A stretch of 64,000 nucleotides of DNA from Bifidobacterium cebidarum (GTDB lineage Bacteria > Actinomycetota > Actinomycetes > Actinomycetales > Bifidobacteriaceae). Below the pieces are notes generated by a model. The model saw only the letters and a program-made list of their open reading frames with translations. It searched no databases and was not told the origin of the DNA. Within the stretch, counting starts at the first letter, position 1. Each line of letters begins with the position of its first letter. Location: NCBI RefSeq assembly GCF_009193305.1, contig NZ_WBVS01000001.1, positions 434,001 through 498,000 on the forward strand, given 5' to 3'. Shown here piece after piece: positions 1 through 64,000 of this stretch. Position numbers and translations under genes: made by a program.

Positions 1-1
1 C

Positions 2-1396
2 TGCATCGGCACGAAGGAAGTGCCGAACCATGTGTATTGGGGTATCCACACCCAGCGCGCCATCGAGAACTTCCCGGTCTCCGGCATCACGGACGGTCAG
101 CATCCCGAACTGATCCGCGCCTACGCCACAGTCAAGCGCGCGTGCGCCATAGCCAACGAAGAGCTTGGCCTGTTGGACCACACCAAGGCCGAGGCGATTC
201 GCCAGGCCTGCCAGGAAATCGAACTCGGCAAGCTGGCCGACCAGTTCCCCGTGGACGTGATGCAAGGCGGCGCCGGCACCTCGGCGAACATGAACATGAA
301 CGAGGTCATCGCCAACCGCGCGTTGGAGATCGCAGGCCACAAACGCGGTGATTATGCATACATCCACCCGAACGATGACGTCAATGAATCCCAATCCACT
401 AACGACACCTACCCCGCCGCCTGCAAGCTTGCGCTCATCGATGCGATAGGCCCGCTGGCCGAGGCCACCAAGAAGCTCGCCAAGGCCTTCCATGATCTGG
501 CCGACAAACACATCAATGACGTGACCATTGGCCGCACGCAGCTGCAGGACGCCGTGCCGATGACCTACGGTCAGGAATTCCACGCCTTCGCCACTCTGCT
601 GAAGTCCGATCTGGCGGCGTTCGACCGCGTGGTGCCCTTGCTGGCCCAACTGAATCTCGGCGCCACCGCCATCGGCACCGGCATCTGCGCGGACCTGCGT
701 TTCCGCAAATCCGCCACCGAGCATCTGGCTCGAATCACCGGGCTGCCCATCACCGCGGCTCCAGATCCAGTGGCCGCCATGACCGACATGGGCGCGTATG
801 TGGCCACGTCCGCCGCTGTCAAGAGTCTGGCCGTGCACCTGAAGAAGGCGGCCGACGACTTGCGCCTGCTCAACTCCGGCCCACGCTGCGGATTCAATGA
901 CCTCAATGTTCCCGCACGCCAGGCCGGTTCGTCGATCATGCCGGCCAAGGTGAATCCAGTGATTCCCGAATGTGTCAACCAGTGCTGCTTCACGATTTTC
1001 GGCATGGATGTGACCGTGAACTGGGCGGTTGCCGAAGGCCAGCTGCAGCTCAACGCCTTTGACCCGGTAATGGTGCACGAGCTGCTCACCGGCATGGCGC
1101 TGCTGACCCGCGCCATGACCATCTTCCGCACCAACTGTGTGGAGGACATCGAAATCAACGCTCAGATCGGCCGCGCCTATGCGCAGTCCTCACCGTCCAT
1201 CGCGGCCGCGCTCAACCACTACATCGGCTATGAGAAGGCCGCCGACATCGCGGCCGAAGCCGTGCACTCAGGCCGTTCGGTGCGCGAGGTGGCCGGCGAG
1301 CGCACGGACCTGCCGGCCGAGCAGCTCGACGAGATTCTCGACCCGATTCGTTTGGCTCGCGGTCTCGGTCAGACCTGCCGCGAGCATCAGGAATAA
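2..1396 (+). CDS. aspA: Aspartate ammonia-lyase, 5' end outside the window
   Basis: Cytoplasmic enzyme that interconverts L-aspartate with fumarate and ammonia. The visible part is 464 residues, and the frame is open from base 2 (C-I-G-T-K-E-V-P-N-H), so the true start lies upstream. The family signature GSSIMPAKVNP is present at about 313-323, followed by the substrate-binding C-terminal half. HTQRAIENFPVSG near the N-terminus is typical of aspartase rather than class II fumarase. The gene ends at TAA 1394-1396. The downstream neighbour is on the same strand, but a promoter-like motif directly before it suggests separate transcription. Aspartase is clearly favoured; fumarase is the only close alternative. 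Confidence 0.93.
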   Translation, partial: CIGTKEVPNHVYWGIHTQRAIENFPVSGITDGQHPELIRAYATVKRACAIANEELGLLDHTKAEAIRQACQEIELGKLADQFPVDVMQGGAGTSANMNMNEVIANRALEIAGHKRGDYAYIHPNDDVNESQSTNDTYPAACKLALIDAIGPLAEATKKLAKAFHDLADKHINDVTIGRTQLQDAVPMTYGQEFHAFATLLKSDLAAFDRVVPLLAQLNLGATAIGTGICADLRFRKSATEHLARITGLPITAAPDPVAAMTDMGAYVATSAAVKSLAVHLKKAADDLRLLNSGPRCGFNDLNVPARQAGSSIMPAKVNPVIPECVNQCCFTIFGMDVTVNWAVAEGQLQLNAFDPVMVHELLTGMALLTRAMTIFRTNCVEDIEINAQIGRAYAQSSPSIAAALNHYIGYEKAADIAAEAVHSGRSVREVAGERTDLPAEQLDEILDPIRLARGLGQTCREHQE

Positions 1397-1510
1397 TCGT
1401 ATGCCGGCCGGCTACGGGCTGCCTTCGTCTGCTTGTAGCCGGCCGGTATATTCAGCGAACCTCCACCTATCTCCACAGCTTCCCCCAAATCAACCGATAC
1501 AGTGGGCAGT

Positions 1511-2308
1511 ATGGATGATTTTGGATTAAGCATCGAACAATGGTTCCACGCCAACGCCGGCCGATTGATTTGGCTGGTGCTGATGATTGCGGTGGCGTTC
1601 GTAGCCGACCGCTTCCTGAGCCGCCTGTTGAGAAAGGTGCTGGATAACTCCCAGATTCCCAGCGCCTCGATTTTCGTGAATCTGACACGCGTATTGATTT
1701 GGGTGGCGGCAATCGCAATGGTGCTGCAGCCGGTGTTCGGCATCAATCCGACCACGTTGGTCACCGCCCTTGGCGTCGGCGGCGTTGCCCTTTCCTTGGG
1801 CCTCAAAGATACGATTGCGAACGTGATCGGCGGCTTCGGCCTGATGCTGGGCCGCGTGATTCAGCCGGGAGATTTGGTGACCGTGCAGGGCGTGACCGGC
1901 GTGGTGCACGACATTACGTGGCGCCACACCGCCGTACGTACGCGCGGCGGCGACATTATGGTGATTCCGAATTCCGTGTTGAACACGGCGGCATTGACCA
2001 AGCTCGCTCCGTTGACTGAAAGCATGACAAAACTCGAGTTCACGGCCAAGGCCTCCAGCGACCCGGATACGGTGAGTCGCGATATTTTGGCGCTTGTCGG
2101 CGCTGCCACTGCGGACGTGGCTCTGGAAGGCCAGCCTCCGCTGGTGAAGTTCACTGGATTCTCCCCCTACGGCATCACCGGCGAGGTGTTGCTGTTCGCG
2201 CGCCAAGGCGTGTTGCTCTCAACGATTCGCGACAAGGCCGCCCGGGCCATCGCCGAATCGGATCAGCAGTATCTGGTGGAAGACGGCGGCTCCTCCGACA
2301 ACCTGTGA
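1511..2308 (+). CDS. Small-conductance mechanosensitive channel, MscS family
   Basis: Membrane channel of 265 residues that opens under turgor stress. Three hydrophobic segments are visible at about 15-40, 55-75 and 82-112. The third is glycine/alanine-rich (ALGVGGVALSLGLKDTIANVIGG) as in the pore-lining helix of MscS, and the cytoplasmic beta domain (GDLVTVQGVTGVV) follows. An in-frame GTG at 1502 lies inside a -10-like element (TACAGT, 1498-1503). ATG 1511 lies 7 bp after that element and fits a leaderless start, so I chose it. The gene converges on the CPBP gene and the two share a terminator. Confidence 0.88.
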   Translation: MDDFGLSIEQWFHANAGRLIWLVLMIAVAFVADRFLSRLLRKVLDNSQIPSASIFVNLTRVLIWVAAIAMVLQPVFGINPTTLVTALGVGGVALSLGLKDTIANVIGGFGLMLGRVIQPGDLVTVQGVTGVVHDITWRHTAVRTRGGDIMVIPNSVLNTAALTKLAPLTESMTKLEFTAKASSDPDTVSRDILALVGAATADVALEGQPPLVKFTGFSPYGITGEVLLFARQGVLLSTIRDKAARAIAESDQQYLVEDGGSSDNL

Positions 2309-2335
2309 TCCGCTGATTCGATACCGCACGCATCA

Positions 2336-2383
2336 TACGAAAAATCGGCCGAGGTCTTTGACGGTCTCGGCCGATTTTTCGTA
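2336..2383. terminator. Bidirectional terminator between convergent genes
   Basis: A perfect 18-bp inverted repeat (2336-2353 with 2366-2383) with A/T-rich ends gives a U-tract on both strands. It lies between the stop codons of the MscS gene and the CPBP protease gene. Confidence 0.9.
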
Positions 2384-2391
2384 TTGCCCGA

Positions 2392-3435
2392 TCACATGAA
2401 TAACGTCCAGATAGTCAATCCCACGGTAAGCAATATGTAGATGACGACACCGGGATTGGCATATGCGGTGCGCACTTTGAGCCCTGCCGGCAACTCTTCA
2501 GGCGCAGTGTAGAATTCCCAGCGACGCTGCCTGGTCCAACGCACCAACAGCACAATGCCGGCGATAATCAGCGCAAATATCGCCATCGAGTAAAATCCGA
2601 AGATTTCCAGACAAACCGAGTTGCCGCTCTCCGCCATGCGCATGATCTCGCTCTGATTCATCTGACCACTCAACAATTTGGGGTCAACCAAGCGCATCAA
2701 CGCCGGCGCAAGTACCGAACCATTGAGATTGATCAACATATGCATGGCTATGGTGTAGAGAAGCTTCGAGGTGCGCGTGTATACATATCCAAGAATCAGG
2801 CCCAAGCCAAAGGCATAGAAGAACTGAAACAGATTCAAATGGAACAGCGCAAATGCCAATGCCGACAATACGATCGCGGTTTTCTCCCCATACCTACGGG
2901 TACGGGAGATGATTTCCTTACGGCAAATCCACTCCTCGAATATCGGTGCCAGCACGCCGATAAAGAGCACATTCATCCACCAGTCGCCATCCACCATCAA
3001 TTCATTGAGTCTGTTGGATGCCTGACCATCCGTCATAGCGGCGGAGAGAATATTGCCGATGATGCTGCCCGCGTACATCACCGGAAAACACATGATGAAC
3101 AGCTGTATGAATTCACCGGGCTTCATCGAATACTGTCGGGTTCTGATTGCCGGCACCAGTCTGAATATCAGCATGCTCAGCGGCATTGCCACCACATAGA
3201 GCGGCCCCGAGGAAGCCAACAATATCGCCCAAGTAGGCACGTTGGAGCCAAACAACTGATGTAACGCATCAGTGGCCAGAAAATTCAACCCCAGCCAAGC
3301 CACCATCATCACGGTGAGGGCAGCGCCAATCAACGCGAAACGACGATGAGCCACAAACCACCAGTTGCGCTGTGGTTGTTGTGATTGCTGTGATTGCTGC
3401 TGCGGTTCAATAGGCTGTGGCATTGGCTGGCTCAT
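2392..3435 (-). CDS. CPBP family intramembrane metalloprotease
   Basis: Multi-pass membrane protein of about 347 residues. The family motifs are visible: EEWICR (the EExxxR metal-binding/catalytic pair) and FALFHLNLFQ with the second-site His, followed by the glycine-rich helix GLGLILGYVYTRT. The N-terminus is a Gln/Pro-rich cytoplasmic tail of about 35 residues before the first helix. Longer starts exist upstream, but a GGGGGA ribosome-binding site sits just before ATG 3441 and about 7 bp before ATG 3435, so one of these two is the start. In bacteria such proteins act in bacteriocin immunity or membrane-protein processing; the target here is unknown. Confidence 0.85.
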   Translation of the reverse strand: MSQPMPQPIEPQQQSQQSQQPQRNWWFVAHRRFALIGAALTVMMVAWLGLNFLATDALHQLFGSNVPTWAILLASSGPLYVVAMPLSMLIFRLVPAIRTRQYSMKPGEFIQLFIMCFPVMYAGSIIGNILSAAMTDGQASNRLNELMVDGDWWMNVLFIGVLAPIFEEWICRKEIISRTRRYGEKTAIVLSALAFALFHLNLFQFFYAFGLGLILGYVYTRTSKLLYTIAMHMLINLNGSVLAPALMRLVDPKLLSGQMNQSEIMRMAESGNSVCLEIFGFYSMAIFALIIAGIVLLVRWTRQRRWEFYTAPEELPAGLKVRTAYANPGVVIYILLTVGLTIWTLFM

Positions 3436-3534
3436 ACTCATCCCCCGCTCGGTACGGCTCGTATCCTTTGCTATCAGGATACGGCACAAGATGCTGCAAC
3501 GGTAGCGGCTTAAATTCTTGAGTCTATGCCAAAC

Positions 3535-3699
3535 TTCGTGAAAAGAAGCCACTGAGCCATTGCCATCGGTTTCTTTTCACGAACTATGGCTTCATTTCGT
3601 GAGTATGAGCCACCGACAATGACTCAGTGGCTCATACTCACGAAAGTCGGATTCACTACGAAAAAATGAGCCGCCAGCGTTGTATCTAGCGGCTCATTT
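3535..3699. repeat. Array of three intergenic hairpins, including operon terminators
   Basis: Three consecutive perfect inverted repeats are present: 3535-3547/3571-3583 (13 bp), 3595-3613/3627-3645 (19 bp, arm TTTCGTGAGTATGAGCCAC) and 3664-3674/3689-3699 (11 bp, AAATGAGCCGC). The last precedes an A-run on the plus strand, which gives a U-tract on the minus strand, so it is the terminator of the ABC transporter operon. The core ATGAGCC recurs in the hairpin downstream of ddl. Confidence 0.8.
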
Positions 3700-3718
3700 C
3701 ATCGCTCTACGGAAACAA

Positions 3719-4963
3719 TCAGCAGGCAAGCGCGGCGACCGGGCGCGGCGTGATGATCACGTCATCGCCGGAAGCCAGGCCGGCAGGCAGCTCATTGGCC
3801 GGGAGCTGCACCGTGACCTTGAGCTGCTCGCCCTTGTTCCAGCGCTGGAATTCGCCGGAGGTGATCACCGTGTCCACGCGCACCAGGGAGCCGAGGAAGT
3901 GGATGACCTCCACGCGGGCATGTTCGCCAACCTTGGAGTCATTTTGGCCAGGCAGCGACAGCGCAAGGTTCTCGGGACGCACCAGTACGGCAACCGAATC
4001 TCCCTTGGCGGAACCGGAGATCAGCGGCAGACGCTGGCCGAAGACCACAGCCTCCTCGCCGTTGGAAGCACCGGGCAAGCGGTTGGTCAGACCGATGAAG
4101 GTGGCCACATATTCGGTGGCCGGACGCTGGTACAAGTCCTGAGGGGCGGCGATCTGCTCGATCTTGCCCTTGTTCATCACGCCGATGCGATCGGCCACGG
4201 CCAGGGCCTCCTCCTGATCGTGGGTCACGAACACGGTGGTGGTGCCGGTGCTCAGCTGAATGCGGCGAATCTGGTCGCGCAGCTGCACGCGCACCTTGGC
4301 GTCCAGTGCGGAAAGCGGCTCGTCCAGAAGCAGCACGCGCGGCTTGATGGCCAGTGCACGGGCCAGGGCCACACGCTGCTGCTGACCGCCGGACATCTGC
4401 TGGGTGTATTTCTTGGCCTGATCGGCTAGACCCACCAGCTCCAGCTGCTCCATGGCCACCTTGCGGCGTTCCTCCTTGCCGACTCCACGCACCTCAAGGC
4501 CGAATTCCACGTTCTCGAGTGCGGTCATGTGAGGGAAGAGGGAGTAGGCCTGGAACACCATGGCCATCTCACGCTTGTTGACCGGCACGCCAGTAACATC
4601 CTGGCCGCCGACCATGATGCGGCCGCCCTGAATATCCTCAAGGCCCGCGAGCGAGCGCAAAGCCGTGGACTTGCCGCAACCGGAGCCGCCGAGCAGCACG
4701 ACCATTTCGCCCGGCTTGATGTCGAGATTGAAGTCATCCAGTGCACGCTTGTGGGCACCAGGGTAGATCTTGACGACATCCTGCATCTGGATGGAGCCGC
4801 CACCGCGTTTGGCGGAATCCTTGAGCAAGGCCTTGGCGGCCTTCGTCACGTCCTTGCCGCGCACACCTTCGAGAGTGGCGGTGGGATCGTTCTTGAATGC
4901 GTCTTCAGCGGCGGCTGCGCTGGCGGCAATGGGGGTAGTCGCAATATTGCGTTCTGCGGTCAT
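3719..4963 (-). CDS. ABC importer ATP-binding protein (PotA/FbpC-like)
   Basis: ATPase of 414 residues energising the import system encoded by the next three genes. Walker A is GGSGCGKST at 92-100; the signature is MSGGQQQRVALARAL; Walker B is VLLLDEPLSALD; the switch His is in VFVTHDQEEA. The C-terminal third (from about 300) is a TOBE-type domain. The protein carries an unusual alanine-rich N-terminal extension of about 55 residues before the domain start IQMQDVVKIYPG. It is the last gene of the operon, 3 bp after the permease stop. The family covers polyamine, iron(III), thiamine and phosphonate importers, so the substrate is open. Confidence 0.9.
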   Translation of the reverse strand: MTAERNIATTPIAASAAAAEDAFKNDPTATLEGVRGKDVTKAAKALLKDSAKRGGGSIQMQDVVKIYPGAHKRALDDFNLDIKPGEMVVLLGGSGCGKSTALRSLAGLEDIQGGRIMVGGQDVTGVPVNKREMAMVFQAYSLFPHMTALENVEFGLEVRGVGKEERRKVAMEQLELVGLADQAKKYTQQMSGGQQQRVALARALAIKPRVLLLDEPLSALDAKVRVQLRDQIRRIQLSTGTTTVFVTHDQEEALAVADRIGVMNKGKIEQIAAPQDLYQRPATEYVATFIGLTNRLPGASNGEEAVVFGQRLPLISGSAKGDSVAVLVRPENLALSLPGQNDSKVGEHARVEVIHFLGSLVRVDTVITSGEFQRWNKGEQLKVTVQLPANELPAGLASGDDVIITPRPVAALAC

Positions 4964-4966
4964 AGG

Positions 4967-5866
4967 TTACTTACCTTCCTTAGACTTGCGCATCGCGTCG
5001 GAAATCAGGTCGAGCGCGACGAGCAGCACCACGCCGAAGAGCAAGGCAAGCAGCGACATGGCGGTGGAGATTTGAGAGTTGGACTGGCCGAGCTGGTAGA
5101 GCGCGACCTGCAGGTTCATGCGGCCAAGCAGCGAGGCGACGGTGTATTCGCCCAGCACCACGGCAATGGAGATGAAGGAGGCCGACAGAATCGACTGCCA
5201 CAGGTTCGGGATGATCACGCGGAAGAACACCTTCGGCCAGGAGGCGCCCAGCGAGCGGGAAGCCTCGACCAGGGTCTTCACGTCGATGGAGTTCAGGCCC
5301 ACGGCAATCGCGCGGAAGGCGAACGGCATGACCAGAATCACGTAGGCGAAGCACAGCCAGATCGGATTAGTGTTGAGCACGTCGGCGGACAGCCAGCGGT
5401 AGATCGGGCCCAGACCCACGACCAGCACGATGGCCGGAATGGTCAACGGGAGCGTCGCCACCCATTCGATGGCGCGTTCCAAAGCCTTGGAGCGAATGTG
5501 CACGATCACCATCGTGGGCACCAACAGCAGCAGCATGAGCACCACTGTGACCACGCTCAATGCCAGCGAGGTGCCGAGACCCTGCCACAGCACGGTCAGG
5601 TCGGCGCCCAGGGATTCGCCGTTACCGGTGAAGATCGCAATCCAGGGGGCGGCGGACCAGCGGCCGGACAGCGGATGGCGCAGCGTGAAGATCAGCATGG
5701 CCAAGAGCGGCACGAACAGGAAGGCGAGCGTGACAAACAGAATCACGAACTTGATGATGCTCTGCTTGCGCACACGGGCGGCACGAAGCTGCGGCGGCTT
5801 CACTGCGGAGGTTTCGCCGGCCACGGCAGTCGTTTCAGTGGTTGCAGAGGTTTCGTTCACTGCCAA
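4967..5866 (-). CDS. ABC importer permease (second membrane subunit)
   Basis: Inner-membrane permease of 299 residues with about six membrane helices after a 35-residue Thr/Ala-rich tail. The EAA loop that contacts the ATPase is visible as EASRSLGASWPKVFFRVIIPNL. The TTG at 5866 is chosen as start because an AGAGGG ribosome-binding site lies 7 bp upstream; a GTG at 5860 is the alternative. Its 5' end overlaps the preceding permease gene by 10 bp, which indicates translational coupling. It pairs with the other permease to form the channel. Confidence 0.87.
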   Translation of the reverse strand: MAVNETSATTETTAVAGETSAVKPPQLRAARVRKQSIIKFVILFVTLAFLFVPLLAMLIFTLRHPLSGRWSAAPWIAIFTGNGESLGADLTVLWQGLGTSLALSVVTVVLMLLLLVPTMVIVHIRSKALERAIEWVATLPLTIPAIVLVVGLGPIYRWLSADVLNTNPIWLCFAYVILVMPFAFRAIAVGLNSIDVKTLVEASRSLGASWPKVFFRVIIPNLWQSILSASFISIAVVLGEYTVASLLGRMNLQVALYQLGQSNSQISTAMSLLALLFGVVLLVALDLISDAMRKSKEGK

Positions 5867-6789
5867 CGTCCGGCCCTCTTTTCTACGGCGTGGCTCAGCA
5901 GCATCACAATGGCTACGACCACGATCATGGCGAACGCCAGCACCTGCGCGAAGCCCTGCTGGTTGGCGTCCATTTCGTTGCGCATAGCGCCTTGAATCAT
6001 CAGCGGCACCAGAATCGAACGCTGGGAAAACAGCGCGGCTGCGGTGGCGTATGCGGAGAACGCGGAGGCGAACAGCAGCAGGAACGCGGAGATGAAGCGG
6101 GGGGCCAGGATCGGCAGCGCCACGCGCGTCCAGTACTGGAAAGTGTTGCCGCCCAGGGATTCACAGGCCTCACGCCACTGCGGGCGAATCGAATCGACTG
6201 CCGGCAGGAAGATGATGATCATCAGCGGAATCTGGAAGTAGCAGTAGATCGTGATCAGGCCAGGCAGGGAGCTCAGCCAATTCGGGTTCACGGTGTAGCC
6301 GGTCAGGGTTTTGATCAGCATGGTGCCGATGCCGTTGATGCCGATGGTGGCGATGAACGCGAATGCCAGCATTACACCGCCGAACTGGGCGAGCACGGAG
6401 GAGATGGCGGAGACCATGCGGCGCAGCAGGCCGTTCGGCTTGGCGCCGATCACCAGCGCGTAGGAGGCGAGGCCGCCCACCACGGCGCCAATCACCGAGG
6501 AGGCGATGGAGACCAGAATGGAGGTGATGAATGCGGCGATGGTATTCGGCGCGAACAGGTTATTGAAGTTCGCCAGCGTGAACGCGCCGCTGCGGTCCTG
6601 GAAGGCACCGACGATGACGATGACGGTTGGCGCCAGCAGGAAGCACGCGGTGTATGCGAAGAACGGCAGGGAGACGGCGATGGTGCCAAGTTCCTGGCGA
6701 TGCTTGGCCAGCGAGGAGGAGGCGGAAGAAGCGGACGGACCCGCCGCCTTGGCGGCAGCAGGCCCGTTCTGTGCGATTGCAGCGGTCAT
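5857..6789 (-). CDS. ABC importer permease (first membrane subunit)
   Basis: Permease of 310 residues with about six helices; the first begins near residue 38 (TIAVSLPFFAYTACFLLAPTV). The EAA loop is EACESLGGNTFQYWTRVALPIL. It is encoded directly after the binding protein (32 bp gap) and overlaps the second permease. Family membership (MalF/PotB-type) is clear; substrate specificity cannot be read from it. Confidence 0.87.
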   Translation of the reverse strand: MTAAIAQNGPAAAKAAGPSASSASSSLAKHRQELGTIAVSLPFFAYTACFLLAPTVIVIVGAFQDRSGAFTLANFNNLFAPNTIAAFITSILVSIASSVIGAVVGGLASYALVIGAKPNGLLRRMVSAISSVLAQFGGVMLAFAFIATIGINGIGTMLIKTLTGYTVNPNWLSSLPGLITIYCYFQIPLMIIIFLPAVDSIRPQWREACESLGGNTFQYWTRVALPILAPRFISAFLLLFASAFSAYATAAALFSQRSILVPLMIQGAMRNEMDANQQGFAQVLAFAMIVVVAIVMLLSHAVEKRAGRWQ

Positions 6790-6821
6790 AATGATTCAGA
6801 CCTTATTCCCGAGAGAATCTC

Positions 6822-7988
6822 TCAGTTGCCGATCGTCTTGTCCCAGTTGTTCTGGAGCCATTCGGTGATGCGGTTGGCATCATCGTTGGAGTAGGAGACC
6901 GGCTTGCCCTCGATGGTCACGGCATCCTTCAGGGTGTCCTGATCAACCGTGCCGTCCTGCTTCATGGAGTCGAGCAGCACCGGGTTGGCGCCACCCTTGA
7001 ACCACAGGTTCTGGGCCTCGGCGGTGTACAGGTACTCTTCCCAGAGTCGTGCGGCGGCCGGGTGCGGAGCGTCCTTGTTGATGGCCTGGTTGTAGTAGCT
7101 GACGACCTGGGCCTTCGGGAAGGTCTTGTACTCCCAGTTCACGCCCTTGGACTTGAGCTCCTTCTTGTAGGAAGCCTGGTTGTAGGTCCAGTCCATCACC
7201 ACGCCGGTCTGGCCGGAATCGATGGTGCCGTTGGTCACGTCAACGGTGGTCAGGTTGCCGGAGTCCTTGAGCTTCTTGAAGAAGTCAAGGCCGGGCTGCA
7301 GGTTGTTGATGTCGCCACCGGCGAGCTGGTTGACCATCAGGTAGCCGTTGAAGGCGGCGCCGGCCTCGGCAGGCTTGCCGTTGAGGGCCACGGTGCCGGC
7401 GAACTTCGGGTCGAGCAGGTCGTCAAGCTTGGTGATTTCACCGTACTTGTCCTTGTTCCAGCCGATGGACATGATGCCGGTGTAGTCGGCGTAGTACGCG
7501 CCGTTGGCGTCCTTGTTCTCGTCCGGGATCTTGTCCCAGGCCTGCACCTTGTACGGAGCGAAGGCGTCGGTGGAGGTGGCGGCGATGGACTGGCCGACAT
7601 CGAACACGTCAGGAGCGGCGTCGGTGCCCTTGTTGGTCTTGGCGGCATCGAGCTCTTCCTTGGAGGAAGCGTTCGGGTTGAGCTCGGTGATCTTGATCTT
7701 CGGGTACTTCTTCTTGAAGGTGCTAATCACTTCGCCGTAGTTGGACCAGTCGTGCGGCAGAGCGATGACGTTCAGGGCGCCTTCTTCTTCAGCGGCCTTG
7801 ACCAGGTCGTCCATGGTGCCGAAATCGGAGAGGGAGGTGGCCTTGGCGGACTTTTCGTTCACCTTCACGGCCTTGCCGGTGGAACCGGAGTTGCCATCGG
7901 AGGAAGCGCTAGAGGAGCCGCATGCGGCCATCGAGAACGCGAGTACGGCAGCCACGGAGGCAACCGCAATCTTACGCAGGTTGTTCAT
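6822..7988 (-). CDS. ABC importer substrate-binding lipoprotein
   Basis: Extracellular binding lipoprotein of 388 residues and first gene of the importer operon. The signal peptide ends in a lipobox with Cys23 (FSMAAC), followed by a Ser/Gly linker. The mature part resembles family-1 binding proteins for polyamines, iron or phosphonates (EGALNVIALPHDWSNY near residue 70, then GIMSIGWNKDKYG). The ribosome-binding site AAAGGAATAATCA precedes ATG 7988. As the operon order is binding protein, two permeases, ATPase, this subunit defines the substrate, which I cannot name with confidence. Confidence 0.87.
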   Translation of the reverse strand: MNNLRKIAVASVAAVLAFSMAACGSSSASSDGNSGSTGKAVKVNEKSAKATSLSDFGTMDDLVKAAEEEGALNVIALPHDWSNYGEVISTFKKKYPKIKITELNPNASSKEELDAAKTNKGTDAAPDVFDVGQSIAATSTDAFAPYKVQAWDKIPDENKDANGAYYADYTGIMSIGWNKDKYGEITKLDDLLDPKFAGTVALNGKPAEAGAAFNGYLMVNQLAGGDINNLQPGLDFFKKLKDSGNLTTVDVTNGTIDSGQTGVVMDWTYNQASYKKELKSKGVNWEYKTFPKAQVVSYYNQAINKDAPHPAAARLWEEYLYTAEAQNLWFKGGANPVLLDSMKQDGTVDQDTLKDAVTIEGKPVSYSNDDANRITEWLQNNWDKTIGN

Positions 7989-8450
7989 TGATTATTCCTT
8001 TGCTCAACATACATCCAGACGCGGCCTGATAAGCCGAATCTTGGGAGTCGGGGCTTCTATTCGCGCTTGGCTCGTGCACGGTTGGCGACGAACTTGCGCG
8101 GCCCATAATTCCAAGACATGAAGGTATGCGGGTTATCTGTCCCGACACTGGCGCTCAGGTGAACTGTTTTCACCGTTTGCGGTACATCTGTTGAACAAAA
8201 GGAAACTGAAAGTGAATTAGTGACGGTTACTGACGATGTGTCAATTACGTAGTCGACGTTTTGGGGGTCTGGCATATGCTGTTCTCGACCGTAAGCCTGG
8301 TCGAACGCCTAACCTCGTGAGAAGGCGTCACTGGCGGCTGCTCAGTGGCGCCTTCTCGCGATATGGCCAAATTACCAAAAATGAGCCACTGGCAACGAGT
8401 CAGTGGCTCATTTTCACGAACTTGGGATTTCTCCCGAAATTATCGGCCGC
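7989..8450. other. 462-bp intergenic region with two strong hairpins
   Basis: No convincing gene; a 72-codon minus frame at 8057-8275 has no ribosome-binding site or recognisable domain. The side next to 7988 should hold the ABC operon promoter. Two inverted repeats lie near the ddl end: 8319-8333/8343-8357 (15 bp with one mismatch) and 8378-8391/8401-8414 (14 bp perfect, AAAATGAGCCACTG). The second gives a U-run on the minus strand and is the ddl terminator. A TCGACC/GGTCGA palindrome lies at about 8286-8303. Confidence 0.65.
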
Positions 8451-9626
8451 TTAGCACAGCACGCCTTCGATCAGGCGGGTGATGAGCTCGGTGTAGCCGA
8501 CTCCCGTGGCCTCCCAGGCCTTGGGATACATGGAAATCGGGGTAAAGCCAGGCATCGTGTTGATCTCGTTGATCATCACCGTGCCATCCGGGGTCACGAA
8601 CGTATCCACACGGCTCAGTCCGGCGCCGTCCACGGCCTTGAAGGCGCGACGGGCCACGTCGCGCACGTCTTCCAGGACGCTGACCGGCAGGTTGGCAGGC
8701 ACCTCCACGTGGCTGGCGGAAGCGTCCATGTACTTGGAATCGAAGTCATAGAACTGATCGTCATCCTGGTGGTCGAGCACAATCTCACCCGGCCAGCTGG
8801 CTTCAGGCTCCTCGCCCGCCTTCGGGCACAGTACGGCGCATTCGATTTCACGGCCGTCGATGCCTTGTTCGATCAGCACCTTCCAATCGTGCTCGCCAGC
8901 GGTGGCCACGGCGGCGGCCAGCCTGTCCTGCTGGGTTTCGCGATCCTCGGCCTTTTCGACCTTGGTCACACCGAAGCTGGAGCCAGCGCGAGAGGGCTTG
9001 ACGAATAGCGGATAGGCGAGGTCTGCGGCTTCGACCTGCTCCAACACATCGGCGGCGGTGAAGTTGCGTGCGTCCACCATGATGCCGGGAGCCGTGGGAA
9101 TGCCGGCGGCGTTGAGCACGATCTTGGTGTAGTGCTTGTCCATGCAGGCGGCGGATGCGAACACGCCGCATCCCACGTACGGCACACCCATCATTTCCAG
9201 CAGACCCTGAACCGTGCCATCTTCGCCGTACGGGCCGTGCAGCACCGGCAGCACGGCATCCACATGGCCGAGAGATGTCAACGTGTGATGCATGTCTGGG
9301 TCGTTCACGTTGACCAGGTTGGAATCGGTGCCGTTGAGATGCGCAGGCTCGCCGGCGAAGAAGCCGTCCTTGCCACGGGAGGGATCGATCATCACCGGGC
9401 GGGATTCCGGCGTGATCCTCACCGTCGGCAGCTCGCCACCATCCAGCGACCAACCGCGTGGATCCTCACCATTTACAATCCACTTGCCGTCTTTGGTGAT
9501 GCCGACCGGAATCGGCTCAAAACGCTCGGTATCCAATGCACCCAGCACACCGGCCGTGGAAATGCATGAAATAGAGTGCTCGTCCGCGCGACCACCGTAC
9601 AGGACCACAATACGCTTCTTGGCCAT
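8451..9626 (-). CDS. ddl: D-alanine--D-alanine ligase
   Basis: Cytoplasmic ATP-grasp enzyme (391 residues) that makes the D-Ala-D-Ala dipeptide of peptidoglycan. The N-terminal VLYGGRADEHSISCISTAGVLGAL is the family's first signature, and the C-terminal metal-binding segment VMINEINTMPGFTPISMYPKAW is the second. Length matches the family, and SRVDTFV and the FVKPSRAGSSFGV loop are present. ATG 9626 is preferred over ATG 9632 because AAGGATGG sits just upstream. It lies next to gpsA on the same strand, and a separate terminator follows it. Confidence 0.95.
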   Translation of the reverse strand: MAKKRIVVLYGGRADEHSISCISTAGVLGALDTERFEPIPVGITKDGKWIVNGEDPRGWSLDGGELPTVRITPESRPVMIDPSRGKDGFFAGEPAHLNGTDSNLVNVNDPDMHHTLTSLGHVDAVLPVLHGPYGEDGTVQGLLEMMGVPYVGCGVFASAACMDKHYTKIVLNAAGIPTAPGIMVDARNFTAADVLEQVEAADLAYPLFVKPSRAGSSFGVTKVEKAEDRETQQDRLAAAVATAGEHDWKVLIEQGIDGREIECAVLCPKAGEEPEASWPGEIVLDHQDDDQFYDFDSKYMDASASHVEVPANLPVSVLEDVRDVARRAFKAVDGAGLSRVDTFVTPDGTVMINEINTMPGFTPISMYPKAWEATGVGYTELITRLIEGVLC

Positions 9627-9691
9627 AACCATCCTTTAAATAACTACTTCACGTCTACTAGCGATTATCAGCGAATCAACCTACTGGTAGC

Positions 9692-10693
9692 CTACTCGGC
9701 CGTGACCTCACGGCCAAACAATCCAGACAGCATTTCAGAGCAGGAGATGCCTTCGTTGAGCACACGGCTCATCTGGTAGGCCAACGGAGTCGGCACGCCG
9801 AGCTGCTTGCCGAGCGCCACCACGGCATCCGTGGTCGGCACGCCTTCGGCCACACCATTGCTCACCTTGGTGGCCTCCTCAACGCTCATGCCCTTACCGA
9901 GGTTGGAGCCGAACGTGTAGTTGCGGGACAGTGGGGAGCCGCAGGTGGCAATCAGATCGCCAACGCCAGCAAGACCGGCGAAGGTCTTCGGATCGGCACC
10001 GGCCGCGGCACCGAGAGCGGTCAGTTCCGCAAGACCACGGGTTTCAATCATGGCGGCGGTGTTCTCGCCGTAGCCGGCACCACGGGCCATGCCCACAGCG
10101 AGAGCGGTGACGTTCTTCAAGCTGCCGCACATTTCCAAGCCGATCACGTCATTGGTCACGAATGGCTTGAAGTAGCTGGTGGTGCAGGTCTCGGCCACCT
10201 TCTTGGCATTGTCGAGGTCCGCACAGCCCACCACAGTGGCGGCCGGATGGCGATCGGCGATCTCCTTGGACAGGTTCGGGCCGGAGATGGCGGCGAAACG
10301 ATCGGCCGGCAAGTCAAGAGCCTCACGCACAACCTCGTCCATGCGCTTGTTGGTCTTGCGCTCGATGCCCTTCATCAGGCTTACCACAATGGCATTCTCG
10401 GGAATCAGACCCTTGAATTCGGCGAGCGCGATGCGCGCGAACTGGGCTGCAATGGCCACCACGATGATTTCGGCGTCCTTCACGGCTTCGGCGCGATCGC
10501 CGGTGGCGGTCATGTTGTCCGGCAGCTTCTCCACAGAAGGCAGACGCACCGCGTTGCGATGATGGTCGCGGATGCCTTCCACGATTTCCGGCTCGATGGC
10601 CCACATGGTCACATCATTGCCGGCGTCGGCCAGAACCTGGCCGAAGGCGGTACCCCATGCTCCTGCACCAAGAACCGTTACCTTTTTACCCAT
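9692..10693 (-). CDS. gpsA: NAD(P)-dependent glycerol-3-phosphate dehydrogenase
   Basis: Cytoplasmic enzyme (333 residues) reducing dihydroxyacetone phosphate to sn-glycerol-3-phosphate, the backbone of phospholipids. The Rossmann motif GAGAWGTAFG is at the N-terminus. The catalytic Lys segment (SLKNVTALAVGMARG) and GLAGVGDLIATCGSPLSRNYTFG are family signatures. It sits 54 bp downstream of the PlsC-type acyltransferase on the same strand, so two consecutive steps of phospholipid precursor synthesis are probably co-transcribed; ddl follows. Confidence 0.95.
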   Translation of the reverse strand: MGKKVTVLGAGAWGTAFGQVLADAGNDVTMWAIEPEIVEGIRDHHRNAVRLPSVEKLPDNMTATGDRAEAVKDAEIIVVAIAAQFARIALAEFKGLIPENAIVVSLMKGIERKTNKRMDEVVREALDLPADRFAAISGPNLSKEIADRHPAATVVGCADLDNAKKVAETCTTSYFKPFVTNDVIGLEMCGSLKNVTALAVGMARGAGYGENTAAMIETRGLAELTALGAAAGADPKTFAGLAGVGDLIATCGSPLSRNYTFGSNLGKGMSVEEATKVSNGVAEGVPTTDAVVALGKQLGVPTPLAYQMSRVLNEGISCSEMLSGLFGREVTAE

Positions 10694-10747
10694 GATTTGA
10701 TTACTCCTACTGTCTGAATTTCAAGCTTCACTGCACCTTGTGCAATG

Positions 10748-11674
10748 CTACTCCACTTCGCCGGCGGGGAACGGTCCGCCGGCCCCCGGCCACGGCTTGC
10801 GCGACATGCTGCGATAATCCCAATAGCCTTCGGCGGGGAATCGCTCACCACGAATCTCGGCGAGTACCGTGTTCATGCGCTTCAAAACGCGCCACATCAG
10901 CTCATTCACCGCTTCAGCCGGAGGCTCCTCCCCCCAGGAATCCATATCGACAAGCAGATCCGAATAATCAAGCTGCCGGTCGTAGCACATCACCACGTTC
11001 TTACGCGGCCATGGCCACCAGTGGTTAATCGAGGCCGCACCCCAAGTCACAGCCGGATACAGCGGCACCTGATGACCCAATCGGCGGGAAGACTCCAGCG
11101 CAATGTACGCCACACCCTCCTTGATGCTCATCACCCATTTCTTCGGGTCGCGAGTCACCGTGCCTTCAGGCCAAACGGTCAGTGGGCGGCCTGAAGTCAG
11201 AATGTCGATGGAGGTCTCTTCGATCTGCTTGGCCTTGCCGGAATGACGCTGTACCGGCTGCATGCCGACCAGTTGGAACCATTTGCCGATCAACGGCCAT
11301 TTCGCCATCTCGGCCTTGGCCATATAGCGCGGCCTACGGCCCATATGGAACAGGCTGGCCATCGGCACGAACACGTCGAACATCGTCACATGGCTTGCGG
11401 CGGTGATGAACGGACCATCCTCGGGAACACGGTCCAACCCCCAAGCGAGCGTCTTGCAGCTGGCGTTGAACACTACGTCCACACCAGTGAGCAACCGCTT
11501 GGTGGCTTTGGGGTTCTGGGCGTTGATTTCCTCAACCTTGGCTTTGCGATCCGGACCGGTGGGGAAATCATGCATAGGGTCAACCAGCTGATGCCGCTTT
11601 GCAAGCTTGGCGACCTGTTCGTCAGAGAGTGGGCTGACCGCGGAGCGCGGTGACGGTTTTCCTTTGGATGCCAT
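10748..11674 (-). CDS. plsC: 1-acyl-sn-glycerol-3-phosphate acyltransferase, PlsC family
   Basis: Membrane-associated acyltransferase of about 308 residues that converts lysophosphatidate to phosphatidate. The family motif is visible in a modified form: SHVTMFDVF in place of HxxxxD at about 94-102, with the later block VWPEGTVTRDPKKW (consensus FPEGTRS) and PLYPAVTWGAAS. The first block reads HVTMFD, so the catalytic His-X4-Asp spacing is kept. ATG 11674 or GTG 11680 could start it. Genetic linkage to gpsA supports the lipid role. Confidence 0.88.
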   Translation of the reverse strand: MASKGKPSPRSAVSPLSDEQVAKLAKRHQLVDPMHDFPTGPDRKAKVEEINAQNPKATKRLLTGVDVVFNASCKTLAWGLDRVPEDGPFITAASHVTMFDVFVPMASLFHMGRRPRYMAKAEMAKWPLIGKWFQLVGMQPVQRHSGKAKQIEETSIDILTSGRPLTVWPEGTVTRDPKKWVMSIKEGVAYIALESSRRLGHQVPLYPAVTWGAASINHWWPWPRKNVVMCYDRQLDYSDLLVDMDSWGEEPPAEAVNELMWRVLKRMNTVLAEIRGERFPAEGYWDYRSMSRKPWPGAGGPFPAGEVE

Positions 11675-11850
11675 GCCCACTATTGTTGCACGCCCCGGGA
11701 CTTAAGCCGGCAAAGAGACTCAGCCCGACATTGCCCCGGTACATGCGTATCCAATAGTGAGCAGCGCCAGAAATTCGGGTAATCCGCCCAGTCAGCCCGA
11801 ATTCTGTACACTGAGCAGCTCTCAGCGCCAGAAATTCCGGAAATCAACGG

Positions 11851-11907
11851 CATCAGCCCGAATTTCTTGCACTTACACCATATCAGTGCAAGAAATTCGG
11901 GCTGATG
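11851..11907. repeat. 23-bp perfect inverted repeat with related partial copies
   Basis: Perfect arms at 11851-11873 and 11885-11907 are separated by 11 bases. The arm sequence contains CAGCCCGAATTTCTTGCACT. Partial copies (GCCAGAAATTC and CAGCCCGAATTC) lie just upstream at about 11768-11840, so the whole stretch from 11760 to 11930 is built from one repeated element. No U-run follows on either strand, so this is not an ordinary terminator. Confidence 0.8.
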
Positions 11908-11956
11908 CGGCTATTTTCCTAAATTTCTAGCGTAATCCGGGGGAATATCGCAGCCA

Positions 11957-12346
11957 TCACAGCACGGCGATGGCATCGATCTCCACAAGGGCGCCCTTGG
12001 GGATCATGTTGTTGCCGAAGGCCACACGAGCCGGCTTCACGGAACCGATGAACACCTCGGCGTAACGAGCGTCGACTTCCTTGAAGTCCTCAACGTTCTT
12101 CAGGTAGATGGTGGCACGCACCACATGCTCGATGCCGGTACCGGCCGTATCGAGAATATGCTTGATGTTCTTCAGCGCTTGTGCGGCCTGCTCGCCAGCG
12201 GTCTCGCCGGCCAGTTCGCCGGTAGCCGGGTCAATGCCCAGCTGGCCGGAGACGAACACGAAACCGTTGACCTTCACGGCCTGGCTGTATGCGCCCAGAG
12301 CTGCCGGCGCTTCGGAAGTAGCTACAGCTTCCATCTTTTCACTCAT
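11957..12346 (-). CDS. RidA family reactive-intermediate deaminase
   Basis: Small cytoplasmic enzyme (129 residues; family usually 125-135) that hydrolyses reactive enamine/imine intermediates from PLP enzymes. The hallmark PARVAFGNNMIPKGALVEIDAIAVL contains the catalytic Arg, and the C-terminal Glu of the IDAIA segment and FVSGQLGIDPATGEL are also present. It appears to be monocistronic, flanked by the inverted-repeat region and a 240-bp spacer in which I see no gene. Confidence 0.93.
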   Translation of the reverse strand: MSEKMEAVATSEAPAALGAYSQAVKVNGFVFVSGQLGIDPATGELAGETAGEQAAQALKNIKHILDTAGTGIEHVVRATIYLKNVEDFKEVDARYAEVFIGSVKPARVAFGNNMIPKGALVEIDAIAVL

Positions 12347-12586
12347 GATCGAGTCCTCTCATTGCCAGCGGCATCCGATGCCACTCCATTCGAACGGATT
12401 GCACACCATCCGCCGCACAGAACTCCGGACTCCGGCCGCCGCGCCTGTTATTCCCGGCATATGCCGATTACGTTGCAGTCTAATGGCTGACTTCCCACGC
12501 ACGATTCATGATGCCCGCCATGCGGCCATGGGTCCCACGACCATACGGCCCTGTGCCATGCGCCGCAGGCAAGCATCACCGACCAA

Positions 12587-13528
12587 CTACCTCCACACCG
12601 GGCGGCCGGCCTCCGAACCGCCCTCTCCATCATGCACGGCGAGAGCGAACCGATCGGCCAATTCATGCACACTGCGCGCGCTGGAACCCAGCACACCGTC
12701 CGCTCCCATCTTCAGGCATCGGCTACCCTCACGATAATTGGCGCTCACCCCGGCATAAATCGGCACATTGTCACGATTCGCGCGGCTCACGATAGCCTCG
12801 TCCATACGATCGCCCCTCATCACCACAAAGCTGGCATCACGAGGCCAGCCGACTTCCGGATGACCGGCGGGACTCACGCATTTGCCAATCTGCCAATCGG
12901 GATGCAGCGCACGCATGGCCGTAATCGCATCATCGTTTACCGCCATCACCATCACACGGCCGGCGAAGTCACGCCGTTCTATCACGTCGGAGACCGCATG
13001 GGTCAGCCGCCCGGCACCAGCCGACCCGGTTTTCAGGTCAAGCAGCAAGCCCAAATGATCATTGGCATGCTGCGCCGCCATAATCGCCTCATCCAACGTG
13101 GGCACGTGGAAGTTCTCCCCGTTTTGGCGCATATGCATATGCTGCAGCTCATGCGTACTCAGACTGTCCACCGGCACGTTGCGTCCACCAGCGGCAAGAC
13201 GGCCCGTCATGCGGTCGTGAAACACCACCGGCACCCCGTCGGCATCCAACCGCACATCGACTTCCGCGTAATCAGCGCCATTGGCTCCAGCATTGGCAAT
13301 GGCATGCGTGGAGTTTTCCGGAGCGGAATCGTCACCTCGGTGCGCAATACTCAGCGGCTTGACCTGCCAGCCGCCTACCTCATCCTGCTCTTTGCGCCTC
13401 GTGCGCACAGCAGATAGCATTCCCACGCCCAGCACCAAAGCCAGCGACAATACAAGAATGAGAATCCGCGTCATCCAACGCCGGTTCGCCCGGCTTGTCA
13501 GCTGAGCGACACACTCGGACCCTGCCAT
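12587..13528 (-). CDS. Glycerophosphodiester phosphodiesterase, membrane-anchored
   Basis: Enzyme of about 313 residues that releases glycerol-3-phosphate from glycerophosphodiesters. An N-terminal membrane helix (ILILVLSLALVLGVGML) is followed by the catalytic domain: SIAHRGDDSAPENSTHAI carries the active-site His and the HRG..PENT-like motif, YAEVDVRLDADGVPVVFHD carries the metal-binding ExD and second His. The helix implies that the domain is outside the membrane. ATG 13528 is chosen because GGGAGG lies 7 bp upstream; a longer frame to 13570 has no such site. Confidence 0.9.
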   Translation of the reverse strand: MAGSECVAQLTSRANRRWMTRILILVLSLALVLGVGMLSAVRTRRKEQDEVGGWQVKPLSIAHRGDDSAPENSTHAIANAGANGADYAEVDVRLDADGVPVVFHDRMTGRLAAGGRNVPVDSLSTHELQHMHMRQNGENFHVPTLDEAIMAAQHANDHLGLLLDLKTGSAGAGRLTHAVSDVIERRDFAGRVMVMAVNDDAITAMRALHPDWQIGKCVSPAGHPEVGWPRDASFVVMRGDRMDEAIVSRANRDNVPIYAGVSANYREGSRCLKMGADGVLGSSARSVHELADRFALAVHDGEGGSEAGRPVWR

Positions 13529-13749
13529 CTCGCACCTCCCTGAAGCGGCACAGCCATGTTCGGCATGCACACACTACGTAGCGATTTCATTATGCGATGC
13601 CAGCGCAGCCCAATCCCCCGCTTTCATGGCAACTTCATGGTTATCTCAGGGAAATCTCAGGGTGTATCTGCGCGCTCCAGCCAAGGCGCCGCGCATGTAC
13701 TGCCTGTTTTGGGGCTGATAACGGCATTATCTGCGCGGCTGGTACGTAA

Positions 13750-13784
13750 AAGGTCCTGCTTTCGTCAGGAAAGCAGGACCTTGA
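13750..13784 (-). terminator. Terminator of the tRNA-Arg gene
   Basis: Perfect 14-bp arms (13750-13763 and 13769-13782, AAGGTCCTGCTTTC) lie just downstream of the tRNA on the minus strand and are followed by a short U-run. Confidence 0.85.
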
Positions 13785-13860
13785 TGGTGGGCCCAAAGGG
13801 AATCGAACCCTCGACCTTCTGTTCCGGAGACAGACGCTCTATCCACTGAGCTACGGACCC
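13785..13860 (-). tRNA. tRNA-Arg (CCG)
   Basis: A 76-nt cloverleaf on the minus strand including an encoded CCA (13785-13787). The acceptor stem is GGGTCCG/TGGGCCC with G-U pairs, the anticodon stem is TCTGT/ACAGA and the loop CTCCGGA has anticodon CCG (reads CGG). The T-loop is TTCGATT. All arms pair. Confidence 0.95.
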
Positions 13861-13972
13861 GAACAACTTCACTACTGTACACCACGCGCCACCCGGCCGC
13901 GCCCGCATCGTCGCACAACTCGGTATTCCGCTGGTTCCCGGCGATCCCGCAAATCCGCTCTACAATGGGATT

Positions 13973-14599
13973 ATGTCGGAACTTACAGATGACTTCGAAT
14001 ACGAGCGCCGATTCTTCTGCCGCGAGCTGCCGGCGGAATACGATGACGGCGATACGCCCACGCTAATCATCCAAAGCTATTACGTGCATGCCGACAACTA
14101 CGCGCTGCGCATACGCCTCGCCTCGCATACGCTGCACATCGATATGACGCCCGACGTCGACCCGCTGGCCATTCTCGACCAGTATCGCGAGCGCTTCACC
14201 GAAGCCTACGTGACCGTCAAAGGCCCATCCGTGGGCGGCACGCGGTATGAGGTCGAGCGGGAAATCGATACGCGCATCGCCGCGGAGCTCATCAAGCGCG
14301 GCGGCGAGGTGATCATCAAAAATCGCTATTCCGTGTGGATCGCGGAAGATGGCTGGAGCATCGATGTCTTCGGCGGTCCGAATGCGCCGCTCATCGTGGC
14401 GGAGGCCGAACGATCAGGACCGGTCACCAATCTGACGATTCCGAAATTCTGCATCACCGAAATCACCGATCAGCCTCGATTCAACAACGACGGGCTTGCC
14501 GCCTTGCCATTCAACGAATGGGCCGGCGATTTCGAAGCCGAACTCGCCGAGAACGGCCCGAAATTCCAGCCCTACTTCGGCAAAAACCGCATGGTGTGA
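13973..14599 (+). CDS. CYTH domain protein (triphosphate tunnel fold)
   Basis: Cytoplasmic protein of 208 residues. The N-terminal EYERRFFCRELP is a CYTH-type start with charged residues alternating on a beta-strand, and further acidic/basic strands follow (YVTVKGPSVGGTRYEVEREI, VIIKNRYSVWIAEDGWSIDVF, LIVAEAE). Family members hydrolyse inorganic triphosphate or cyclise nucleotides; the exact substrate is unknown. A near-consensus -10 box TACAAT (13961-13966) lies 6 bp before the ATG, so the mRNA is probably leaderless. Confidence 0.8.
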   Translation: MSELTDDFEYERRFFCRELPAEYDDGDTPTLIIQSYYVHADNYALRIRLASHTLHIDMTPDVDPLAILDQYRERFTEAYVTVKGPSVGGTRYEVEREIDTRIAAELIKRGGEVIIKNRYSVWIAEDGWSIDVFGGPNAPLIVAEAERSGPVTNLTIPKFCITEITDQPRFNNDGLAALPFNEWAGDFEAELAENGPKFQPYFGKNRMV

Positions 14600-14727
14600 C
14601 TTCAGGCTGGCGGCTGGGATTTATATCACTCTTGGGGCCGCTCCAGACCGCTCAGGCCAAGCTTTACTCGAGAGCGGCATATCCCCGGCCGCCAGCTACC
14701 GCGAGAACGTATAGAAAACGTATGTGA

Positions 14728-15699
14728 TCAGTACATCAGCGTGGCCAGGCGGCGGCGAGCGCGCTTCAAGCGTTCGTCGGTTGGCTCGGGAATAGCGAAG
14801 TATTCCAGCAGACGCTTGCGCACCGGCTCGATGTCAGCCTTGTGACCGGCAGCGAGAAAGTCCAGCAGACGGTCGAACGCATCCTGAATCTGACCGCCGA
14901 TCATATCGATGTCAGCCACTGCCAGCTGCGCCTCAACATCATCCGGGGCGGCGGCACCGGCAGCACGCACCTCGCGCACATTGGCCTGGCCGGAGCGGGC
15001 CAGCAACAGGGCCTTGGCGCGTTCACGTGCAGCCAAAGAATCACCCGGGTTCATTTCCAACACATGCTCATATGCGGCGGCGGCACCGGCATAATCCCCC
15101 TCTTCAGCCAGACGGTGCGCTTCCGCATGCTCCGGCGGCACCTGCTGCGCGGCTCCTGCGCCATCAGCACCGGCACTCTTGGCGGCATCGGAATCCGGAT
15201 CACCGGAGTATGGCGCAGTGCCACTTACGCCGGCCTGAGCCGCGGCCTGAATGATCTTCGGAATAACCTCATCGCACAGCTGCTTGAGTTCATCGTCACC
15301 CGGCAGGCCCTGCAGCAACGGCATCGGACGACCGCCGATCAAGGCGAACAGCGCAGGGGCACCCTGCACCTGCAGCGCCTGGGCAATAGACGGATTCGTA
15401 GCAATATCAATACGAGAAAGCTGAATCTTGCCGTCCAACGCATTCACGGCGTCGCCCAATGCGCGGGCCATCGGGAACAGACGGTCATCGGTCGGCACCC
15501 ACAGCAGCAACAGGATTGGGAAGGTGGCGGAGGTCTGCACCATGGCCTGGAACGTGTTCTCGGTGGTATCAATCACGTAACCACCGGCAGCCGGGGCGCC
15601 ACCCGCCTGCCCCGGTTCGGCCTTGACCTGATGCTTCAATGCTTCCAAGTCGACCGCGCCTGCCAGAGAAACCCCAGGATTGAATTGCTGATCAGCCAT
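14728..15699 (-). CDS. Thioredoxin-fold/TPR protein, YbbN-like
   Basis: Protein of about 323 residues. A thioredoxin-like domain (about 58-165) has lost the CxxC pair: the usual active-site position reads LLLWVPTDDRLFPMARAL. It is followed by an Ala/Pro linker and a C-terminal TPR-like part (AHRLAEEGDYAGAAAAYEHVLEMNPGDSLAARERAKALLL). This arrangement is that of YbbN/CnoX-type co-chaperones. ATG 15699 is chosen for its GGAGG site; a frame extending to 15750 lacks one. Confidence 0.82.
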   Translation of the reverse strand: MADQQFNPGVSLAGAVDLEALKHQVKAEPGQAGGAPAAGGYVIDTTENTFQAMVQTSATFPILLLLWVPTDDRLFPMARALGDAVNALDGKIQLSRIDIATNPSIAQALQVQGAPALFALIGGRPMPLLQGLPGDDELKQLCDEVIPKIIQAAAQAGVSGTAPYSGDPDSDAAKSAGADGAGAAQQVPPEHAEAHRLAEEGDYAGAAAAYEHVLEMNPGDSLAARERAKALLLARSGQANVREVRAAGAAAPDDVEAQLAVADIDMIGGQIQDAFDRLLDFLAAGHKADIEPVRKRLLEYFAIPEPTDERLKRARRRLATLMY

Positions 15700-15882
15700 T
15701 GCTGCCTCCACATGGTATCGCGCATAGTCACACATACTTGCGCATAACAAAACGATGCTGGAACCGATTGTAGTTCCAGCATCGAAATTGAGCTTCGGAA
15801 AAGTCGCGTCTCAGCGATAGGCGGAGACCCGCTGAAGCGCCGATGGCGGCTTATAGAGGCTTATGCGGGGACCCGCCCAGGA

Positions 15883-16896
15883 TTACAGCGCCTCCACCTT
15901 CACCGGCTGCCGGTCCGCGCCAACCGCGGTTACCTGCGCACCATCGCCGGACTGAGGCACGTACAACGCCACCACATTGACGTAGGTGACCTTCATCGTG
16001 CTGGTGTACTGATCGGAATTGTAGAGAATCTTCTCATCATCGGAGGCAGGCTGGGACTCGCGACCGTCGCCGGCCTGACGCGTCCACACGGAGTCGATGC
16101 GCCCCACCACCAGATCACCGCCGTCGGCAGTGCGCATAATCCACATTTGATCCGGCACCGCGGTGAACGTCTGCGACTGGGTGCCGTTATTGCGAGCGAT
16201 GCCTTCCTGCACCGTACTGGTCAACGTGGCGATGCGCTGACGCAGCATGTCATCGGCGAACGTGGATGCGTATTTGCTGTTCGACCCGTTCTGCAGCACA
16301 TCGGCGTATTGGGTCAATGCCTCGGTAGGAGTGACCACCAGGCCTTCGTCCTTGGCGGTACCCATCTGGGAGCCGGATGTCGGCACCTCGAACTTCGGCA
16401 TGCTCACACCGTCGAACAGACGGGCCATGGCGACCAGCTTGTAGTTCTCACGCGCGCTGTTCTGGTCCAGGACCAGCAGACGCTGTGACTGCTGATCCTC
16501 GGTGGTCGTGGTGATCGTGAACACCGAACGCGGCCATCCATCATCCGTGGGAATCACCACCTGGGCGACATCCTTCGGAATCGTGGCGTATTTGTTCATA
16601 CTGCCGCTCTTCTGGGCGATGGTCGCCTGGCTTGTGCGGATCTCCAGCTGCGGGCCGCCCATCACCGCCTTATATCCATCGGCGGAACGTGCTTCGTCAG
16701 CCTTGGTCAGGGTATCCAGAATCTTGGTGCGGATCTTCTTTTCCTGGGCTTCGGTCAAATCCGGAGAGGCTTTGGAAGCGGTAGCCGCGGTAGGGGTGGG
16801 CAGTTGCCCTTCGCAGGCGGCCAGCGGCAGCACGAGCGCCATGGACGCGGCCATGGCCACGCCAATTCTCTTCCATGCACGCCAACGTTTGCTCAT
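15883..16896 (-). CDS. Secreted lipoprotein of unknown function
   Basis: Lipoprotein of 337 residues: signal peptide with lipobox LPLAAC (Cys28), then a Thr/Ala linker. The mature domain is mixed alpha/beta with no motif I recognise (it includes WPRSVFTITTTTEDQQSQRLLVLDQ and NVVALYVPQSGDG). Its ATG overlaps the stop of the upstream membrane protein by 4 bp, so the two are translationally coupled and probably act together at the cell surface. Confidence 0.8.
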   Translation of the reverse strand: MSKRWRAWKRIGVAMAASMALVLPLAACEGQLPTPTAATASKASPDLTEAQEKKIRTKILDTLTKADEARSADGYKAVMGGPQLEIRTSQATIAQKSGSMNKYATIPKDVAQVVIPTDDGWPRSVFTITTTTEDQQSQRLLVLDQNSARENYKLVAMARLFDGVSMPKFEVPTSGSQMGTAKDEGLVVTPTEALTQYADVLQNGSNSKYASTFADDMLRQRIATLTSTVQEGIARNNGTQSQTFTAVPDQMWIMRTADGGDLVVGRIDSVWTRQAGDGRESQPASDDEKILYNSDQYTSTMKVTYVNVVALYVPQSGDGAQVTAVGADRQPVKVEAL

Positions 16897-18206
16897 CGGT
16901 TTCCCCCCTCCTCATTCGTCTGCTCATCGGTATCGTCTGCGGATTCATTGGATTGCTGCACTTCCTGCGCCAATCGCGCGAAGTACGCGGCCAATTCATC
17001 GGATGTGATGACGGAAGTCGCCTCCTCATCCACAGGCCTTGCAGAAGTAGCGAATTCAGTGGAGTCCGCAGCATCGGCAGCGCTTGTGACCGCCTTGGAG
17101 GATCCGGCAGCCGAATCGTTACCGTTCAGGAGGATTTCGGCAGCGTTCCGTCCTGCCGCTGCCTGCTGGTCGGCCACGAGGTTGCGGGAAGCCGGATCGA
17201 CGATCACCGGGGTGCCGATCTGCTCGCCCGACCCGTTGGCTCCGTTGGCTTCGTGATCGGCTTCGGCAACGCCACCACGGCGATGCGCGGCATGGCGACG
17301 ATGCTTGCGCGCTGGCACGGATTCGGGCAGTCGAGCGCCTATCAGCCCCTGTTCGGCACGTTCGGCGAAGGAAAGGTCGGTATGGATGGTGGCCTTGCCC
17401 TCCACCACGCGCTTGCGGCGCTTGTGCGGCGGCATGGCGAACACGGAAGCGCACAGCACGGCGACAACGGCCAGCAAACCACCGGACAGGTAGAACGGCA
17501 TGGCGAAGTCAGGCACCTGCGAACGCACCCAATGCATCGAGACCTGTGCGCCTGTGCTGGCAGCTCCCCTGCCCAAATCGATGATGGCCATCGTGGAATC
17601 AGTGGTTTTGGTGCTGGTCAACGACACATCGCTGTTGCCGCACTTGACCGAAGACCACATGTCCGAGTCCTTGAACTCCACGGCATTCTCGCTATCGGTC
17701 GCCTCGACCTGACCGGTCGCCTTGCTTGTCTGCGTGGACAGCGAGGTCCATGAGGACAATCCGGAGATACGGGTATACGACGATTCGGAGGCCACCCAAC
17801 CGGCCACGTCCTTGGACGCGCCCAGCGCCACGCATACTTCGTTCTTGGAGGAAACCGGGTCCACACTCAACGTGACCTTCTGGTCGAGCAGCGGCAGCAC
17901 ACCCGGGTCGGTGACGATATACCGCGAACCGGTGATGGTGGAGGTTGCCGTGATCTCGGCGGACGGTTTCCATATCGTGGCGTTCAACACTCCCAACACC
18001 ACGGACGCCACGGCCAGCAGGCCGAAAATCGGCGTCACAATGCCGCGCATGATCATGGCATGACGAGTTGGACGCGCGGCACGCTTGGGCTCGCCGTCCT
18101 TGTTCTCCCCGGAATCATTGGTCTCGGATTCGGATTCCTCGGCACTGATCTTCAGGGGATCGATGACATCCTGATCTGGACTCATGGTCTGTTCTTGAGC
18201 ACTCAT
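16893..18206 (-). CDS. Two-helix membrane protein of unknown function
   Basis: Protein of 437 residues. An acidic N-terminal tail of about 55 residues leads to one helix (PIFGLLAVASVVLGVLNATIW); an extracellular domain of about 160 residues rich in Ser/Thr follows; a second helix (FYLSGGLLAVVAVLCASVFAM) leads into a long disordered Ala/Glu-rich cytoplasmic tail. No enzyme motif is visible. It is the first gene of a two-gene operon with the lipoprotein. It is divergent from the FKBP gene across an 80-bp spacer. Confidence 0.75.
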   Translation of the reverse strand: MSAQEQTMSPDQDVIDPLKISAEESESETNDSGENKDGEPKRAARPTRHAMIMRGIVTPIFGLLAVASVVLGVLNATIWKPSAEITATSTITGSRYIVTDPGVLPLLDQKVTLSVDPVSSKNEVCVALGASKDVAGWVASESSYTRISGLSSWTSLSTQTSKATGQVEATDSENAVEFKDSDMWSSVKCGNSDVSLTSTKTTDSTMAIIDLGRGAASTGAQVSMHWVRSQVPDFAMPFYLSGGLLAVVAVLCASVFAMPPHKRRKRVVEGKATIHTDLSFAERAEQGLIGARLPESVPARKHRRHAAHRRGGVAEADHEANGANGSGEQIGTPVIVDPASRNLVADQQAAAGRNAAEILLNGNDSAAGSSKAVTSAADAADSTEFATSARPVDEEATSVITSDELAAYFARLAQEVQQSNESADDTDEQTNEEGGNR

Positions 18207-18286
18207 AACGACACTATTCTACAATCTTCACCTGTCTATTACCTTGGAACGCGAAAAATCAGGGTTTGCCAGTACGCTGGGATGCC

Positions 18287-19240
18287 ATGCGTAAGTCTTA
18301 TTTCCAGCCGCTGCTCAAGGCCGCGGCTCTGGCCTGCTCGCTCGCCATGTGCGTCTCTCTGGCCGCCTGCTCAAGCTCCTCTTCCTCTTCCGATGCCAAG
18401 GATTCCTCGAAGTCCTCCGCCAACCAGATCGCCGGCGTGACCGCCAAAGGCAAGCTCGGCGAAAAGCCGACCATCTCCTTCAACACCCCGATGACCGTGT
18501 CCGACGGCTCCTATGTAGTGCTGCAAAAGGGTGACGGCGATGTCATCGAGGATGGCGATCGCGTCTGCGCCCAGGGCATCGCCCTCAACGTCAAGGATGG
18601 CACCGAGCTGATGGACACCTGGACCAAGAACACCCCGGATTGTTCGCTCAAGGTGGATTCCTCCACGCTCTCCTCCACCTACTACAACCAGATCAAGGGC
18701 GCGAAGATCAACACCACCATCGGTTTCGGCGTCAACGATTCCGATTCCTCCGGCTACTCCTACATTCTGGCGATGACCTTCGTCTCCAAGTCCAAGGATC
18801 TCGAGAAGGCCACCGGCGAGGAGGTCAAGGACGTACCGGCCAACCTGCCCAAGGTGACCCGCGCCAAGAACGGCAAGCCCTCCATCGATATGAACGGGCA
18901 GGGCGCAACGGATTCGCTGATCTCCCAGACGCTGATCAAGGGCTCCGGCAAGGAGCTGACCGATAAGAACACCGTGGTGGTCAAATACTCCGGCTGGCTC
19001 ACCGACGGCACCCGGTTCGATTCCTCCTGGACCAAGAACACCACGCTTGACGCCGACCTGTACTCCGGCGGCCAGCACACGGTGATCACCGGCTGGCAGA
19101 AGGGCCTGGTCGGTCAGACCGTCGGATCCCAAGTGCTGCTGGTGATCCCTCCGGACGAGGCTTACGGCGACACAGCTCAGGGCTCGATCCCCGCGAACTC
19201 CACGCTGGTGTTCGTGATCGACATCCTCGCCGCGTACTGA
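18287..19240 (+). CDS. FKBP-type peptidyl-prolyl isomerase lipoprotein
   Basis: Surface-anchored foldase of 317 residues. The lipobox LAAC (Cys28) is followed by a poly-Ser linker. The C-terminal FKBP domain (about 225-317) shows VVKYSGWLTDGTRFDSSW, VITGWQKGLVGQTVGSQVLLVIPPDEAYGD and TLVFVIDIL, the complete family pattern. The middle part (about 70-180) looks like a second, degenerate FKBP-like domain (VVLQKGDGDVIEDGDRV). A TACGCT-GGG element lies 8 bp before ATG 18287, suggesting a leaderless start; an upstream in-frame TTG at 18266 is less likely. Confidence 0.9.
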   Translation: MRKSYFQPLLKAAALACSLAMCVSLAACSSSSSSSDAKDSSKSSANQIAGVTAKGKLGEKPTISFNTPMTVSDGSYVVLQKGDGDVIEDGDRVCAQGIALNVKDGTELMDTWTKNTPDCSLKVDSSTLSSTYYNQIKGAKINTTIGFGVNDSDSSGYSYILAMTFVSKSKDLEKATGEEVKDVPANLPKVTRAKNGKPSIDMNGQGATDSLISQTLIKGSGKELTDKNTVVVKYSGWLTDGTRFDSSWTKNTTLDADLYSGGQHTVITGWQKGLVGQTVGSQVLLVIPPDEAYGDTAQGSIPANSTLVFVIDILAAY

Positions 19241-19268
19241 TTCCTATATTTCCCCGGTTTCCGACTTT

Positions 19269-19296
19269 GGCTCCCTGTACGTAAGGGAGCCTTTTT
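19269..19296 (+). terminator. Terminator downstream of the FKBP gene
   Basis: GGCTCCCT (19269-19276) pairs with AGGGAGCC (19284-19291) and is followed by TTTTT. Confidence 0.88.
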
Positions 19297-19324
19297 GTTA
19301 TGGATTACGTTACAGTGGGTGCCT

Positions 19325-20038
19325 ATGCGCATTATTGTTGCCGACTGCTCGGCCGAATACTCCGGCCGACTCAACGCCACACTTCCGCCGGCCAAACGAG
19401 TACTGCTCATCAAGGCCGATTCCAGTCTGCTGATTTTCTCGGAGCTGGGCTCATACAAGCCGCTCAACTGGATGACCGCTCCGTGCACGATCAAGGAAAT
19501 CGTGCCGGATACACAGGATGCTCAGGAGCCTGACAGTGAACAGGAGACTCCCGAGAAGGTACTGCGCGTTACTGCCGATAAGGGCTCCGATGTGTTGGAG
19601 GTCACGTTGCAGCACGTGTATTCCGATCAATCCTATGATTTGGGCGAGGATCCAGGGCTCATCAAGGACGGTGTGGAAGACCATCTGCAGCGTTACCTTG
19701 CCGAGCAGATCGAACGCATCGGCAAGGGCGCGAAGCTCGTACGCCGCGAATACCCGACCGCCATCGGCCCGGTGGACATCATGGCCGTCAATGCCGAAGG
19801 CGAGCATGTGGCGGTGGAGATCAAGCGCCATGGCGGCATCGATGGCGTCGAGCAGCTGACCCGCTACTGCGAACTGCTCAATCGCGACCCGCTATTGGCC
19901 CCTGTGCATGGCATCTTCGCCGCACAGACCATCACGCCTCAAGCCCAGGTGCTGGCCAAGGACCGCGGCTTCACCTGTCTGATTCTCGACTATGACGATA
20001 TGAAGGGCACCGAAGACGATTCGCTGAGATTGTTCTAA
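19325..20038 (+). CDS. nucS: Endonuclease NucS (non-canonical mismatch repair)
   Basis: DNA mismatch endonuclease of 237 residues, the MutSL replacement of Actinobacteria. It begins MRIIVADCSAEYSGRL, as actinobacterial NucS does. The C-terminal RecB-like nuclease domain shows GPVDIMAVNAEGEHVAVEIKRHGGIDGVEQLTRY, with Asp and the E-x-K pair, and a terminal D-x-LRLF (beta-clamp-binding type) end. ATG 19325 follows TACAGT (19311-19316) by 8 bp, which suggests a leaderless mRNA. Convergence with atpC is a conserved actinobacterial arrangement. Confidence 0.93.
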   Translation: MRIIVADCSAEYSGRLNATLPPAKRVLLIKADSSLLIFSELGSYKPLNWMTAPCTIKEIVPDTQDAQEPDSEQETPEKVLRVTADKGSDVLEVTLQHVYSDQSYDLGEDPGLIKDGVEDHLQRYLAEQIERIGKGAKLVRREYPTAIGPVDIMAVNAEGEHVAVEIKRHGGIDGVEQLTRYCELLNRDPLLAPVHGIFAAQTITPQAQVLAKDRGFTCLILDYDDMKGTEDDSLRLF

Positions 20039-20059
20039 CGCGGTTGTCCCGGCATGAAA

Positions 20060-20094
20060 GAGGGGCTTCTCTGAACGAATCAGAGAAGCCCCTC
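20060..20094. terminator. Bidirectional terminator between nucS and the atp operon
   Basis: Perfect 15-bp arms (20060-20074, 20080-20094; GAGGGGCTTCTCTGA) with a 5-base loop, placed between two converging transcription units. Confidence 0.85.
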
Positions 20095-20133
20095 TACGCT
20101 ATGTCGCGCTAGCTGCTAGCCAACCGTGCGATC

Positions 20134-20429
20134 TCAGGCCTCCGTGCTGGAGTACTGAACGTCGCGGCCGCGTTCAACCGCCACGGTGAGCTTGTTCGAG
20201 TCGAAGGAAATGAATCCGTCGGTCACCTCGAACATATGGCGATCGCCATCGGGCTCAACCACGGTGAGCGTCCCCTGCTTGATGACCGTGAGCACAGGCT
20301 CGTGGTCCGGCAGGATGCCCATGCCGCCCTCAGAGGCGGGAATGGTCACGCTGGCCGCTTCGCCGTGCCACACAGGATGGTCGGCAGCGACGATATTCAC
20401 CTTCATCGTGGTCTTTTCCGATTCAGCCA

Positions 20430-20430
<1 letters not shown>
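20134..20430 (-). CDS. atpC: F1Fo ATP synthase subunit epsilon
   Basis: Central-stalk subunit of F1 (98 residues). The beta-sandwich domain is visible (VNIVAADHPVWHGEAASVTIPASEGGMGILPDHEPVLTVI). The long C-terminal helical hairpin of many homologues is absent, as is common for short actinobacterial epsilon subunits. ATG 20430 overlaps the atpD stop (TGATG), so translation is coupled. Last gene of the atp operon. Confidence 0.93.
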
Positions 20431-21926
<1,496 letters not shown>

Positions 21927-22847
21927 CTACTCTTCCTTTGTGTTCAGTGCATCAGCACTGCCGATGATTTCGGTAAGTTCCTGGGTGATCGAAGCCTGAC
22001 GAGAAGCATTGAGCTTGCGGGTAAGGTCGTCGACCAGATTGCGTGCGTTGTCCGTTGCCGTGTGCATGGCGTTCTGGCGGCTTGCGGTCTCGGATGCCGC
22101 AGCGGTCAGCAGGCATTCGTGGATACGGGACTGAACGTACTTCGGCAAGATAGCGTCCAGTACTTCATCCAGGCTCGGCTCGAAGGCATACAGCGGCGGA
22201 ATATCCTCCGCGGCCTTCTCATTCTCCGGATCCGGAACCTTGGCTTCGTTCTCCACGATCTCGACCGGCAGCATGCGCAGCACACGCACCTTCTGAACCA
22301 CCATGTTGATGAATTCGGTGAAGACGATGTAGAGCTCAGAAACTCCACCCTGCTCCGCCGGCTTCATATAGGCGTCCATCAGTGTCTTGGAGATCGTCTC
22401 GGCGATCTCGACGCCGGGCTGATCGGTGTCGCCTTCCCATGTGGCCGCCACGTCACGGTTGCGGTACTTGTAGTACGTCGAACCACGACGGCCGTACACG
22501 AACAGCTCCGGCTGCTTGCCATCCGCCTCAAGGCGGGCCAGCAGCGATTCCGTTTCACGGATGATCGAAGAGGTGTACGGGCCGGCCATGCCACGATCCG
22601 AGGTGAGGGCGAGAACAGCCACACGCGGGTTGTTCTCGTCCTTCACAGCGATCGGATGCGTGATATGGGTATGTGCCACCAACGCTTGCACGGCATCGAA
22701 AATCGCATCGGTGTACGGCTTCGCGTTCAGGGCCACATCGCGGGCCTTGGCAATGTGCGAAGACGCGATCATCTCCTGAGCGTTGAAAATCTTCTCCAAC
22801 GACTCAGTGGAGTGGATGCGTGATTTCAATGCGAGTTGCGAGCCCAT
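21927..22847 (-). CDS. atpG: F1Fo ATP synthase subunit gamma
   Basis: Rotor shaft of F1 (306 residues). N-terminal helix LKSRIHSTESLEKIFNAQEMIASSHIAKAR and C-terminal helix (ENAMHTATDNARNLVDDLTRKLNASRQASITQELTEI pattern) are the two coiled-coil partners typical of gamma; ALTSDRGMAGPYTSSI is the family's central motif. Only 3 bp separate it from atpA. Confidence 0.97.
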   Translation of the reverse strand: MGSQLALKSRIHSTESLEKIFNAQEMIASSHIAKARDVALNAKPYTDAIFDAVQALVAHTHITHPIAVKDENNPRVAVLALTSDRGMAGPYTSSIIRETESLLARLEADGKQPELFVYGRRGSTYYKYRNRDVAATWEGDTDQPGVEIAETISKTLMDAYMKPAEQGGVSELYIVFTEFINMVVQKVRVLRMLPVEIVENEAKVPDPENEKAAEDIPPLYAFEPSLDEVLDAILPKYVQSRIHECLLTAAASETASRQNAMHTATDNARNLVDDLTRKLNASRQASITQELTEIIGSADALNTKEE

Positions 22848-22850
22848 GGC

Positions 22851-24479
<1,629 letters not shown>

Positions 24480-24563
24480 GATCACTCCTTCTATTGGTTA
24501 TTGTTCAGTCAAGTCTTTGCTTGTGTTCCGCTGTGCGACAGGTGCTGTATGCACTCCAATCGC

Positions 24564-25394
24564 TCAGTTGCTGCCCGCTTTCACGGTACGGTTGAGGTGC
24601 TGCAGCTGGGCCACCACGGTGTTGTCCGTGACCTCATCGCCCACCTGGATGCGCATGCCGCCCAGCACGCTCGGATCGACCACGGAGTTGATGTGCACCG
24701 GGCGTCCGGCCTTGGCCGAATAGACCTTGGTCAGGCGTTCGACCTGTTCAAGCTTCAACGGGGTCGCGGTGGTCACCGTGACCATCGACTCACCCATATG
24801 GCGCGAGAACTTGTTGATCAACCACTGGATGGTCTCCAGATAGCGGCGGCGACGCAGATTGCAGGTGGCGTGCTCGGCGAGCCTCATCGTGATCTTGTTC
24901 AGGCCCTTGCCGTCGAAGATTTCGCGGAAGAGCTTCACACGAGCATCGCTGGAAGCCTGATCGTCGTACAGCTTGGCGCGCACGACCGGCAGGGTCAGCA
25001 GTGCCGAATGCAGCCGGGAGAGCTCAATGGACACCTGCAACGTAGCGTCGGTGGCGTCGGCGTAGTACATCATGGCGTCCACGCCGAAGTCTTCGACCGC
25101 GTTGGCGATATCACGAGCGCGGCTCCAACGACGAGCGACCAGATCGGTCATGATCTCCATCGTCATCGGGTGGGCCTCGCCCTTGAACAGTTCGTTCAGC
25201 ACCGCAACCTTGTCTGAGACCGGGCGGGAGGGATCAGTCAGTGCACGTTCCAACGCGATATTGTGGTCCAGCACACTGGTGATCTTGAACAGTTCATTGC
25301 CGATTCGCCATGCATCCTCACGGGTGTCACGCAGCTTCGGGGCCAGCGAATCACGCGACTCGCGGTCTGCAATACGAGATGCCTCTCCTCGCAT
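24564..25394 (-). CDS. atpH: F1Fo ATP synthase subunit delta
   Basis: Peripheral-stalk subunit linking F1 to subunit b (276 residues, as in other Actinobacteria where delta is long). The conserved C-terminal block TATPLKLEQVERLTKVYSAKAGRP and VDPSVLGGMRIQVGDEVTDNTV is the delta/OSCP signature. ATG 25394 has GGGAGG upstream; GTG 25400 is less likely. Confidence 0.95.
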   Translation of the reverse strand: MRGEASRIADRESRDSLAPKLRDTREDAWRIGNELFKITSVLDHNIALERALTDPSRPVSDKVAVLNELFKGEAHPMTMEIMTDLVARRWSRARDIANAVEDFGVDAMMYYADATDATLQVSIELSRLHSALLTLPVVRAKLYDDQASSDARVKLFREIFDGKGLNKITMRLAEHATCNLRRRRYLETIQWLINKFSRHMGESMVTVTTATPLKLEQVERLTKVYSAKAGRPVHINSVVDPSVLGGMRIQVGDEVTDNTVVAQLQHLNRTVKAGSN

Positions 25395-25440
25395 GGTCAC
25401 CTCCCTTTCTGGTTACGGATGTTCCTGACGATGTTCACGG

Positions 25441-25962
25441 TCACTTCTTGGCGTCCAGGTCCGCGATCATGGAGTCAATCATCGAGGACTGCACATCGCT
25501 GTCCTGAAGCTTGGCACCAAGAATCTTGCCGGCCAGAGCGGTGGCCAGAGCGCCGACCTCGCCCTTGAGCGAGACCATGGCCTGCTGCTGCTGGGATTCC
25601 AGCGAACGCTGAGCGTTGGCGGTAATCTGAGCGGCATCGGCTTCGGCACGGGCGCGGGCATCGGCAACGATATGCGATGCCTCGGCGCGAGCGTCGTCGC
25701 GAATCTTGGCGGCTTCCACGCGGGCGTTGCTCAGCTGGCTCTCATACTTGGCCTTGGCTTCGGCAGCTTCCTTCTGAGCCTGTTCAGCCTTGGCGATGCC
25801 GCCTTCAATCTTGGCGGTACGCTCATCGAAAATGGCCTGGAACTTCGGCATGAAGAACTTGTAGAAGAACACCGCGATGACGGCCAGAATAACCAGCGAC
25901 CACACGATGTCGTAGACCTCGGGGATGAACAGGTTGATGCCGTTCTCTTCCGCTAAAGTCAT
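25441..25962 (-). CDS. atpF: F1Fo ATP synthase subunit b
   Basis: Peripheral-stalk subunit (173 residues). One N-terminal membrane helix (YDIVWSLVILAVIAVFFYKFFMPKF) followed by a long charged Ala-rich helix that forms the dimeric stalk. AAAGGAG precedes ATG 25962. Confidence 0.95.
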   Translation of the reverse strand: MTLAEENGINLFIPEVYDIVWSLVILAVIAVFFYKFFMPKFQAIFDERTAKIEGGIAKAEQAQKEAAEAKAKYESQLSNARVEAAKIRDDARAEASHIVADARARAEADAAQITANAQRSLESQQQQAMVSLKGEVGALATALAGKILGAKLQDSDVQSSMIDSMIADLDAKK

Positions 25963-26069
25963 TGTCGTTCTCCTTTCATAGCTTCATTTCCGTTTGCGAT
26001 TGCTTCGTTACCACCGGTCGGCTGCCATGCATGCGCATCGTGCGGTCGTGCGGCGGGTAACGACGGCGA

Positions 26070-27195
<1,126 letters not shown>

Positions 27196-27606
27196 TCTCA
27201 CGCCTCCTGCTTCTTCAATGTCAGGTGTCAGTTTAGACCAGCGAGGTGGCCGAATGTGACGTATTCGTTACTTCTGCTCCTCGCCTCGGGGCTCGCCGGG
27301 CGTGGACTGGAGTCGACGCTGCGGCATTCGACTCCGAATGACTGAAAGGTGATTATTGGCCTGAGTTGGGACAATGTCAACATGGCTGAAAATCCTTGGC
27401 GTGTCTTGTGCAACCCCTACTGCGCTGTAGGTTTATCGCATTGTTATCGTTTGTTTATCAATATGTCTTATCTATTAGACGGACACATCGAATGTGGTGC
27501 ATTTTGCTCATTACAACGTCCACATAATGAAAATGCTGCTGTCCGATGTGCGGACAGCAGCACATGGCGCACCGTTGCATTGCCATAGAGCAACGGAAGC
27601 GGCAAA
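27196..27606. promoter_or_regulatory. atp operon leader and promoter, and metA terminator region
   Basis: This 411-bp gap holds no gene. On the minus strand a strong promoter reads TTGACA (27375-27380), a 17-bp spacer and AATAAT (27352-27357), giving a predicted start near 27345 and a leader of about 150 nt. The leader contains a perfect 8-bp hairpin GGAGTCGA/TCGACTCC (27309-27316/27328-27335) that could affect atpB translation. The stretch 27420-27500 is AT-rich. Confidence 0.7.
27534..27562 (-). terminator. metA terminator
   Basis: TGCTGCTGTCCG pairs perfectly with CGGACAGCAGCA across a 5-base loop, followed on the minus strand by TTTTCATT. Confidence 0.85.
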
Positions 27607-28647
27607 TCAGTTTTGATGAATCACGCCATAGCCGTCATGCAGGAACGGCTCAAAGTCATCCTTGCGCGGACCTCCCGGCAGATGGCGAATCGAACGATCG
27701 GTGCCGAGCTTCTTCTCCTTGCGCAGCTCCGGCACCTCGGTCAAATCATATGGCGTGGTCTGATACACCCAGTTCAGCCAGTTGCGCCACAACAGATTGC
27801 CGTGGGCGCGCCAGCTGAACAACGGCTCCAGCGACGGGTCATCATGAGGGAAGTAGTTCTTCGGGAACGGCACGTTGGTAAGCCCCTTGGCCATATCGCG
27901 CTCATATTCCTCAGCAAGCGTGTACTTGCCATACTCCCAATGTCCCAGCGCGAACACTTCGGAGAAGTCGCGCGTGGCCACCAGCCCCGGGCCGGACTGA
28001 GGGCCCCAGGTCAGCACCTGCAGCTCCTGCTTCTTCAACTCCAGATCAGCCTCGTTCACACCGGCCAGACGCGAATGCGGCTGCAGGGCGATCTCATCGA
28101 AGCCGTTGGTCAGGAAGCAATACTCATCCTGCAGATATTGCGGGAAGACGCCGAAGATCTTCTGCGGATAATCCACTTTGCGCACACCGTAGCGGTAATA
28201 CAGTGCGCCCATCGCACCCCAGCACAGATACATGGTGGAGAACACATGGGTGGAGGCCCAGTCGAGAATGGTCTTGAATTCCTCCCAGTAGTCCACTTCC
28301 TCGAACGGCAGATGCTCCACCGGGGCACCGGTCACCACGAAGCCGTCGTAATAATTGTCTTTGAATGCATCCAGCGTCTCATAGAACTTCACCAGATGGT
28401 CAGCGGAGACATGCGTGGCCTCATGGGTGGAGGTCTTCATGAAATCCACCTCGACCTGCAGCGGGCTTTTGGAGATGAGGCGAAGCAACTGCGTTTCGGT
28501 CTCGATCTTCTTGGGCATCAGGTTCAGAATCACCAGTTTGAGCGGGCGCACACGCTGACGCTCAGCTTCAGGCTTCTCGAGGGCGAAAATACGCTCCGAA
28601 TCGAGGATGTCACGGGCCGGCAGGCCACTGGGAATCTTGATAGGCAT
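27607..28647 (-). CDS. metA: Homoserine O-acyltransferase (MetA family)
   Basis: Cytoplasmic enzyme (346 residues) that acylates homoserine in methionine synthesis. The catalytic Cys lies in STMYLCWGAMGALYYRYG, and the Glu/His pair in the C-terminal glutamine-amidotransferase-like fold (ALGHWEYGKYTLAEEYERD). PIKIPSGLPARDIL is the usual start, and ATG 28647 is chosen accordingly; the ribosome-binding site is weak. Whether acetyl- or succinyl-CoA is used cannot be safely decided by eye. It has its own terminator. Confidence 0.93.
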   Translation of the reverse strand: MPIKIPSGLPARDILDSERIFALEKPEAERQRVRPLKLVILNLMPKKIETETQLLRLISKSPLQVEVDFMKTSTHEATHVSADHLVKFYETLDAFKDNYYDGFVVTGAPVEHLPFEEVDYWEEFKTILDWASTHVFSTMYLCWGAMGALYYRYGVRKVDYPQKIFGVFPQYLQDEYCFLTNGFDEIALQPHSRLAGVNEADLELKKQELQVLTWGPQSGPGLVATRDFSEVFALGHWEYGKYTLAEEYERDMAKGLTNVPFPKNYFPHDDPSLEPLFSWRAHGNLLWRNWLNWVYQTTPYDLTEVPELRKEKKLGTDRSIRHLPGGPRKDDFEPFLHDGYGVIHQN

Positions 28648-28786
28648 GTTCTCATTATGGCCGCGAAGCGGATATGTCGCACCTTGCATGCGTCGATTTG
28701 CACTGCAGGCCACATAGATTCCGCTTATGACCGGTTATGCCCACATCGTTCGGCCCCAGCACGACACGCCGACCAAGACAGCCATG

Positions 28787-28814
28787 TTGACATTATTCGA
28801 TTCCACAGTATTGT
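28787..28814 (+). promoter_or_regulatory. Promoter of the tRNA-fMet gene
   Basis: TTGACA (28787-28792), a 16-bp spacer and TATTGT (28809-28814) lie 28 bp before the mature tRNA 5' end. It belongs to the host, not to the phage. Confidence 0.7.
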
Positions 28815-28842
28815 AGATAGAGCTGTCTGAAAGACAAGCCGA

Positions 28843-28919
28843 CGCGGGGTGGAGCAGCTCGGTAGCTCGCTGGGCTCATAACCCAGAGGTCCATGGTTCA
28901 AATCCATGCCCCGCTACCA
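28843..28919 (+). tRNA. Initiator tRNA-fMet (CAT), prophage integration target
   Basis: A 77-nt cloverleaf with encoded CCA. Initiator features are visible: an unpaired 1-72 position (C opposite T), three consecutive G-C pairs in the anticodon stem (TGGG/CCCA) and anticodon CAT. The last 28 bases are part of the phage attachment core, so the 3' half of the present gene is phage-derived but identical in sequence to the host copy at 46606-46633. Confidence 0.97.
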
Positions 28920-29160
28920 ACGCCTCAGGTTTCACATTGAAGAAACCTGAGGCTTTTTCTATATCATCCATGTTCCAACGGGTGCGACCGCTGAACTTCT
29001 GCGACAAAGTCGGGGCAGCAATCCCCATAGCCTGCGCTAAATCCTTTTGTGAAGTCTGCCGAATAGCAATGAGAACTTTCACGTTATACGTGACACGATC
29101 CTGAAGGCTTACGCCTTGTTCCCGAGCCTTTAACGCCGGCGAGGCCATTACTGTAGTCAT
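28876..29160 (-). CDS. Phage repressor, lysogenic (truncated) form; gene crosses the att site
   Basis: DNA-binding protein of 94 residues, probably the immunity repressor. The helix-turn-helix is at about 35-57 (SQKDLAQAMGIAAPTLSQKFSGRTRW), of the Cro/CI xenobiotic-response type. There is no cleavage domain. The last residues (LVAGHGFEPWTSGL) are translated from the minus strand of the tRNA gene, because the coding region passes through the attL core and stops inside host DNA at 28876. Joining the phage ends on paper extends it to 116 residues (see findings). A promoter (TTGAAA, 17 bp, TAATCT) ends 7 bp before ATG 29160, so the mRNA is likely leaderless. It diverges from the Cro-like gene. 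Confidence 0.85.
   Translation of the reverse strand: MTTVMASPALKAREQGVSLQDRVTYNVKVLIAIRQTSQKDLAQAMGIAAPTLSQKFSGRTRWNMDDIEKASGFFNVKPEALVAGHGFEPWTSGL
28892..28920. repeat. attL core of the prophage
   Basis: A 29-bp sequence from the T-arm of tRNA-fMet to one base past CCA is repeated exactly at 46606-46634. The two copies are 17.7 kb apart and enclose all phage genes, with the integrase next to the right copy. Confidence 0.95.
28922..28958 (+). terminator. Phage-supplied terminator for tRNA-fMet, inside repressor codons
   Basis: Perfect 11-bp stem GCCTCAGGTTT/AAACCTGAGGC (28922-28932/28943-28953) with a 10-base loop, then TTTTT. It sits 2 bp after the tRNA and replaces the host terminator that integration has moved to 46637. 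On the minus strand the same bases encode residues of the repressor C-terminal half. Confidence 0.88.
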
Positions 29161-29249
29161 GTGAACTAGATTAGCAATATATAAATTTGGTTTCAACTTT
29201 ACAATTAGGAATTTGCAAATTCAAGAGTAATCGTGTATAAACGTTGGCT
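29161..29249. promoter_or_regulatory. Divergent repressor/cro promoters and operator
   Basis: Minus strand: -35 TTGAAA (29191-29196), 17-bp spacer, -10 TAATCT (29168-29173). Plus strand: -35 TTGCAA (29213-29218), 17-bp spacer, -10 TATAAA (29236-29241). A perfect palindrome GAATTTGCAAATTC (29209-29222) covers the -35 box of the plus-strand promoter; its core ATTTGCAAAT recurs at 29263-29272 inside the first codons of the Cro-like gene. These are likely operators. Confidence 0.8.
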
Positions 29250-29486
29250 ATGTGCGAAACAGATTTGCAAATGCCTAATCTTGGGTTGAGAATCAAAACC
29301 CAACTTGTGGCGCACGGCTATACACAGAAGGACGCAGCCGGAGTTCTTGGCATCTCTGAAGCAACCTTGTCAAACAAGATAACCGGCAAGATCAAGTTCA
29401 GAGCTGAGGAAATTGCCAGTCTCGCCTATTGGCTTGGCGTCCCCAGTGACGGTCTTCTTGGCCTCAAGCCATTGGAGGTGGCGTGA
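29250..29486 (+). CDS. Cro-like HTH regulator
   Basis: Small DNA-binding protein of 78 residues. The helix-turn-helix reads YTQKDAAGVLGISEATLSNKITGKIKFRAEEIASLAYWLGV, which is the Cro/CI pattern. ATG 29250 lies 8 bp after the -10 box, so it is probably leaderless like the divergent repressor. It starts the early transcript and overlaps the next gene (TGATG). A role in opposing the repressor is inferred from position. Confidence 0.82.
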   Translation: MCETDLQMPNLGLRIKTQLVAHGYTQKDAAGVLGISEATLSNKITGKIKFRAEEIASLAYWLGVPSDGLLGLKPLEVA

Positions 29487-30052
29487 TGTTTGGCTTCGTT
29501 TCGTTGGGTGTTTCTTTTTCGTCCTTGGTCGTTTCCTGCATCGCGCTTCACCGGTCCCGTGTGGCAGGGAACGAGGCCGACGGGGCCGTGGAGCGTAGCC
29601 GTTACGCTTTGGAGTCCTCACGCAAGCATGTGGGGCTCCCCTACGACCACGGGATCGTTGACAAGTGGGAGACCTGCACACGGTTCGGCTTTAATCCGCA
29701 GATCAAGGATGATTGGAACCGTCGCAAGGATTCCGACGGCGTGGTCGATTCCGATGACGCTTTTGAGATGTTCTCGGACGGGACGTATCGGATCGTTCCT
29801 AACTCAGGAGCTTTTTCTGTTCTGAAGCCCGTTTTCTGTCGAGAGCATGGAACCTGCGATGACCCATCATGTCCCTATACCGCCTACGCAGGCGTTCAAA
29901 GGGTCCGCACTTCATTGGTTCTATGCCCCAGATCGGGAACTGCGTATATCGACACCGGCGGAGACGCGTTGGAGAAGATACCCAATGCACTCCAATTTCT
30001 AGCTTCGTCAGATCGCCCGACTGTTCCGGGCGGGGATTCCTCGGGGGTGTGA
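29486..30052 (+). CDS. Unrecognised membrane-anchored phage protein
   Basis: Protein of 188 residues with an N-terminal membrane helix (FVSLGVSFSSLVVSCIAL) followed by HRSR, so the bulk should be cytoplasmic. The rest has a Cys-containing segment (CREHGTCDDPSC) but no domain I recognise. The start overlaps the Cro-like stop and has GGAGG upstream. Its last 254 bases overlap a convergent gene on the other strand that also has a good ribosome-binding site, so either one is false or the overlap is real. Confidence 0.55.
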   Translation: MFGFVSLGVSFSSLVVSCIALHRSRVAGNEADGAVERSRYALESSRKHVGLPYDHGIVDKWETCTRFGFNPQIKDDWNRRKDSDGVVDSDDAFEMFSDGTYRIVPNSGAFSVLKPVFCREHGTCDDPSCPYTAYAGVQRVRTSLVLCPRSGTAYIDTGGDALEKIPNALQFLASSDRPTVPGGDSSGV

Positions 30053-30458
30053 TCGTGATGAAGAACCGCATGGTCTCGCCGGTCAGCTCCGGCAATCTGC
30101 CGCAGTCGTTCATGATCCACTCGCTCTGCTTGCCTAGAACTGTTTCGCCGATTTGCCGGCAGTCCCATAGTCCGGCATCGCAGTTCACGCCGATCACTTT
30201 GACGTTGAAGGCTCTGCCGTCGCCGCAGTTCGCAAGGTATCCGATGACCGGCGGGTCGATGCCGGCCTTGCTGAAATCCGGCCACAGGAGCTTGTCGCCG
30301 TCGAGCATGGCGAAGAGCGGCGCGGCTTCGGCTCTCCATCTCCAACCGCGCGCGAACGTCAACAGCGAAACCATGAGCCCGAAGACGGCTATGCCGACGG
30401 TTATCCATGTTTGCGCAGTGAGTCCGAGAAACGTTATTTGCGTAAGGTCCACGCCCAT
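29799..30458 (-). CDS. Unrecognised membrane-anchored phage protein, antisense to the early operon
   Basis: Protein of 219 residues with one N-terminal helix (TWITVGIAVFGLMVSLLTFA) followed by RGWRWR, giving a cytoplasmic C-terminal domain. An AAGGAAG site lies just before ATG 30458. It lies against the early operon and could be expressed from the prophage as a lysogenic-conversion or exclusion gene; that is inference from orientation only. Its C-terminal 254 bases overlap the preceding plus-strand gene. Confidence 0.55.
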   Translation of the reverse strand: MGVDLTQITFLGLTAQTWITVGIAVFGLMVSLLTFARGWRWRAEAAPLFAMLDGDKLLWPDFSKAGIDPPVIGYLANCGDGRAFNVKVIGVNCDAGLWDCRQIGETVLGKQSEWIMNDCGRLPELTGETMRFFITITPPRNPRPEQSGDLTKLEIGVHWVSSPTRLRRCRYTQFPIWGIEPMKCGPFERLRRRYRDMMGHRRFHALDRKRASEQKKLLS

Positions 30459-30586
30459 TGATTCTTCCTTCCCTTGTTGTCGTTGGTTGGTTTTGTTGCG
30501 ATTGACAGCCTACGCCGATGGAGGAAGGACCTTAACCGTAATAATCCCTCTGCTTGCAAAGCAGATGCGCTAATGGAGGTGGTGTT

Positions 30587-30787
30587 ATGAGTGCTCAGAT
30601 CAGTGTGATCGTGCATGACCGACATAAGGACGAGGTCGTGGTGTGCGTCGTCGGTGATGACGGCAGCGCGTATTCGCGACTGGTCTCGGCCGAGGATCTA
30701 CAGCAGTGGATTGACGAGTTGCGTCTTGCCCAGCGCCAGCTCGGTTTCCACACGCCGGATTCGAGCAGGCGGGAGACGAAGCCGTGA
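30587..30787 (+). CDS. Small phage early protein, unknown
   Basis: 66 residues, acidic, soluble, starting MSAQISVIVHDRHKDEVVV. GGAGG lies before ATG 30587. The stop overlaps the start of the next small gene by GTGA. No domain recognised; it is probably a regulatory or host-takeover protein by position. Confidence 0.6.
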   Translation: MSAQISVIVHDRHKDEVVVCVVGDDGSAYSRLVSAEDLQQWIDELRLAQRQLGFHTPDSSRRETKP

Positions 30788-30927
30788 GGATTCTTAGGGT
30801 CGTGCTGGCTGCTCCGTTCGGCTTGTTGGCGTTCGGGTTGATGTTCGTTGCGACGTTGCTGGCGAAACTGGCGTCGTGGATCGCGTGGGATGGTAGGGGT
30901 CCTGTGAGGTTGAAGGTGGAATGGTGA
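30784..30927 (+). CDS. 47-residue phage membrane protein
   Basis: A short gene starting at GTG 30784, overlapping the preceding stop. It encodes a basic N-terminus (VRILRVV), a hydrophobic stretch (LAAPFGLLAFGLMFVATLLA) and a short hydrophilic tail ending KVEW. A single-pass membrane peptide is predicted. It overlaps the next gene (ATGGTGA), so the three small genes form one coupled operon. Confidence 0.55.
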   Translation: MRILRVVLAAPFGLLAFGLMFVATLLAKLASWIAWDGRGPVRLKVEW

Positions 30928-31106
30928 CGAGTCGTGTGTGGGTGGAGAACATGCCGCAGTATCCGGGCATTTTCTCGCTTCGGTGTGATTCGGGCGATGT
31001 GAGCGCGCGTATGGTGCTGACTTCGACGCAGGTCGAGTTGTTGCGTGCGTCGATCAATGATGCTTTGGCGAACGACGCGATGGTGCGCAAGCGGTTGCGC
31101 GAGTGA
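30921..31106 (+). CDS. Small phage early protein, unknown
   Basis: 61 residues (MVTSRVWVENMPQYPG start), with an amphipathic C-terminal helix rich in Ala and Arg. AAGGTGGA directly precedes ATG 30921. No recognisable domain. Confidence 0.55.
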   Translation: MVTSRVWVENMPQYPGIFSLRCDSGDVSARMVLTSTQVELLRASINDALANDAMVRKRLRE

Positions 31107-31546
31107 GTTCGTTTCTGCTTTTTCGATAATTTCATGCGCTGTGATGGGTTGCGACAGTCGGTGGGCCCTAGCGCGTCGAAAGTACCCGGCCGCGCCTTGC
31201 CCAGCGCGTTACAAACACACGCCCTGTGGGGGCGTGGTTACCACGCGGCGGGGGTCGTATGCGGGTTTACAGATCGTTGCAGGTCGGCGTGTTCGGGCGG
31301 AACTGGCGTCTTTGACCCTTGTCGGGGGCTTGCTTCGAGACCTTCCGCGCGGCCTTCGTGCCGCTGACCTGATGCGACGTCCCGGCTCCGTTACGAAGCA
31401 TTGGCGAACCCCCATGCGAAACGATGGAGCCTTGCGCTTTCTTGTTTCGCGTGCTTGGGTTCCCCGCTCTGAGCCCTCTCCACCCGAAGGTTCATGAAAC
31501 ATCAATTTCAATTATTCAGTCAATCACGGAATCGAGGTCAAGCAGG
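31107..31546. other. 440-bp GC-rich gap in the early region without a convincing gene
   Basis: Open frames here are Arg/Ser/Pro-rich, lack ribosome-binding sites and overlap on both strands, so I do not call them. The stretch is rich in short stems, for example CACGCCC/GGGCGTG at about 31212-31234 and GCGTGG/CCACGC directly after it. It could hold a structured RNA or the phage replication origin. The last 60 bases turn AT-rich before the next gene. Confidence 0.5.
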
Positions 31547-31888
31547 ATGGGTTACGCAGTTGATTACAGGCCGACTCGCAAGCGTGCGAAACGTCAGGTG
31601 CCGCAGAACAGGGAACAGCGGAAAAGGGACATCAGGAACGCGGTGAAGTGGAATCTGGGGAGGTTGGAGCACGATACCACTGGCACGGATTCGGTCAGTC
31701 GTTCCATGGTGTGCTTGCTGTTGAGGTTGGGCAAGGTGGCGCCGGCCGCCGATCCTACCGGGGACCATTTGTTGCAGCAGCTGATCAGCGAGGGAGTTTT
31801 GAATCGTCCGACCCGCAGAGCTGGCGAACAGGTGTTCGACCGTGCGGACCTGCTGGCGTCGTTGAAGGCATGGGTGGGAAGGGCATGA
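31547..31888 (+). CDS. Phage protein, unknown
   Basis: 113 residues with a basic N-terminus (YRPTRKRAKRQVPQNREQRKRDIRN) that could bind nucleic acid, and a C-terminal half that looks like a small winged-helix (LLQQLISEGVLNRPTRRAGEQVFDRADLLASLKAWVG). ATG 31547 is preceded by GAGG. It overlaps the HTH gene by 4 bp (ATGA). Confidence 0.6.
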   Translation: MGYAVDYRPTRKRAKRQVPQNREQRKRDIRNAVKWNLGRLEHDTTGTDSVSRSMVCLLLRLGKVAPAADPTGDHLLQQLISEGVLNRPTRRAGEQVFDRADLLASLKAWVGRA

Positions 31889-32082
31889 ATCCACGTGCGA
31901 AGCTGACCACCGCTCAGGCGGCGATGTATGTGGGCATGAGCAAGCGGCAGTTGGAGCGCATGAGGTGCGATGGCACTGGTCCCACTTGGTTCAAGGCCGG
32001 CGATGCGGTCAATAGTCCGTGCATGTACGAGCTAGCCGATCTTGACCTGTGGGTGAGGACGCGGAAGGGGAAGGTGAGGTAG
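31885..32082 (+). CDS. Excisionase-like HTH protein
   Basis: 65-residue MerR/AlpA-type DNA-binding protein: LTTAQAAMYVGMSKRQLERMRCDGTGPTWFKAG followed by ELADLDLWVRTRKGKVR is the usual HTH_17 pattern with wing. Such proteins serve as excisionases or small activators; no other excisionase candidate is seen in the prophage. Coupled to both neighbours (overlap upstream, adjacent GTG downstream). Confidence 0.72.
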   Translation: MNPRAKLTTAQAAMYVGMSKRQLERMRCDGTGPTWFKAGDAVNSPCMYELADLDLWVRTRKGKVR

Positions 32083-32799
32083 GTGGCAAGAAGGCATGTC
32101 ATTGATCCTCGTGTGCGTACCGAGGTCATTGAGACGTATGGCAATACCTGTTGGCTTGGATTGCCGGGATGCACGCAGGTTGGGGCGGAGGACGACCATA
32201 TCGTGCCGTATTCGCATGGCGGCAGGGATACCGTGGCGAATATCCGCCGTGCGTGCAAGCACTGCAACTCAAGCCGTCAGGATCGCGTGCTGTACGGGTA
32301 CGGCGCCAGGCTGCATGTGGTGCTCGTGCCGCCCTGCTGCGAGTCCGATGCTTTGGAGTACATCGAGGCTCGTCGAAGCCAGGACGACCCGGTGGTGTGC
32401 GCTTCCCGCCTGGCCGAGTCGATGGGCGTGGAGCGACGTAGCAGCGCGGTGGGCAAGGCCGTGGGCATGGCGTGGAGCGGCGCTTACAGACAGTTCGCCA
32501 CGTGCGGCGCGCCCATCGATGTATGGCTGGTGCGTGTCATGCCCAGCAGCAGGCGACATCCACGCATGTTGGATGAATGGCTGGCGTTGGACTATGACGT
32601 TCGTGTGGTGGACCCCGGCTTCGCGGAAGCGTTCGGCAGGGCCGCGAACATCGAGGAACGCAAGCTGGTACGTCAATGGTATGGGCTGCATCTCTCGCAG
32701 GCGCTCATCGATGCGAGGCAGCAGGCGCGGCGTGCGAGGCTCGCGGCCCTTGGATTGCGTGCGGTGGCGGACGAGTCGCCGAGCCGGCCGGTGTGGTAG
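32083..32799 (+). CDS. HNH endonuclease with degenerate kinase-like C-terminal domain
   Basis: 238 residues. The N-terminal HNH nuclease is clear: CWLGLPGC, DDHIVPYSHGG, NIRRACKHCNSSR, with zinc-binding Cys pairs. Position before terminase fits the HNH proteins that assist cos cleavage and packaging. The C-terminal part (about 75-200) looks like a P-loop kinase fold in which the nucleotide loop is eroded (LHVVLVPPCCESDALEYIEA). GTG start directly after the preceding stop. Confidence 0.78.
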   Translation: MARRHVIDPRVRTEVIETYGNTCWLGLPGCTQVGAEDDHIVPYSHGGRDTVANIRRACKHCNSSRQDRVLYGYGARLHVVLVPPCCESDALEYIEARRSQDDPVVCASRLAESMGVERRSSAVGKAVGMAWSGAYRQFATCGAPIDVWLVRVMPSSRRHPRMLDEWLALDYDVRVVDPGFAEAFGRAANIEERKLVRQWYGLHLSQALIDARQQARRARLAALGLRAVADESPSRPVW

Positions 32800-32959
32800 C
32801 CGCTTTTTTAAGCGATACGGCCCGACCGATACCCCGCGCCCAGTTTTTTCTCCCCCCAGTTCGGAATAAAAAAGTCGGAAAACCTTGGAAAACCAAGGAT
32901 TCCCGACCATTCACCTTCGGAATGAGAATATATCACTTTATTGCGATGAGGGGCAAATA
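32800..32959. other. Gap with nested hairpin before the terminase genes
   Basis: No gene. A hairpin with CCTTGG/CCAAGG (32883-32888/32893-32898) lies inside a wider imperfect pairing of GTCGG with CCCGAC. T-rich tracts (32808-32814, 32844-32849) and poly-A (32867-32873) flank it. This may separate early from late transcription or mark the packaging site; neither can be shown here. Confidence 0.4.
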
Positions 32960-33274
32960 ATGATGATGCTGGAAGGATTCGATGAGGACACCGGTCGTGA
33001 TATCGGACGCCAGGAAAAGGCCGCGCGCCGCATAGTCGATTATCTAGGGGCATCGCACCCGGAATATGACCCGGTGCTTGACGGCCTGTGCCAGTCGCTG
33101 CTTTCCCTGGGCGAGAACATCGACCGGCAGAACTCCCGAGGCCGCGAGATTTCAAGGAACATGGCGCAGTACATCGATGCCTTGTGGAAGATACGCGATA
33201 TGTTCCCAACCGAGCAGATGGCCGACGAGGACGTGGAGGCGGCGTGGAGCGGGGAGCCGTCCGATGCTGATTAG
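32960..33274 (+). CDS. Terminase small subunit (probable)
   Basis: 104 residues, acidic, largely helical, directly upstream of and overlapping the large terminase by 11 bp, which is the usual place for the small subunit that recognises phage DNA. No clear HTH is visible to me, so the call rests on position and size. ATG 32960 follows GAGGGG by 6 bp. Confidence 0.65.
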   Translation: MMMLEGFDEDTGRDIGRQEKAARRIVDYLGASHPEYDPVLDGLCQSLLSLGENIDRQNSRGREISRNMAQYIDALWKIRDMFPTEQMADEDVEAAWSGEPSDAD

Positions 33275-34706
33275 GGGTGGCACGGAACGGAACCAGGAAC
33301 GGGAGACCCTGGGCTGGCGTCTGGCCGGCATCGCCAGGATGATGGGCACGCCGCTGATTCCATGGCAGCGGCACGTGGCCGACGTGGCCTGTGAAATCGA
33401 CCCGGAGACCGGAACGTTCTTCTACGACACCGTGGTGATATCCACTCCCCGCCAGTGCGGCAAATCCGCTCTCGTGGACGCGTCCGACACGTTCAACGCT
33501 TCACTTGGCCGACGCCGGCGCATTGCCTACGCGGCGCAGACAGGCAAGGATGCGGAGGATCACTTCAAGGAATACGCCGAACTTATCCAGGGCACGCGTC
33601 TGAACCAGAAGATAGACAAGTTCAGGTTCAGCAACGGCGGCATGAACGTGACCTTCACGAACGGCAGCACGATAACGCCCATGGCCATGACGAAGGTGGC
33701 CGGTCACGGCAAGCAGATGGACAAGGTGACCATCGATGAGGCCTTCTCCTTGACGAAGGAGGCCGGCGACACCATCATGGACGCCATCATTCCGACCATG
33801 AACACCCGGCTGAAACACACCGGCATCACGGCGCAACGGTGGATAACCTCGACCGAGGGCAATTCAGAATCTACGTATTTCAACCCGCTGCTGGACGGGC
33901 TGCGCTCCGGTGACGTACCGCAACGCACCTGCTGGTTCGATTTCGGCATTCCCTCCGACGCGGACCCCGAGGACCTCGATGTGGTCATGCGCTATCATCC
34001 TGCGGCCGGTTATCTGTGGTACAAGCCCCAGTTGCGGGACTTCCGGGAAAGCTTCGGCGACAACACGGCCGGCTGGGCGCGAGCGTTCGGCAACCGGCGC
34101 GACATGGGTGTTTCCGACAGGGTGATAGACCCAGACCTGTGGGAGTCGAGCGCGACCGCACCGGTGAGGGTGGAGGACATCAACGGCCGGCCGCTCGTGT
34201 TCGCCGCCGCCGTGGACGTGGACGCCACCACCACCAGCGTCAGCGTCGGCATCGTCAACCCTGACGGCACCATAACCACGCAATTGCTGAAGACCATGCC
34301 AGGCACCGGCGACGCCCCGGAGGAAATCACCAGACTGTGCACCGACTACGCGGCCCCGCTGGTCATGGACTCGAAGGGGCCCAACGGCGACCTGTACGAC
34401 CGACTCACCCAACTCACCGACAGTTACGGCGATCCACTCATCCGTTTCGTGGAGATGAGCGCCGGCGACTACCTGACCGTAGGCCAGTCCTATGTGAGCG
34501 GATTGCAGAATCATACCGTGCTCCATGCCATCGACGGGGAACTTGACATGAGCGTGGCCATGAGCGCACGCACATGGTCGGGCGACGCATGGCGCATAAC
34601 CAGACGCGGAAGCACGGGCCTGACCTCGCCGCTTGAATCATGCATGTTGGCCGCGTGGGGCGCCGTGCACCGTCCCGAAGACTCCGGACCCCTGCAAATC
34701 TACTGA
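33264..34706 (+). CDS. Terminase large subunit
   Basis: DNA-packaging motor of 480 residues. ATPase: Walker A-like STPRQCGKSALV at about 61-72 and Walker B VTIDEAF. C-terminal RNase H-like nuclease with acidic residues in AVDVDATT and VMDSKGPNG. Size and order (small terminase, large terminase, portal) match HK97-type siphoviruses. ATG 33264 has GGGGAG upstream. Confidence 0.9.
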   Translation: MLIRGGTERNQERETLGWRLAGIARMMGTPLIPWQRHVADVACEIDPETGTFFYDTVVISTPRQCGKSALVDASDTFNASLGRRRRIAYAAQTGKDAEDHFKEYAELIQGTRLNQKIDKFRFSNGGMNVTFTNGSTITPMAMTKVAGHGKQMDKVTIDEAFSLTKEAGDTIMDAIIPTMNTRLKHTGITAQRWITSTEGNSESTYFNPLLDGLRSGDVPQRTCWFDFGIPSDADPEDLDVVMRYHPAAGYLWYKPQLRDFRESFGDNTAGWARAFGNRRDMGVSDRVIDPDLWESSATAPVRVEDINGRPLVFAAAVDVDATTTSVSVGIVNPDGTITTQLLKTMPGTGDAPEEITRLCTDYAAPLVMDSKGPNGDLYDRLTQLTDSYGDPLIRFVEMSAGDYLTVGQSYVSGLQNHTVLHAIDGELDMSVAMSARTWSGDAWRITRRGSTGLTSPLESCMLAAWGAVHRPEDSGPLQIY

Positions 34707-34710
34707 CCGT

Positions 34711-34770
34711 TTGGCGGTACTTGGCGGTACTTGGCGGTACTTGGCGGTACTTGGCGGTACTTGGCGGCAC
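34711..34770. repeat. Six tandem copies of a 10-bp unit
   Basis: TTGGCGGTAC is repeated five times perfectly (34711-34760) and once with one change (TTGGCGGCAC). It fills most of the gap between the terminase stop and the portal start. It is the only such repeat in the window. Confidence 0.95.
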
Positions 34771-34812
34771 GGTGGTGGACGGAAACCGAATCAGACTCGC
34801 ATAATCGGCGGC

Positions 34813-35937
34813 ATGAACAACCGTCTGAGTCTCTGGGATCGTATGAAGCTCGCCGGGCGTATCCTGACCCGCAGTGATGCGGATGATATGCCCGATGGAG
34901 TCAGGCCGCCCAGTCGTGAGCCGGTGTGCGACCCGTTGAGCCTGTCCACCGTGTTCCGCGGAGTGCAGGTGTTGCAGACCGCGATAACCGGTCTGCCGAT
35001 CCACGAGATGCGCGGCGGGTTGAAGCTCGACACCGTGAGCTCGCTGATCCTCCAACCCGACGTGAACCGAAGCCGCCGCGACTTCCTCGCCGACATGGTG
35101 GCCAGCATGGTATTGGACGGCAACGCTTTCGTTCGACTCGTGCGATACACCGGCGAAGTCGTGACCTGCGAGGTGCTGCCGCCCTCGCTCGTGACCGTCT
35201 CGGACGACGGCAAGGACCCAGCAGCGCCGAAGCTCCGTTACTCGTATCTCGGTGTGGACTACACGGCCGACCAGATCGTGCACTGCAAGTTTTTAAACGT
35301 GCCCGGTCGACTGCGAGGCCTCGGCCCCATCAGCGCGGCACGCGAGGAAGTCGAAAGCGCGCAGCAGGCGCGGGACTACAAGGCCCGCTTCTACACCGAT
35401 TCCAGCAACCTCAAGGGCTACCTGTCCACCGAGGACAAGGTGACGCCCAACATCGCCAGGAACGCGAAAGAGGCATGGAAGGCCACCGGAACCGCGGGCG
35501 ACATCAAGGTGCTGGGCAGCAAGCTGAAATACGTGCCGCTGGACATGAAGCCGGCCGACTTGCAGTTTTTGGAAACCCAGAAGTTCGACACCACGCAGAT
35601 CGCGCGACTGTTGGGCATTCCCGCGTCCATCATGCTCGCCGCAGTCGATGGCAGCAATCTCACCTATTCGAACATCGAGCAAAGCTGGATTGAGTTCGCC
35701 GACTACACGCTGGCCGCCTACGCGGGCGAGATAGAGGAACTGTTCAACCGGCTGCTGCCGCGCGGGAGAACGGCCGCGTTCGACTGGGATTCAAGTCGCC
35801 GCGCCGACATGAGCGACCGTTTCAACGCATACAAGACCGCCCTCGAATCAGGGTGGATGGAAATCAACGAGGTGCGCGCACGCGAGGCCCTGCCCCCGCT
35901 CATCAACGCGCCGCAACCGGAAGAGGTGAACCAGTGA
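34813..35937 (+). CDS. Portal protein, HK97 type
   Basis: 374 residues; the dodecameric gate through which DNA enters the capsid. Family features: LSLSTVFRGVQVLQTAITGLPIHE near the N-terminus, and QLLQFLET-like KPADLQFLETQKFDTTQIARLLGIPASIML with the YSNIEQSWIEF block. ATG 34813 is chosen since earlier codons lie in the tandem repeat; the ribosome-binding site is weak (GGCGG). The stop overlaps the next gene's GTG. Confidence 0.9.
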   Translation: MNNRLSLWDRMKLAGRILTRSDADDMPDGVRPPSREPVCDPLSLSTVFRGVQVLQTAITGLPIHEMRGGLKLDTVSSLILQPDVNRSRRDFLADMVASMVLDGNAFVRLVRYTGEVVTCEVLPPSLVTVSDDGKDPAAPKLRYSYLGVDYTADQIVHCKFLNVPGRLRGLGPISAAREEVESAQQARDYKARFYTDSSNLKGYLSTEDKVTPNIARNAKEAWKATGTAGDIKVLGSKLKYVPLDMKPADLQFLETQKFDTTQIARLLGIPASIMLAAVDGSNLTYSNIEQSWIEFADYTLAAYAGEIEELFNRLLPRGRTAAFDWDSSRRADMSDRFNAYKTALESGWMEINEVRAREALPPLINAPQPEEVNQ

Positions 35938-37529
35938 ACCGTCATGAAATCGGATTCAAAGGCATATGCCTACGTGCTGCTGAGGAAGGCGACGGCCGCA
36001 CATTGGAAGGCATCGCCGTGCCCTTCGGCAGCATCATCGACACCTGGGAGGGAGCCGAGACCTTCGACCCCGACTGCCGTTTCGATGACGTGGACAACGC
36101 CAAGCTCTGCTACCAGCACGGCGAACTCATCGGCCGCATCACGGGAGCGGAAAGCCGCGACGACGGTCTGCACATCACCGCCAGAATCTCGGACACGCAG
36201 CGAGGCCGCGACGTGGTGGCCCTCCTTCGAGACGGCGCTCTCGACTCCCTGTCTGTCGGCTTCATCCCAGTGCAGGACGAAACCGACAAGCAGGGCATCA
36301 CCCACCGCAAGCGTGTCCGCCTGTTGGAAACAAGCGTGGTCAGCTGGCCCGCCTATGAGGCGGCGAAAATCACCGGCCAACGCAGCGCCGCCGAAACGAA
36401 CACCCCGGAAATCGAAAAACACGATCCATCGAAGGAAAGCGAGGAAACCCGAATGGACAAGGAACTGGAAGAACTGCTGAACGGCATCAAGGACGAGCAG
36501 CGCAGCATGAAGGCCGCGCTGGCCCACGCCGGCGCGCCGGAGAAACCGAAGCCGCTGGGCGCGGAATACCGTACAGCCGGCGATTACCTCCAGGCCCTCT
36601 ACCGAGGTGAGGAAGCCGCCGTGAACCTCATGCACGAATGCCGCGACCTGATCGTCACCGGCGACACCGGCAACACGTCCACCTGGATCGCGGACGACCT
36701 GCGACTGATCCAGATGCGCCGCAAGGTCACGAACCTCCTGACCCATGACACGCTGCCGGCCAAGGGCATGACCATGGAGTACAACGTGGTGGCCACCGAC
36801 ACCACGACCACCGGCAAGCAGGCGAAGGAAGGTGACGCGCTGCCGTTCGGCAAGGTCACGTTCGGCACCAAGAGCGTCGGCATCGACACTTACGGCGGCT
36901 ACACCACGCTGAGCCGTCAGACCATCGAACGCAGCACCACGCCAATGCTCAACACCGCCCTGGCCGCGCTGCGCAACGCGTATGCGAAGGCAACCGAAAC
37001 CGCCGTGCGCACCTACCTGTACGACACCATCGCCACCCAGCGCGACGCCACCACCGGAGCGAACAAGATCGACGCGCCCGCCGCCCTGGCCGCTATGACC
37101 ATCGACCAGTGGGCCGCGCTCATCATGGACGCCGCCGAACTCGCCGACGATCGCAACGTCAACCTCACCCGCTTGGGCGTCAGCAAGGACGTGATGGCCG
37201 CTCTCATCAAACTGAAGGACACCGGCAGCCGCTTCTTCGACCTTTCCGGCGACGGCAGCGACACCATCGGCAGCTTCGACCTTACCGGCATCGCCGGCCG
37301 CTTCCTGCGAGTCCCCGTGCAGATGCTGCCGAAGGCCCCGACCGGAACCGCCTGCTTCATCGACCCCGAAGCCGTCACCGTATGGGAGTCGGGTGGCCCC
37401 ACCCAGCTGAGCGACGGCGACCCGACCAAACTCACCGAGAACTATTCGGTCTATGGCTATCTCGCCGTGGCCGCCACGCAGCCTCTGGGCCTGATCCCCG
37501 TCAAGTTCGCGGCCAACGCGGGTGCGTGA
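35934..37529 (+). CDS. Fused prohead protease and major capsid protein, HK97 type
   Basis: 531 residues combining two proteins that are usually separate. Residues 1-about 155 are the prohead serine protease: catalytic His in CYQHGELIGRITG and Ser in DSLSVGFIP. A charged scaffold-like helix follows (about 165-200, MDKELEELLNGIKDEQRSMKAAL), then the HK97-fold capsid protein (YTTLSRQTIERS, RFFDLSGDG). Self-cleavage between the parts is expected. GTG start 35934 overlaps the portal stop. Confidence 0.88.
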   Translation: MNRHEIGFKGICLRAAEEGDGRTLEGIAVPFGSIIDTWEGAETFDPDCRFDDVDNAKLCYQHGELIGRITGAESRDDGLHITARISDTQRGRDVVALLRDGALDSLSVGFIPVQDETDKQGITHRKRVRLLETSVVSWPAYEAAKITGQRSAAETNTPEIEKHDPSKESEETRMDKELEELLNGIKDEQRSMKAALAHAGAPEKPKPLGAEYRTAGDYLQALYRGEEAAVNLMHECRDLIVTGDTGNTSTWIADDLRLIQMRRKVTNLLTHDTLPAKGMTMEYNVVATDTTTTGKQAKEGDALPFGKVTFGTKSVGIDTYGGYTTLSRQTIERSTTPMLNTALAALRNAYAKATETAVRTYLYDTIATQRDATTGANKIDAPAALAAMTIDQWAALIMDAAELADDRNVNLTRLGVSKDVMAALIKLKDTGSRFFDLSGDGSDTIGSFDLTGIAGRFLRVPVQMLPKAPTGTACFIDPEAVTVWESGGPTQLSDGDPTKLTENYSVYGYLAVAATQPLGLIPVKFAANAGA

Positions 37530-37531
37530 TC

Positions 37532-37867
37532 ATGGCCGAACCCGATTGGTCCGACTACGAGGCGGCGGTCCGCGATGAAATCGGCGTGCCAGCCGGTGAC
37601 GAAGAGCGCATCAGACGCGCCATCGCATCCGCCATGGCTTACGTGACGGGAGCGATAGGCGGCTACACGGTGTCGGATACGGTGCGTGCGGATTGCGTGG
37701 CCGCGTGCGCCGCCGACCTGTACAACATGAGGGACGCGCGCCTGGGCGTGATGAACGTGGCGGACGGCACCCTGGAACCGTTCAGGATATCCAGCGACCC
37801 GCTGCGCAGCGTCTGGCAGAAACTCAACGCCGCCGGCGTGCCCACCGGGGGAATGGTGATCGCATGA
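37532..37867 (+). CDS. Head-tail connector protein
   Basis: 111 residues, mostly helical, of the HK97 gp6 type by size, helix pattern (DEERIRRAIASAMAYVTGAIGGY) and position right after the capsid gene. It probably forms the ring on the portal. Overlaps the next gene by ATGA. Confidence 0.7.
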   Translation: MAEPDWSDYEAAVRDEIGVPAGDEERIRRAIASAMAYVTGAIGGYTVSDTVRADCVAACAADLYNMRDARLGVMNVADGTLEPFRISSDPLRSVWQKLNAAGVPTGGMVIA

Positions 37868-38238
37868 GCAGCCTGATCGTGGAACAACGCGACCGTCTCG
37901 CAATGAGACTGCGGGAGACCCTGGGCGGCATGGCGGCCGTCGTCACCGACGACGCGCAGAAGGCCAGGCCTCAGGCCGACCGCATCGCCGTGCTCATCGA
38001 ATGGCCGGACATCGACTATCCGACATGGGGCAACGACCCCGAGACCACATGGCGTGTGGACCTCATCGCCGGAACCATGGCCACCCAGGCCAGAAGCCTC
38101 GAAACCATCGGCAAGGCGCTCGACCTCATCGCAGGAACCGACCTGTGCGTCATCCAGGCGAGGGCCGTCACCTTCACGCTCTCCGGCGTGGGGGACCTCT
38201 CCGCCTACCAGCTGACCATCAACCCATCGGACCTATAG
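37864..38238 (+). CDS. Head-tail joining or tail-terminator protein
   Basis: 124 residues. Position between the connector and the major tail protein, and an alpha/beta make-up (RIAVLIEWPDIDYP, DLIAGTMATQA), suggest a stopper or tail-terminator protein. The specific family is not certain. Confidence 0.6.
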   Translation: MSSLIVEQRDRLAMRLRETLGGMAAVVTDDAQKARPQADRIAVLIEWPDIDYPTWGNDPETTWRVDLIAGTMATQARSLETIGKALDLIAGTDLCVIQARAVTFTLSGVGDLSAYQLTINPSDL

Positions 38239-38250
38239 AAAGGAACAAGA

Positions 38251-38679
38251 ATGGCCGACAAGATTCGCACCCTTGGCCCCGGAAGCCTCGTCATCGGGGC
38301 CGACGCGGACGCATACAAGCTCGATGTGGACTGCACGAGCGTGGAGCTTGCGCCGGACAACTCCAGCGAGGATCCTGACAACTTCCTCGACGGACACGAG
38401 GAAGGCGGCGCGCTGACCACATCATGGAAGCTTTCCGGCAGCATCGGCGAAGACTATTCCATGACCGGCGCCCAGGTGTATTGCCTGGACCACGCCGGCG
38501 AACTGAAGCACGCCAAGTTCATCCCGAACACCAAGGGCTCGCTCCAATTGGACCTGGACGTGACCATCGCGCCCATCGCGTTCGGCGGCGATGTGAAGAC
38601 CCGCAACAAGAAGGACTTCGAGTTTGCCGCCACCAACGTGAAGGCCTCCGCATACACGACGGCCGCCGAGGGAGCCTGA
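38251..38679 (+). CDS. Major tail protein (probable)
   Basis: 142 residues, rich in beta-strand and Asp/Thr, ending in an Ala-rich tail. Position upstream of the tail chaperones and the strong ribosome-binding site AAAGGAAC fit the highly expressed tube protein. The motif GSLQLDLDVTIAPIAFGGD is compatible with a tail tube fold. Confidence 0.72.
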   Translation: MADKIRTLGPGSLVIGADADAYKLDVDCTSVELAPDNSSEDPDNFLDGHEEGGALTTSWKLSGSIGEDYSMTGAQVYCLDHAGELKHAKFIPNTKGSLQLDLDVTIAPIAFGGDVKTRNKKDFEFAATNVKASAYTTAAEGA

Positions 38680-39062
38680 TGGCCGACCGGGCCCTGTACG
38701 TGGTCGGGCAGAAACGATTCGTGGCCACGATGCGCAAGGCCGGCGCCGACATGAAGGAACTCAAATCGGTGAACCGTCAGGCCGCCGACCTCGCGGCCCC
38801 GGCCGTCCGGAGCCGTGCGCCGCACGGCAAGAGCGGGAAACTCGCCGCCAGCATCCGCGCGGGAGCCACGCAGAAGGCCGGCGTTGTGCGCGCCGGCCGC
38901 AAGTCCGTGCCTTACGCGGGCGTTATCAATTACGGGTGGCCCAAACGGCACATCAGACCGAGAACGTTCGTGAACGACGCAGTGGCCGCCACCGAACCCG
39001 AATGGACACGGCTTTACGAGCAATTCATCAGGAAGACATTGAACCAAGTGCAAGGAGCATGA
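38679..39062 (+). CDS. HK97 gp10-like tail-completion protein
   Basis: 127 residues; basic N-terminal half (KSVNRQAADLAAPAVRSRAPHGKSGKLAASIR) and YAGVINYGWPKRHIRPRTFVNDAV resemble the HK97 gp10 family of tail components. Overlaps the preceding stop (TGATG). In most phages this gene lies before the major tail protein; here it follows. Confidence 0.75.
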   Translation: MADRALYVVGQKRFVATMRKAGADMKELKSVNRQAADLAAPAVRSRAPHGKSGKLAASIRAGATQKAGVVRAGRKSVPYAGVINYGWPKRHIRPRTFVNDAVAATEPEWTRLYEQFIRKTLNQVQGA

Positions 39063-39063
39063 C

Positions 39064-39327
39064 ATGAGCAAACGACCGACCGCGAAGGTCACCTATACGG
39101 ACGGCCATACGGAAGAGGCGCCGATCTCTCCCCGAGTCGTCACCGGCATGGAGGAGCACGCGCAGAAGGAAGGCTGGACGCCGGGCGAAGGCAGCAAGCT
39201 TCGGCAGTCCTACTACATGGCGTATCTCGCGCAGCGGTACGCGGGCAACACGCAGATTCCCTATGAGAAATGGCTCGACGCCGTGGATGAAATCGAGGTG
39301 GAGACGCCGGGAAACCCTACCGAATAG
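39064..39327 (+). CDS. Tail assembly chaperone, zero-frame product (gpG-like)
   Basis: 87 residues. It precedes the tape-measure gene and ends soon after a slippery heptamer, as lambda gpG and its relatives do. Starts ATG 39064 directly after the preceding stop. Confidence 0.78.
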   Translation: MSKRPTAKVTYTDGHTEEAPISPRVVTGMEEHAQKEGWTPGEGSKLRQSYYMAYLAQRYAGNTQIPYEKWLDAVDEIEVETPGNPTE

Positions 39328-39494
39328 AGGCGTGGGACGACGGTTCGCTGGGCCGTCTCTCGCTGATCCTCGCCGCCCGGTTCGGCGGCACCCCGTGGGA
39401 ATGGCGGCAGAAGGCCAGCGAACTCGACTGGGGAACGGGCATCGAACTGCTCATGGAGGAAATGGAACGCATGGAGGAGGTGGACCATGGCTAA
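39064..39494 (+). CDS. Tail assembly chaperone, -1 frameshift product (gpGT-like)
   Basis: A programmed -1 frameshift at G GGA AAC (39309-39315) would join residues 1-84 of the preceding chaperone to a second frame (39315-39494), giving a 143-residue fusion. The second frame is clearly coding: RFGGTPWEWRQKASELDWGTG is the usual T-domain pattern, and it ends at 39494, overlapping the tape-measure start at 39487. The fusion chaperone wraps the tape measure during tail assembly. Confidence 0.85.
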
Positions 39495-41481
39495 GAGCGC
39501 GATCATGTCGGTACGCATCACCGGCAACTCGGACGACGCCGTGAAGGCGCTCTCCAGGGTGACGGGCAAGGCCGCCGCGTTCGGCTCGTTCATGGGCGGC
39601 GCGGCCCTCAAGGGCGTGAGCGCTCTCTGGGACACGCTCAAGGGCTTCACGTCGGACGTGATGGCCATGAGCGATTCGACCGACAAGTTCAAGAACACGA
39701 TGAGCTTCGCCGGCTTCGACACCACCGCAATCGACAAGGCGTCCAAGGCGGCGCGCAAATACGCCGACGAAACCGTTTACGACCTTTCCACCGTACAGAA
39801 CACCACCGCCCAGCTCGCGGCCAACGGCATCGGCGACTATACCGGCCTGACCCAGGCCGCCGGCAACCTCAACGCGGTGGCGGGCGGTAATGCGGAGACG
39901 TTCAAGAGCGTGGCCATGATGCTCACCCAGACCGCCGGCGCGGGCAAACTCACCACGGAGAACTGGAACCAGCTCACCGACGCGATACCGGGCGCCAGCG
40001 GCAAGCTCCAGGAAGCCATGCGCAAGGCAGGAGCCTATACCGGCAACTTCCGCGACGCCATGGCGAACGGCGAGATAACCGCCGAAGAGTTCAACCAGGC
40101 GCTGCTCCAGCTCGGCATGACCGACGTGGCCAGACAGGCCGCCACCAGCACGCAGACCATGGAAGGCGCGATGGGCAATCTGGAGGCCGCCGTGACCGGC
40201 GGTCTCACGGATGCCTTCGACCTGCTGAAGCCCACCATCACATCGGCGATGGGCACGGCCGCCGAAAAGGTCACCGAGTTCTCCGGCAAGGCCACCACGG
40301 CCATCAAGGGCGTTATCTCGTTCGTCCGGGACGGGGACTTCACCAGCGAGTTCGCGCAGGCGTTCAACGTCACCGAGGACTCGCCGGTGGTGGATTTCCT
40401 CTTCACGCTAAGGGACACCGCCGTGGGAGTGTTCGACGCGGTAAAGTCACGGGCCGATTCGCTCAAGACGGGGTTCGACTCCCTCACGCAGGGCATCGGT
40501 GCGGTATTGGGCCCCGTGATCCAGTTCGCCACCGACTCGCTCGGATTGACCAACAATCTGGACGCCGGGGCCACGGCCTCGCAGACGTTCGGGGATATGC
40601 TCGGCTTCATCTCCGACACGCTCCAGACGGCCGGCACATGGTTGCAGCAGAACAGCCAATGGCTCGGCGCTCTCGTGGTCGGCATCGGCGGAGCCGTGGC
40701 CGCCTATCAGGCATGGCAGACCGCGATAGCCGTATGGCAGACCGCGACCCGGATCGCCACCGGAGTACAGACCGCGTTCAACCTCGTGATGAACGCCAAT
40801 CCCATCATGCTCGTCATCACCGCCATAGCCGCATTGGTGGCCGCGCTTGTCTACTTCTTCACCCAGACCGAGACCGGCCGGCGGATATGGTCGAGCTTCA
40901 CCAACTGGCTCGGCACCTGCGTAAACAACATCATCGGCTTCTTCCAGGCGCTGCCCGGCCGCATACGCGAGTTCTTCAGCAACGCGGCACAGGGGGCCAC
41001 GGACACATGGAACAACGTGGTCAGCTGGTTCTCCGGTCTGCCTGGCCGCATCCTTGGAGCCATCGGCAACGTCGGAAGCCTTTTATGGAACGCCGGCTCG
41101 TCCATAATCAACGGTTTCCTGAACGGCCTGAAAAGCGCCTGGAACGGCGTGACCGACTTCGTGGGAGGCATCGCCGACTGGATCGCGGAGCACAAAGGCC
41201 CGGCCAGCTACGACAAGAAACTGCTCGTGAAAAACGGCCGGCTCATCATGAAGGGCCTCGCCGCAGGCATGGACTCGGGCTTCGACACCGACGTTCGCCG
41301 CGCCGTCAAACGCATCAACACCGGCATGGGACGGCTCGCCTTCGAAACACCGACCGCAACCGGGACACAGACGGTAGGCGACACTTACAACATCACGGTG
41401 CAGACCGGCGTGGGCGACAAATACGAGATAGGCAAGGAAATAGTCAAATACATCAAAACATATAAGGGGACACTCTCATGA
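39487..41481 (+). CDS. Tape measure protein
   Basis: 664 residues, the longest phage protein, Ala/Thr-rich and helical. The N-terminal region (TTAQLAANGIGDYTGLTQAAGNLNAVAGGN) is the conserved tape-measure domain; two hydrophobic stretches at about 394-420 and 437-457 are typical for later membrane passage of DNA. At about 0.15 nm per residue the tail should be near 100 nm. GGAGG precedes ATG 39487. Confidence 0.9.
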   Translation: MAKSAIMSVRITGNSDDAVKALSRVTGKAAAFGSFMGGAALKGVSALWDTLKGFTSDVMAMSDSTDKFKNTMSFAGFDTTAIDKASKAARKYADETVYDLSTVQNTTAQLAANGIGDYTGLTQAAGNLNAVAGGNAETFKSVAMMLTQTAGAGKLTTENWNQLTDAIPGASGKLQEAMRKAGAYTGNFRDAMANGEITAEEFNQALLQLGMTDVARQAATSTQTMEGAMGNLEAAVTGGLTDAFDLLKPTITSAMGTAAEKVTEFSGKATTAIKGVISFVRDGDFTSEFAQAFNVTEDSPVVDFLFTLRDTAVGVFDAVKSRADSLKTGFDSLTQGIGAVLGPVIQFATDSLGLTNNLDAGATASQTFGDMLGFISDTLQTAGTWLQQNSQWLGALVVGIGGAVAAYQAWQTAIAVWQTATRIATGVQTAFNLVMNANPIMLVITAIAALVAALVYFFTQTETGRRIWSSFTNWLGTCVNNIIGFFQALPGRIREFFSNAAQGATDTWNNVVSWFSGLPGRILGAIGNVGSLLWNAGSSIINGFLNGLKSAWNGVTDFVGGIADWIAEHKGPASYDKKLLVKNGRLIMKGLAAGMDSGFDTDVRRAVKRINTGMGRLAFETPTATGTQTVGDTYNITVQTGVGDKYEIGKEIVKYIKTYKGTLS

Positions 41482-43025
41482 GCGGCCGCCTAGCATTGCT
41501 CTACCTCGACCGTGGCAATGGCTGGGAGTGCCTGACCCCGCATGATAAGGACCAGGCCGCGCTTGAGTCTTTGTCTATCGATTGGGGCACGGATTCCATC
41601 GACTCGCAGCCCGACGCTCCGGTGCTGAGGTTCACCATCCGAGACCGCACCGGTTCGCTGGCCGGCGACGTGCTGTATCTGGCCGGCGCCAAGGTGTGGG
41701 TGCAGAAGACGGATGCCGTAGCCTGGCAACGGTTCGATATCGCCGGCCAGTGGCAGCAGGTGGCCGCGAGTGTTTCATGGGCGGAGCTGGAGGACCTGAA
41801 GCCATCCACGATTCCGTCCGTGCCTGATACTGGTCTTGAATCCGTATTCTATGGGCGTGTCACCGTGGGTGGCGAGGTCACGCAGCGCAAGCGCGGCGAT
41901 TGGCTCGTGAGCCTGTACGCGTCTGGCATGAGTGTGCTCACGCAGCGTCAGGCCACGCAGGGACCGGAACAGTCGGGGACTCTCGCTGGCCATCACTGGC
42001 CGGTGGACCCTGTGGAGCGTCTGGACGTGCTGCAATCACGGTTGACCATGCTGGGCGTGCCGTTCACGGCCGACGCGCTAGAGTGGCTTCGCCGTCACCT
42101 ACCGCCGTCATTGGCGCCCTATGGGGACGACTCTCATCCCGATCTGATCACGCTCGTGCGCAATCTCGCTTCCGGTTCTCCCGACTGGCCGCTGGTATAC
42201 GAAACATGCGAACGCGGGCGCGCGACGCCCGGAAGCATGACGGTGGGCTTGCCTGGCGCGCCGGCCATCATCGCCATGCTGCCTGACGGTACGATTGCCA
42301 CCGCGTGGCAGGGCCATGTCACGCCCACGATTCCGGCCGAACTGGTCATGGTGGACGAGACCACGCTGGGGTTGCCCGATCCGATTACCCAGGTCACGCT
42401 CAAGGGCAAGCGTGTCACATGGGACGGGGAAAAGTCCGTGTTCGGCTTCGAGGATTCCGAACTCACGTTCTCGGATCGTGGTCTCGTGCCGGACAATCTC
42501 ACGGAATCGCAGAAAAGCGTTTCGGTGGATTCCGACGCCGTGCTGAAGGACGACACCGGCGGCCATTGGACGGCCGGCATCTACTCGCCGTCGGATTCCG
42601 ACCGGCTGCGGCGCGCTGCCGTCATATTGGCGAACAGCACCCGTCTTCGTCCGCAGTCGTTGCGCGTGGAGTCACGGAAGGTGGACGATGTGGAGCACGC
42701 CGACCAATTCCATGCGTGGCCCGGTCTGCCGTTGACGTTCATCCATAACCGTTACACGCCGTTGGTGGCGCGTGATGGCACACCGGCCACGGCCGGCGCG
42801 TGGCTGCCGGTCGGCGGCACGCTTACCTACCGGCATCGTGCCGGTGAGGCCACGTGGTCGAACGAACTGGATTTGCACCCGCTGGCGCGTGACCCGACCC
42901 TGGCGGCGTTGCGTTGGAGGGATTTGCGGCCGTTGACGTGCAAGTGGGAGCGGCTGCCGGAAATGACGTGGGCCGAATGGGGCCAGATAGACATCATCAC
43001 CACCGAACAGGAGCTGGAGGCATGA
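41478..43025 (+). CDS. Tail protein (distal/minor tail)
   Basis: 515 residues, beta-rich, directly after the tape measure and overlapping it by 4 bp. By order it should be the distal tail or tail-associated protein at the tail tip. I recognise no specific catalytic motif (a repeated W-rich, Asp-rich strand pattern is visible). Confidence 0.65.
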   Translation: MSGRLALLYLDRGNGWECLTPHDKDQAALESLSIDWGTDSIDSQPDAPVLRFTIRDRTGSLAGDVLYLAGAKVWVQKTDAVAWQRFDIAGQWQQVAASVSWAELEDLKPSTIPSVPDTGLESVFYGRVTVGGEVTQRKRGDWLVSLYASGMSVLTQRQATQGPEQSGTLAGHHWPVDPVERLDVLQSRLTMLGVPFTADALEWLRRHLPPSLAPYGDDSHPDLITLVRNLASGSPDWPLVYETCERGRATPGSMTVGLPGAPAIIAMLPDGTIATAWQGHVTPTIPAELVMVDETTLGLPDPITQVTLKGKRVTWDGEKSVFGFEDSELTFSDRGLVPDNLTESQKSVSVDSDAVLKDDTGGHWTAGIYSPSDSDRLRRAAVILANSTRLRPQSLRVESRKVDDVEHADQFHAWPGLPLTFIHNRYTPLVARDGTPATAGAWLPVGGTLTYRHRAGEATWSNELDLHPLARDPTLAALRWRDLRPLTCKWERLPEMTWAEWGQIDIITTEQELEA

Positions 43026-44509
43026 AACAGACAGTCAAACACAAAATCAAGTACCCGGAGGGCACCGACCTGGTACGTAACGCGTCGGCGCAGTTCGAGG
43101 CCATGGCCCAGAGCATCGACGACAACATCGACGACCTGCCGGACACCATCACGGCGAAGGTGACCGCCGCGCAGCAGGCGGCGGAGAACGCGGCGGCTCA
43201 GTCCGAAAAATTCGGAGGCCAGGCGCAGGCCTTGCAGGATTCCGCGGTTTCCTCCCTCATCGGGGATTCCAAATCAGCTACGGTGGCATCCCTCGCAACG
43301 TATACGGGAAAAGATCGTATACATGCGGTGTTTTTCGGCGATAGCATCACGGCGAACTTTAAGCTGGACGACAGCGAACGGGGCTGGGCGTCGCTTGTGT
43401 GCGCCGAACTCGGTTTGGAACGGCACAATTACGCGGTGCGAGGGGCCGGATTCGCCGTGGACGGCAAACTGTTGTCCGCTCAGCTAGCGACCGCGAAAAC
43501 GGATTTAACGTATGATCACGCCAAGGTATCGTTGGTGTGCGTGGCGGCCGGCATCAACGACCAAGAGGAGAACGCCGGCATGATCCGCTCGGCCGCGACG
43601 CAGCTGTTTGAATCGTTGGCTGCGGAATATCCGAACGCGCGTATCCTGTGCGGAATCATGCCGACGGCCGGAGTGATCAACGCCTATGGCAGCATGGCCA
43701 CGGGCGTGTACACGAACAGCAACGTTTTACGTCAGTTGCAGATGGCGGCCGCAGCCGACCCGCGCGTGGAGACGATACCCATGTGGCGCATGTGGGGTCT
43801 TCCTGCGGCGGTCAGCGACACGGCCGACAACATTCACCCCGGATACGGCGGCCACAGGATCATGGCCAGCCAGTTCCTGGCCGCATGGCACGGTTCGCCG
43901 CAACCCGACCTCTATCTCGCCTACTTGCAGGACAAAAACGACACCCAGATGCTTGAGGACGGGATCGCGCATGTTACCAGCGGCACCATCAGCCTCTACC
44001 CGTTGTCCAAGTACATCAGTCGCATCAACGGGCATAATCTGAGCGAGCCCGAATCCGTAGACGTAGCCGACCGGCTTTCGTTCCACTGGGCCTCCGACCA
44101 TTTGTTACGCCTGCACATCAATCAGATGCCAGTGACCGTCGCGATCCCACTTGACGACAAGACCATCGATTCCAGCATGGCCAAGGAATCATTGGCGGCG
44201 TTCTATCTGCCGCGTCTTCATAACCGTTGGTGGAACGGTTTGACCCAGAGTGTTCGCGGGCTCAGTGCAATCGACATGGTCAACACGGGCGTGGTCGGAT
44301 GGTCGGACGAGTACCGCGTGGGCTTGGCCAGTCCGGCGACCTTGACCATGCCCGAACGAGGCTATCAGCGCAGCGTGCAATGCGAGGTGCAGGAGAACGG
44401 GTGGATACAGATCAGAATCGCCATCAACCCCGGAGGCGTCTACCTCATCCCCGGAAATACCCACGAATTCCAACTTGACGGATATATCGACATCGAGATG
44501 AAGAAATAA
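43022..44509 (+). CDS. Tail protein with SGNH hydrolase domain
   Basis: 495 residues in the receptor-binding position. A coiled-coil N-terminus (about 20-75) anchors it to the tail. The middle carries the SGNH esterase blocks: FFGDSIT with nucleophile Ser108, RGAG (Gly), AAGIND (Asn179) and DNIHPGYGG with Asp269 and His272. The C-terminal 200 residues form a separate beta-rich part, probably for receptor binding. An esterase that removes acyl groups from a cell-surface polysaccharide is the likely role; the substrate is unknown. Confidence 0.8.
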   Translation: MKQTVKHKIKYPEGTDLVRNASAQFEAMAQSIDDNIDDLPDTITAKVTAAQQAAENAAAQSEKFGGQAQALQDSAVSSLIGDSKSATVASLATYTGKDRIHAVFFGDSITANFKLDDSERGWASLVCAELGLERHNYAVRGAGFAVDGKLLSAQLATAKTDLTYDHAKVSLVCVAAGINDQEENAGMIRSAATQLFESLAAEYPNARILCGIMPTAGVINAYGSMATGVYTNSNVLRQLQMAAAADPRVETIPMWRMWGLPAAVSDTADNIHPGYGGHRIMASQFLAAWHGSPQPDLYLAYLQDKNDTQMLEDGIAHVTSGTISLYPLSKYISRINGHNLSEPESVDVADRLSFHWASDHLLRLHINQMPVTVAIPLDDKTIDSSMAKESLAAFYLPRLHNRWWNGLTQSVRGLSAIDMVNTGVVGWSDEYRVGLASPATLTMPERGYQRSVQCEVQENGWIQIRIAINPGGVYLIPGNTHEFQLDGYIDIEMKK

Positions 44510-44524
44510 GGAAAGGACGTAGCA

Positions 44525-44884
44525 ATGCAGCAGACCGAAATCGCCGCGCTCTGCGTCGTCGGCGTATTGATCGTATTGGACTACGCGACCGGCCTGATGA
44601 AGGCCGCCATGCAGCACGACATCAGCAGCGAGAAGATGCGACTGGGGCTCTGGCATAAAAGCGGCCTGATCCTCGTCATGGTCTTGGCCGAGGTCGTGGA
44701 GCGCGCCCAGGCCTATATCGACCTCGGCTTCACATTGCCGTTGATCGTGCCCGCCGCCGTGTACATCAGCATCACCGAGATCAGCAGCATCCTTGAGAAC
44801 CTGGGCGAGATCAACCCCGAAATCAAGGCATCGCCCCTATTGCAATTGTTCCGCAGCAAACAGGACCCGGGAGCCATGTCATGA
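44525..44884 (+). CDS. Holin, phi29/Cp-1 type
   Basis: 119 residues with about three hydrophobic segments (ALCVVGVLIVLDYATGLMKAAM, GLILVMVLAEVVERA, LPLIVPAAVYISITEISSILENLG), the Phage_holin_4-like pattern. It sits before the endolysin and permeabilises the membrane at lysis. AAAGGA precedes the ATG; overlaps the next small gene by ATGA. Confidence 0.85.
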   Translation: MQQTEIAALCVVGVLIVLDYATGLMKAAMQHDISSEKMRLGLWHKSGLILVMVLAEVVERAQAYIDLGFTLPLIVPAAVYISITEISSILENLGEINPEIKASPLLQLFRSKQDPGAMS

Positions 44885-44967
44885 GCTGCCTCGTGCCGGC
44901 CCTGCTATGGATCATCGGCGTCGCCGTCGTGCTCCTGTTCGTGCACGGCAGCGACCCCAGACGATAA
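44881..44967 (+). CDS. 28-residue membrane protein of the lysis cassette
   Basis: ATG 44881 overlaps the holin stop. The peptide starts MSCLVPALLWIIGVAVVLLF and ends VHGSDPRR: one helix with a basic end. It may be a second holin, an antiholin or a pinholin-like component; position is the only guide. Confidence 0.6.
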   Translation: MSCLVPALLWIIGVAVVLLFVHGSDPRR

Positions 44968-44991
44968 ACCCCTCAAAGGAAAGGAACCATC

Positions 44992-45651
44992 ATGAACATC
45001 GACCAGTTCGTCAGCACGTACAACGGCAAGACCGTGGACGTGGACAGGGCCTATGGCGGCCAGTGCTGGGATTTATGGAGCCGGTACGCGCAGGACGTGG
45101 CCGGAGTGCCCCAGTCAGCCACCAACACCAGCAACGGCTGGGCGGGAAGCGTCTACACGACCACCTACGACCGTCAGCCCGCGCTACGCGCCAAATTCGA
45201 CCGTCTCCCGGCCAGCGCAACGCCGCGCAAGGGCGACGTGGCCTTCTGGGGCAACGCCCCCGCCACCCCGTCCACGCACGTGGCCATCGTCCTCGCAGAC
45301 CAGGGCGGCAGCCTCTTGTGCCTGACGCAGAACCCCGGCGCCACGCACCAGGGAAGCATCACCAAGAACGGACTGCTGGGCTATCTGCGACCCAAGACCG
45401 CCACGGCCTCGATGCCATCCGGCATCGCCGGCACATGGCGCATCAACGTGCAGGCGCTCAACGTGCGTGACCAGCCCACCACACGCGGCAACGTCGTGGC
45501 CCAGTACAAGGCCGGCCAGACCGTCATCCTTGACGGCTGGACCACGCGCGCGGACGGATACGACTGGGGCCGCTACATCGGGTCCAGCAGCGGCAAGCAC
45601 CGCTACATCGCCCTGGGACCTGCCGGCACCACCAGCTATCTGAAGCGCTGA
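44992..45651 (+). CDS. Endolysin: CHAP amidase/peptidase with SH3b domain
   Basis: 219 residues. The CHAP domain (about 1-115) has catalytic Cys25 in GGQCWDLW and His96 in STHVAIV. A linker leads to an SH3b cell-wall-binding domain (NVQALNVRDQPTTRGNVV to KHRYIALG). No signal peptide is present, so release depends on the holin. GGAAAGGAACC precedes ATG 44992. Confidence 0.92.
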   Translation: MNIDQFVSTYNGKTVDVDRAYGGQCWDLWSRYAQDVAGVPQSATNTSNGWAGSVYTTTYDRQPALRAKFDRLPASATPRKGDVAFWGNAPATPSTHVAIVLADQGGSLLCLTQNPGATHQGSITKNGLLGYLRPKTATASMPSGIAGTWRINVQALNVRDQPTTRGNVVAQYKAGQTVILDGWTTRADGYDWGRYIGSSSGKHRYIALGPAGTTSYLKR

Positions 45652-45666
45652 ACCACAGACCCCGAA

Positions 45667-46497
45667 TTATACGGCCAGCCTGACGGCATTCATCGCGCTG
45701 CGAAGTCTGCTGTCGGGCATGGCCACGTAGATTTGCGTGGTCTCCACCGACGAGTGGCCGAGCAGACGCGCGACCAGGAACAGGTCGTGCGTCTGCTCGT
45801 ACGTCTTCGTGGCGTACCGGTGACGCAATGAGTGGCAGCCCCAACCGTCAGGCAGCAGCCGTGATATATGACGGTTCACGTAGGACTGTTCGACGTGGCC
45901 GTTCCACCGGCCGGGCAGCAGCCAACCGCCGCAACGTTCGATATATTCGGCCAGATCGTCAGGCAATGGAACTATGCGCTGCTTGTCGCCCTTGCCGGTG
46001 ATTATCAGGGACTTGCCCACGAGGTCGTCCATCACGTCGCGGCTGTGGACTCGGGCAATCTCGGCGCGGCGCAAGCCGCATTCGGCCGCCAGCCGCAGCA
46101 TGATGCGCTCCACCGTCGTGGCCTTCCGCAGTGCCGCGATGATGTACCGGTCGGGGCACGGCCGTGGCTTCGGCTTCGGCCGTCTGATTTTCGGCAGTTC
46201 GTCGCTGGGGTCGTCCGAACGGCGCCCGGTGGCGCGCATCCATGAGAAGAAGCCGTGAACTGTGTTGCGGTATGCCTTGCGGCTCTCGGGCTTCCAATTC
46301 TGCGAGGCCATCCAGTGCACCAGATCGTCGCCGGTGACCTCTTTCGGCGTCTTTGCCAGGTCCCTCGCAGCCTTGGTCATCTTGCATCTACGGCAGCGCA
46401 CCGTCTCGTCGCTGAGACCGGCCGCCTTCAGGGATTCGAGCCAATCATTGATATCGTCCGCCCATGACGCCGGCGGTGGCGTTTGTTTCATGCTCAT
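45667..46497 (-). CDS. int: Tyrosine integrase
   Basis: Site-specific recombinase of about 276 residues next to attR. Core-binding domain N-terminally; the catalytic residues are visible as GLRRAE (Arg), GKGDKQR (Lys), HSLRHR (His-x-x-Arg), LLGHSS (His) and the Tyr in TTQIYVAM. A weak start (ATG 46497) is preferred; GTG 46515 is also open. In the excised phage this gene follows the long form of the repressor by about 8-26 bp on the same strand, so the two would form one operon that integration splits. The protein ends in LAV. Confidence 0.92.
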   Translation of the reverse strand: MSMKQTPPPASWADDINDWLESLKAAGLSDETVRCRRCKMTKAARDLAKTPKEVTGDDLVHWMASQNWKPESRKAYRNTVHGFFSWMRATGRRSDDPSDELPKIRRPKPKPRPCPDRYIIAALRKATTVERIMLRLAAECGLRRAEIARVHSRDVMDDLVGKSLIITGKGDKQRIVPLPDDLAEYIERCGGWLLPGRWNGHVEQSYVNRHISRLLPDGWGCHSLRHRYATKTYEQTHDLFLVARLLGHSSVETTQIYVAMPDSRLRSAMNAVRLAV

Positions 46498-46558
46498 GGC
46501 ACACCATCGCACCACCGAACCGCTTACGCCGCTAGAATAAACGCCGATAATCGGGTGT

Positions 46559-46622
46559 CATGGATTTGAACCATGTTCCTCTGGCACACCATGTTGCCAG
46601 AGGAACATGGTTCAAATCCATG
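46559..46622. repeat. 28-bp perfect palindrome overlapping attR
   Basis: Arms 46559-46586 and 46595-46622 with an 8-base loop. The right arm includes the first 17 bases of the attR core, so the left arm is an inverted copy of part of the tRNA T-arm. A cruciform at the recombination site is possible. The left arm is phage DNA and also encodes part of the long repressor tail. Confidence 0.9.
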
Positions 46623-46634
46623 CCCCGCTACCAA
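46606..46634. repeat. attR core of the prophage
   Basis: Exact 29-bp copy of 28892-28920. Host DNA resumes after it. The bases up to 46633 are the host's original tRNA 3' end. Confidence 0.95.
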
Positions 46635-46636
46635 TG

Positions 46637-46667
46637 AAAGCCGGAATCCGAATGGGTTCCGGCTTTT
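46637..46667 (+). terminator. Original host tRNA-fMet terminator, displaced
   Basis: AAAGCCGGAATCC (46637-46649) pairs with GGGTTCCGGCTTT (46654-46666) with one G-T pair, then T. It lies 3 bp past attR, in the position a terminator of the uninterrupted tRNA gene would take. Confidence 0.85.
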
Positions 46668-46681
46668 CGTTTACCGCAATG

Positions 46682-48628
46682 CTAAATCCGGCGTCTGTTG
46701 GCGATGAACAACACAATCACACCGAGCGTTACAGCCGCAGCGACCAGCCCAAGAGGAGGGACCATATTGACGCCTGTGGTCGGCAGCGGCTCTTCCGGCT
46801 CCTGCGGTTCCTCAGGCGCACATGGCTCTTCGGGTTCGCAAGGCTCCTCTGGCTCGCAGGGCTCATCGCACTCGGTCACTCGCGTACGCTCCCGTGCATC
46901 GTCATAACGGCTTGCCGCCGGCATCACACGGTCATCGCCTTTGAATTCCCACACGAACACGTACCAGCCATGCCGCTCGGCCGTGATGGTCATCGGCTCG
47001 CCATCAGCACTGGGAATTCCTGCACCGATTTTGAATGTTCCGTTGCGTGCAGGGATGTTCCAAGTAATCAACTTCCGATGATGTTCATCCGCTTGGGGCA
47101 CCTGGGCACCACTCGGCTTATATGCATCATCATTGGAGGGGTCGCCGGGATCGCCCGACCACCACACGCTGACCTGCGCATAAGGCCTATCAGCCTCGAA
47201 ACCATAATCACCATCACCGGCGAAATCACCATGATCATCAGGGAAACCGGAGACCGTGATGGTGTCGCTCAATTCAGCGCCCACTTCAGCGGAGTGCTCG
47301 GTAACCGTTGATTCCACATTCACCTTGCTGCGATTCGAACTGCTCTCCTCAGGTTCCAGAAAAGCGCTGATCCAATCGCCGCTCAGGTATTCCTGAGCCT
47401 TATCGCTTTGCTGCGATCTGCGGAACGCCCACACCCATGTTCCGAATCCGCCCGACGCATGAGTCAAATACGGTTTGCCGCCATCAGGCGTGGTCATGGC
47501 CTGCACCCGAACGGTTTGGCCGGGCTTCGTGAACGAAGCGCTCCCGTATGCAGCCGGCTTATACCCTTCTTTCTCCAGACTGGCCAAATACGCATCGGCG
47601 TTCGCATCGGCTCCCGGAGCCATCATGTCGCCCAGATCCTCTGCGCCAAGGCCATCGAAATAATAGCCTTGCGCTTCAAGCAGCAGGTCCGGCACCCAAC
47701 GGCTTTCCGGATCCGCCACCCCGCTGGTCACTTCATCGAAGATCGCAGAGCCGGCATCCAGCACCTTGTCCGAAACCTTGGTGGTCACCGACGGCGTGAA
47801 ATCCTTGCGCACTTTGAACGTCACCGCTCCACCCGGAATGTACGTCATGGAATCGAACGCACGCATATCCTGCCGGGCATCCATATGGTTCATCTGAGGA
47901 ATCTGATAGGTGGTTTCGGCCGTCACCTCGCCCAGCCCCGTGGCCTTCCACGCATAGGTCTTCGGTTTGCCGCCGGATGTATCGGTCACGGTTTTCCCGC
48001 CGTTCGAAGTAAATACCGCCGGCCCCTTCAAGGTAACGGTGAACGGCACACCAGCCACAAACCGCCCTGACACGCTCTTCACCGATACGGTGATTTCGCC
48101 GCGGCGCAATCCCTGCGCATATGTGCTCTCGATGACGGCTTCCTTGGGCGCCTTCGACTCGGCCTCGGCCCAGATCTCCTCGGCACGACCGAATATCTCG
48201 GGGTATCTTCCCACCAAATAGGCTCTCTGCGGCCGCCATTGGTCCTGATTGCCGAACTTGTCTTGCACCAATGAGGCAATCGCCACATAATCCTGGGTGG
48301 ACGCCGTCTGATACTTCTCCAAAATCCAAGCCATAAGTCGCGCTTGGGGACTATCGGTAACCAGACTCGTGGGCCCGATCACGTAATCCGTAAGATTGGA
48401 GGCCTCGATACAGTAGTACTTGGTGCCGTCCGAGCTATTGGCCGCCACGCCGAGCTCCAGTTCTTCCCCTTCAAACATATAGACGATTCTCTGGTCGATC
48501 TGCGAGGGAGACAATGATGCCGCGTGCGCATCCGTGGGCGTTCCCATAAGCACGCCCAGCATCATCGCCAAACCTGTCAGCATGGCCCCAAGAGCGATCA
48601 CGCGTTTCCTCCACCATGATGCCGCCAT
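46682..48628 (-). CDS. LPXTG-anchored surface protein, thioester-domain-like N-terminus
   Basis: 648 residues, secreted and wall-anchored. The signal peptide (VIALGAMLTGLAMMLGVLMG) ends near ADAHAA-type AHA|A. The C-terminus has a Pro/Glu/Cys repeat (EPEEPCEPEEPC), the sortase motif LPTTG, a helix and NRRRI. Near the N-terminus TKYYCIEAS and ARLMAWILEKY resemble thioester adhesin domains, but the usual Gln partner is not obvious. Middle domains look Ig-like. ATG 48628 follows AAAGGA; the upstream extension is non-coding. Its 3' end is 48 bp from attR. Confidence 0.85.
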   Translation of the reverse strand: MAASWWRKRVIALGAMLTGLAMMLGVLMGTPTDAHAASLSPSQIDQRIVYMFEGEELELGVAANSSDGTKYYCIEASNLTDYVIGPTSLVTDSPQARLMAWILEKYQTASTQDYVAIASLVQDKFGNQDQWRPQRAYLVGRYPEIFGRAEEIWAEAESKAPKEAVIESTYAQGLRRGEITVSVKSVSGRFVAGVPFTVTLKGPAVFTSNGGKTVTDTSGGKPKTYAWKATGLGEVTAETTYQIPQMNHMDARQDMRAFDSMTYIPGGAVTFKVRKDFTPSVTTKVSDKVLDAGSAIFDEVTSGVADPESRWVPDLLLEAQGYYFDGLGAEDLGDMMAPGADANADAYLASLEKEGYKPAAYGSASFTKPGQTVRVQAMTTPDGGKPYLTHASGGFGTWVWAFRRSQQSDKAQEYLSGDWISAFLEPEESSSNRSKVNVESTVTEHSAEVGAELSDTITVSGFPDDHGDFAGDGDYGFEADRPYAQVSVWWSGDPGDPSNDDAYKPSGAQVPQADEHHRKLITWNIPARNGTFKIGAGIPSADGEPMTITAERHGWYVFVWEFKGDDRVMPAASRYDDARERTRVTECDEPCEPEEPCEPEEPCAPEEPQEPEEPLPTTGVNMVPPLGLVAAAVTLGVIVLFIANRRRI

Positions 48629-48759
48629 GTTCCAATCCTTTCCGTGGTATGGATTCACCCGCGTCATTGCGAGCGTATAGACCTTGAGCATGGCAGATTT
48701 GCGGCCTGCATCGACGGCTTTCCAGGCAATGTGGTCCGAGCTTGCCGTGTACCGGCGAG

Positions 48760-48831
48760 TTGTGGACAACTTGACGCTGAAGTTATCCACTTCAAGCCAT
48801 TTATCGAACGTTCATCCAAAAGTTGTCCACA
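48760..48831. promoter_or_regulatory. Cluster of three DnaA-box-like sites
   Basis: TTGTGGACAA (48760-48769; TTGTCCACAA on the other strand), TTATCCACT (48783-48791) and TTGTCCACA (48823-48831) lie within 72 bp between two divergent genes. TTGTCCACA is the form favoured by high-GC Actinobacteria. Confidence 0.65.
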
Positions 48832-48870
48832 ATGCACGCCAAATGTCGGATTCCCCTTAGAATGGGCCGT

Positions 48871-51150
48871 ATGGCAGTACAACATAGCGCGGATTCGCGC
48901 ACATCTGAAACAGATTCCCTCGAGGCCGTCAAGGCCGCCCAAACCACTAAGGTTTCCAAGTCCTCCAAGTCGGCGAAGTCAAAGGCGACCACCCGATCCA
49001 AAACCACCAAGACCACACGCAAGCGCGTCGACGCTGAAACCGCCCGCGCCAATGCAGCGCTCAAGAGCCTGACCGGCGAAGCTCCGGCCCCGTCCATTCC
49101 CGCTGACGAGCCCGGCCAGTTCGGCCGCATCAACGTCATGGACATCACGCCGAACGAGGAACGCGGCATCTATCCGGCCCGCGTGGAGCTTGGCGAACCG
49201 TTCAAGGTGACCGCCCAGGTATTCATCGAAGGCCGCACCAAGGTGGGCGCCACGGCCATCGTGCGCAATGCGCGCGGCAAGGAAACGCTGCGTCGCGCCA
49301 TGACCTGCACCAACCCCGGCCTCGACCGCTGGGAAGTAACCCTGAAGTGCGGCGAGCACAGCGATCTAAAGCCTTGGGAAGATGGCTACGCCGCCGTCAA
49401 GCGTCAGCTTGGCGAGTGGACAGTGACCATCGAAGGCTGGGAAGACACCTATAAGTCCTGGCTGCACGACGCCCGCATCAAGGTGAAGGTTCAGGACGAT
49501 GTGGACAACGCGCTGAACTCCGGCGCCGAACTTCTGGCCCGTTGGGCCGTGACCCCGGACGCCGGGCTTCCCGCCCGCGAGCGCAAGGCCTTGCAGCAGG
49601 CCGCCGAGACGATGGCCGACGAATCCCTGAACGCCGAGGAGCGTCTGGCCGCAGGCGACAACCCGCATATCGCCGCCCTGCATGAGACCAACCCGCTGCG
49701 CGACGGCATCTCCCCCAGCCAGCCGCAGCGCTTCAAGGTGGAGCGCCCGAAGTCCAGCTTCGCCGCCTGGTACCAGTTCTTCCCGCGTTCCGAAGGCGCC
49801 ACGATCGACCCGAACACCGGCAAAATTATCCAGGGCACGCTGAAGACCTCCATCGCCGGCCTCGAGCGCGCCAAGGAGGAAGGCTTCGACATCGTCTATC
49901 TGCCGCCGATCTTCCCGATTGGCGTGACCAACCGCAAGGGCCGCAACAACTCGCTGGTGGCGGGCCCCGACGATCCGGGCTCCCCGTTCGGCATCGGCTC
50001 CGAGCTCGGTGGCCACGACACCGTCGACCCGCTGCTTGGCACGATGGACGATTTCAAGGCCCTGACCGCCCGCGCCCACGAGCTGGGTCTCGAAATCGCC
50101 CTTGATTTCGCCCTGCAGTGCTCCCCCGACCATCCTTGGGTCAAGCAGCACCCGGATTGGTTCCGCCACAAGCCGGACGGCACCATCGCCTTCGCCGAGA
50201 ACCCGCCGAAGAAGTATCAGGACATCTACCCGATCGACTTCAACGCCGATATGCCCGGCATCGAGAAGGAGGTCGAGCGTGTACTGAACCTGTGGATCGA
50301 CGCGGGCGTCACGATCTTCCGCATCGACAACCCGCACACCAAGCCGGTCCGCTTCTGGCAGGATGTGATCGCGGCCATCACCAAGAAGCATCCGGAGATC
50401 CTGTTCCTGGCCGAGGCGTTCACCCGCCCGGGCATGATGCGCGCGCTGAGCTACGTGGGCTTCACCCAGTCCCACTGCTACTTCCCGTGGCGTAACACCA
50501 AGGAGGAGCTGGAGGAGTACCTGCCGGTCACCAACGGCGACGACGGCTACTACCAGCACAACACCTTCTGGCCCACCACCCCGGACATCCTCACCGCCTA
50601 CGTGCGTGACAACGGCATCGCCGGCCATTGCGTGCGCGCGGTGCTCGCCGCCATGGGTTCGCCGAGCTGGGGCATCTACAACGGCTTCGAGCTCATCGAG
50701 AACAAGCAGCGCCCCGGTTTCGAGGAGCAGATCGACAACGAGAAATACGAGGTCAAGGTCCGCGATTGGTCCAAGGCCAAGCGCTATGGCGTGGCCAAGA
50801 TGCTGACGGCACTCAACAAGATCCGCCGCACCCATCCGGCCGCACTGAGCTACCACAACCTCACCGTGCTGCCCACATCCGACCCGAACATCCTGGCGTT
50901 CGCCCGCCATACGCCGGCCGAACTAACCGGAACCGGCCAGGCGGATACGCTGATTGTGGTGGTCAACCTCGACGGCCACAACGCGCATCAGTCGATGGTG
51001 CACGTGGACCTCGATAAGCTGGGGCTGCCCACCGACCGTCCGCTTGCCGTGCGCGATGAGCTGACCGGCCGCGAATTCCAGTGGGGCTGGGACAACTACG
51101 TCTCGCTCGCGCCGTGGGCCGATGTGGCTCATATTCTGTCCGTGCAGTGA
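48871..51150 (+). CDS. glgE: Alpha-1,4-glucan:maltose-1-phosphate maltosyltransferase
   Basis: 759 residues. GlgE transfers maltose from maltose-1-phosphate onto alpha-glucan. The GH13 barrel follows an N-terminal beta domain: WYQFFPRSEG, FDIVYLPPIFPIG, IALDFALQCSPDHPWV, FRIDNPHTKP (nucleophile Asp) and LFLAEAFTRP (acid/base Glu) are GlgE blocks. The first 75 residues are a Lys/Ser/Thr-rich tail not shared by most homologues. TAGAAT-GGG lies 7 bp before ATG 48871, which suggests a leaderless mRNA. No other glucan gene is adjacent. Confidence 0.92.
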   Translation: MAVQHSADSRTSETDSLEAVKAAQTTKVSKSSKSAKSKATTRSKTTKTTRKRVDAETARANAALKSLTGEAPAPSIPADEPGQFGRINVMDITPNEERGIYPARVELGEPFKVTAQVFIEGRTKVGATAIVRNARGKETLRRAMTCTNPGLDRWEVTLKCGEHSDLKPWEDGYAAVKRQLGEWTVTIEGWEDTYKSWLHDARIKVKVQDDVDNALNSGAELLARWAVTPDAGLPARERKALQQAAETMADESLNAEERLAAGDNPHIAALHETNPLRDGISPSQPQRFKVERPKSSFAAWYQFFPRSEGATIDPNTGKIIQGTLKTSIAGLERAKEEGFDIVYLPPIFPIGVTNRKGRNNSLVAGPDDPGSPFGIGSELGGHDTVDPLLGTMDDFKALTARAHELGLEIALDFALQCSPDHPWVKQHPDWFRHKPDGTIAFAENPPKKYQDIYPIDFNADMPGIEKEVERVLNLWIDAGVTIFRIDNPHTKPVRFWQDVIAAITKKHPEILFLAEAFTRPGMMRALSYVGFTQSHCYFPWRNTKEELEEYLPVTNGDDGYYQHNTFWPTTPDILTAYVRDNGIAGHCVRAVLAAMGSPSWGIYNGFELIENKQRPGFEEQIDNEKYEVKVRDWSKAKRYGVAKMLTALNKIRRTHPAALSYHNLTVLPTSDPNILAFARHTPAELTGTGQADTLIVVVNLDGHNAHQSMVHVDLDKLGLPTDRPLAVRDELTGREFQWGWDNYVSLAPWADVAHILSVQ

Positions 51151-51213
51151 TGACTGCTCGCACAGTCGGTAGTAGTGTGTGTAACGAATAGTTTCCAAAC
51201 AAGGAGATAAACA

Positions 51214-51708
51214 ATGGCAGAAACCTTCAACGTTGTGGTCGAAATCCCGCGCGGCTCCAAGAACAAGTACGAAGTCGACCAGGAGACCGGTCGCGTGTTC
51301 CTGGACCGTGAGCTCTTCACCGCCATGGGCTACCCGGATGACTACGGCTACATCGAGGGCACCCTGGGCGAGGACGGCGATCCGCTGGACGCCCTCGTGA
51401 TGGTCACCAACTCCGTGTTCCCGGGCTGCGTCATCGAGTGCCGCGCCGTTGGCCTGTACCACATGGAAGACGAAGAGGGCGGCGACGACAAGGTGCTGTG
51501 CGTGCCGGCCGATGTTCGCTACGACGGCGTCAAGGACGTCAAGGACGTCAACGAGTACCACCTCGCCGAGATCAAGCACTTCTTCGAGCAGTACAAGGCC
51601 CTGGAGCCCGGCAAGGAAGTCAAGCCCGGCGACTACTGGACCGGCGCTGACGTAGCCGAGAAGGAAATCAAGGAGGCACGCGAGCGCCTCGCCGCTTCTC
51701 AGAAGTGA
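51214..51708 (+). CDS. ppa: Inorganic pyrophosphatase, family I
   Basis: 164 residues; hydrolyses pyrophosphate to drive biosynthesis. KYEVDQETGRVFLDRELF, the metal-binding signature DGDPLDALV and VKDVNEYHLAEIKHFFEQYKALE are family blocks. The strong site AAGGAGATAAACA precedes ATG 51214, consistent with high expression. Confidence 0.97.
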   Translation: MAETFNVVVEIPRGSKNKYEVDQETGRVFLDRELFTAMGYPDDYGYIEGTLGEDGDPLDALVMVTNSVFPGCVIECRAVGLYHMEDEEGGDDKVLCVPADVRYDGVKDVKDVNEYHLAEIKHFFEQYKALEPGKEVKPGDYWTGADVAEKEIKEARERLAASQK

Positions 51709-51740
51709 TTTCAGCTGGGCTGCAGCGTAATGCAGCATGA

Positions 51741-51770
51741 CAAAAGGCTCCTTCGGGAGCCTTTTGTTGT
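51741..51770 (+). terminator. ppa terminator
   Basis: CAAAAGGCTCC/GGAGCCTTTTG (51741-51751/51756-51766) closed by a TTCG tetraloop. Confidence 0.9.
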
Positions 51771-51870
51771 ATAGTGGTGTTTTGTCTTTTCAACTAGGCG
51801 TAGGCGGCGTGTGGGAGCGCTGGTCGAGGCCCATCGCGCGGCACAGCGGCGATGAACCTTCTGCATATTC

Positions 51871-52449
51871 ATGATTGCAATCATCATTCAAACCTTGTTG
51901 ATTTCCCTTTCCGTCTCCATGGATGCGTTCGCGGTATCCATTGGCAAAGGCCTCACCGTTCATAAAGTCCGCACCCTGGATGCCATCAAAACCGCCCTCT
52001 GGTTCGGCGGATTCCAGGCGCTTTTCCCGCTGCTCGGCTATTTCGCCGCATCCGCATTCAGTTCGTATGTCGCTGAATTCGATCATTGGATCATCTTCGG
52101 CCTGCTGGTATTCATCGGCGGCAATATGGTGCATGAGGCATTCGAGGAACCTGAGGAGAACGCCAAGGAAACCCCGCAATTCGACTGGAAGCACATGCTG
52201 CCTCTTGCCGTGGCCTGCAGCATCGACGCATTCGCTGTCGGTGTGAGCCTGGCGTTCATGAAAATCAACGTCATTTTCGCCGTCACCTGCATCGGCGTGG
52301 TCACCGGCCTCTTCTCCGCGGCGGGCCTGTATATCGGCCGGGCATTCGGATCCCGCTGGCAGCAGCCCTCGCAGATCGCAGGCGGCGTGGTGCTGATTCT
52401 CATCGGTCTGAAAGTGCTGCTCGAACATCTCGGCATCATCACTTTCTGA
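51871..52449 (+). CDS. mntP: Manganese efflux pump MntP
   Basis: 192 residues, six membrane helices in two homologous halves. The paired motifs SVSMDAFAVSIGKGLT and ACSIDAFAVGVSLAF carry the conserved Asp residues of the family. The acidic loop (EEPEENAKETP) between the halves is typical. The 100-bp leader does not show a recognisable manganese riboswitch to me. Confidence 0.93.
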   Translation: MIAIIIQTLLISLSVSMDAFAVSIGKGLTVHKVRTLDAIKTALWFGGFQALFPLLGYFAASAFSSYVAEFDHWIIFGLLVFIGGNMVHEAFEEPEENAKETPQFDWKHMLPLAVACSIDAFAVGVSLAFMKINVIFAVTCIGVVTGLFSAAGLYIGRAFGSRWQQPSQIAGGVVLILIGLKVLLEHLGIITF

Positions 52450-52467
52450 CCGCATCACACGCCAAAC

Positions 52468-52588
52468 CCTCACTATGTATGCGGCACAACCAACCAGTCG
52501 CATACATAGCGCCGGTTCAGCAACTCCAATCCTCACTATGTATGCGGGCCCATGGTCAGCGCGCATACATAGCGCCGGCATTCCACCG
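52468..52588. repeat. Two copies of a palindromic intergenic repeat
   Basis: Each unit reads CCTCACTATGTATGCGG - spacer - CGCATACATAGCGCCGG. The 11-bp arms are at 52473-52483/52499-52509 and 52536-52546/52562-52572, with spacers of 15 bases each. The unit differs between copies only in the spacer and flanks. Confidence 0.9.
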
Positions 52589-52638
52589 CGCAGCGTAGGA
52601 TTGATGCAGAAATTGACGCGTCCGCACAAGAGGTTCAC

Positions 52639-53343
52639 ATGACCGAAATCACTCAGAAGAATTGGAAGCACAAGGCACTGAGCATGCTGTTGACTCAGCT
52701 GACTGCTTATGTGCTGCTGATTGCCGCTACGGCCATACCCACCCGCAGCATGTTTCCAGCGATTCCTCTGATCATCGCGGCGCTGGTCCTGGGCGAGTTC
52801 GTGCTGTTCTGGCCATTCCGCGGCTCTACGTTGGATCGTGCGGTCACCATTGCCTTTGGCGTGGTATCACTGATTTTCGTAGCAGTGCCATTCCCTTCCG
52901 ACGAAATCCCCCCTGAGCAGATCTCCAAAAACGGAGACGCATATCCGTGGTATTCCTGGGCCGTTGCCGCCGGCCTGCTGCTCGTGGTACTCATCATCTT
53001 CTCGTTCGGCCGTCAAATGGCTCGCGAGAACCGCTCTCATCTCATCCGCGCGCTCTCCCATGCCGTGACCTCCGGCGTGGCCGCCATCGCCGTGGCCGGC
53101 TGGTGCTTCCTGCCGGCACTGGGCTCCATGCTGCTCAAAGGCACCACCGAGGGCACCATCACCGTTATCGTGCTGGTGATTCTGGCGCTGGCCCTCGCCG
53201 CCGCTTCCACATTGTGGGTGCGTGACGCCGATCCCGATCCGGCAATTCGCCATCCGTGGATTGGCACCGGTCTGCTGCCGGTAATGTTCATGGGCGTCAC
53301 CATTGCCGCAGCGGTGCTGATTTTGTCCCGCCTGGGTCTGTGA
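52639..53343 (+). CDS. Integral membrane protein, unknown
   Basis: 234 residues, six predicted helices (about 15-35, 40-60, 68-84, 106-122, 140-160, 175-195, with a last one at 210-232). No motif of a known transporter or enzyme is seen. AGAGGTTCAC precedes ATG 52639. It lies between mntP and glnR, with no sign of operon structure. Confidence 0.75.
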   Translation: MTEITQKNWKHKALSMLLTQLTAYVLLIAATAIPTRSMFPAIPLIIAALVLGEFVLFWPFRGSTLDRAVTIAFGVVSLIFVAVPFPSDEIPPEQISKNGDAYPWYSWAVAAGLLLVVLIIFSFGRQMARENRSHLIRALSHAVTSGVAAIAVAGWCFLPALGSMLLKGTTEGTITVIVLVILALALAAASTLWVRDADPDPAIRHPWIGTGLLPVMFMGVTIAAAVLILSRLGL

Positions 53344-53410
53344 GTTATGTCGCAGGCGGTGCACGTTCATATTCCGTGCATGTAACACCGATGTGTCCCA
53401 TGCACGCGCG

Positions 53411-53416
53411 TACAAT
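53411..53416 (+). promoter_or_regulatory. -10 box of the glnR promoter (probable)
   Basis: TACAAT lies about 100 bp before the glnR start, with a predicted transcription start near 53423. The -35 region is weak. Confidence 0.45.
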
Positions 53417-53515
53417 AAAGGGCAACGTGACGGCAGCGGTGTGAACGTTCGGCTCACGAATCACATGCAACGATTCGCACACATGCTGCGAGTCCATGAA
53501 TGAGGGGGAATTAGC

Positions 53516-54301
53516 GTGACGGATCTTACGTTGATGACATTCGCCAGCGACCCCGCCACCGTGTTGCCATCCCTCGCCCTGCTCTCCCATCGCGTGCGCG
53601 TGCTGCCCATGGATGCGGCCAGCCTGGTCAAGATGCCGGAAAACACCATTCTGTTCCTTGACGCCCGCGATGATTTGGCCACGGCCAAAACCCTGTGCCG
53701 CCTGATTCACGCCTCCGGCCTTTCCACCCCGATCGTATTGGTATTGACCGAAGGCGGCTTCACCGTAGTGAACTCCCAATGGGGCATCGCCGACGTCGTG
53801 GTGACCACCGCCTCCCCCGCCGAGGTCGAAGGCCGACTCCGCTTGGTTTCCGAGCGTGGCAACGCTCCCGCAGCCTCCGCCACCGGATCGGCCGCCGAAC
53901 CGACCACCACGGTGGAGGACGGCCAGATTCGTTCCGGCGACCTCATCGTGGACACCAACGGATACACTGCTTCCCTGCATGGTCGCCCGATCGACTTGGC
54001 TTATAAGGAATTCGAGCTGCTCAAATATCTGGTCCAGCATCCTGGCCGCGTGTTCACGCGCGCCCAGTTGCTGCAGGAGGTGTGGGGCTACGACTACTAC
54101 GGCGGCACACGAACCGTGGATGTGCATATCCGTCGCCTGCGCGCCAAGCTCGGCGGCGAATACGAACATCTCATCGGCACGGTGCGCAACGTGGGCTACC
54201 GCTTCGACCCGCCTGAAAGCGACAAGGGCGACGCCGCCGCCCAGGAAGCCGCCAAAGCCAGCGCGCACAGCGCCGACGAAGCCGACGGCCTCGCGAACTG
54301 A
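53516..54301 (+). CDS. glnR: GlnR-type OmpR-family nitrogen regulator
   Basis: 261 residues, with a degenerate receiver domain and a C-terminal winged helix ([58 protein letters not shown]). The whole layout, including [36 protein letters not shown], matches GlnR of Streptomyces. Asp49 is at the usual phosphorylation site, but in GlnR proteins it is not used in that way. No sensor kinase is adjacent, consistent with an orphan regulator. The GTG start follows GAGGGGGA. Confidence 0.9.
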
Positions 54302-54358
54302 CCGCCGTTGAACGCCACTGAGTAAATCCTCCAATCCAGCATTCATAAGGCCGTTCGT

Positions 54359-55030
54359 ATGCGCGAAAGTAAATCCGCTCGCATCGCTCGCATGCATCAG
54401 GAATACGATGTACTGTGCCAGGTGATTCCCGCACCGAAGTGCGCGCTGAACTTCACTTCCCCGCTGCAACTGCTTATTGCCACGGTGCTGAGCGCGCAAA
54501 CCACGGATAAGCGTGTCAATACCGTCACACCTGAACTATTCGCCACCTATCCGACGGCGGCGGCATTGGCTGCAGCCAATCCAGCTCAGGTTGAGGAAAT
54601 CATTCATCCACTCGGTTTTTATCGCTCGAAGACCCAGCATCTTATCGGCCTGGCCACAGCCTTGGACGAACGATTCGCCGGCGTTGTGCCCAGCACGATG
54701 GAAGAGCTGACTTCTCTACCCGGCGTGGGCCGCAAAACCGCGAACGTGGTGCTGGGCAACGCCTTCGATATCCCCGGCTTCCCCGTCGACACCCATGTGA
54801 TGCGCGTGACCGGCCGCCTGCGCTGGCGGACGGATTGGCGCTCCGCACATCCCGACCCGGTCAAAATCGAAAAGGAAATCACCGCCTGCTTTCCTCCCGA
54901 GGAGTGGACCGATCTCAGTCACCGGCTGATCCTGTTCGGCCGCTCGACATGCCACGCCCGCAGACCCGACTGCGAGCACTGCCCGCTGGCCGAATCCTGC
55001 CCGAGTTTCGAGCCCACCGCCAAGCGGTAG
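54359..55030 (+). CDS. nth: Endonuclease III
   Basis: 223 residues; base-excision repair glycosylase/AP lyase for oxidised pyrimidines. The helix-hairpin-helix with catalytic Lys is LPGVGRKTANVVLGNAF; the catalytic Asp lies in FPVDTHVMRVTGRL; the [4Fe-4S] loop is C-X6-C-X2-C-X5-C (CHARRPDCEHCPLAESC). Close downstream of glnR (57 bp). Confidence 0.96.
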   Translation: MRESKSARIARMHQEYDVLCQVIPAPKCALNFTSPLQLLIATVLSAQTTDKRVNTVTPELFATYPTAAALAAANPAQVEEIIHPLGFYRSKTQHLIGLATALDERFAGVVPSTMEELTSLPGVGRKTANVVLGNAFDIPGFPVDTHVMRVTGRLRWRTDWRSAHPDPVKIEKEITACFPPEEWTDLSHRLILFGRSTCHARRPDCEHCPLAESCPSFEPTAKR

Positions 55031-55054
55031 TGCGGCATCGTTAGACTGATGGGC

Positions 55055-56608
55055 ATGCGCAGCGAGCAACAGCGAAAGCAATATAACGGACTTATCAGCT
55101 GGGGAGTCTTTCTAGGGGTGGCGCTGGCGCTCAGCGCCCTGGTTTGGGCCGGCTGGTCAGTGCTCGTTCAGCATCGTTCGATTTCACTTTCCGCATTGAT
55201 GCATGGCGCGCCGCAGTCATCGGTCACTGTCGGCATCGGCGATGTTCCGCAATCGCTGGATATCCGTTCGAACGGTTCCTCTGCCGCCGAGCGACTGCTC
55301 ATCGACAATGTCTACGAAACCCTGATCACCGTGGATCAGCAGAATCAGCTCAAGTCTGGTCTCGCCACCAGCTGGAAAGTATCCGGCGATGCGCTGAAGT
55401 ACACGTTCACCATTGCCTCAAACGTCACGTTCTCCAATAGGCATGCGCTGGACTCCGCGGATGTGGTGTGGTCGCTGCAGCAAGCGGTCACCCAGAAGTA
55501 CGCCGGCGTGGATGCGCTCGGGGATATGCAGTCCATCACCAATCCGGATTCCACCACCGTGGTCATCGCTTTGACGAAGCCGAATCCCACGCTGCTGCGT
55601 GCGCTTTCCGGCAGATTGGGCATTGTGTATGACTCCGAAGCCGGCAATACGGATTACGCGAACAGTGCCGTAGGCTCCGGACCGTTCACCGTCGGCGCGT
55701 TCAATGCCGCGCAATCGCTCACACTGCAATACAACGGTTCGTACCATGGCACCAAAGCCAAGGTCGGGTCCATTGCCTTCAAGCAGTATTCCGATGAGAA
55801 CGCGCTTGCCAAGGCCCTGGCCGACGGCGATGTGGACTTGGCCATGCCCGCCACCGCAACCGTGGCCGCCGCATCGAACAAGCAGCACGATCTCAAGGTG
55901 AGCGAGGGCGCCACCACAGACAAAGTACTGCTGGCATTCAATAACAGTACCGATTCGTTGATGTCGGACGAACAAATCAGAAAAGCCATGCGCCATCTCG
56001 TCGACGCGTCTTCGATCGCGTCTTCCCAGCCGGATTCCGCAGGCGCATTGGGCGGGCCAATCAGCCCGCTGGAGCCGGGATATGAGGATCTCACCGGGCT
56101 GTTCCCGTATGACTTGAATCAGGCCCAAACGATGTTGGGCTATTTCGCCCCGCAGTTCATTCCCTCGGTCGATATCGTGGTCACCGAACAGTATCGTCCG
56201 ATAGCGGAGACCATAGCTCAGCAGATCGGCCAGGTATCGCTGCCGAAAGTCAATCTTGAGGTGGTTTCCGCCGAGGATTATGCCAAGCGTATTCAGGATG
56301 GTTCCTGGGAGCTCACCATCATGAGCATGAACGGCACCGACGACGCGGGCGCGTTCGCCGACCCTGGTTCCCTGTTCCATTACGACCATTCGGAGGCCGA
56401 ACAGGCGTATGCCTCCGCGCGAGCAGCCACCAACGATCAGGACTATGCCGAACGGATGAAGGCCTATGCGAAGATCGTCAGCGAGGATGCGGCCAGCGAT
56501 TGGCTGTATACGCGCAAATGCTTCACCGTGGCCAGCATCAAGGTGTCCGGCTACCCGACTTCGCTGATCGATACGCGCATGCCGCTGGGAGCATTGGATA
56601 AACAATAG
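55055..56608 (+). CDS. Family-5 extracellular solute-binding protein (peptide-type)
   Basis: 517 residues. The fold signature is visible (DIRSNGSSAAERLLIDNVYETLITVD, LKSGLATSWKVSGDALKYTFTI, NSAVGSGPFTVGAF). It is anchored by an N-terminal helix (LISWGVFLGVALALSALVWAGWSVLV) with no lipobox, which is unusual for this family. No permease or ATPase gene is adjacent. TAGACT lies 7 bp before ATG 55055, with an alternative ATG at 55049. Confidence 0.85.
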   Translation: MRSEQQRKQYNGLISWGVFLGVALALSALVWAGWSVLVQHRSISLSALMHGAPQSSVTVGIGDVPQSLDIRSNGSSAAERLLIDNVYETLITVDQQNQLKSGLATSWKVSGDALKYTFTIASNVTFSNRHALDSADVVWSLQQAVTQKYAGVDALGDMQSITNPDSTTVVIALTKPNPTLLRALSGRLGIVYDSEAGNTDYANSAVGSGPFTVGAFNAAQSLTLQYNGSYHGTKAKVGSIAFKQYSDENALAKALADGDVDLAMPATATVAAASNKQHDLKVSEGATTDKVLLAFNNSTDSLMSDEQIRKAMRHLVDASSIASSQPDSAGALGGPISPLEPGYEDLTGLFPYDLNQAQTMLGYFAPQFIPSVDIVVTEQYRPIAETIAQQIGQVSLPKVNLEVVSAEDYAKRIQDGSWELTIMSMNGTDDAGAFADPGSLFHYDHSEAEQAYASARAATNDQDYAERMKAYAKIVSEDAASDWLYTRKCFTVASIKVSGYPTSLIDTRMPLGALDKQ

Positions 56609-56670
56609 CGCTTCCACCCGTTATTCCGCTGGCTATTCCTTGTCATGCAACATGCATAAACTTTGGCCTT

Positions 56671-59412
56671 ATGACTGAAGGCAATTCCATCATCAACGCC
56701 AACCTCACCCCGCTGCCCGACAAGGTCGGTGTGGACGGTCTTGAGGACAAGTGGCGCGCCGTTTGGGATGAGAACGGCACCTACAAGTTCAACAACACTC
56801 GTGACCGCAAGGCCGTGTATTCCATCGATACCCCGCCGCCCACCGTCTCCGGCTCCCTGCACGTGGGTCATGTGTTCTCCTACACGCACACCGACGTGAT
56901 CGCGCGTTACAAGCGTATGCGCGGCTTTGACGTGTTCTACCCGATGGGTTGGGATGATAACGGCCTGCCGACCGAACGCCGTGTGCAGAACTACTACGGC
57001 GTGCGCGTGGACGTCTCCCTGCCGTACGATCCGAACTTCAAGCCGCCGTACGAGGGCACCGACGGCAAGAAGATCCAGGCCAAGGACCAGGTGCCGATTT
57101 CCCGTAAGAACTTCATCGAGCTGTGCGAGAAGCTGACCGCCCAGGACGAGAAGCTGTTCGAGGCGCTGTGGCGTAAGCTGGGCCTTTCCATCGACTGGTC
57201 CCAGACCTACCACACCATCGGCGAGCACCCGCAGCGCGTGGCCCAGAAGGCCTTCCTGCGCAACCTCGCCCGCGGCGAGGCCTACCAGCAGGATGCCCCC
57301 GGCCTGTGGGACGTGACCTTCCAGACCGCAGTGGCCCAGGCCGAGCTGGAATCCCGCGAATACCCGGGCTTCTACCACAAGATTGCCTTCCGCTTCGAGG
57401 ATGGCACCCCGATCTACATCGAGACCACCCGTCCGGAACTGCTGGCCGCCTGCACCTCGCTGATCGCCAACCCGGATGATGACCGTTACAAGAAGTACTT
57501 CGGCCAGGAGGTCTACTCCCCGCTGTTCAAGGTCAAGGTGCCGATTCTGGCTCACCCGGCCGCCGAAATGGACAAGGGTGCCGGCATCGCCATGTGCTGT
57601 ACGTTCGGTGATGTGACCGATGTGCAGTGGTGGCGTGATCTGAAGCTGCCGACCCGTTCCATCATCCAGCGCAATGGCCGCATCGTGATGGATACCCCGG
57701 ATTGGATCACCGATCCGGCCGGCCGTGAGATCTTCGCCGAAACCGCCGGCAAGACCACGTTCTCCGCCCGCAAGATCATCGTCGACGAGCTGCGCGAATC
57801 CGGCGATATGGATGGCGAGCCGACGCCGACCAAGCGTATGACGAACTTCTACGAGAAGGGCGACAAGCCGCTCGAAATCGTCACCTCCCGCCAGTGGTAC
57901 CTGAAGAACGGCGGCACCGATCCAGCTTTGAACGCACAGCTCATCGAGCGCGGCAAGGAGCTGAACTTCCACCCGGACTTCATGCGCGTGCGTTATGAGA
58001 ACTGGGTGCACGGCCTGAACGGCGACTGGCTGATCTCCCGCCAGCGCTTCTTCGGTGTGCCGTTCCCGCTGTGGTACCCGGTGAAGGCCGACGGTTCCGC
58101 CGATTACGATCACCCGCTGACCCCGTCCGAGGACCGTCTGCCGATCGATCCGACCATCGACGTGCCGGAAGGCTACGACGAGTCCCAGCGCGATGTGCCC
58201 GGTGGCTTCACCGCCGAGAAGGACATCATGGACACCTGGGCCACCTCTTCGCTCACCCCGCAGATCGTGACCCACTGGGCCGAGCCGGATGAGGCCTCCC
58301 AGGCGCTGTTCAAGGCCACCTTCCCGATGGATCTGCGCCCGCAGGGCCAGGACATCATCCGCACCTGGCTGTTCTCCACCGTGGACCGCGCCCATCTCGA
58401 GAACAAGTGCCTGCCGTGGGCTCATGCCACGCTGTCCGGCTGGATCCTCGATCCGGACCACAAGAAGATGTCGAAGTCCAAGGGCAACGTCGTGGTGCCG
58501 AACGAGCCGATCGAGAAGTTCGGCGCCGATGCCGTGCGCTACTGGGCCGCCGCCGCCCGTCTGGGCCTCGACGCCACCTACGACGTCGGCCAGATGAAGA
58601 TCGGCCGTCGCCTGGCCATCAAGCTGCTGAACGCCACCAAGTTCGCGCTGGCCATCGGCCGCGAGGACGAGAACCATCACGTGGGCGATGCCGCTGTGGC
58701 TGCCTGGAACCCAGCAGACGTGACCGAGCCGCTGGACCGCGCCGCCATGGCCAAGCTGGCCCTGGTGGTCCGTCAGGCCACCGATGCACTGGAGGCCTAC
58801 GAGCATTCCAAGGCTCTGGAAGTCATCGAAAGCTACTTCTGGCAGTTCTGCGACGACTACATCGAGCTCGTGAAGAACCGCGCCTATGGCACTCCGGACG
58901 AGAAGGGCATTGCTCCTTCCGAGAAGGCTGTGCTCTCCGCCCGCACCGCTCTGGGCCTGGGCCTTGACGCCTTCGCTCGTCTGTTGGCCCCATACCTGCC
59001 GTACGCCACCGAAGAGGTGTGGAGCTGGATGCACGCCGGCTCCGGCTCCGTGCACCGCGCCGCATGGCCGACTCCGGAACCGTACGTTGAGGCTGCAACC
59101 GGTGCCTCCCCGGAGCTGCTGACCTGGGCCGGCAAGGCTGTGGAGCAGCTGCGCAAGATCAAGTCCGAGGCCAAGGTCTCCATGAAGACCCCGATCCTCT
59201 CCGTGGCGCTGACCGCCGCACAGGAGGGTGTGGACGCCATTCATGCCGCTCTGGGTGATATCGCCCAGGCCGGCCGCGTGGTGGGCAAGTTCGACCTGGT
59301 CGCCAAGCACGCGGAGGAATCCGCCGCTGAAGACGCTGCCGAAGGCGCTTCCGAGACCGAGGTGTCCGTGGCCTCCAGCGAGCTCGGCGAGCCTCCTGTT
59401 AAGAAGAAGTGA
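56671..59412 (+). CDS. valS: Valine--tRNA ligase
   Basis: 913 residues; charges tRNA-Val. HIGH-type motif LHVGHVF, KMSKS motif KKMSKSKGNVV, the editing domain in between (GAGIAMCCTFGDVTDVQWW). TAAACT lies 8 bp before ATG 56671, so a leaderless start is possible. The last 18 bases, including the stop, are repeated 116 bp downstream. Confidence 0.97.
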   Translation: MTEGNSIINANLTPLPDKVGVDGLEDKWRAVWDENGTYKFNNTRDRKAVYSIDTPPPTVSGSLHVGHVFSYTHTDVIARYKRMRGFDVFYPMGWDDNGLPTERRVQNYYGVRVDVSLPYDPNFKPPYEGTDGKKIQAKDQVPISRKNFIELCEKLTAQDEKLFEALWRKLGLSIDWSQTYHTIGEHPQRVAQKAFLRNLARGEAYQQDAPGLWDVTFQTAVAQAELESREYPGFYHKIAFRFEDGTPIYIETTRPELLAACTSLIANPDDDRYKKYFGQEVYSPLFKVKVPILAHPAAEMDKGAGIAMCCTFGDVTDVQWWRDLKLPTRSIIQRNGRIVMDTPDWITDPAGREIFAETAGKTTFSARKIIVDELRESGDMDGEPTPTKRMTNFYEKGDKPLEIVTSRQWYLKNGGTDPALNAQLIERGKELNFHPDFMRVRYENWVHGLNGDWLISRQRFFGVPFPLWYPVKADGSADYDHPLTPSEDRLPIDPTIDVPEGYDESQRDVPGGFTAEKDIMDTWATSSLTPQIVTHWAEPDEASQALFKATFPMDLRPQGQDIIRTWLFSTVDRAHLENKCLPWAHATLSGWILDPDHKKMSKSKGNVVVPNEPIEKFGADAVRYWAAAARLGLDATYDVGQMKIGRRLAIKLLNATKFALAIGREDENHHVGDAAVAAWNPADVTEPLDRAAMAKLALVVRQATDALEAYEHSKALEVIESYFWQFCDDYIELVKNRAYGTPDEKGIAPSEKAVLSARTALGLGLDAFARLLAPYLPYATEEVWSWMHAGSGSVHRAAWPTPEPYVEAATGASPELLTWAGKAVEQLRKIKSEAKVSMKTPILSVALTAAQEGVDAIHAALGDIAQAGRVVGKFDLVAKHAEESAAEDAAEGASETEVSVASSELGEPPVKKK

Positions 59413-59531
59413 TTCCACTCTTCTTAACAGGAGGCCTTCGCGGCTGCTTATAGTGCAGCCGCTCACCTCGCCTGCGGGAACCCCACTGGGCTTCCCGCTA
59501 CACGGCTCGGCCTGTTAAGAAGAAGTGATTC
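59395..59531. repeat. Duplicated 21-bp 3' end of valS flanking a hairpin-rich insert
   Basis: The 21 bp ending the valS gene and its next 3 bases (59395-59415) recur exactly at 59511-59531. The start of the insert carries an inverted copy of part of it (TTCTTAACAGG at 59420-59430). Hairpins lie between: CGGCTGC/GCAGCCG (about 59440-59462) and GCGGGAA/TTCCCGC. Confidence 0.85.
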
Positions 59532-59583
59532 ATCTCAACTCTCTGTAGGGGAGCCATCAGCACTAGCTGACTGAGAGGTTCCA

Positions 59584-59628
59584 AGCCGCTGAACTGATGT
59601 GATGTCAGTTCAGCGGCTTATTTTTTCG
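59584..59628 (+). terminator. Terminator downstream of valS, with a TPP-riboswitch-like 5' flank
   Basis: AGCCGCTGAACTGA pairs with TCAGTTCAGCGGCT (about 59584-59618), followed by a T-run. The 45 bases before it include GGGGAGCC, a small stem and CTGAGAGG, which resemble the 5' half of a TPP riboswitch, but no thiamine gene follows on this strand. Confidence 0.7.
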
Positions 59629-59672
59629 AAATCATACCGTTCGACGGAACCGTTCCCACCTAATCGGCCGCT

Positions 59673-60083
59673 CTACTCTGCAGACTGACCAGTGCGAATG
59701 CGCAGATGACGCAGCTCCTGCTCAAGATTCATGATGCGTAATGCTTGCTCCCGGATGAGCGCGTCCCGTGGGTCGGCGTCGGCCGCAACGGGCGTGAAAT
59801 CGCGATGCTCGCCCATGGTGGCGTCCACGATTTTGTTCAAGTTCGGATCGCTGCGCCAACGCGAGAAGCTGCGCTCTATGCGCTTGGAACCCACTAATGC
59901 GGGCGGCAAGCCAGCCTGTTTGAACATTTCCGTGGGAGATTCCCCAACACGGTCGCGACGCAGGCATTCCACTTTGAACTCCTGCTCATAGGTGATGCGG
60001 TTATGCGTTGCGTGCCTCACTGCCGGCAACGTATTCAGATACCGCACCTGTCCCTCATCAAACAATACTTTCCCGTGAGTCAT
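59673..60083 (-). CDS. Orphan HTH protein, IS3 OrfA-like
   Basis: 136 residues. ITYEQEFKVECLRRDRVGESPTEMFKQAGLPPALVGSKRIERSFSRWR is the helix-turn-helix pattern of transposase OrfA-like proteins common in bifidobacteria, and the C-terminal segment (LIREQALRIMNLEQELRHLRIR) is a short coiled coil. There is no OrfB or inverted repeat nearby, so it is a remnant or a domesticated regulator. It lies next to the pilus locus. Confidence 0.65.
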   Translation of the reverse strand: MTHGKVLFDEGQVRYLNTLPAVRHATHNRITYEQEFKVECLRRDRVGESPTEMFKQAGLPPALVGSKRIERSFSRWRSDPNLNKIVDATMGEHRDFTPVAADADPRDALIREQALRIMNLEQELRHLRIRTGQSAE

Positions 60084-60176
60084 ACAACTTACTCCTAGAA
60101 AACCTCTGGCTCCCCTTTGTGAGAGGAACTGTCAGCTGGAAGCCTGGCCGAAAGAAGGTAGTAATTAGATATGAAA

Positions 60177-60208
60177 AGGAGGCTCGCGGTGTTTGCCACG
60201 AGCCTCCT
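60177..60208 (-). terminator. Terminator of the pilus genes
   Basis: AGGAGGCTCG/CGAGCCTCCT (60177-60186/60199-60208), followed on the minus strand by TTTTC. Confidence 0.85.
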
Positions 60209-60259
60209 GATTAGCTAGTTGGAAGCGAACTGGAACCCAACTCGCTTTCAGCGGTCAGC

Positions 60260-61942
60260 TCAGGCCTGGAGGGCCTTGCTGGTGCGGCGGCTCTTGGCGA
60301 ACACCGTGGCGGCTGCACCCGCGAGGAGCACAGCAATCACAGTGAACAGCGCAGTGCCCGCGGCACCGGTCAACGGCAGCTCGGTCAGGTTCTTCACGTT
60401 GAGAACCTTCTGGTACGTTACGCCGTTGTCCTTGACGGTGTCGTTCGCCTTGACCAGGCCGAGACCGCTGTTATCGGCGAAGGAGGCATCACCGTTCTCA
60501 TCGATGGTGACGGTGAACTTCGCACGCACCTGGGCGTAGCCGGTCGGGATGCCATACTCGTACACGGTGTACTTACCGGGGCCGAAGCCCTTCAGGGTGA
60601 AGTAGCCCGAAGCGTCGGAGGCCAGCTCTTCCTTGATGTTCGCGGCGGAGGCAGTGGCCTTCGTCCATACACCGTTGGAGCCGGTGAACTTCAGCGCGGT
60701 GGCCTTGTTCGGATCAGCGTTGGCGCCCTCGTACACCTTGAAGCTGGCGTTGTTGATGCCGTTGCCTTCCTTGTCGACCTTCTTGAAGTTGAAGTCGTAG
60801 GTGTAGACGACCGGATCATACGGCGGGGTAGTGTCGTGCTTGCTGTCGTCGTACGGGTTATTGGAGTACTCGAGCTTCACGTCGTTCGGGTTGCCGTTGT
60901 TGCGGATCACGGCGTCGTCGTTAAGCAGCGCGTGGTATTCGACGGTGATGGAATCGCCGATGGTCGGCTTGGTGTTGACGAAGTCAGTGAAGTCAATCTC
61001 AACGACCTGCTTGCCTGTAGCGGCGTCACGGTCCTTCACAGTTACGGTGTAGTCCTTGTTCTCCGTGAGGATCTTCGTACCGATCTTCACGACGGGCTTG
61101 TCATCAGTCTCATTAATGAAGGTCAAACCCTTGGACAAGGTATCAATCATCTTGTACGTGTAGGTGGTGTAGCCCGTGTAGTTCGGCACGTTGCCCTTGA
61201 GTCGATAGGGGACCTTATCGCCCACAGAAACCTTGTCGGTATCGGTCTCCTGACCGTCTTTCACGATCACCTTGCCGATGGTGGGCAACGTGTTCTTCAT
61301 GTCAACTACACCATCGGACAGGACCGTCTGGGTTGTATCCTCGGTGGTGGTCCACGGGGTGCCCACGACGATGGCCAGTGAACGGGTGGAGCCCTTGACC
61401 GTCGTGGTGGAATCCACGGCAGCGTCATCCACGATCAGATACAGGCCCACGTCAGGCAGGGTGATGGTCTTCTGCTTGTCGTTGCCCTGCACGTCCTGAA
61501 GAGTCACGGCCTCCAAGCCAGCGACAACCGTGGGGTCCTTGGCCAGGTAATCCGCGAATAGACGGGTCTTGCCCGTGTACTTCGAGGCGCTGTTACCGGA
61601 CTGGTCCAGGGTGCCGGGCGTCTCCAAAGCCCACTGCAGCGGATCCTTGCCGTCCGGCACGGTCGCGCCAGCGTCCTTCAAAGCGGCGGTCACTTCGCTC
61701 TTGTACGCATCCACGGTCTTCACGCCGGCGACACCGTTGTCAACGCTGTAAGCTGCAATCTTCACGGCCTTGAACGTATGACCCGTGAACTGGGCCGCGT
61801 CCTCGGCGTTCAACGTGATGGTCTTGGTCGTCGGCATTACCGCCGCCGCATTGGCGGTGGTGACGCCCAGGGCCAGGCCGCTGATGCCGACCGCGAAGGC
61901 GGCAAGGGCGGCGAACCCCTTCTTCAACAATGAACCCTTCAT
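60260..61942 (-). CDS. Sortase-dependent pilus backbone subunit (major pilin)
   Basis: 560 residues. Signal peptide (GFAALAAFAVGISGLALGVTTANA), pilin domains stabilised by isopeptide bonds, E-box-like YTVYEYGIPTGY near residue 476, and a sorting signal LPLTG with helix and KSRR tail. A Lys-containing pilin motif should lie before the N-terminal domain end; TPWTTTEDTTQ and YDFNFKKVD are candidate sites. The Lys of FNFKKVD is likely in the last isopeptide domain. It follows the tip pilin gene by 190 bp and is the last gene of the operon in this window. Confidence 0.88.
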   Translation of the reverse strand: MKGSLLKKGFAALAAFAVGISGLALGVTTANAAAVMPTTKTITLNAEDAAQFTGHTFKAVKIAAYSVDNGVAGVKTVDAYKSEVTAALKDAGATVPDGKDPLQWALETPGTLDQSGNSASKYTGKTRLFADYLAKDPTVVAGLEAVTLQDVQGNDKQKTITLPDVGLYLIVDDAAVDSTTTVKGSTRSLAIVVGTPWTTTEDTTQTVLSDGVVDMKNTLPTIGKVIVKDGQETDTDKVSVGDKVPYRLKGNVPNYTGYTTYTYKMIDTLSKGLTFINETDDKPVVKIGTKILTENKDYTVTVKDRDAATGKQVVEIDFTDFVNTKPTIGDSITVEYHALLNDDAVIRNNGNPNDVKLEYSNNPYDDSKHDTTPPYDPVVYTYDFNFKKVDKEGNGINNASFKVYEGANADPNKATALKFTGSNGVWTKATASAANIKEELASDASGYFTLKGFGPGKYTVYEYGIPTGYAQVRAKFTVTIDENGDASFADNSGLGLVKANDTVKDNGVTYQKVLNVKNLTELPLTGAAGTALFTVIAVLLAGAAATVFAKSRRTSKALQA

Positions 61943-62132
61943 CAGAGATCATTCCTTTCTCCGCCCCCTTGGCCGGCTTCCTACACCGGTAGACTGGAGG
62001 CTGATTGTGGTTAATACCAACTGCAATCACCCCGGGCGACGGCGTCGAATCATTGGCGTGAACCACGCCGACGCCCGGTCCTCATGCGCCCCGCCGCAAA
62101 GCACACCTCTTGCAGCGGGAAGTCCTAAATTG
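61943..62132 (-). other. Gap between pilin genes with a strong hairpin
   Basis: An imperfect 13-bp stem (62033-62045/62065-62077, one mismatch) and a competing inner stem GGCGTG/CACGCC lie here. There is no U-run, so it may stabilise or attenuate the backbone transcript. Confidence 0.55.
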
Positions 62133-64000
62133 CTATTCGGTTATGAAACCCTTGCGCTTGCGCCACTCGTGCCAGATGGCACCGGCAGCAACGATGAGCA
62201 ACGCCAGTCCGCCGCCAATGGCAAGCAATCCACGCGCGGTTCCGATACCACCTGTCAGAGGCAATGTGGATATGGATTTCGCGTTCGTCACGGGCTTGCC
62301 GCCATTCACGGTCGCCTCGCCGCCAGGGGTGATGGTGACGGTGAACGTGCGCCGGCTTACGTCGGAGGGTAGGACGTAACCGGCCGGTGGATTCGTCTCG
62401 GTCAACTCATACGTGCCTGGAGCGAGATTCTCCACCTTAAACTTGCCGGCATCTTTATCCGAGTCATTCTTGCCGGCAATCTCCGTCGTGCTGCCATCAG
62501 GCGTGTAGCGATCGGACACCGTGCACCCAGATTCTTTGGAGCAATCGGACACCGTGCCGGACACCTGCTGTGAGACTTCACCAGCCTTCGGCTTGAGAGT
62601 CCACTGGGAGCCGCCAATCGGCTTCGATGTGTTCGCATCGACCTTCGACCATTTCAGCAAGCCCGGCTCCGGCAAGTTCGTCACCGTGCCGTCAAAGTTC
62701 AGATTGTTCCAAACCACCTTCAACTCGTTCGAGCACGACCACGTAATCGAGAAGTTCACCACCGCACTACCTGCGTAATGGTCCGGGGCCTTCGTCTCCT
62801 TGAGACTGAACTGGGTTACACCTGCCTGCTGGCCCAGATGGGTCATACAGTTCGAGGGCTGTGTCAGACCAGCATCCTTGAGCTCGTTGAGTGTGAACGA
62901 CGTCTTGAAGGCACCCGGAGCGTCATCCTCATCGTTCTCGCCTTGGACCAGCTGGTTGTCATCCGTTGTATACCGGTCCTTTACGGTCTTGAGCGTATTG
63001 CCCTTGCCGTCCGAACCCTTGATGATATCCCACTCAGAACCGGGCAGCTTCTTGGACTTGTCGTTCGCGTCGACCTTCGTCCACGTGATATCAATGCCTA
63101 TCGGCTTGTTGCCGATAGAATCCTTCGACGTACCGTCCACCAACACCTTGGCGGGGTTGTCCACCGTGGTCGTATCGTCGATTGTGAACTTGTATGTGAC
63201 CGGGTTGCCGTTCTCGTACTTTGTGATCTCGTACCCATCCGGGGCCTTCGTCTCCACAAGATCGTAATGACCGGACGGCAAGTTGTTCACCTGAATCACA
63301 CCCGGATCACTATTCGCGTCGTACTGGGCCTCGTTGCGCAAATCATCCTTCGAGACCTTATCGACGATCTTGCGTTTGAACGGACTTCCACCATCCGCCT
63401 TAAGACAATCGCCATATGCACAGGTGAGCTGCCACTCCGAACCGGACAACGGGTCGCCTGAAGTATTCTCGGCATCGATCTTCCGCCACTTCACCGAACC
63501 CGCATACGCCGTATTCGACACCGTACCGCCTGCGCCAACACCGTTACCGGACAACGTGACGATTCCACCCGTCTTGGGTACCGTGAACGTGTACGTCGCA
63601 GTCGACGACTGGTAGCCGTTCGGAGCCTTCGTCTCTTCAAGTGTGTATGTCGCACCGACATCCAAACCGGTCACCTGCAGAGCGCCAGGCACACTGTTCA
63701 TGTCCTTCAATTTCTTCGGGTTGGCGGAATCGTCAGCATCGCCGTTATCCGCCACGACGCCCACAACGGCCCCATCGCTCTTCTTGATGGTCCACTCGGA
63801 ACCAGGCAGCTTCGTGGAATCGGCGGAGTCGACCTTCGACCACTCCACACCGCCGCTGGTCGGGTACGAGGTTTGTGCGTTGCCGCGCCAGGGGAAGTTG
63901 TGACGTTCTATGGAGAAGCCAGTGCCGTATGCCTTGGCGAACGCCGCACTAACTGTCGATGCCATCCCTGTATATGCCTGAGACAGCCACAAGTCACCAC
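62133..64000 (-). CDS. Pilus tip/ancillary subunit, N-terminus outside the window
   Basis: At least 622 residues; the frame is open to the window edge. Four successive SpaA-like repeat domains are visible, each beginning W-x-K-[VI]-D (EWSKVD, KWRKID, TWTKVD, KWSKVD) and closing with an E-box (LEETKAPNGY, LVETKAPDGY, LKETKAPDHY, LTETNPPAGY). Lys-Asn isopeptide bonds are expected in each. The C-terminus has LPLTG, a helix and WRKRKGF. The missing N-terminal part would normally hold a von Willebrand A adhesion domain; this is inference. Confidence 0.85.
   Translation of the reverse strand, partial: GDLWLSQAYTGMASTVSAAFAKAYGTGFSIERHNFPWRGNAQTSYPTSGGVEWSKVDSADSTKLPGSEWTIKKSDGAVVGVVADNGDADDSANPKKLKDMNSVPGALQVTGLDVGATYTLEETKAPNGYQSSTATYTFTVPKTGGIVTLSGNGVGAGGTVSNTAYAGSVKWRKIDAENTSGDPLSGSEWQLTCAYGDCLKADGGSPFKRKIVDKVSKDDLRNEAQYDANSDPGVIQVNNLPSGHYDLVETKAPDGYEITKYENGNPVTYKFTIDDTTTVDNPAKVLVDGTSKDSIGNKPIGIDITWTKVDANDKSKKLPGSEWDIIKGSDGKGNTLKTVKDRYTTDDNQLVQGENDEDDAPGAFKTSFTLNELKDAGLTQPSNCMTHLGQQAGVTQFSLKETKAPDHYAGSAVVNFSITWSCSNELKVVWNNLNFDGTVTNLPEPGLLKWSKVDANTSKPIGGSQWTLKPKAGEVSQQVSGTVSDCSKESGCTVSDRYTPDGSTTEIAGKNDSDKDAGKFKVENLAPGTYELTETNPPAGYVLPSDVSRRTFTVTITPGGEATVNGGKPVTNAKSISTLPLTGGIGTARGLLAIGGGLALLIVAAGAIWHEWRKRKGFITE

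Follow-up and report, generated by a model that had tools for sequence, protein, structure and literature searches.

Mycobacteriophages such as Charlie carry attP inside the repressor gene. For BPs, integration-dependent immunity has been described, with repressor forms of 103 and 136 residues (PMC4557955), and the same integration-dependent logic has been reported for the small Gordonia phages of cluster CW, with tRNA-Lys as the site used by the CW phages named there (PMC5559632). In Bifidobacterium itself, a switch of this kind with ssrA-like tags was predicted for the B. breve prophages Bb423phi2 and 689b-1, which are ~18 kb long and reside at the tRNA-Met gene beside metA (Mavrich et al. 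2018, PMC6109161).

Here, we describe a prophage of this type in the window, i.e. the whole 64-kb stretch of DNA that was analysed. Its attP would lie inside the repressor gene, the free-phage form of the repressor would bear an LAA tag that makes it a predicted ClpXP target, and integration would very probably yield a stable, active repressor. The first-pass annotation of this DNA had proposed integration-dependent immunity of the BPs kind and had believed it to be undescribed in the genus. The first half of that proposal is supported by the layout, the homology of the integrase, the match between LAA and the SsrA tag, the relatives and the existence of uncut attP forms. The second half has to be given up: the same switch had been predicted at the same site (Mavrich et al. 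2018, PMC6109161), so that this is not a new mechanism in the genus. The degradation tag, in the ending SAFILAA, is the strongest evidence for the switch and was absent from the first-pass annotation.

The prophage and its attachment sites

The prophage is bounded by two identical copies of the 29-bp core CATGGTTCAAATCCATGCCCCGCTACCAA, the left of which constitutes the 3′ part of the tRNA-Met(CAT) gene (Table 1). Its structural genes include those for terminase, portal, capsid/protease and tape measure, the main ones being open frames, and a CHAP lysin and a holin represent the lysis functions. For the small candidate excisionase, an NCBIfam search returned no match. A tail-region protein with a GDSL lipase/acylhydrolase domain is encoded on the plus strand at 42914–44506.

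Both attachment sites are accompanied by terminator-like hairpins. The one flanking attR on its host side probably terminated the tRNA originally and was displaced by the prophage, and the one just after the tRNA would be its replacement, supplied by the phage and encoded opposite the last codons of the repressor. A phage-supplied terminator that lies in a repressor's last codons and replaces the host tRNA's own is possibly new.

Table 1. Features of the prophage, its attachment sites and the adjoining host genes, in window coordinates.
Feature	Position	Strand	Evidence or remark
metA-like gene adjoining tRNA-Met(CAT)	27610–28644	−	MetA model matches below curated cut-offs
tRNA-Met(CAT), integration site, intact	28843–28919	+	ARAGORN, Rfam
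Repressor, prophage form, 94 aa	28876–29160	−	HTH families (Pfam), transcriptional repressor (PHROG)
Prophage, 17.7 kb	28892–46634		Bounded by, and including, both copies of the 29-bp core
attL core, 29 bp, within repressor frame	28892–28920		Core repeat
12-pair hairpin with T-run, resembling an intrinsic terminator, directly behind tRNA	28922–28953	+	Opposite strand of the repressor's last codons
Candidate repressor promoter, TTGTAA - 17 - TATATT	29176–29204	−	Consensus match only
Candidate operator ATTTGCAAAT, copy 1	29211–29220		Exact copy; inverted-repeat pair
Cro-like HTH protein, divergently encoded, no more than 80 aa (uncertain start)	29244–29486	+	Pfam HTH_3; PHROGs
Candidate operator ATTTGCAAAT, copy 2	29263–29272		Exact copy; inverted-repeat pair
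Candidate excisionase, small HTH_17-like protein	31885–32082	+	Weak HTH_17, E 0.00087, below Pfam cut-off
Tyrosine integrase, Xer-like length	45667–46515	−	PF00589; XerA/XerC models below cut-offs
attP-form repressor tail, 27 residues ending SAFILAA, severed from the gene in the prophage	46524–46605	−	In-silico attP
Perfect inverted repeat, 28-bp arms (46559–46586 and 46595–46622), 8-nt loop	46559–46622		T-arm core and inverted copy
attR core, 29 bp	46606–46634		Core repeat
Terminator-like hairpin, host side of attR	46637–46666	+	Role predicted

One repressor gene, two C-terminal ends

In the integrated state, the repressor starts at ATG 29160 on the minus strand and ends in GFEPWTSGL, its TGA stop codon (28876–28878) overlapping the tRNA anticodon (28877–28879). 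The first-pass annotation had given this frame 94 residues, a course across the 29-bp core and a stop at 28876, all of which hold. Its account of the free phage is equally borne out, as joining the prophage ends in silico places the core inside a reading frame that remains open to the TAA at 46524–46526 and encodes 116 residues ending in SAFILAA. The prophage form is shorter than the virion form, and integration would exchange 27 phage residues for the five that are read from the tRNA (WTSGL). Two findings had been named in advance as counting against the idea, namely an attP frame closed before 46524 and a separate full-length repressor elsewhere in the phage. The in-silico frame stays open, and no second full-length repressor was present among the prophage ORFs scanned, in which the only other HTH proteins were the divergent Cro-like one and the weak HTH_17 match.

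We rejected the open frame as sufficient evidence, since, of 5000 dinucleotide-shuffled versions of the joined side, 1697 remain open for at least 116 residues. The ending carries more weight, as the same control produced LAA in one and AA in 26 of the 5000 shuffles. The LAA end of the attP form matches the tmRNA (SsrA) tag encoded in the host's own genome, AKSNRTEFALAA, which was the same in all 10 relatives read, and clpX is present in the genome as well. Going by sequence, the ssrA-like C-terminal tag is confined to the virion form, meaning that the longer of the two forms would be the unstable one.

An AlphaFold model of a relative's repressor (P0011; mean pLDDT 69) places the HTH helices within residues 17–80, followed by a tail in which residues 90–114 fall below a pLDDT of 50. 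Based on this model, the DNA-binding part of the repressor is complete in both forms.

Control region, integrase and proposed mechanism

The repressor shares its control region with the divergent Cro-like gene, and the promoter and operators indicated there are consensus matches only. As the ATG at 29160 lies close behind the candidate promoter, we infer a leaderless start for the repressor. Exact copies of ATTTGCAAAT occur just twice in the 64 kb, both times between the repressor and the Cro-like gene; with one mismatch allowed, the count is three, which 12 of 100 shuffles matched.

In the joined attP, the repressor gene lies directly upstream of the tyrosine integrase gene and points in the same direction. 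The true start of the integrase is probably ATG 46497 or 46491; in two relatives, L007 and L009, stop codons closely follow the upstream start. The distance from the repressor stop to these ATG candidates is 26 or 32 bases, so that one transcript probably carries both genes. The integrase frame is uninterrupted, and its product can be aligned with its family from end to end. The XerA/XerC models cover most of the protein, so that a distinct domain for arm binding is not evident. In systems of the BPs type, the integrase too carries a C-terminal degradation signal; the integrase here ends in RLAV.

These elements can be combined into the following scheme. While the phage is circular, a single promoter would drive both the repressor and the integrase; the tagged 116-aa repressor would be destroyed, leaving lytic growth as the default. 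Once enough integrase had accumulated, the phage would integrate at tRNA-Met, an event that would remove the tag and at the same time separate the integrase from its promoter. The short repressor would then silence the divergent Cro-side promoter, perhaps by binding at the two ATTTGCAAAT sites. Integration would in this way both make the decision for lysogeny and stabilise it. We consider this predicted mechanism well supported by sequence.

Recurrence in related prophages

Relatives were sought by integrase searches of 112 genus genomes, 189 family genomes and IMG/VR, together with 20 individual stretches of DNA. We kept 11 loci in which a longer repeat located close to the integrase recurs at a distance from it, and dropped three (L075, L085 and L090) that had no integrase match; in L079, L081 and L082 of the 11, the repeat is not an attachment core and no attL/attR pair was read. 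Comparison with other Bifidobacterium prophages, which the first-pass annotation had recommended, showed that the layout recurs: both repressor forms are in frame at 8 of the 11 attL/attR pairs. The attP form ends in LAA in five of the eight (this prophage, L074, L076, L083 and L084), in LTA in L077 and in LVD in L078 and L080. The codons for LAA vary synonymously among the relatives (CTA GCG GCG, TTA GCT GCC, CTC GCC GCC and CTA GCA GCC). Regarding the terminator at attL, a hairpin with a T-run is present at five of the eight sites examined (this prophage, L074, L076, L078 and L083), weaker or later in L077 and L084, and absent from L080.

A broader T-arm survey covered Bifidobacteriaceae and viral contigs, with the viral loci being the best 80 of 341. 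After removal of duplicates and of viral loci with the integrase at the contig edge, the set comprised 71 rows, 27 of which have a T-arm upstream of the integrase (L138, L139 and L141 among these are near copies). At these 27 loci, the viral ones again drawn from the best 80 of 341, the tail is LAA in 14, LTA in four and LVD in three, with QAA, LSA, LAD, KVA and RVA appearing once each, as does TGA (L036), which is probably unrelated; where two frames fitted, one was chosen, and an attL partner confirms the choice only in L022, L032 and L033.

The fMet core itself was found in 23 viral stretches on 16 contigs, which include 10 prophage-side repressors ending in TSGL, seven tag sides ending in LAA, one ending in LVD, four short TSGL frames without a repressor and one uncut attP ending in LAA (L116). 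The core variant of Bb423phi2 and 689b-1 had no match in the scan of viral contigs. Uncut attP was seen in two metagenomic viral contigs, L116 and L137, in each of which the repressor body, the LAA tag and the integrase are unbroken. In L116, the integrase follows directly after the repressor and the end of the contig duplicates its opening bases, as expected of a circular genome, and the repressor body of L137 matches BetR/HTH.

Among 83 relatives from protein databases, 24 have prophage-form ends, 26 end in LAA, three in L[TVS]A, three in LVD and 27 in other sequences. One repressor body is represented in both forms, with P0047 (TSGL) and P0011 (LAA) being 98% identical, and closely similar bodies bear several tags (among P0010–P0029), as would fit an exchange of modules at the core. 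The variety of tails counts against the proposed switch, as do the LAA-form repressors P0022, P0035 and P0061, which belong to clusters whose longest contig is chromosome-sized (221–673 kb); these may be prophages in tandem, with attP formed anew where one adjoins the next, or another explanation applies. LVD tails, which are found in L078, L080, L110 and L140 (both on one contig), P0034, P0059 and P0066, correspond to no SsrA-type end that we know of. A different host SsrA tag was considered as their origin and rejected, as both LVD hosts tested (G084 and G089) have the ordinary tag.

Similar parts also occur in another arrangement, with repressor and integrase adjacent on opposite strands, in L046, L047 and L048 (G099, G104 and G109). 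In L016, L017 and L018, integrases of the same family lie beside an intact tRNA, with neither palindrome nor tag.

A palindrome that follows the tRNA target

The perfect inverted repeat at attR sits within the DNA that encodes the tag, and it differs with the tRNA target among the relatives. At 18 of the 27 T-arm loci (viral loci being the best 80 of 341), the T-arm is accompanied by an inverted copy that deviates from it by no more than one mismatch in 14. The nine of the 27 without a close copy, with the viral loci selected in the same way, comprise six with five mismatches and three with six to seven; among the former, L014, L143 and L226 retain a palindrome of 19–20 pairs deeper in. The arms covary between 19 loci chosen for their palindromes, one column displaying all four Watson–Crick pairs. 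Pairing in these 19 loci is 0.95 for a locus's own arms versus a mean of 0.75 when arms are swapped between loci, with the within-locus value being partly given by construction since the loci were picked for having a palindrome. The uncut attP of L116 has such a palindrome as well, and a search for T-arm palindromes in EricDab, in Emperor and upstream of the integrases of L016–L018 gave none. Some relatives use a different reading frame for the right arm (RFKSMG for VQIH), so it is not the peptide that is conserved there. This inverted T-arm copy within tag-coding DNA, which tracks the tRNA target, is possibly new.

A tentative and on balance unlikely extension of the scheme is a two-layer switch, in which the palindrome, copied from the T-arm and kept matched to the tRNA, would act as a lambda-sib-like RNase III hairpin in the repressor–integrase mRNA of the free phage or as a second, inverted site for an Xer-like integrase that has no arm-binding domain. 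If so, integration would in a single step free the repressor message of hairpin and protein tag alike. Of all parts of the locus, the palindrome is the one most worth testing at the bench.

Alternative explanations

The prophage might be a cryptic remnant, that is, a formerly switchable element that no longer excises and in which the 94-aa repressor has become fixed. Such a view can point to 689b-1 and Bl-1, whose size initially led to their being classed as cryptic, as noted by Mavrich et al. (2018, PMC6109161). However, the two core copies are identical in the present prophage, the integrase frame is unbroken and fits its family over the full length, the main structural genes are open and relatives are found as uncut attP in viral contigs; we regard a remnant as improbable.

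It could also be argued that the switch operates primarily on RNA, with the attP palindrome folding in the repressor–integrase mRNA, RNase III cutting it and the protein tag playing a secondary role. The sib hairpin of lambda is cut by RNase III, and an RNase III is encoded in the prophage's own host genome. The perfect 28-bp stem has an RNA z-score of −11.3, and 17 of the 19 loci chosen for their palindrome retain an RNA helix that runs unbroken for 19 bp or more. Yet, the 18 unpaired cells (of 359) include no G–U pair on the mRNA strand, and no close inverted copy of the T-arm is present at 9 of the 27 T-arm loci (viral loci being the best 80 of 341), which makes an RNA-based switch highly improbable in our judgement. 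The palindrome was not adopted as the chief switch in the main reading.

Least probable of all is an incidental read-through, in which the repressor merely ends near the att site and both forms are equally active without any regulatory role: the shuffles that stay open just as long and the fact that frames running into the tRNA are common at tRNA-integrated elements would agree with it, but the match of the LAA end to the host tag, the fact that different lineages spell LAA with different synonymous codons, the existence of uncut attP forms and the homology with phage groups for which integration-dependent immunity has been described all speak against it.

Implications and comparison with known systems

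Removal of the degradation tag by integration is the reading that we favour. Its recurrence, the uncut attP forms and the match between the tag and the host SsrA peptide make the switch directly testable in harmless gut bacteria. The locus also illustrates how much can be placed in one short stretch of DNA, which carries the end of a tRNA, the recombination core, the tail and tag of the repressor, a replacement terminator for the tRNA and a palindrome that tracks it. Since recombination at the core can join the repressor of one phage to the tag and integrase of another, the attachment core may drive the exchange of modules.

The nearest phage integrases are those of the Gordonia phages EricDab (46% identity) and Emperor (43%) and of mycobacteriophages of the Angel kind (43–44%), all of which also have the order of repressor then integrase. 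EricDab and Emperor further resemble the present prophage in genome size, overall gene order and repressors ending in AA, their integrases being 43–46% identical to the one described here, and from size and layout we infer that they belong with cluster CW. The best inverted repeat that precedes their integrase genes resembles a terminator and has 12 or 11 pairs, whereas the T-arm palindrome occupies this region here.

With BPs (PMC4557955), the prophage shares an attP within the repressor gene, a short prophage form and a long, tagged virion form, a repressor upstream of the integrase and a divergent Cro-like gene. It differs from BPs in the lengths of the two forms, 94 and 116 residues as against 103 and 136, and in its tRNA-Met site. 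The repressor of Angel, a relative of BPs, ends in LDKAS rather than in LAA.

The likeness to Bb423phi2 and 689b-1 (Mavrich et al. 2018, PMC6109161) extends to the genus, the tRNA-Met gene beside metA (here with MetA-like matches below curated cut-offs), a size of ~18 kb (here 17.7 kb), an integrase at one end with the repressor at the other, and a predicted ssrA-like tag on the attP form of the repressor. These two prophages have a 39-bp core, and their prophage-form repressor lacks a tail of 18 residues; here, the core measures 29 bp and 27 residues would be exchanged for five. What had been a prediction for two B. breve prophages now appears as a recurring Bifidobacterium pattern, accompanied by uncut attP forms and a tag that matches that of the host.
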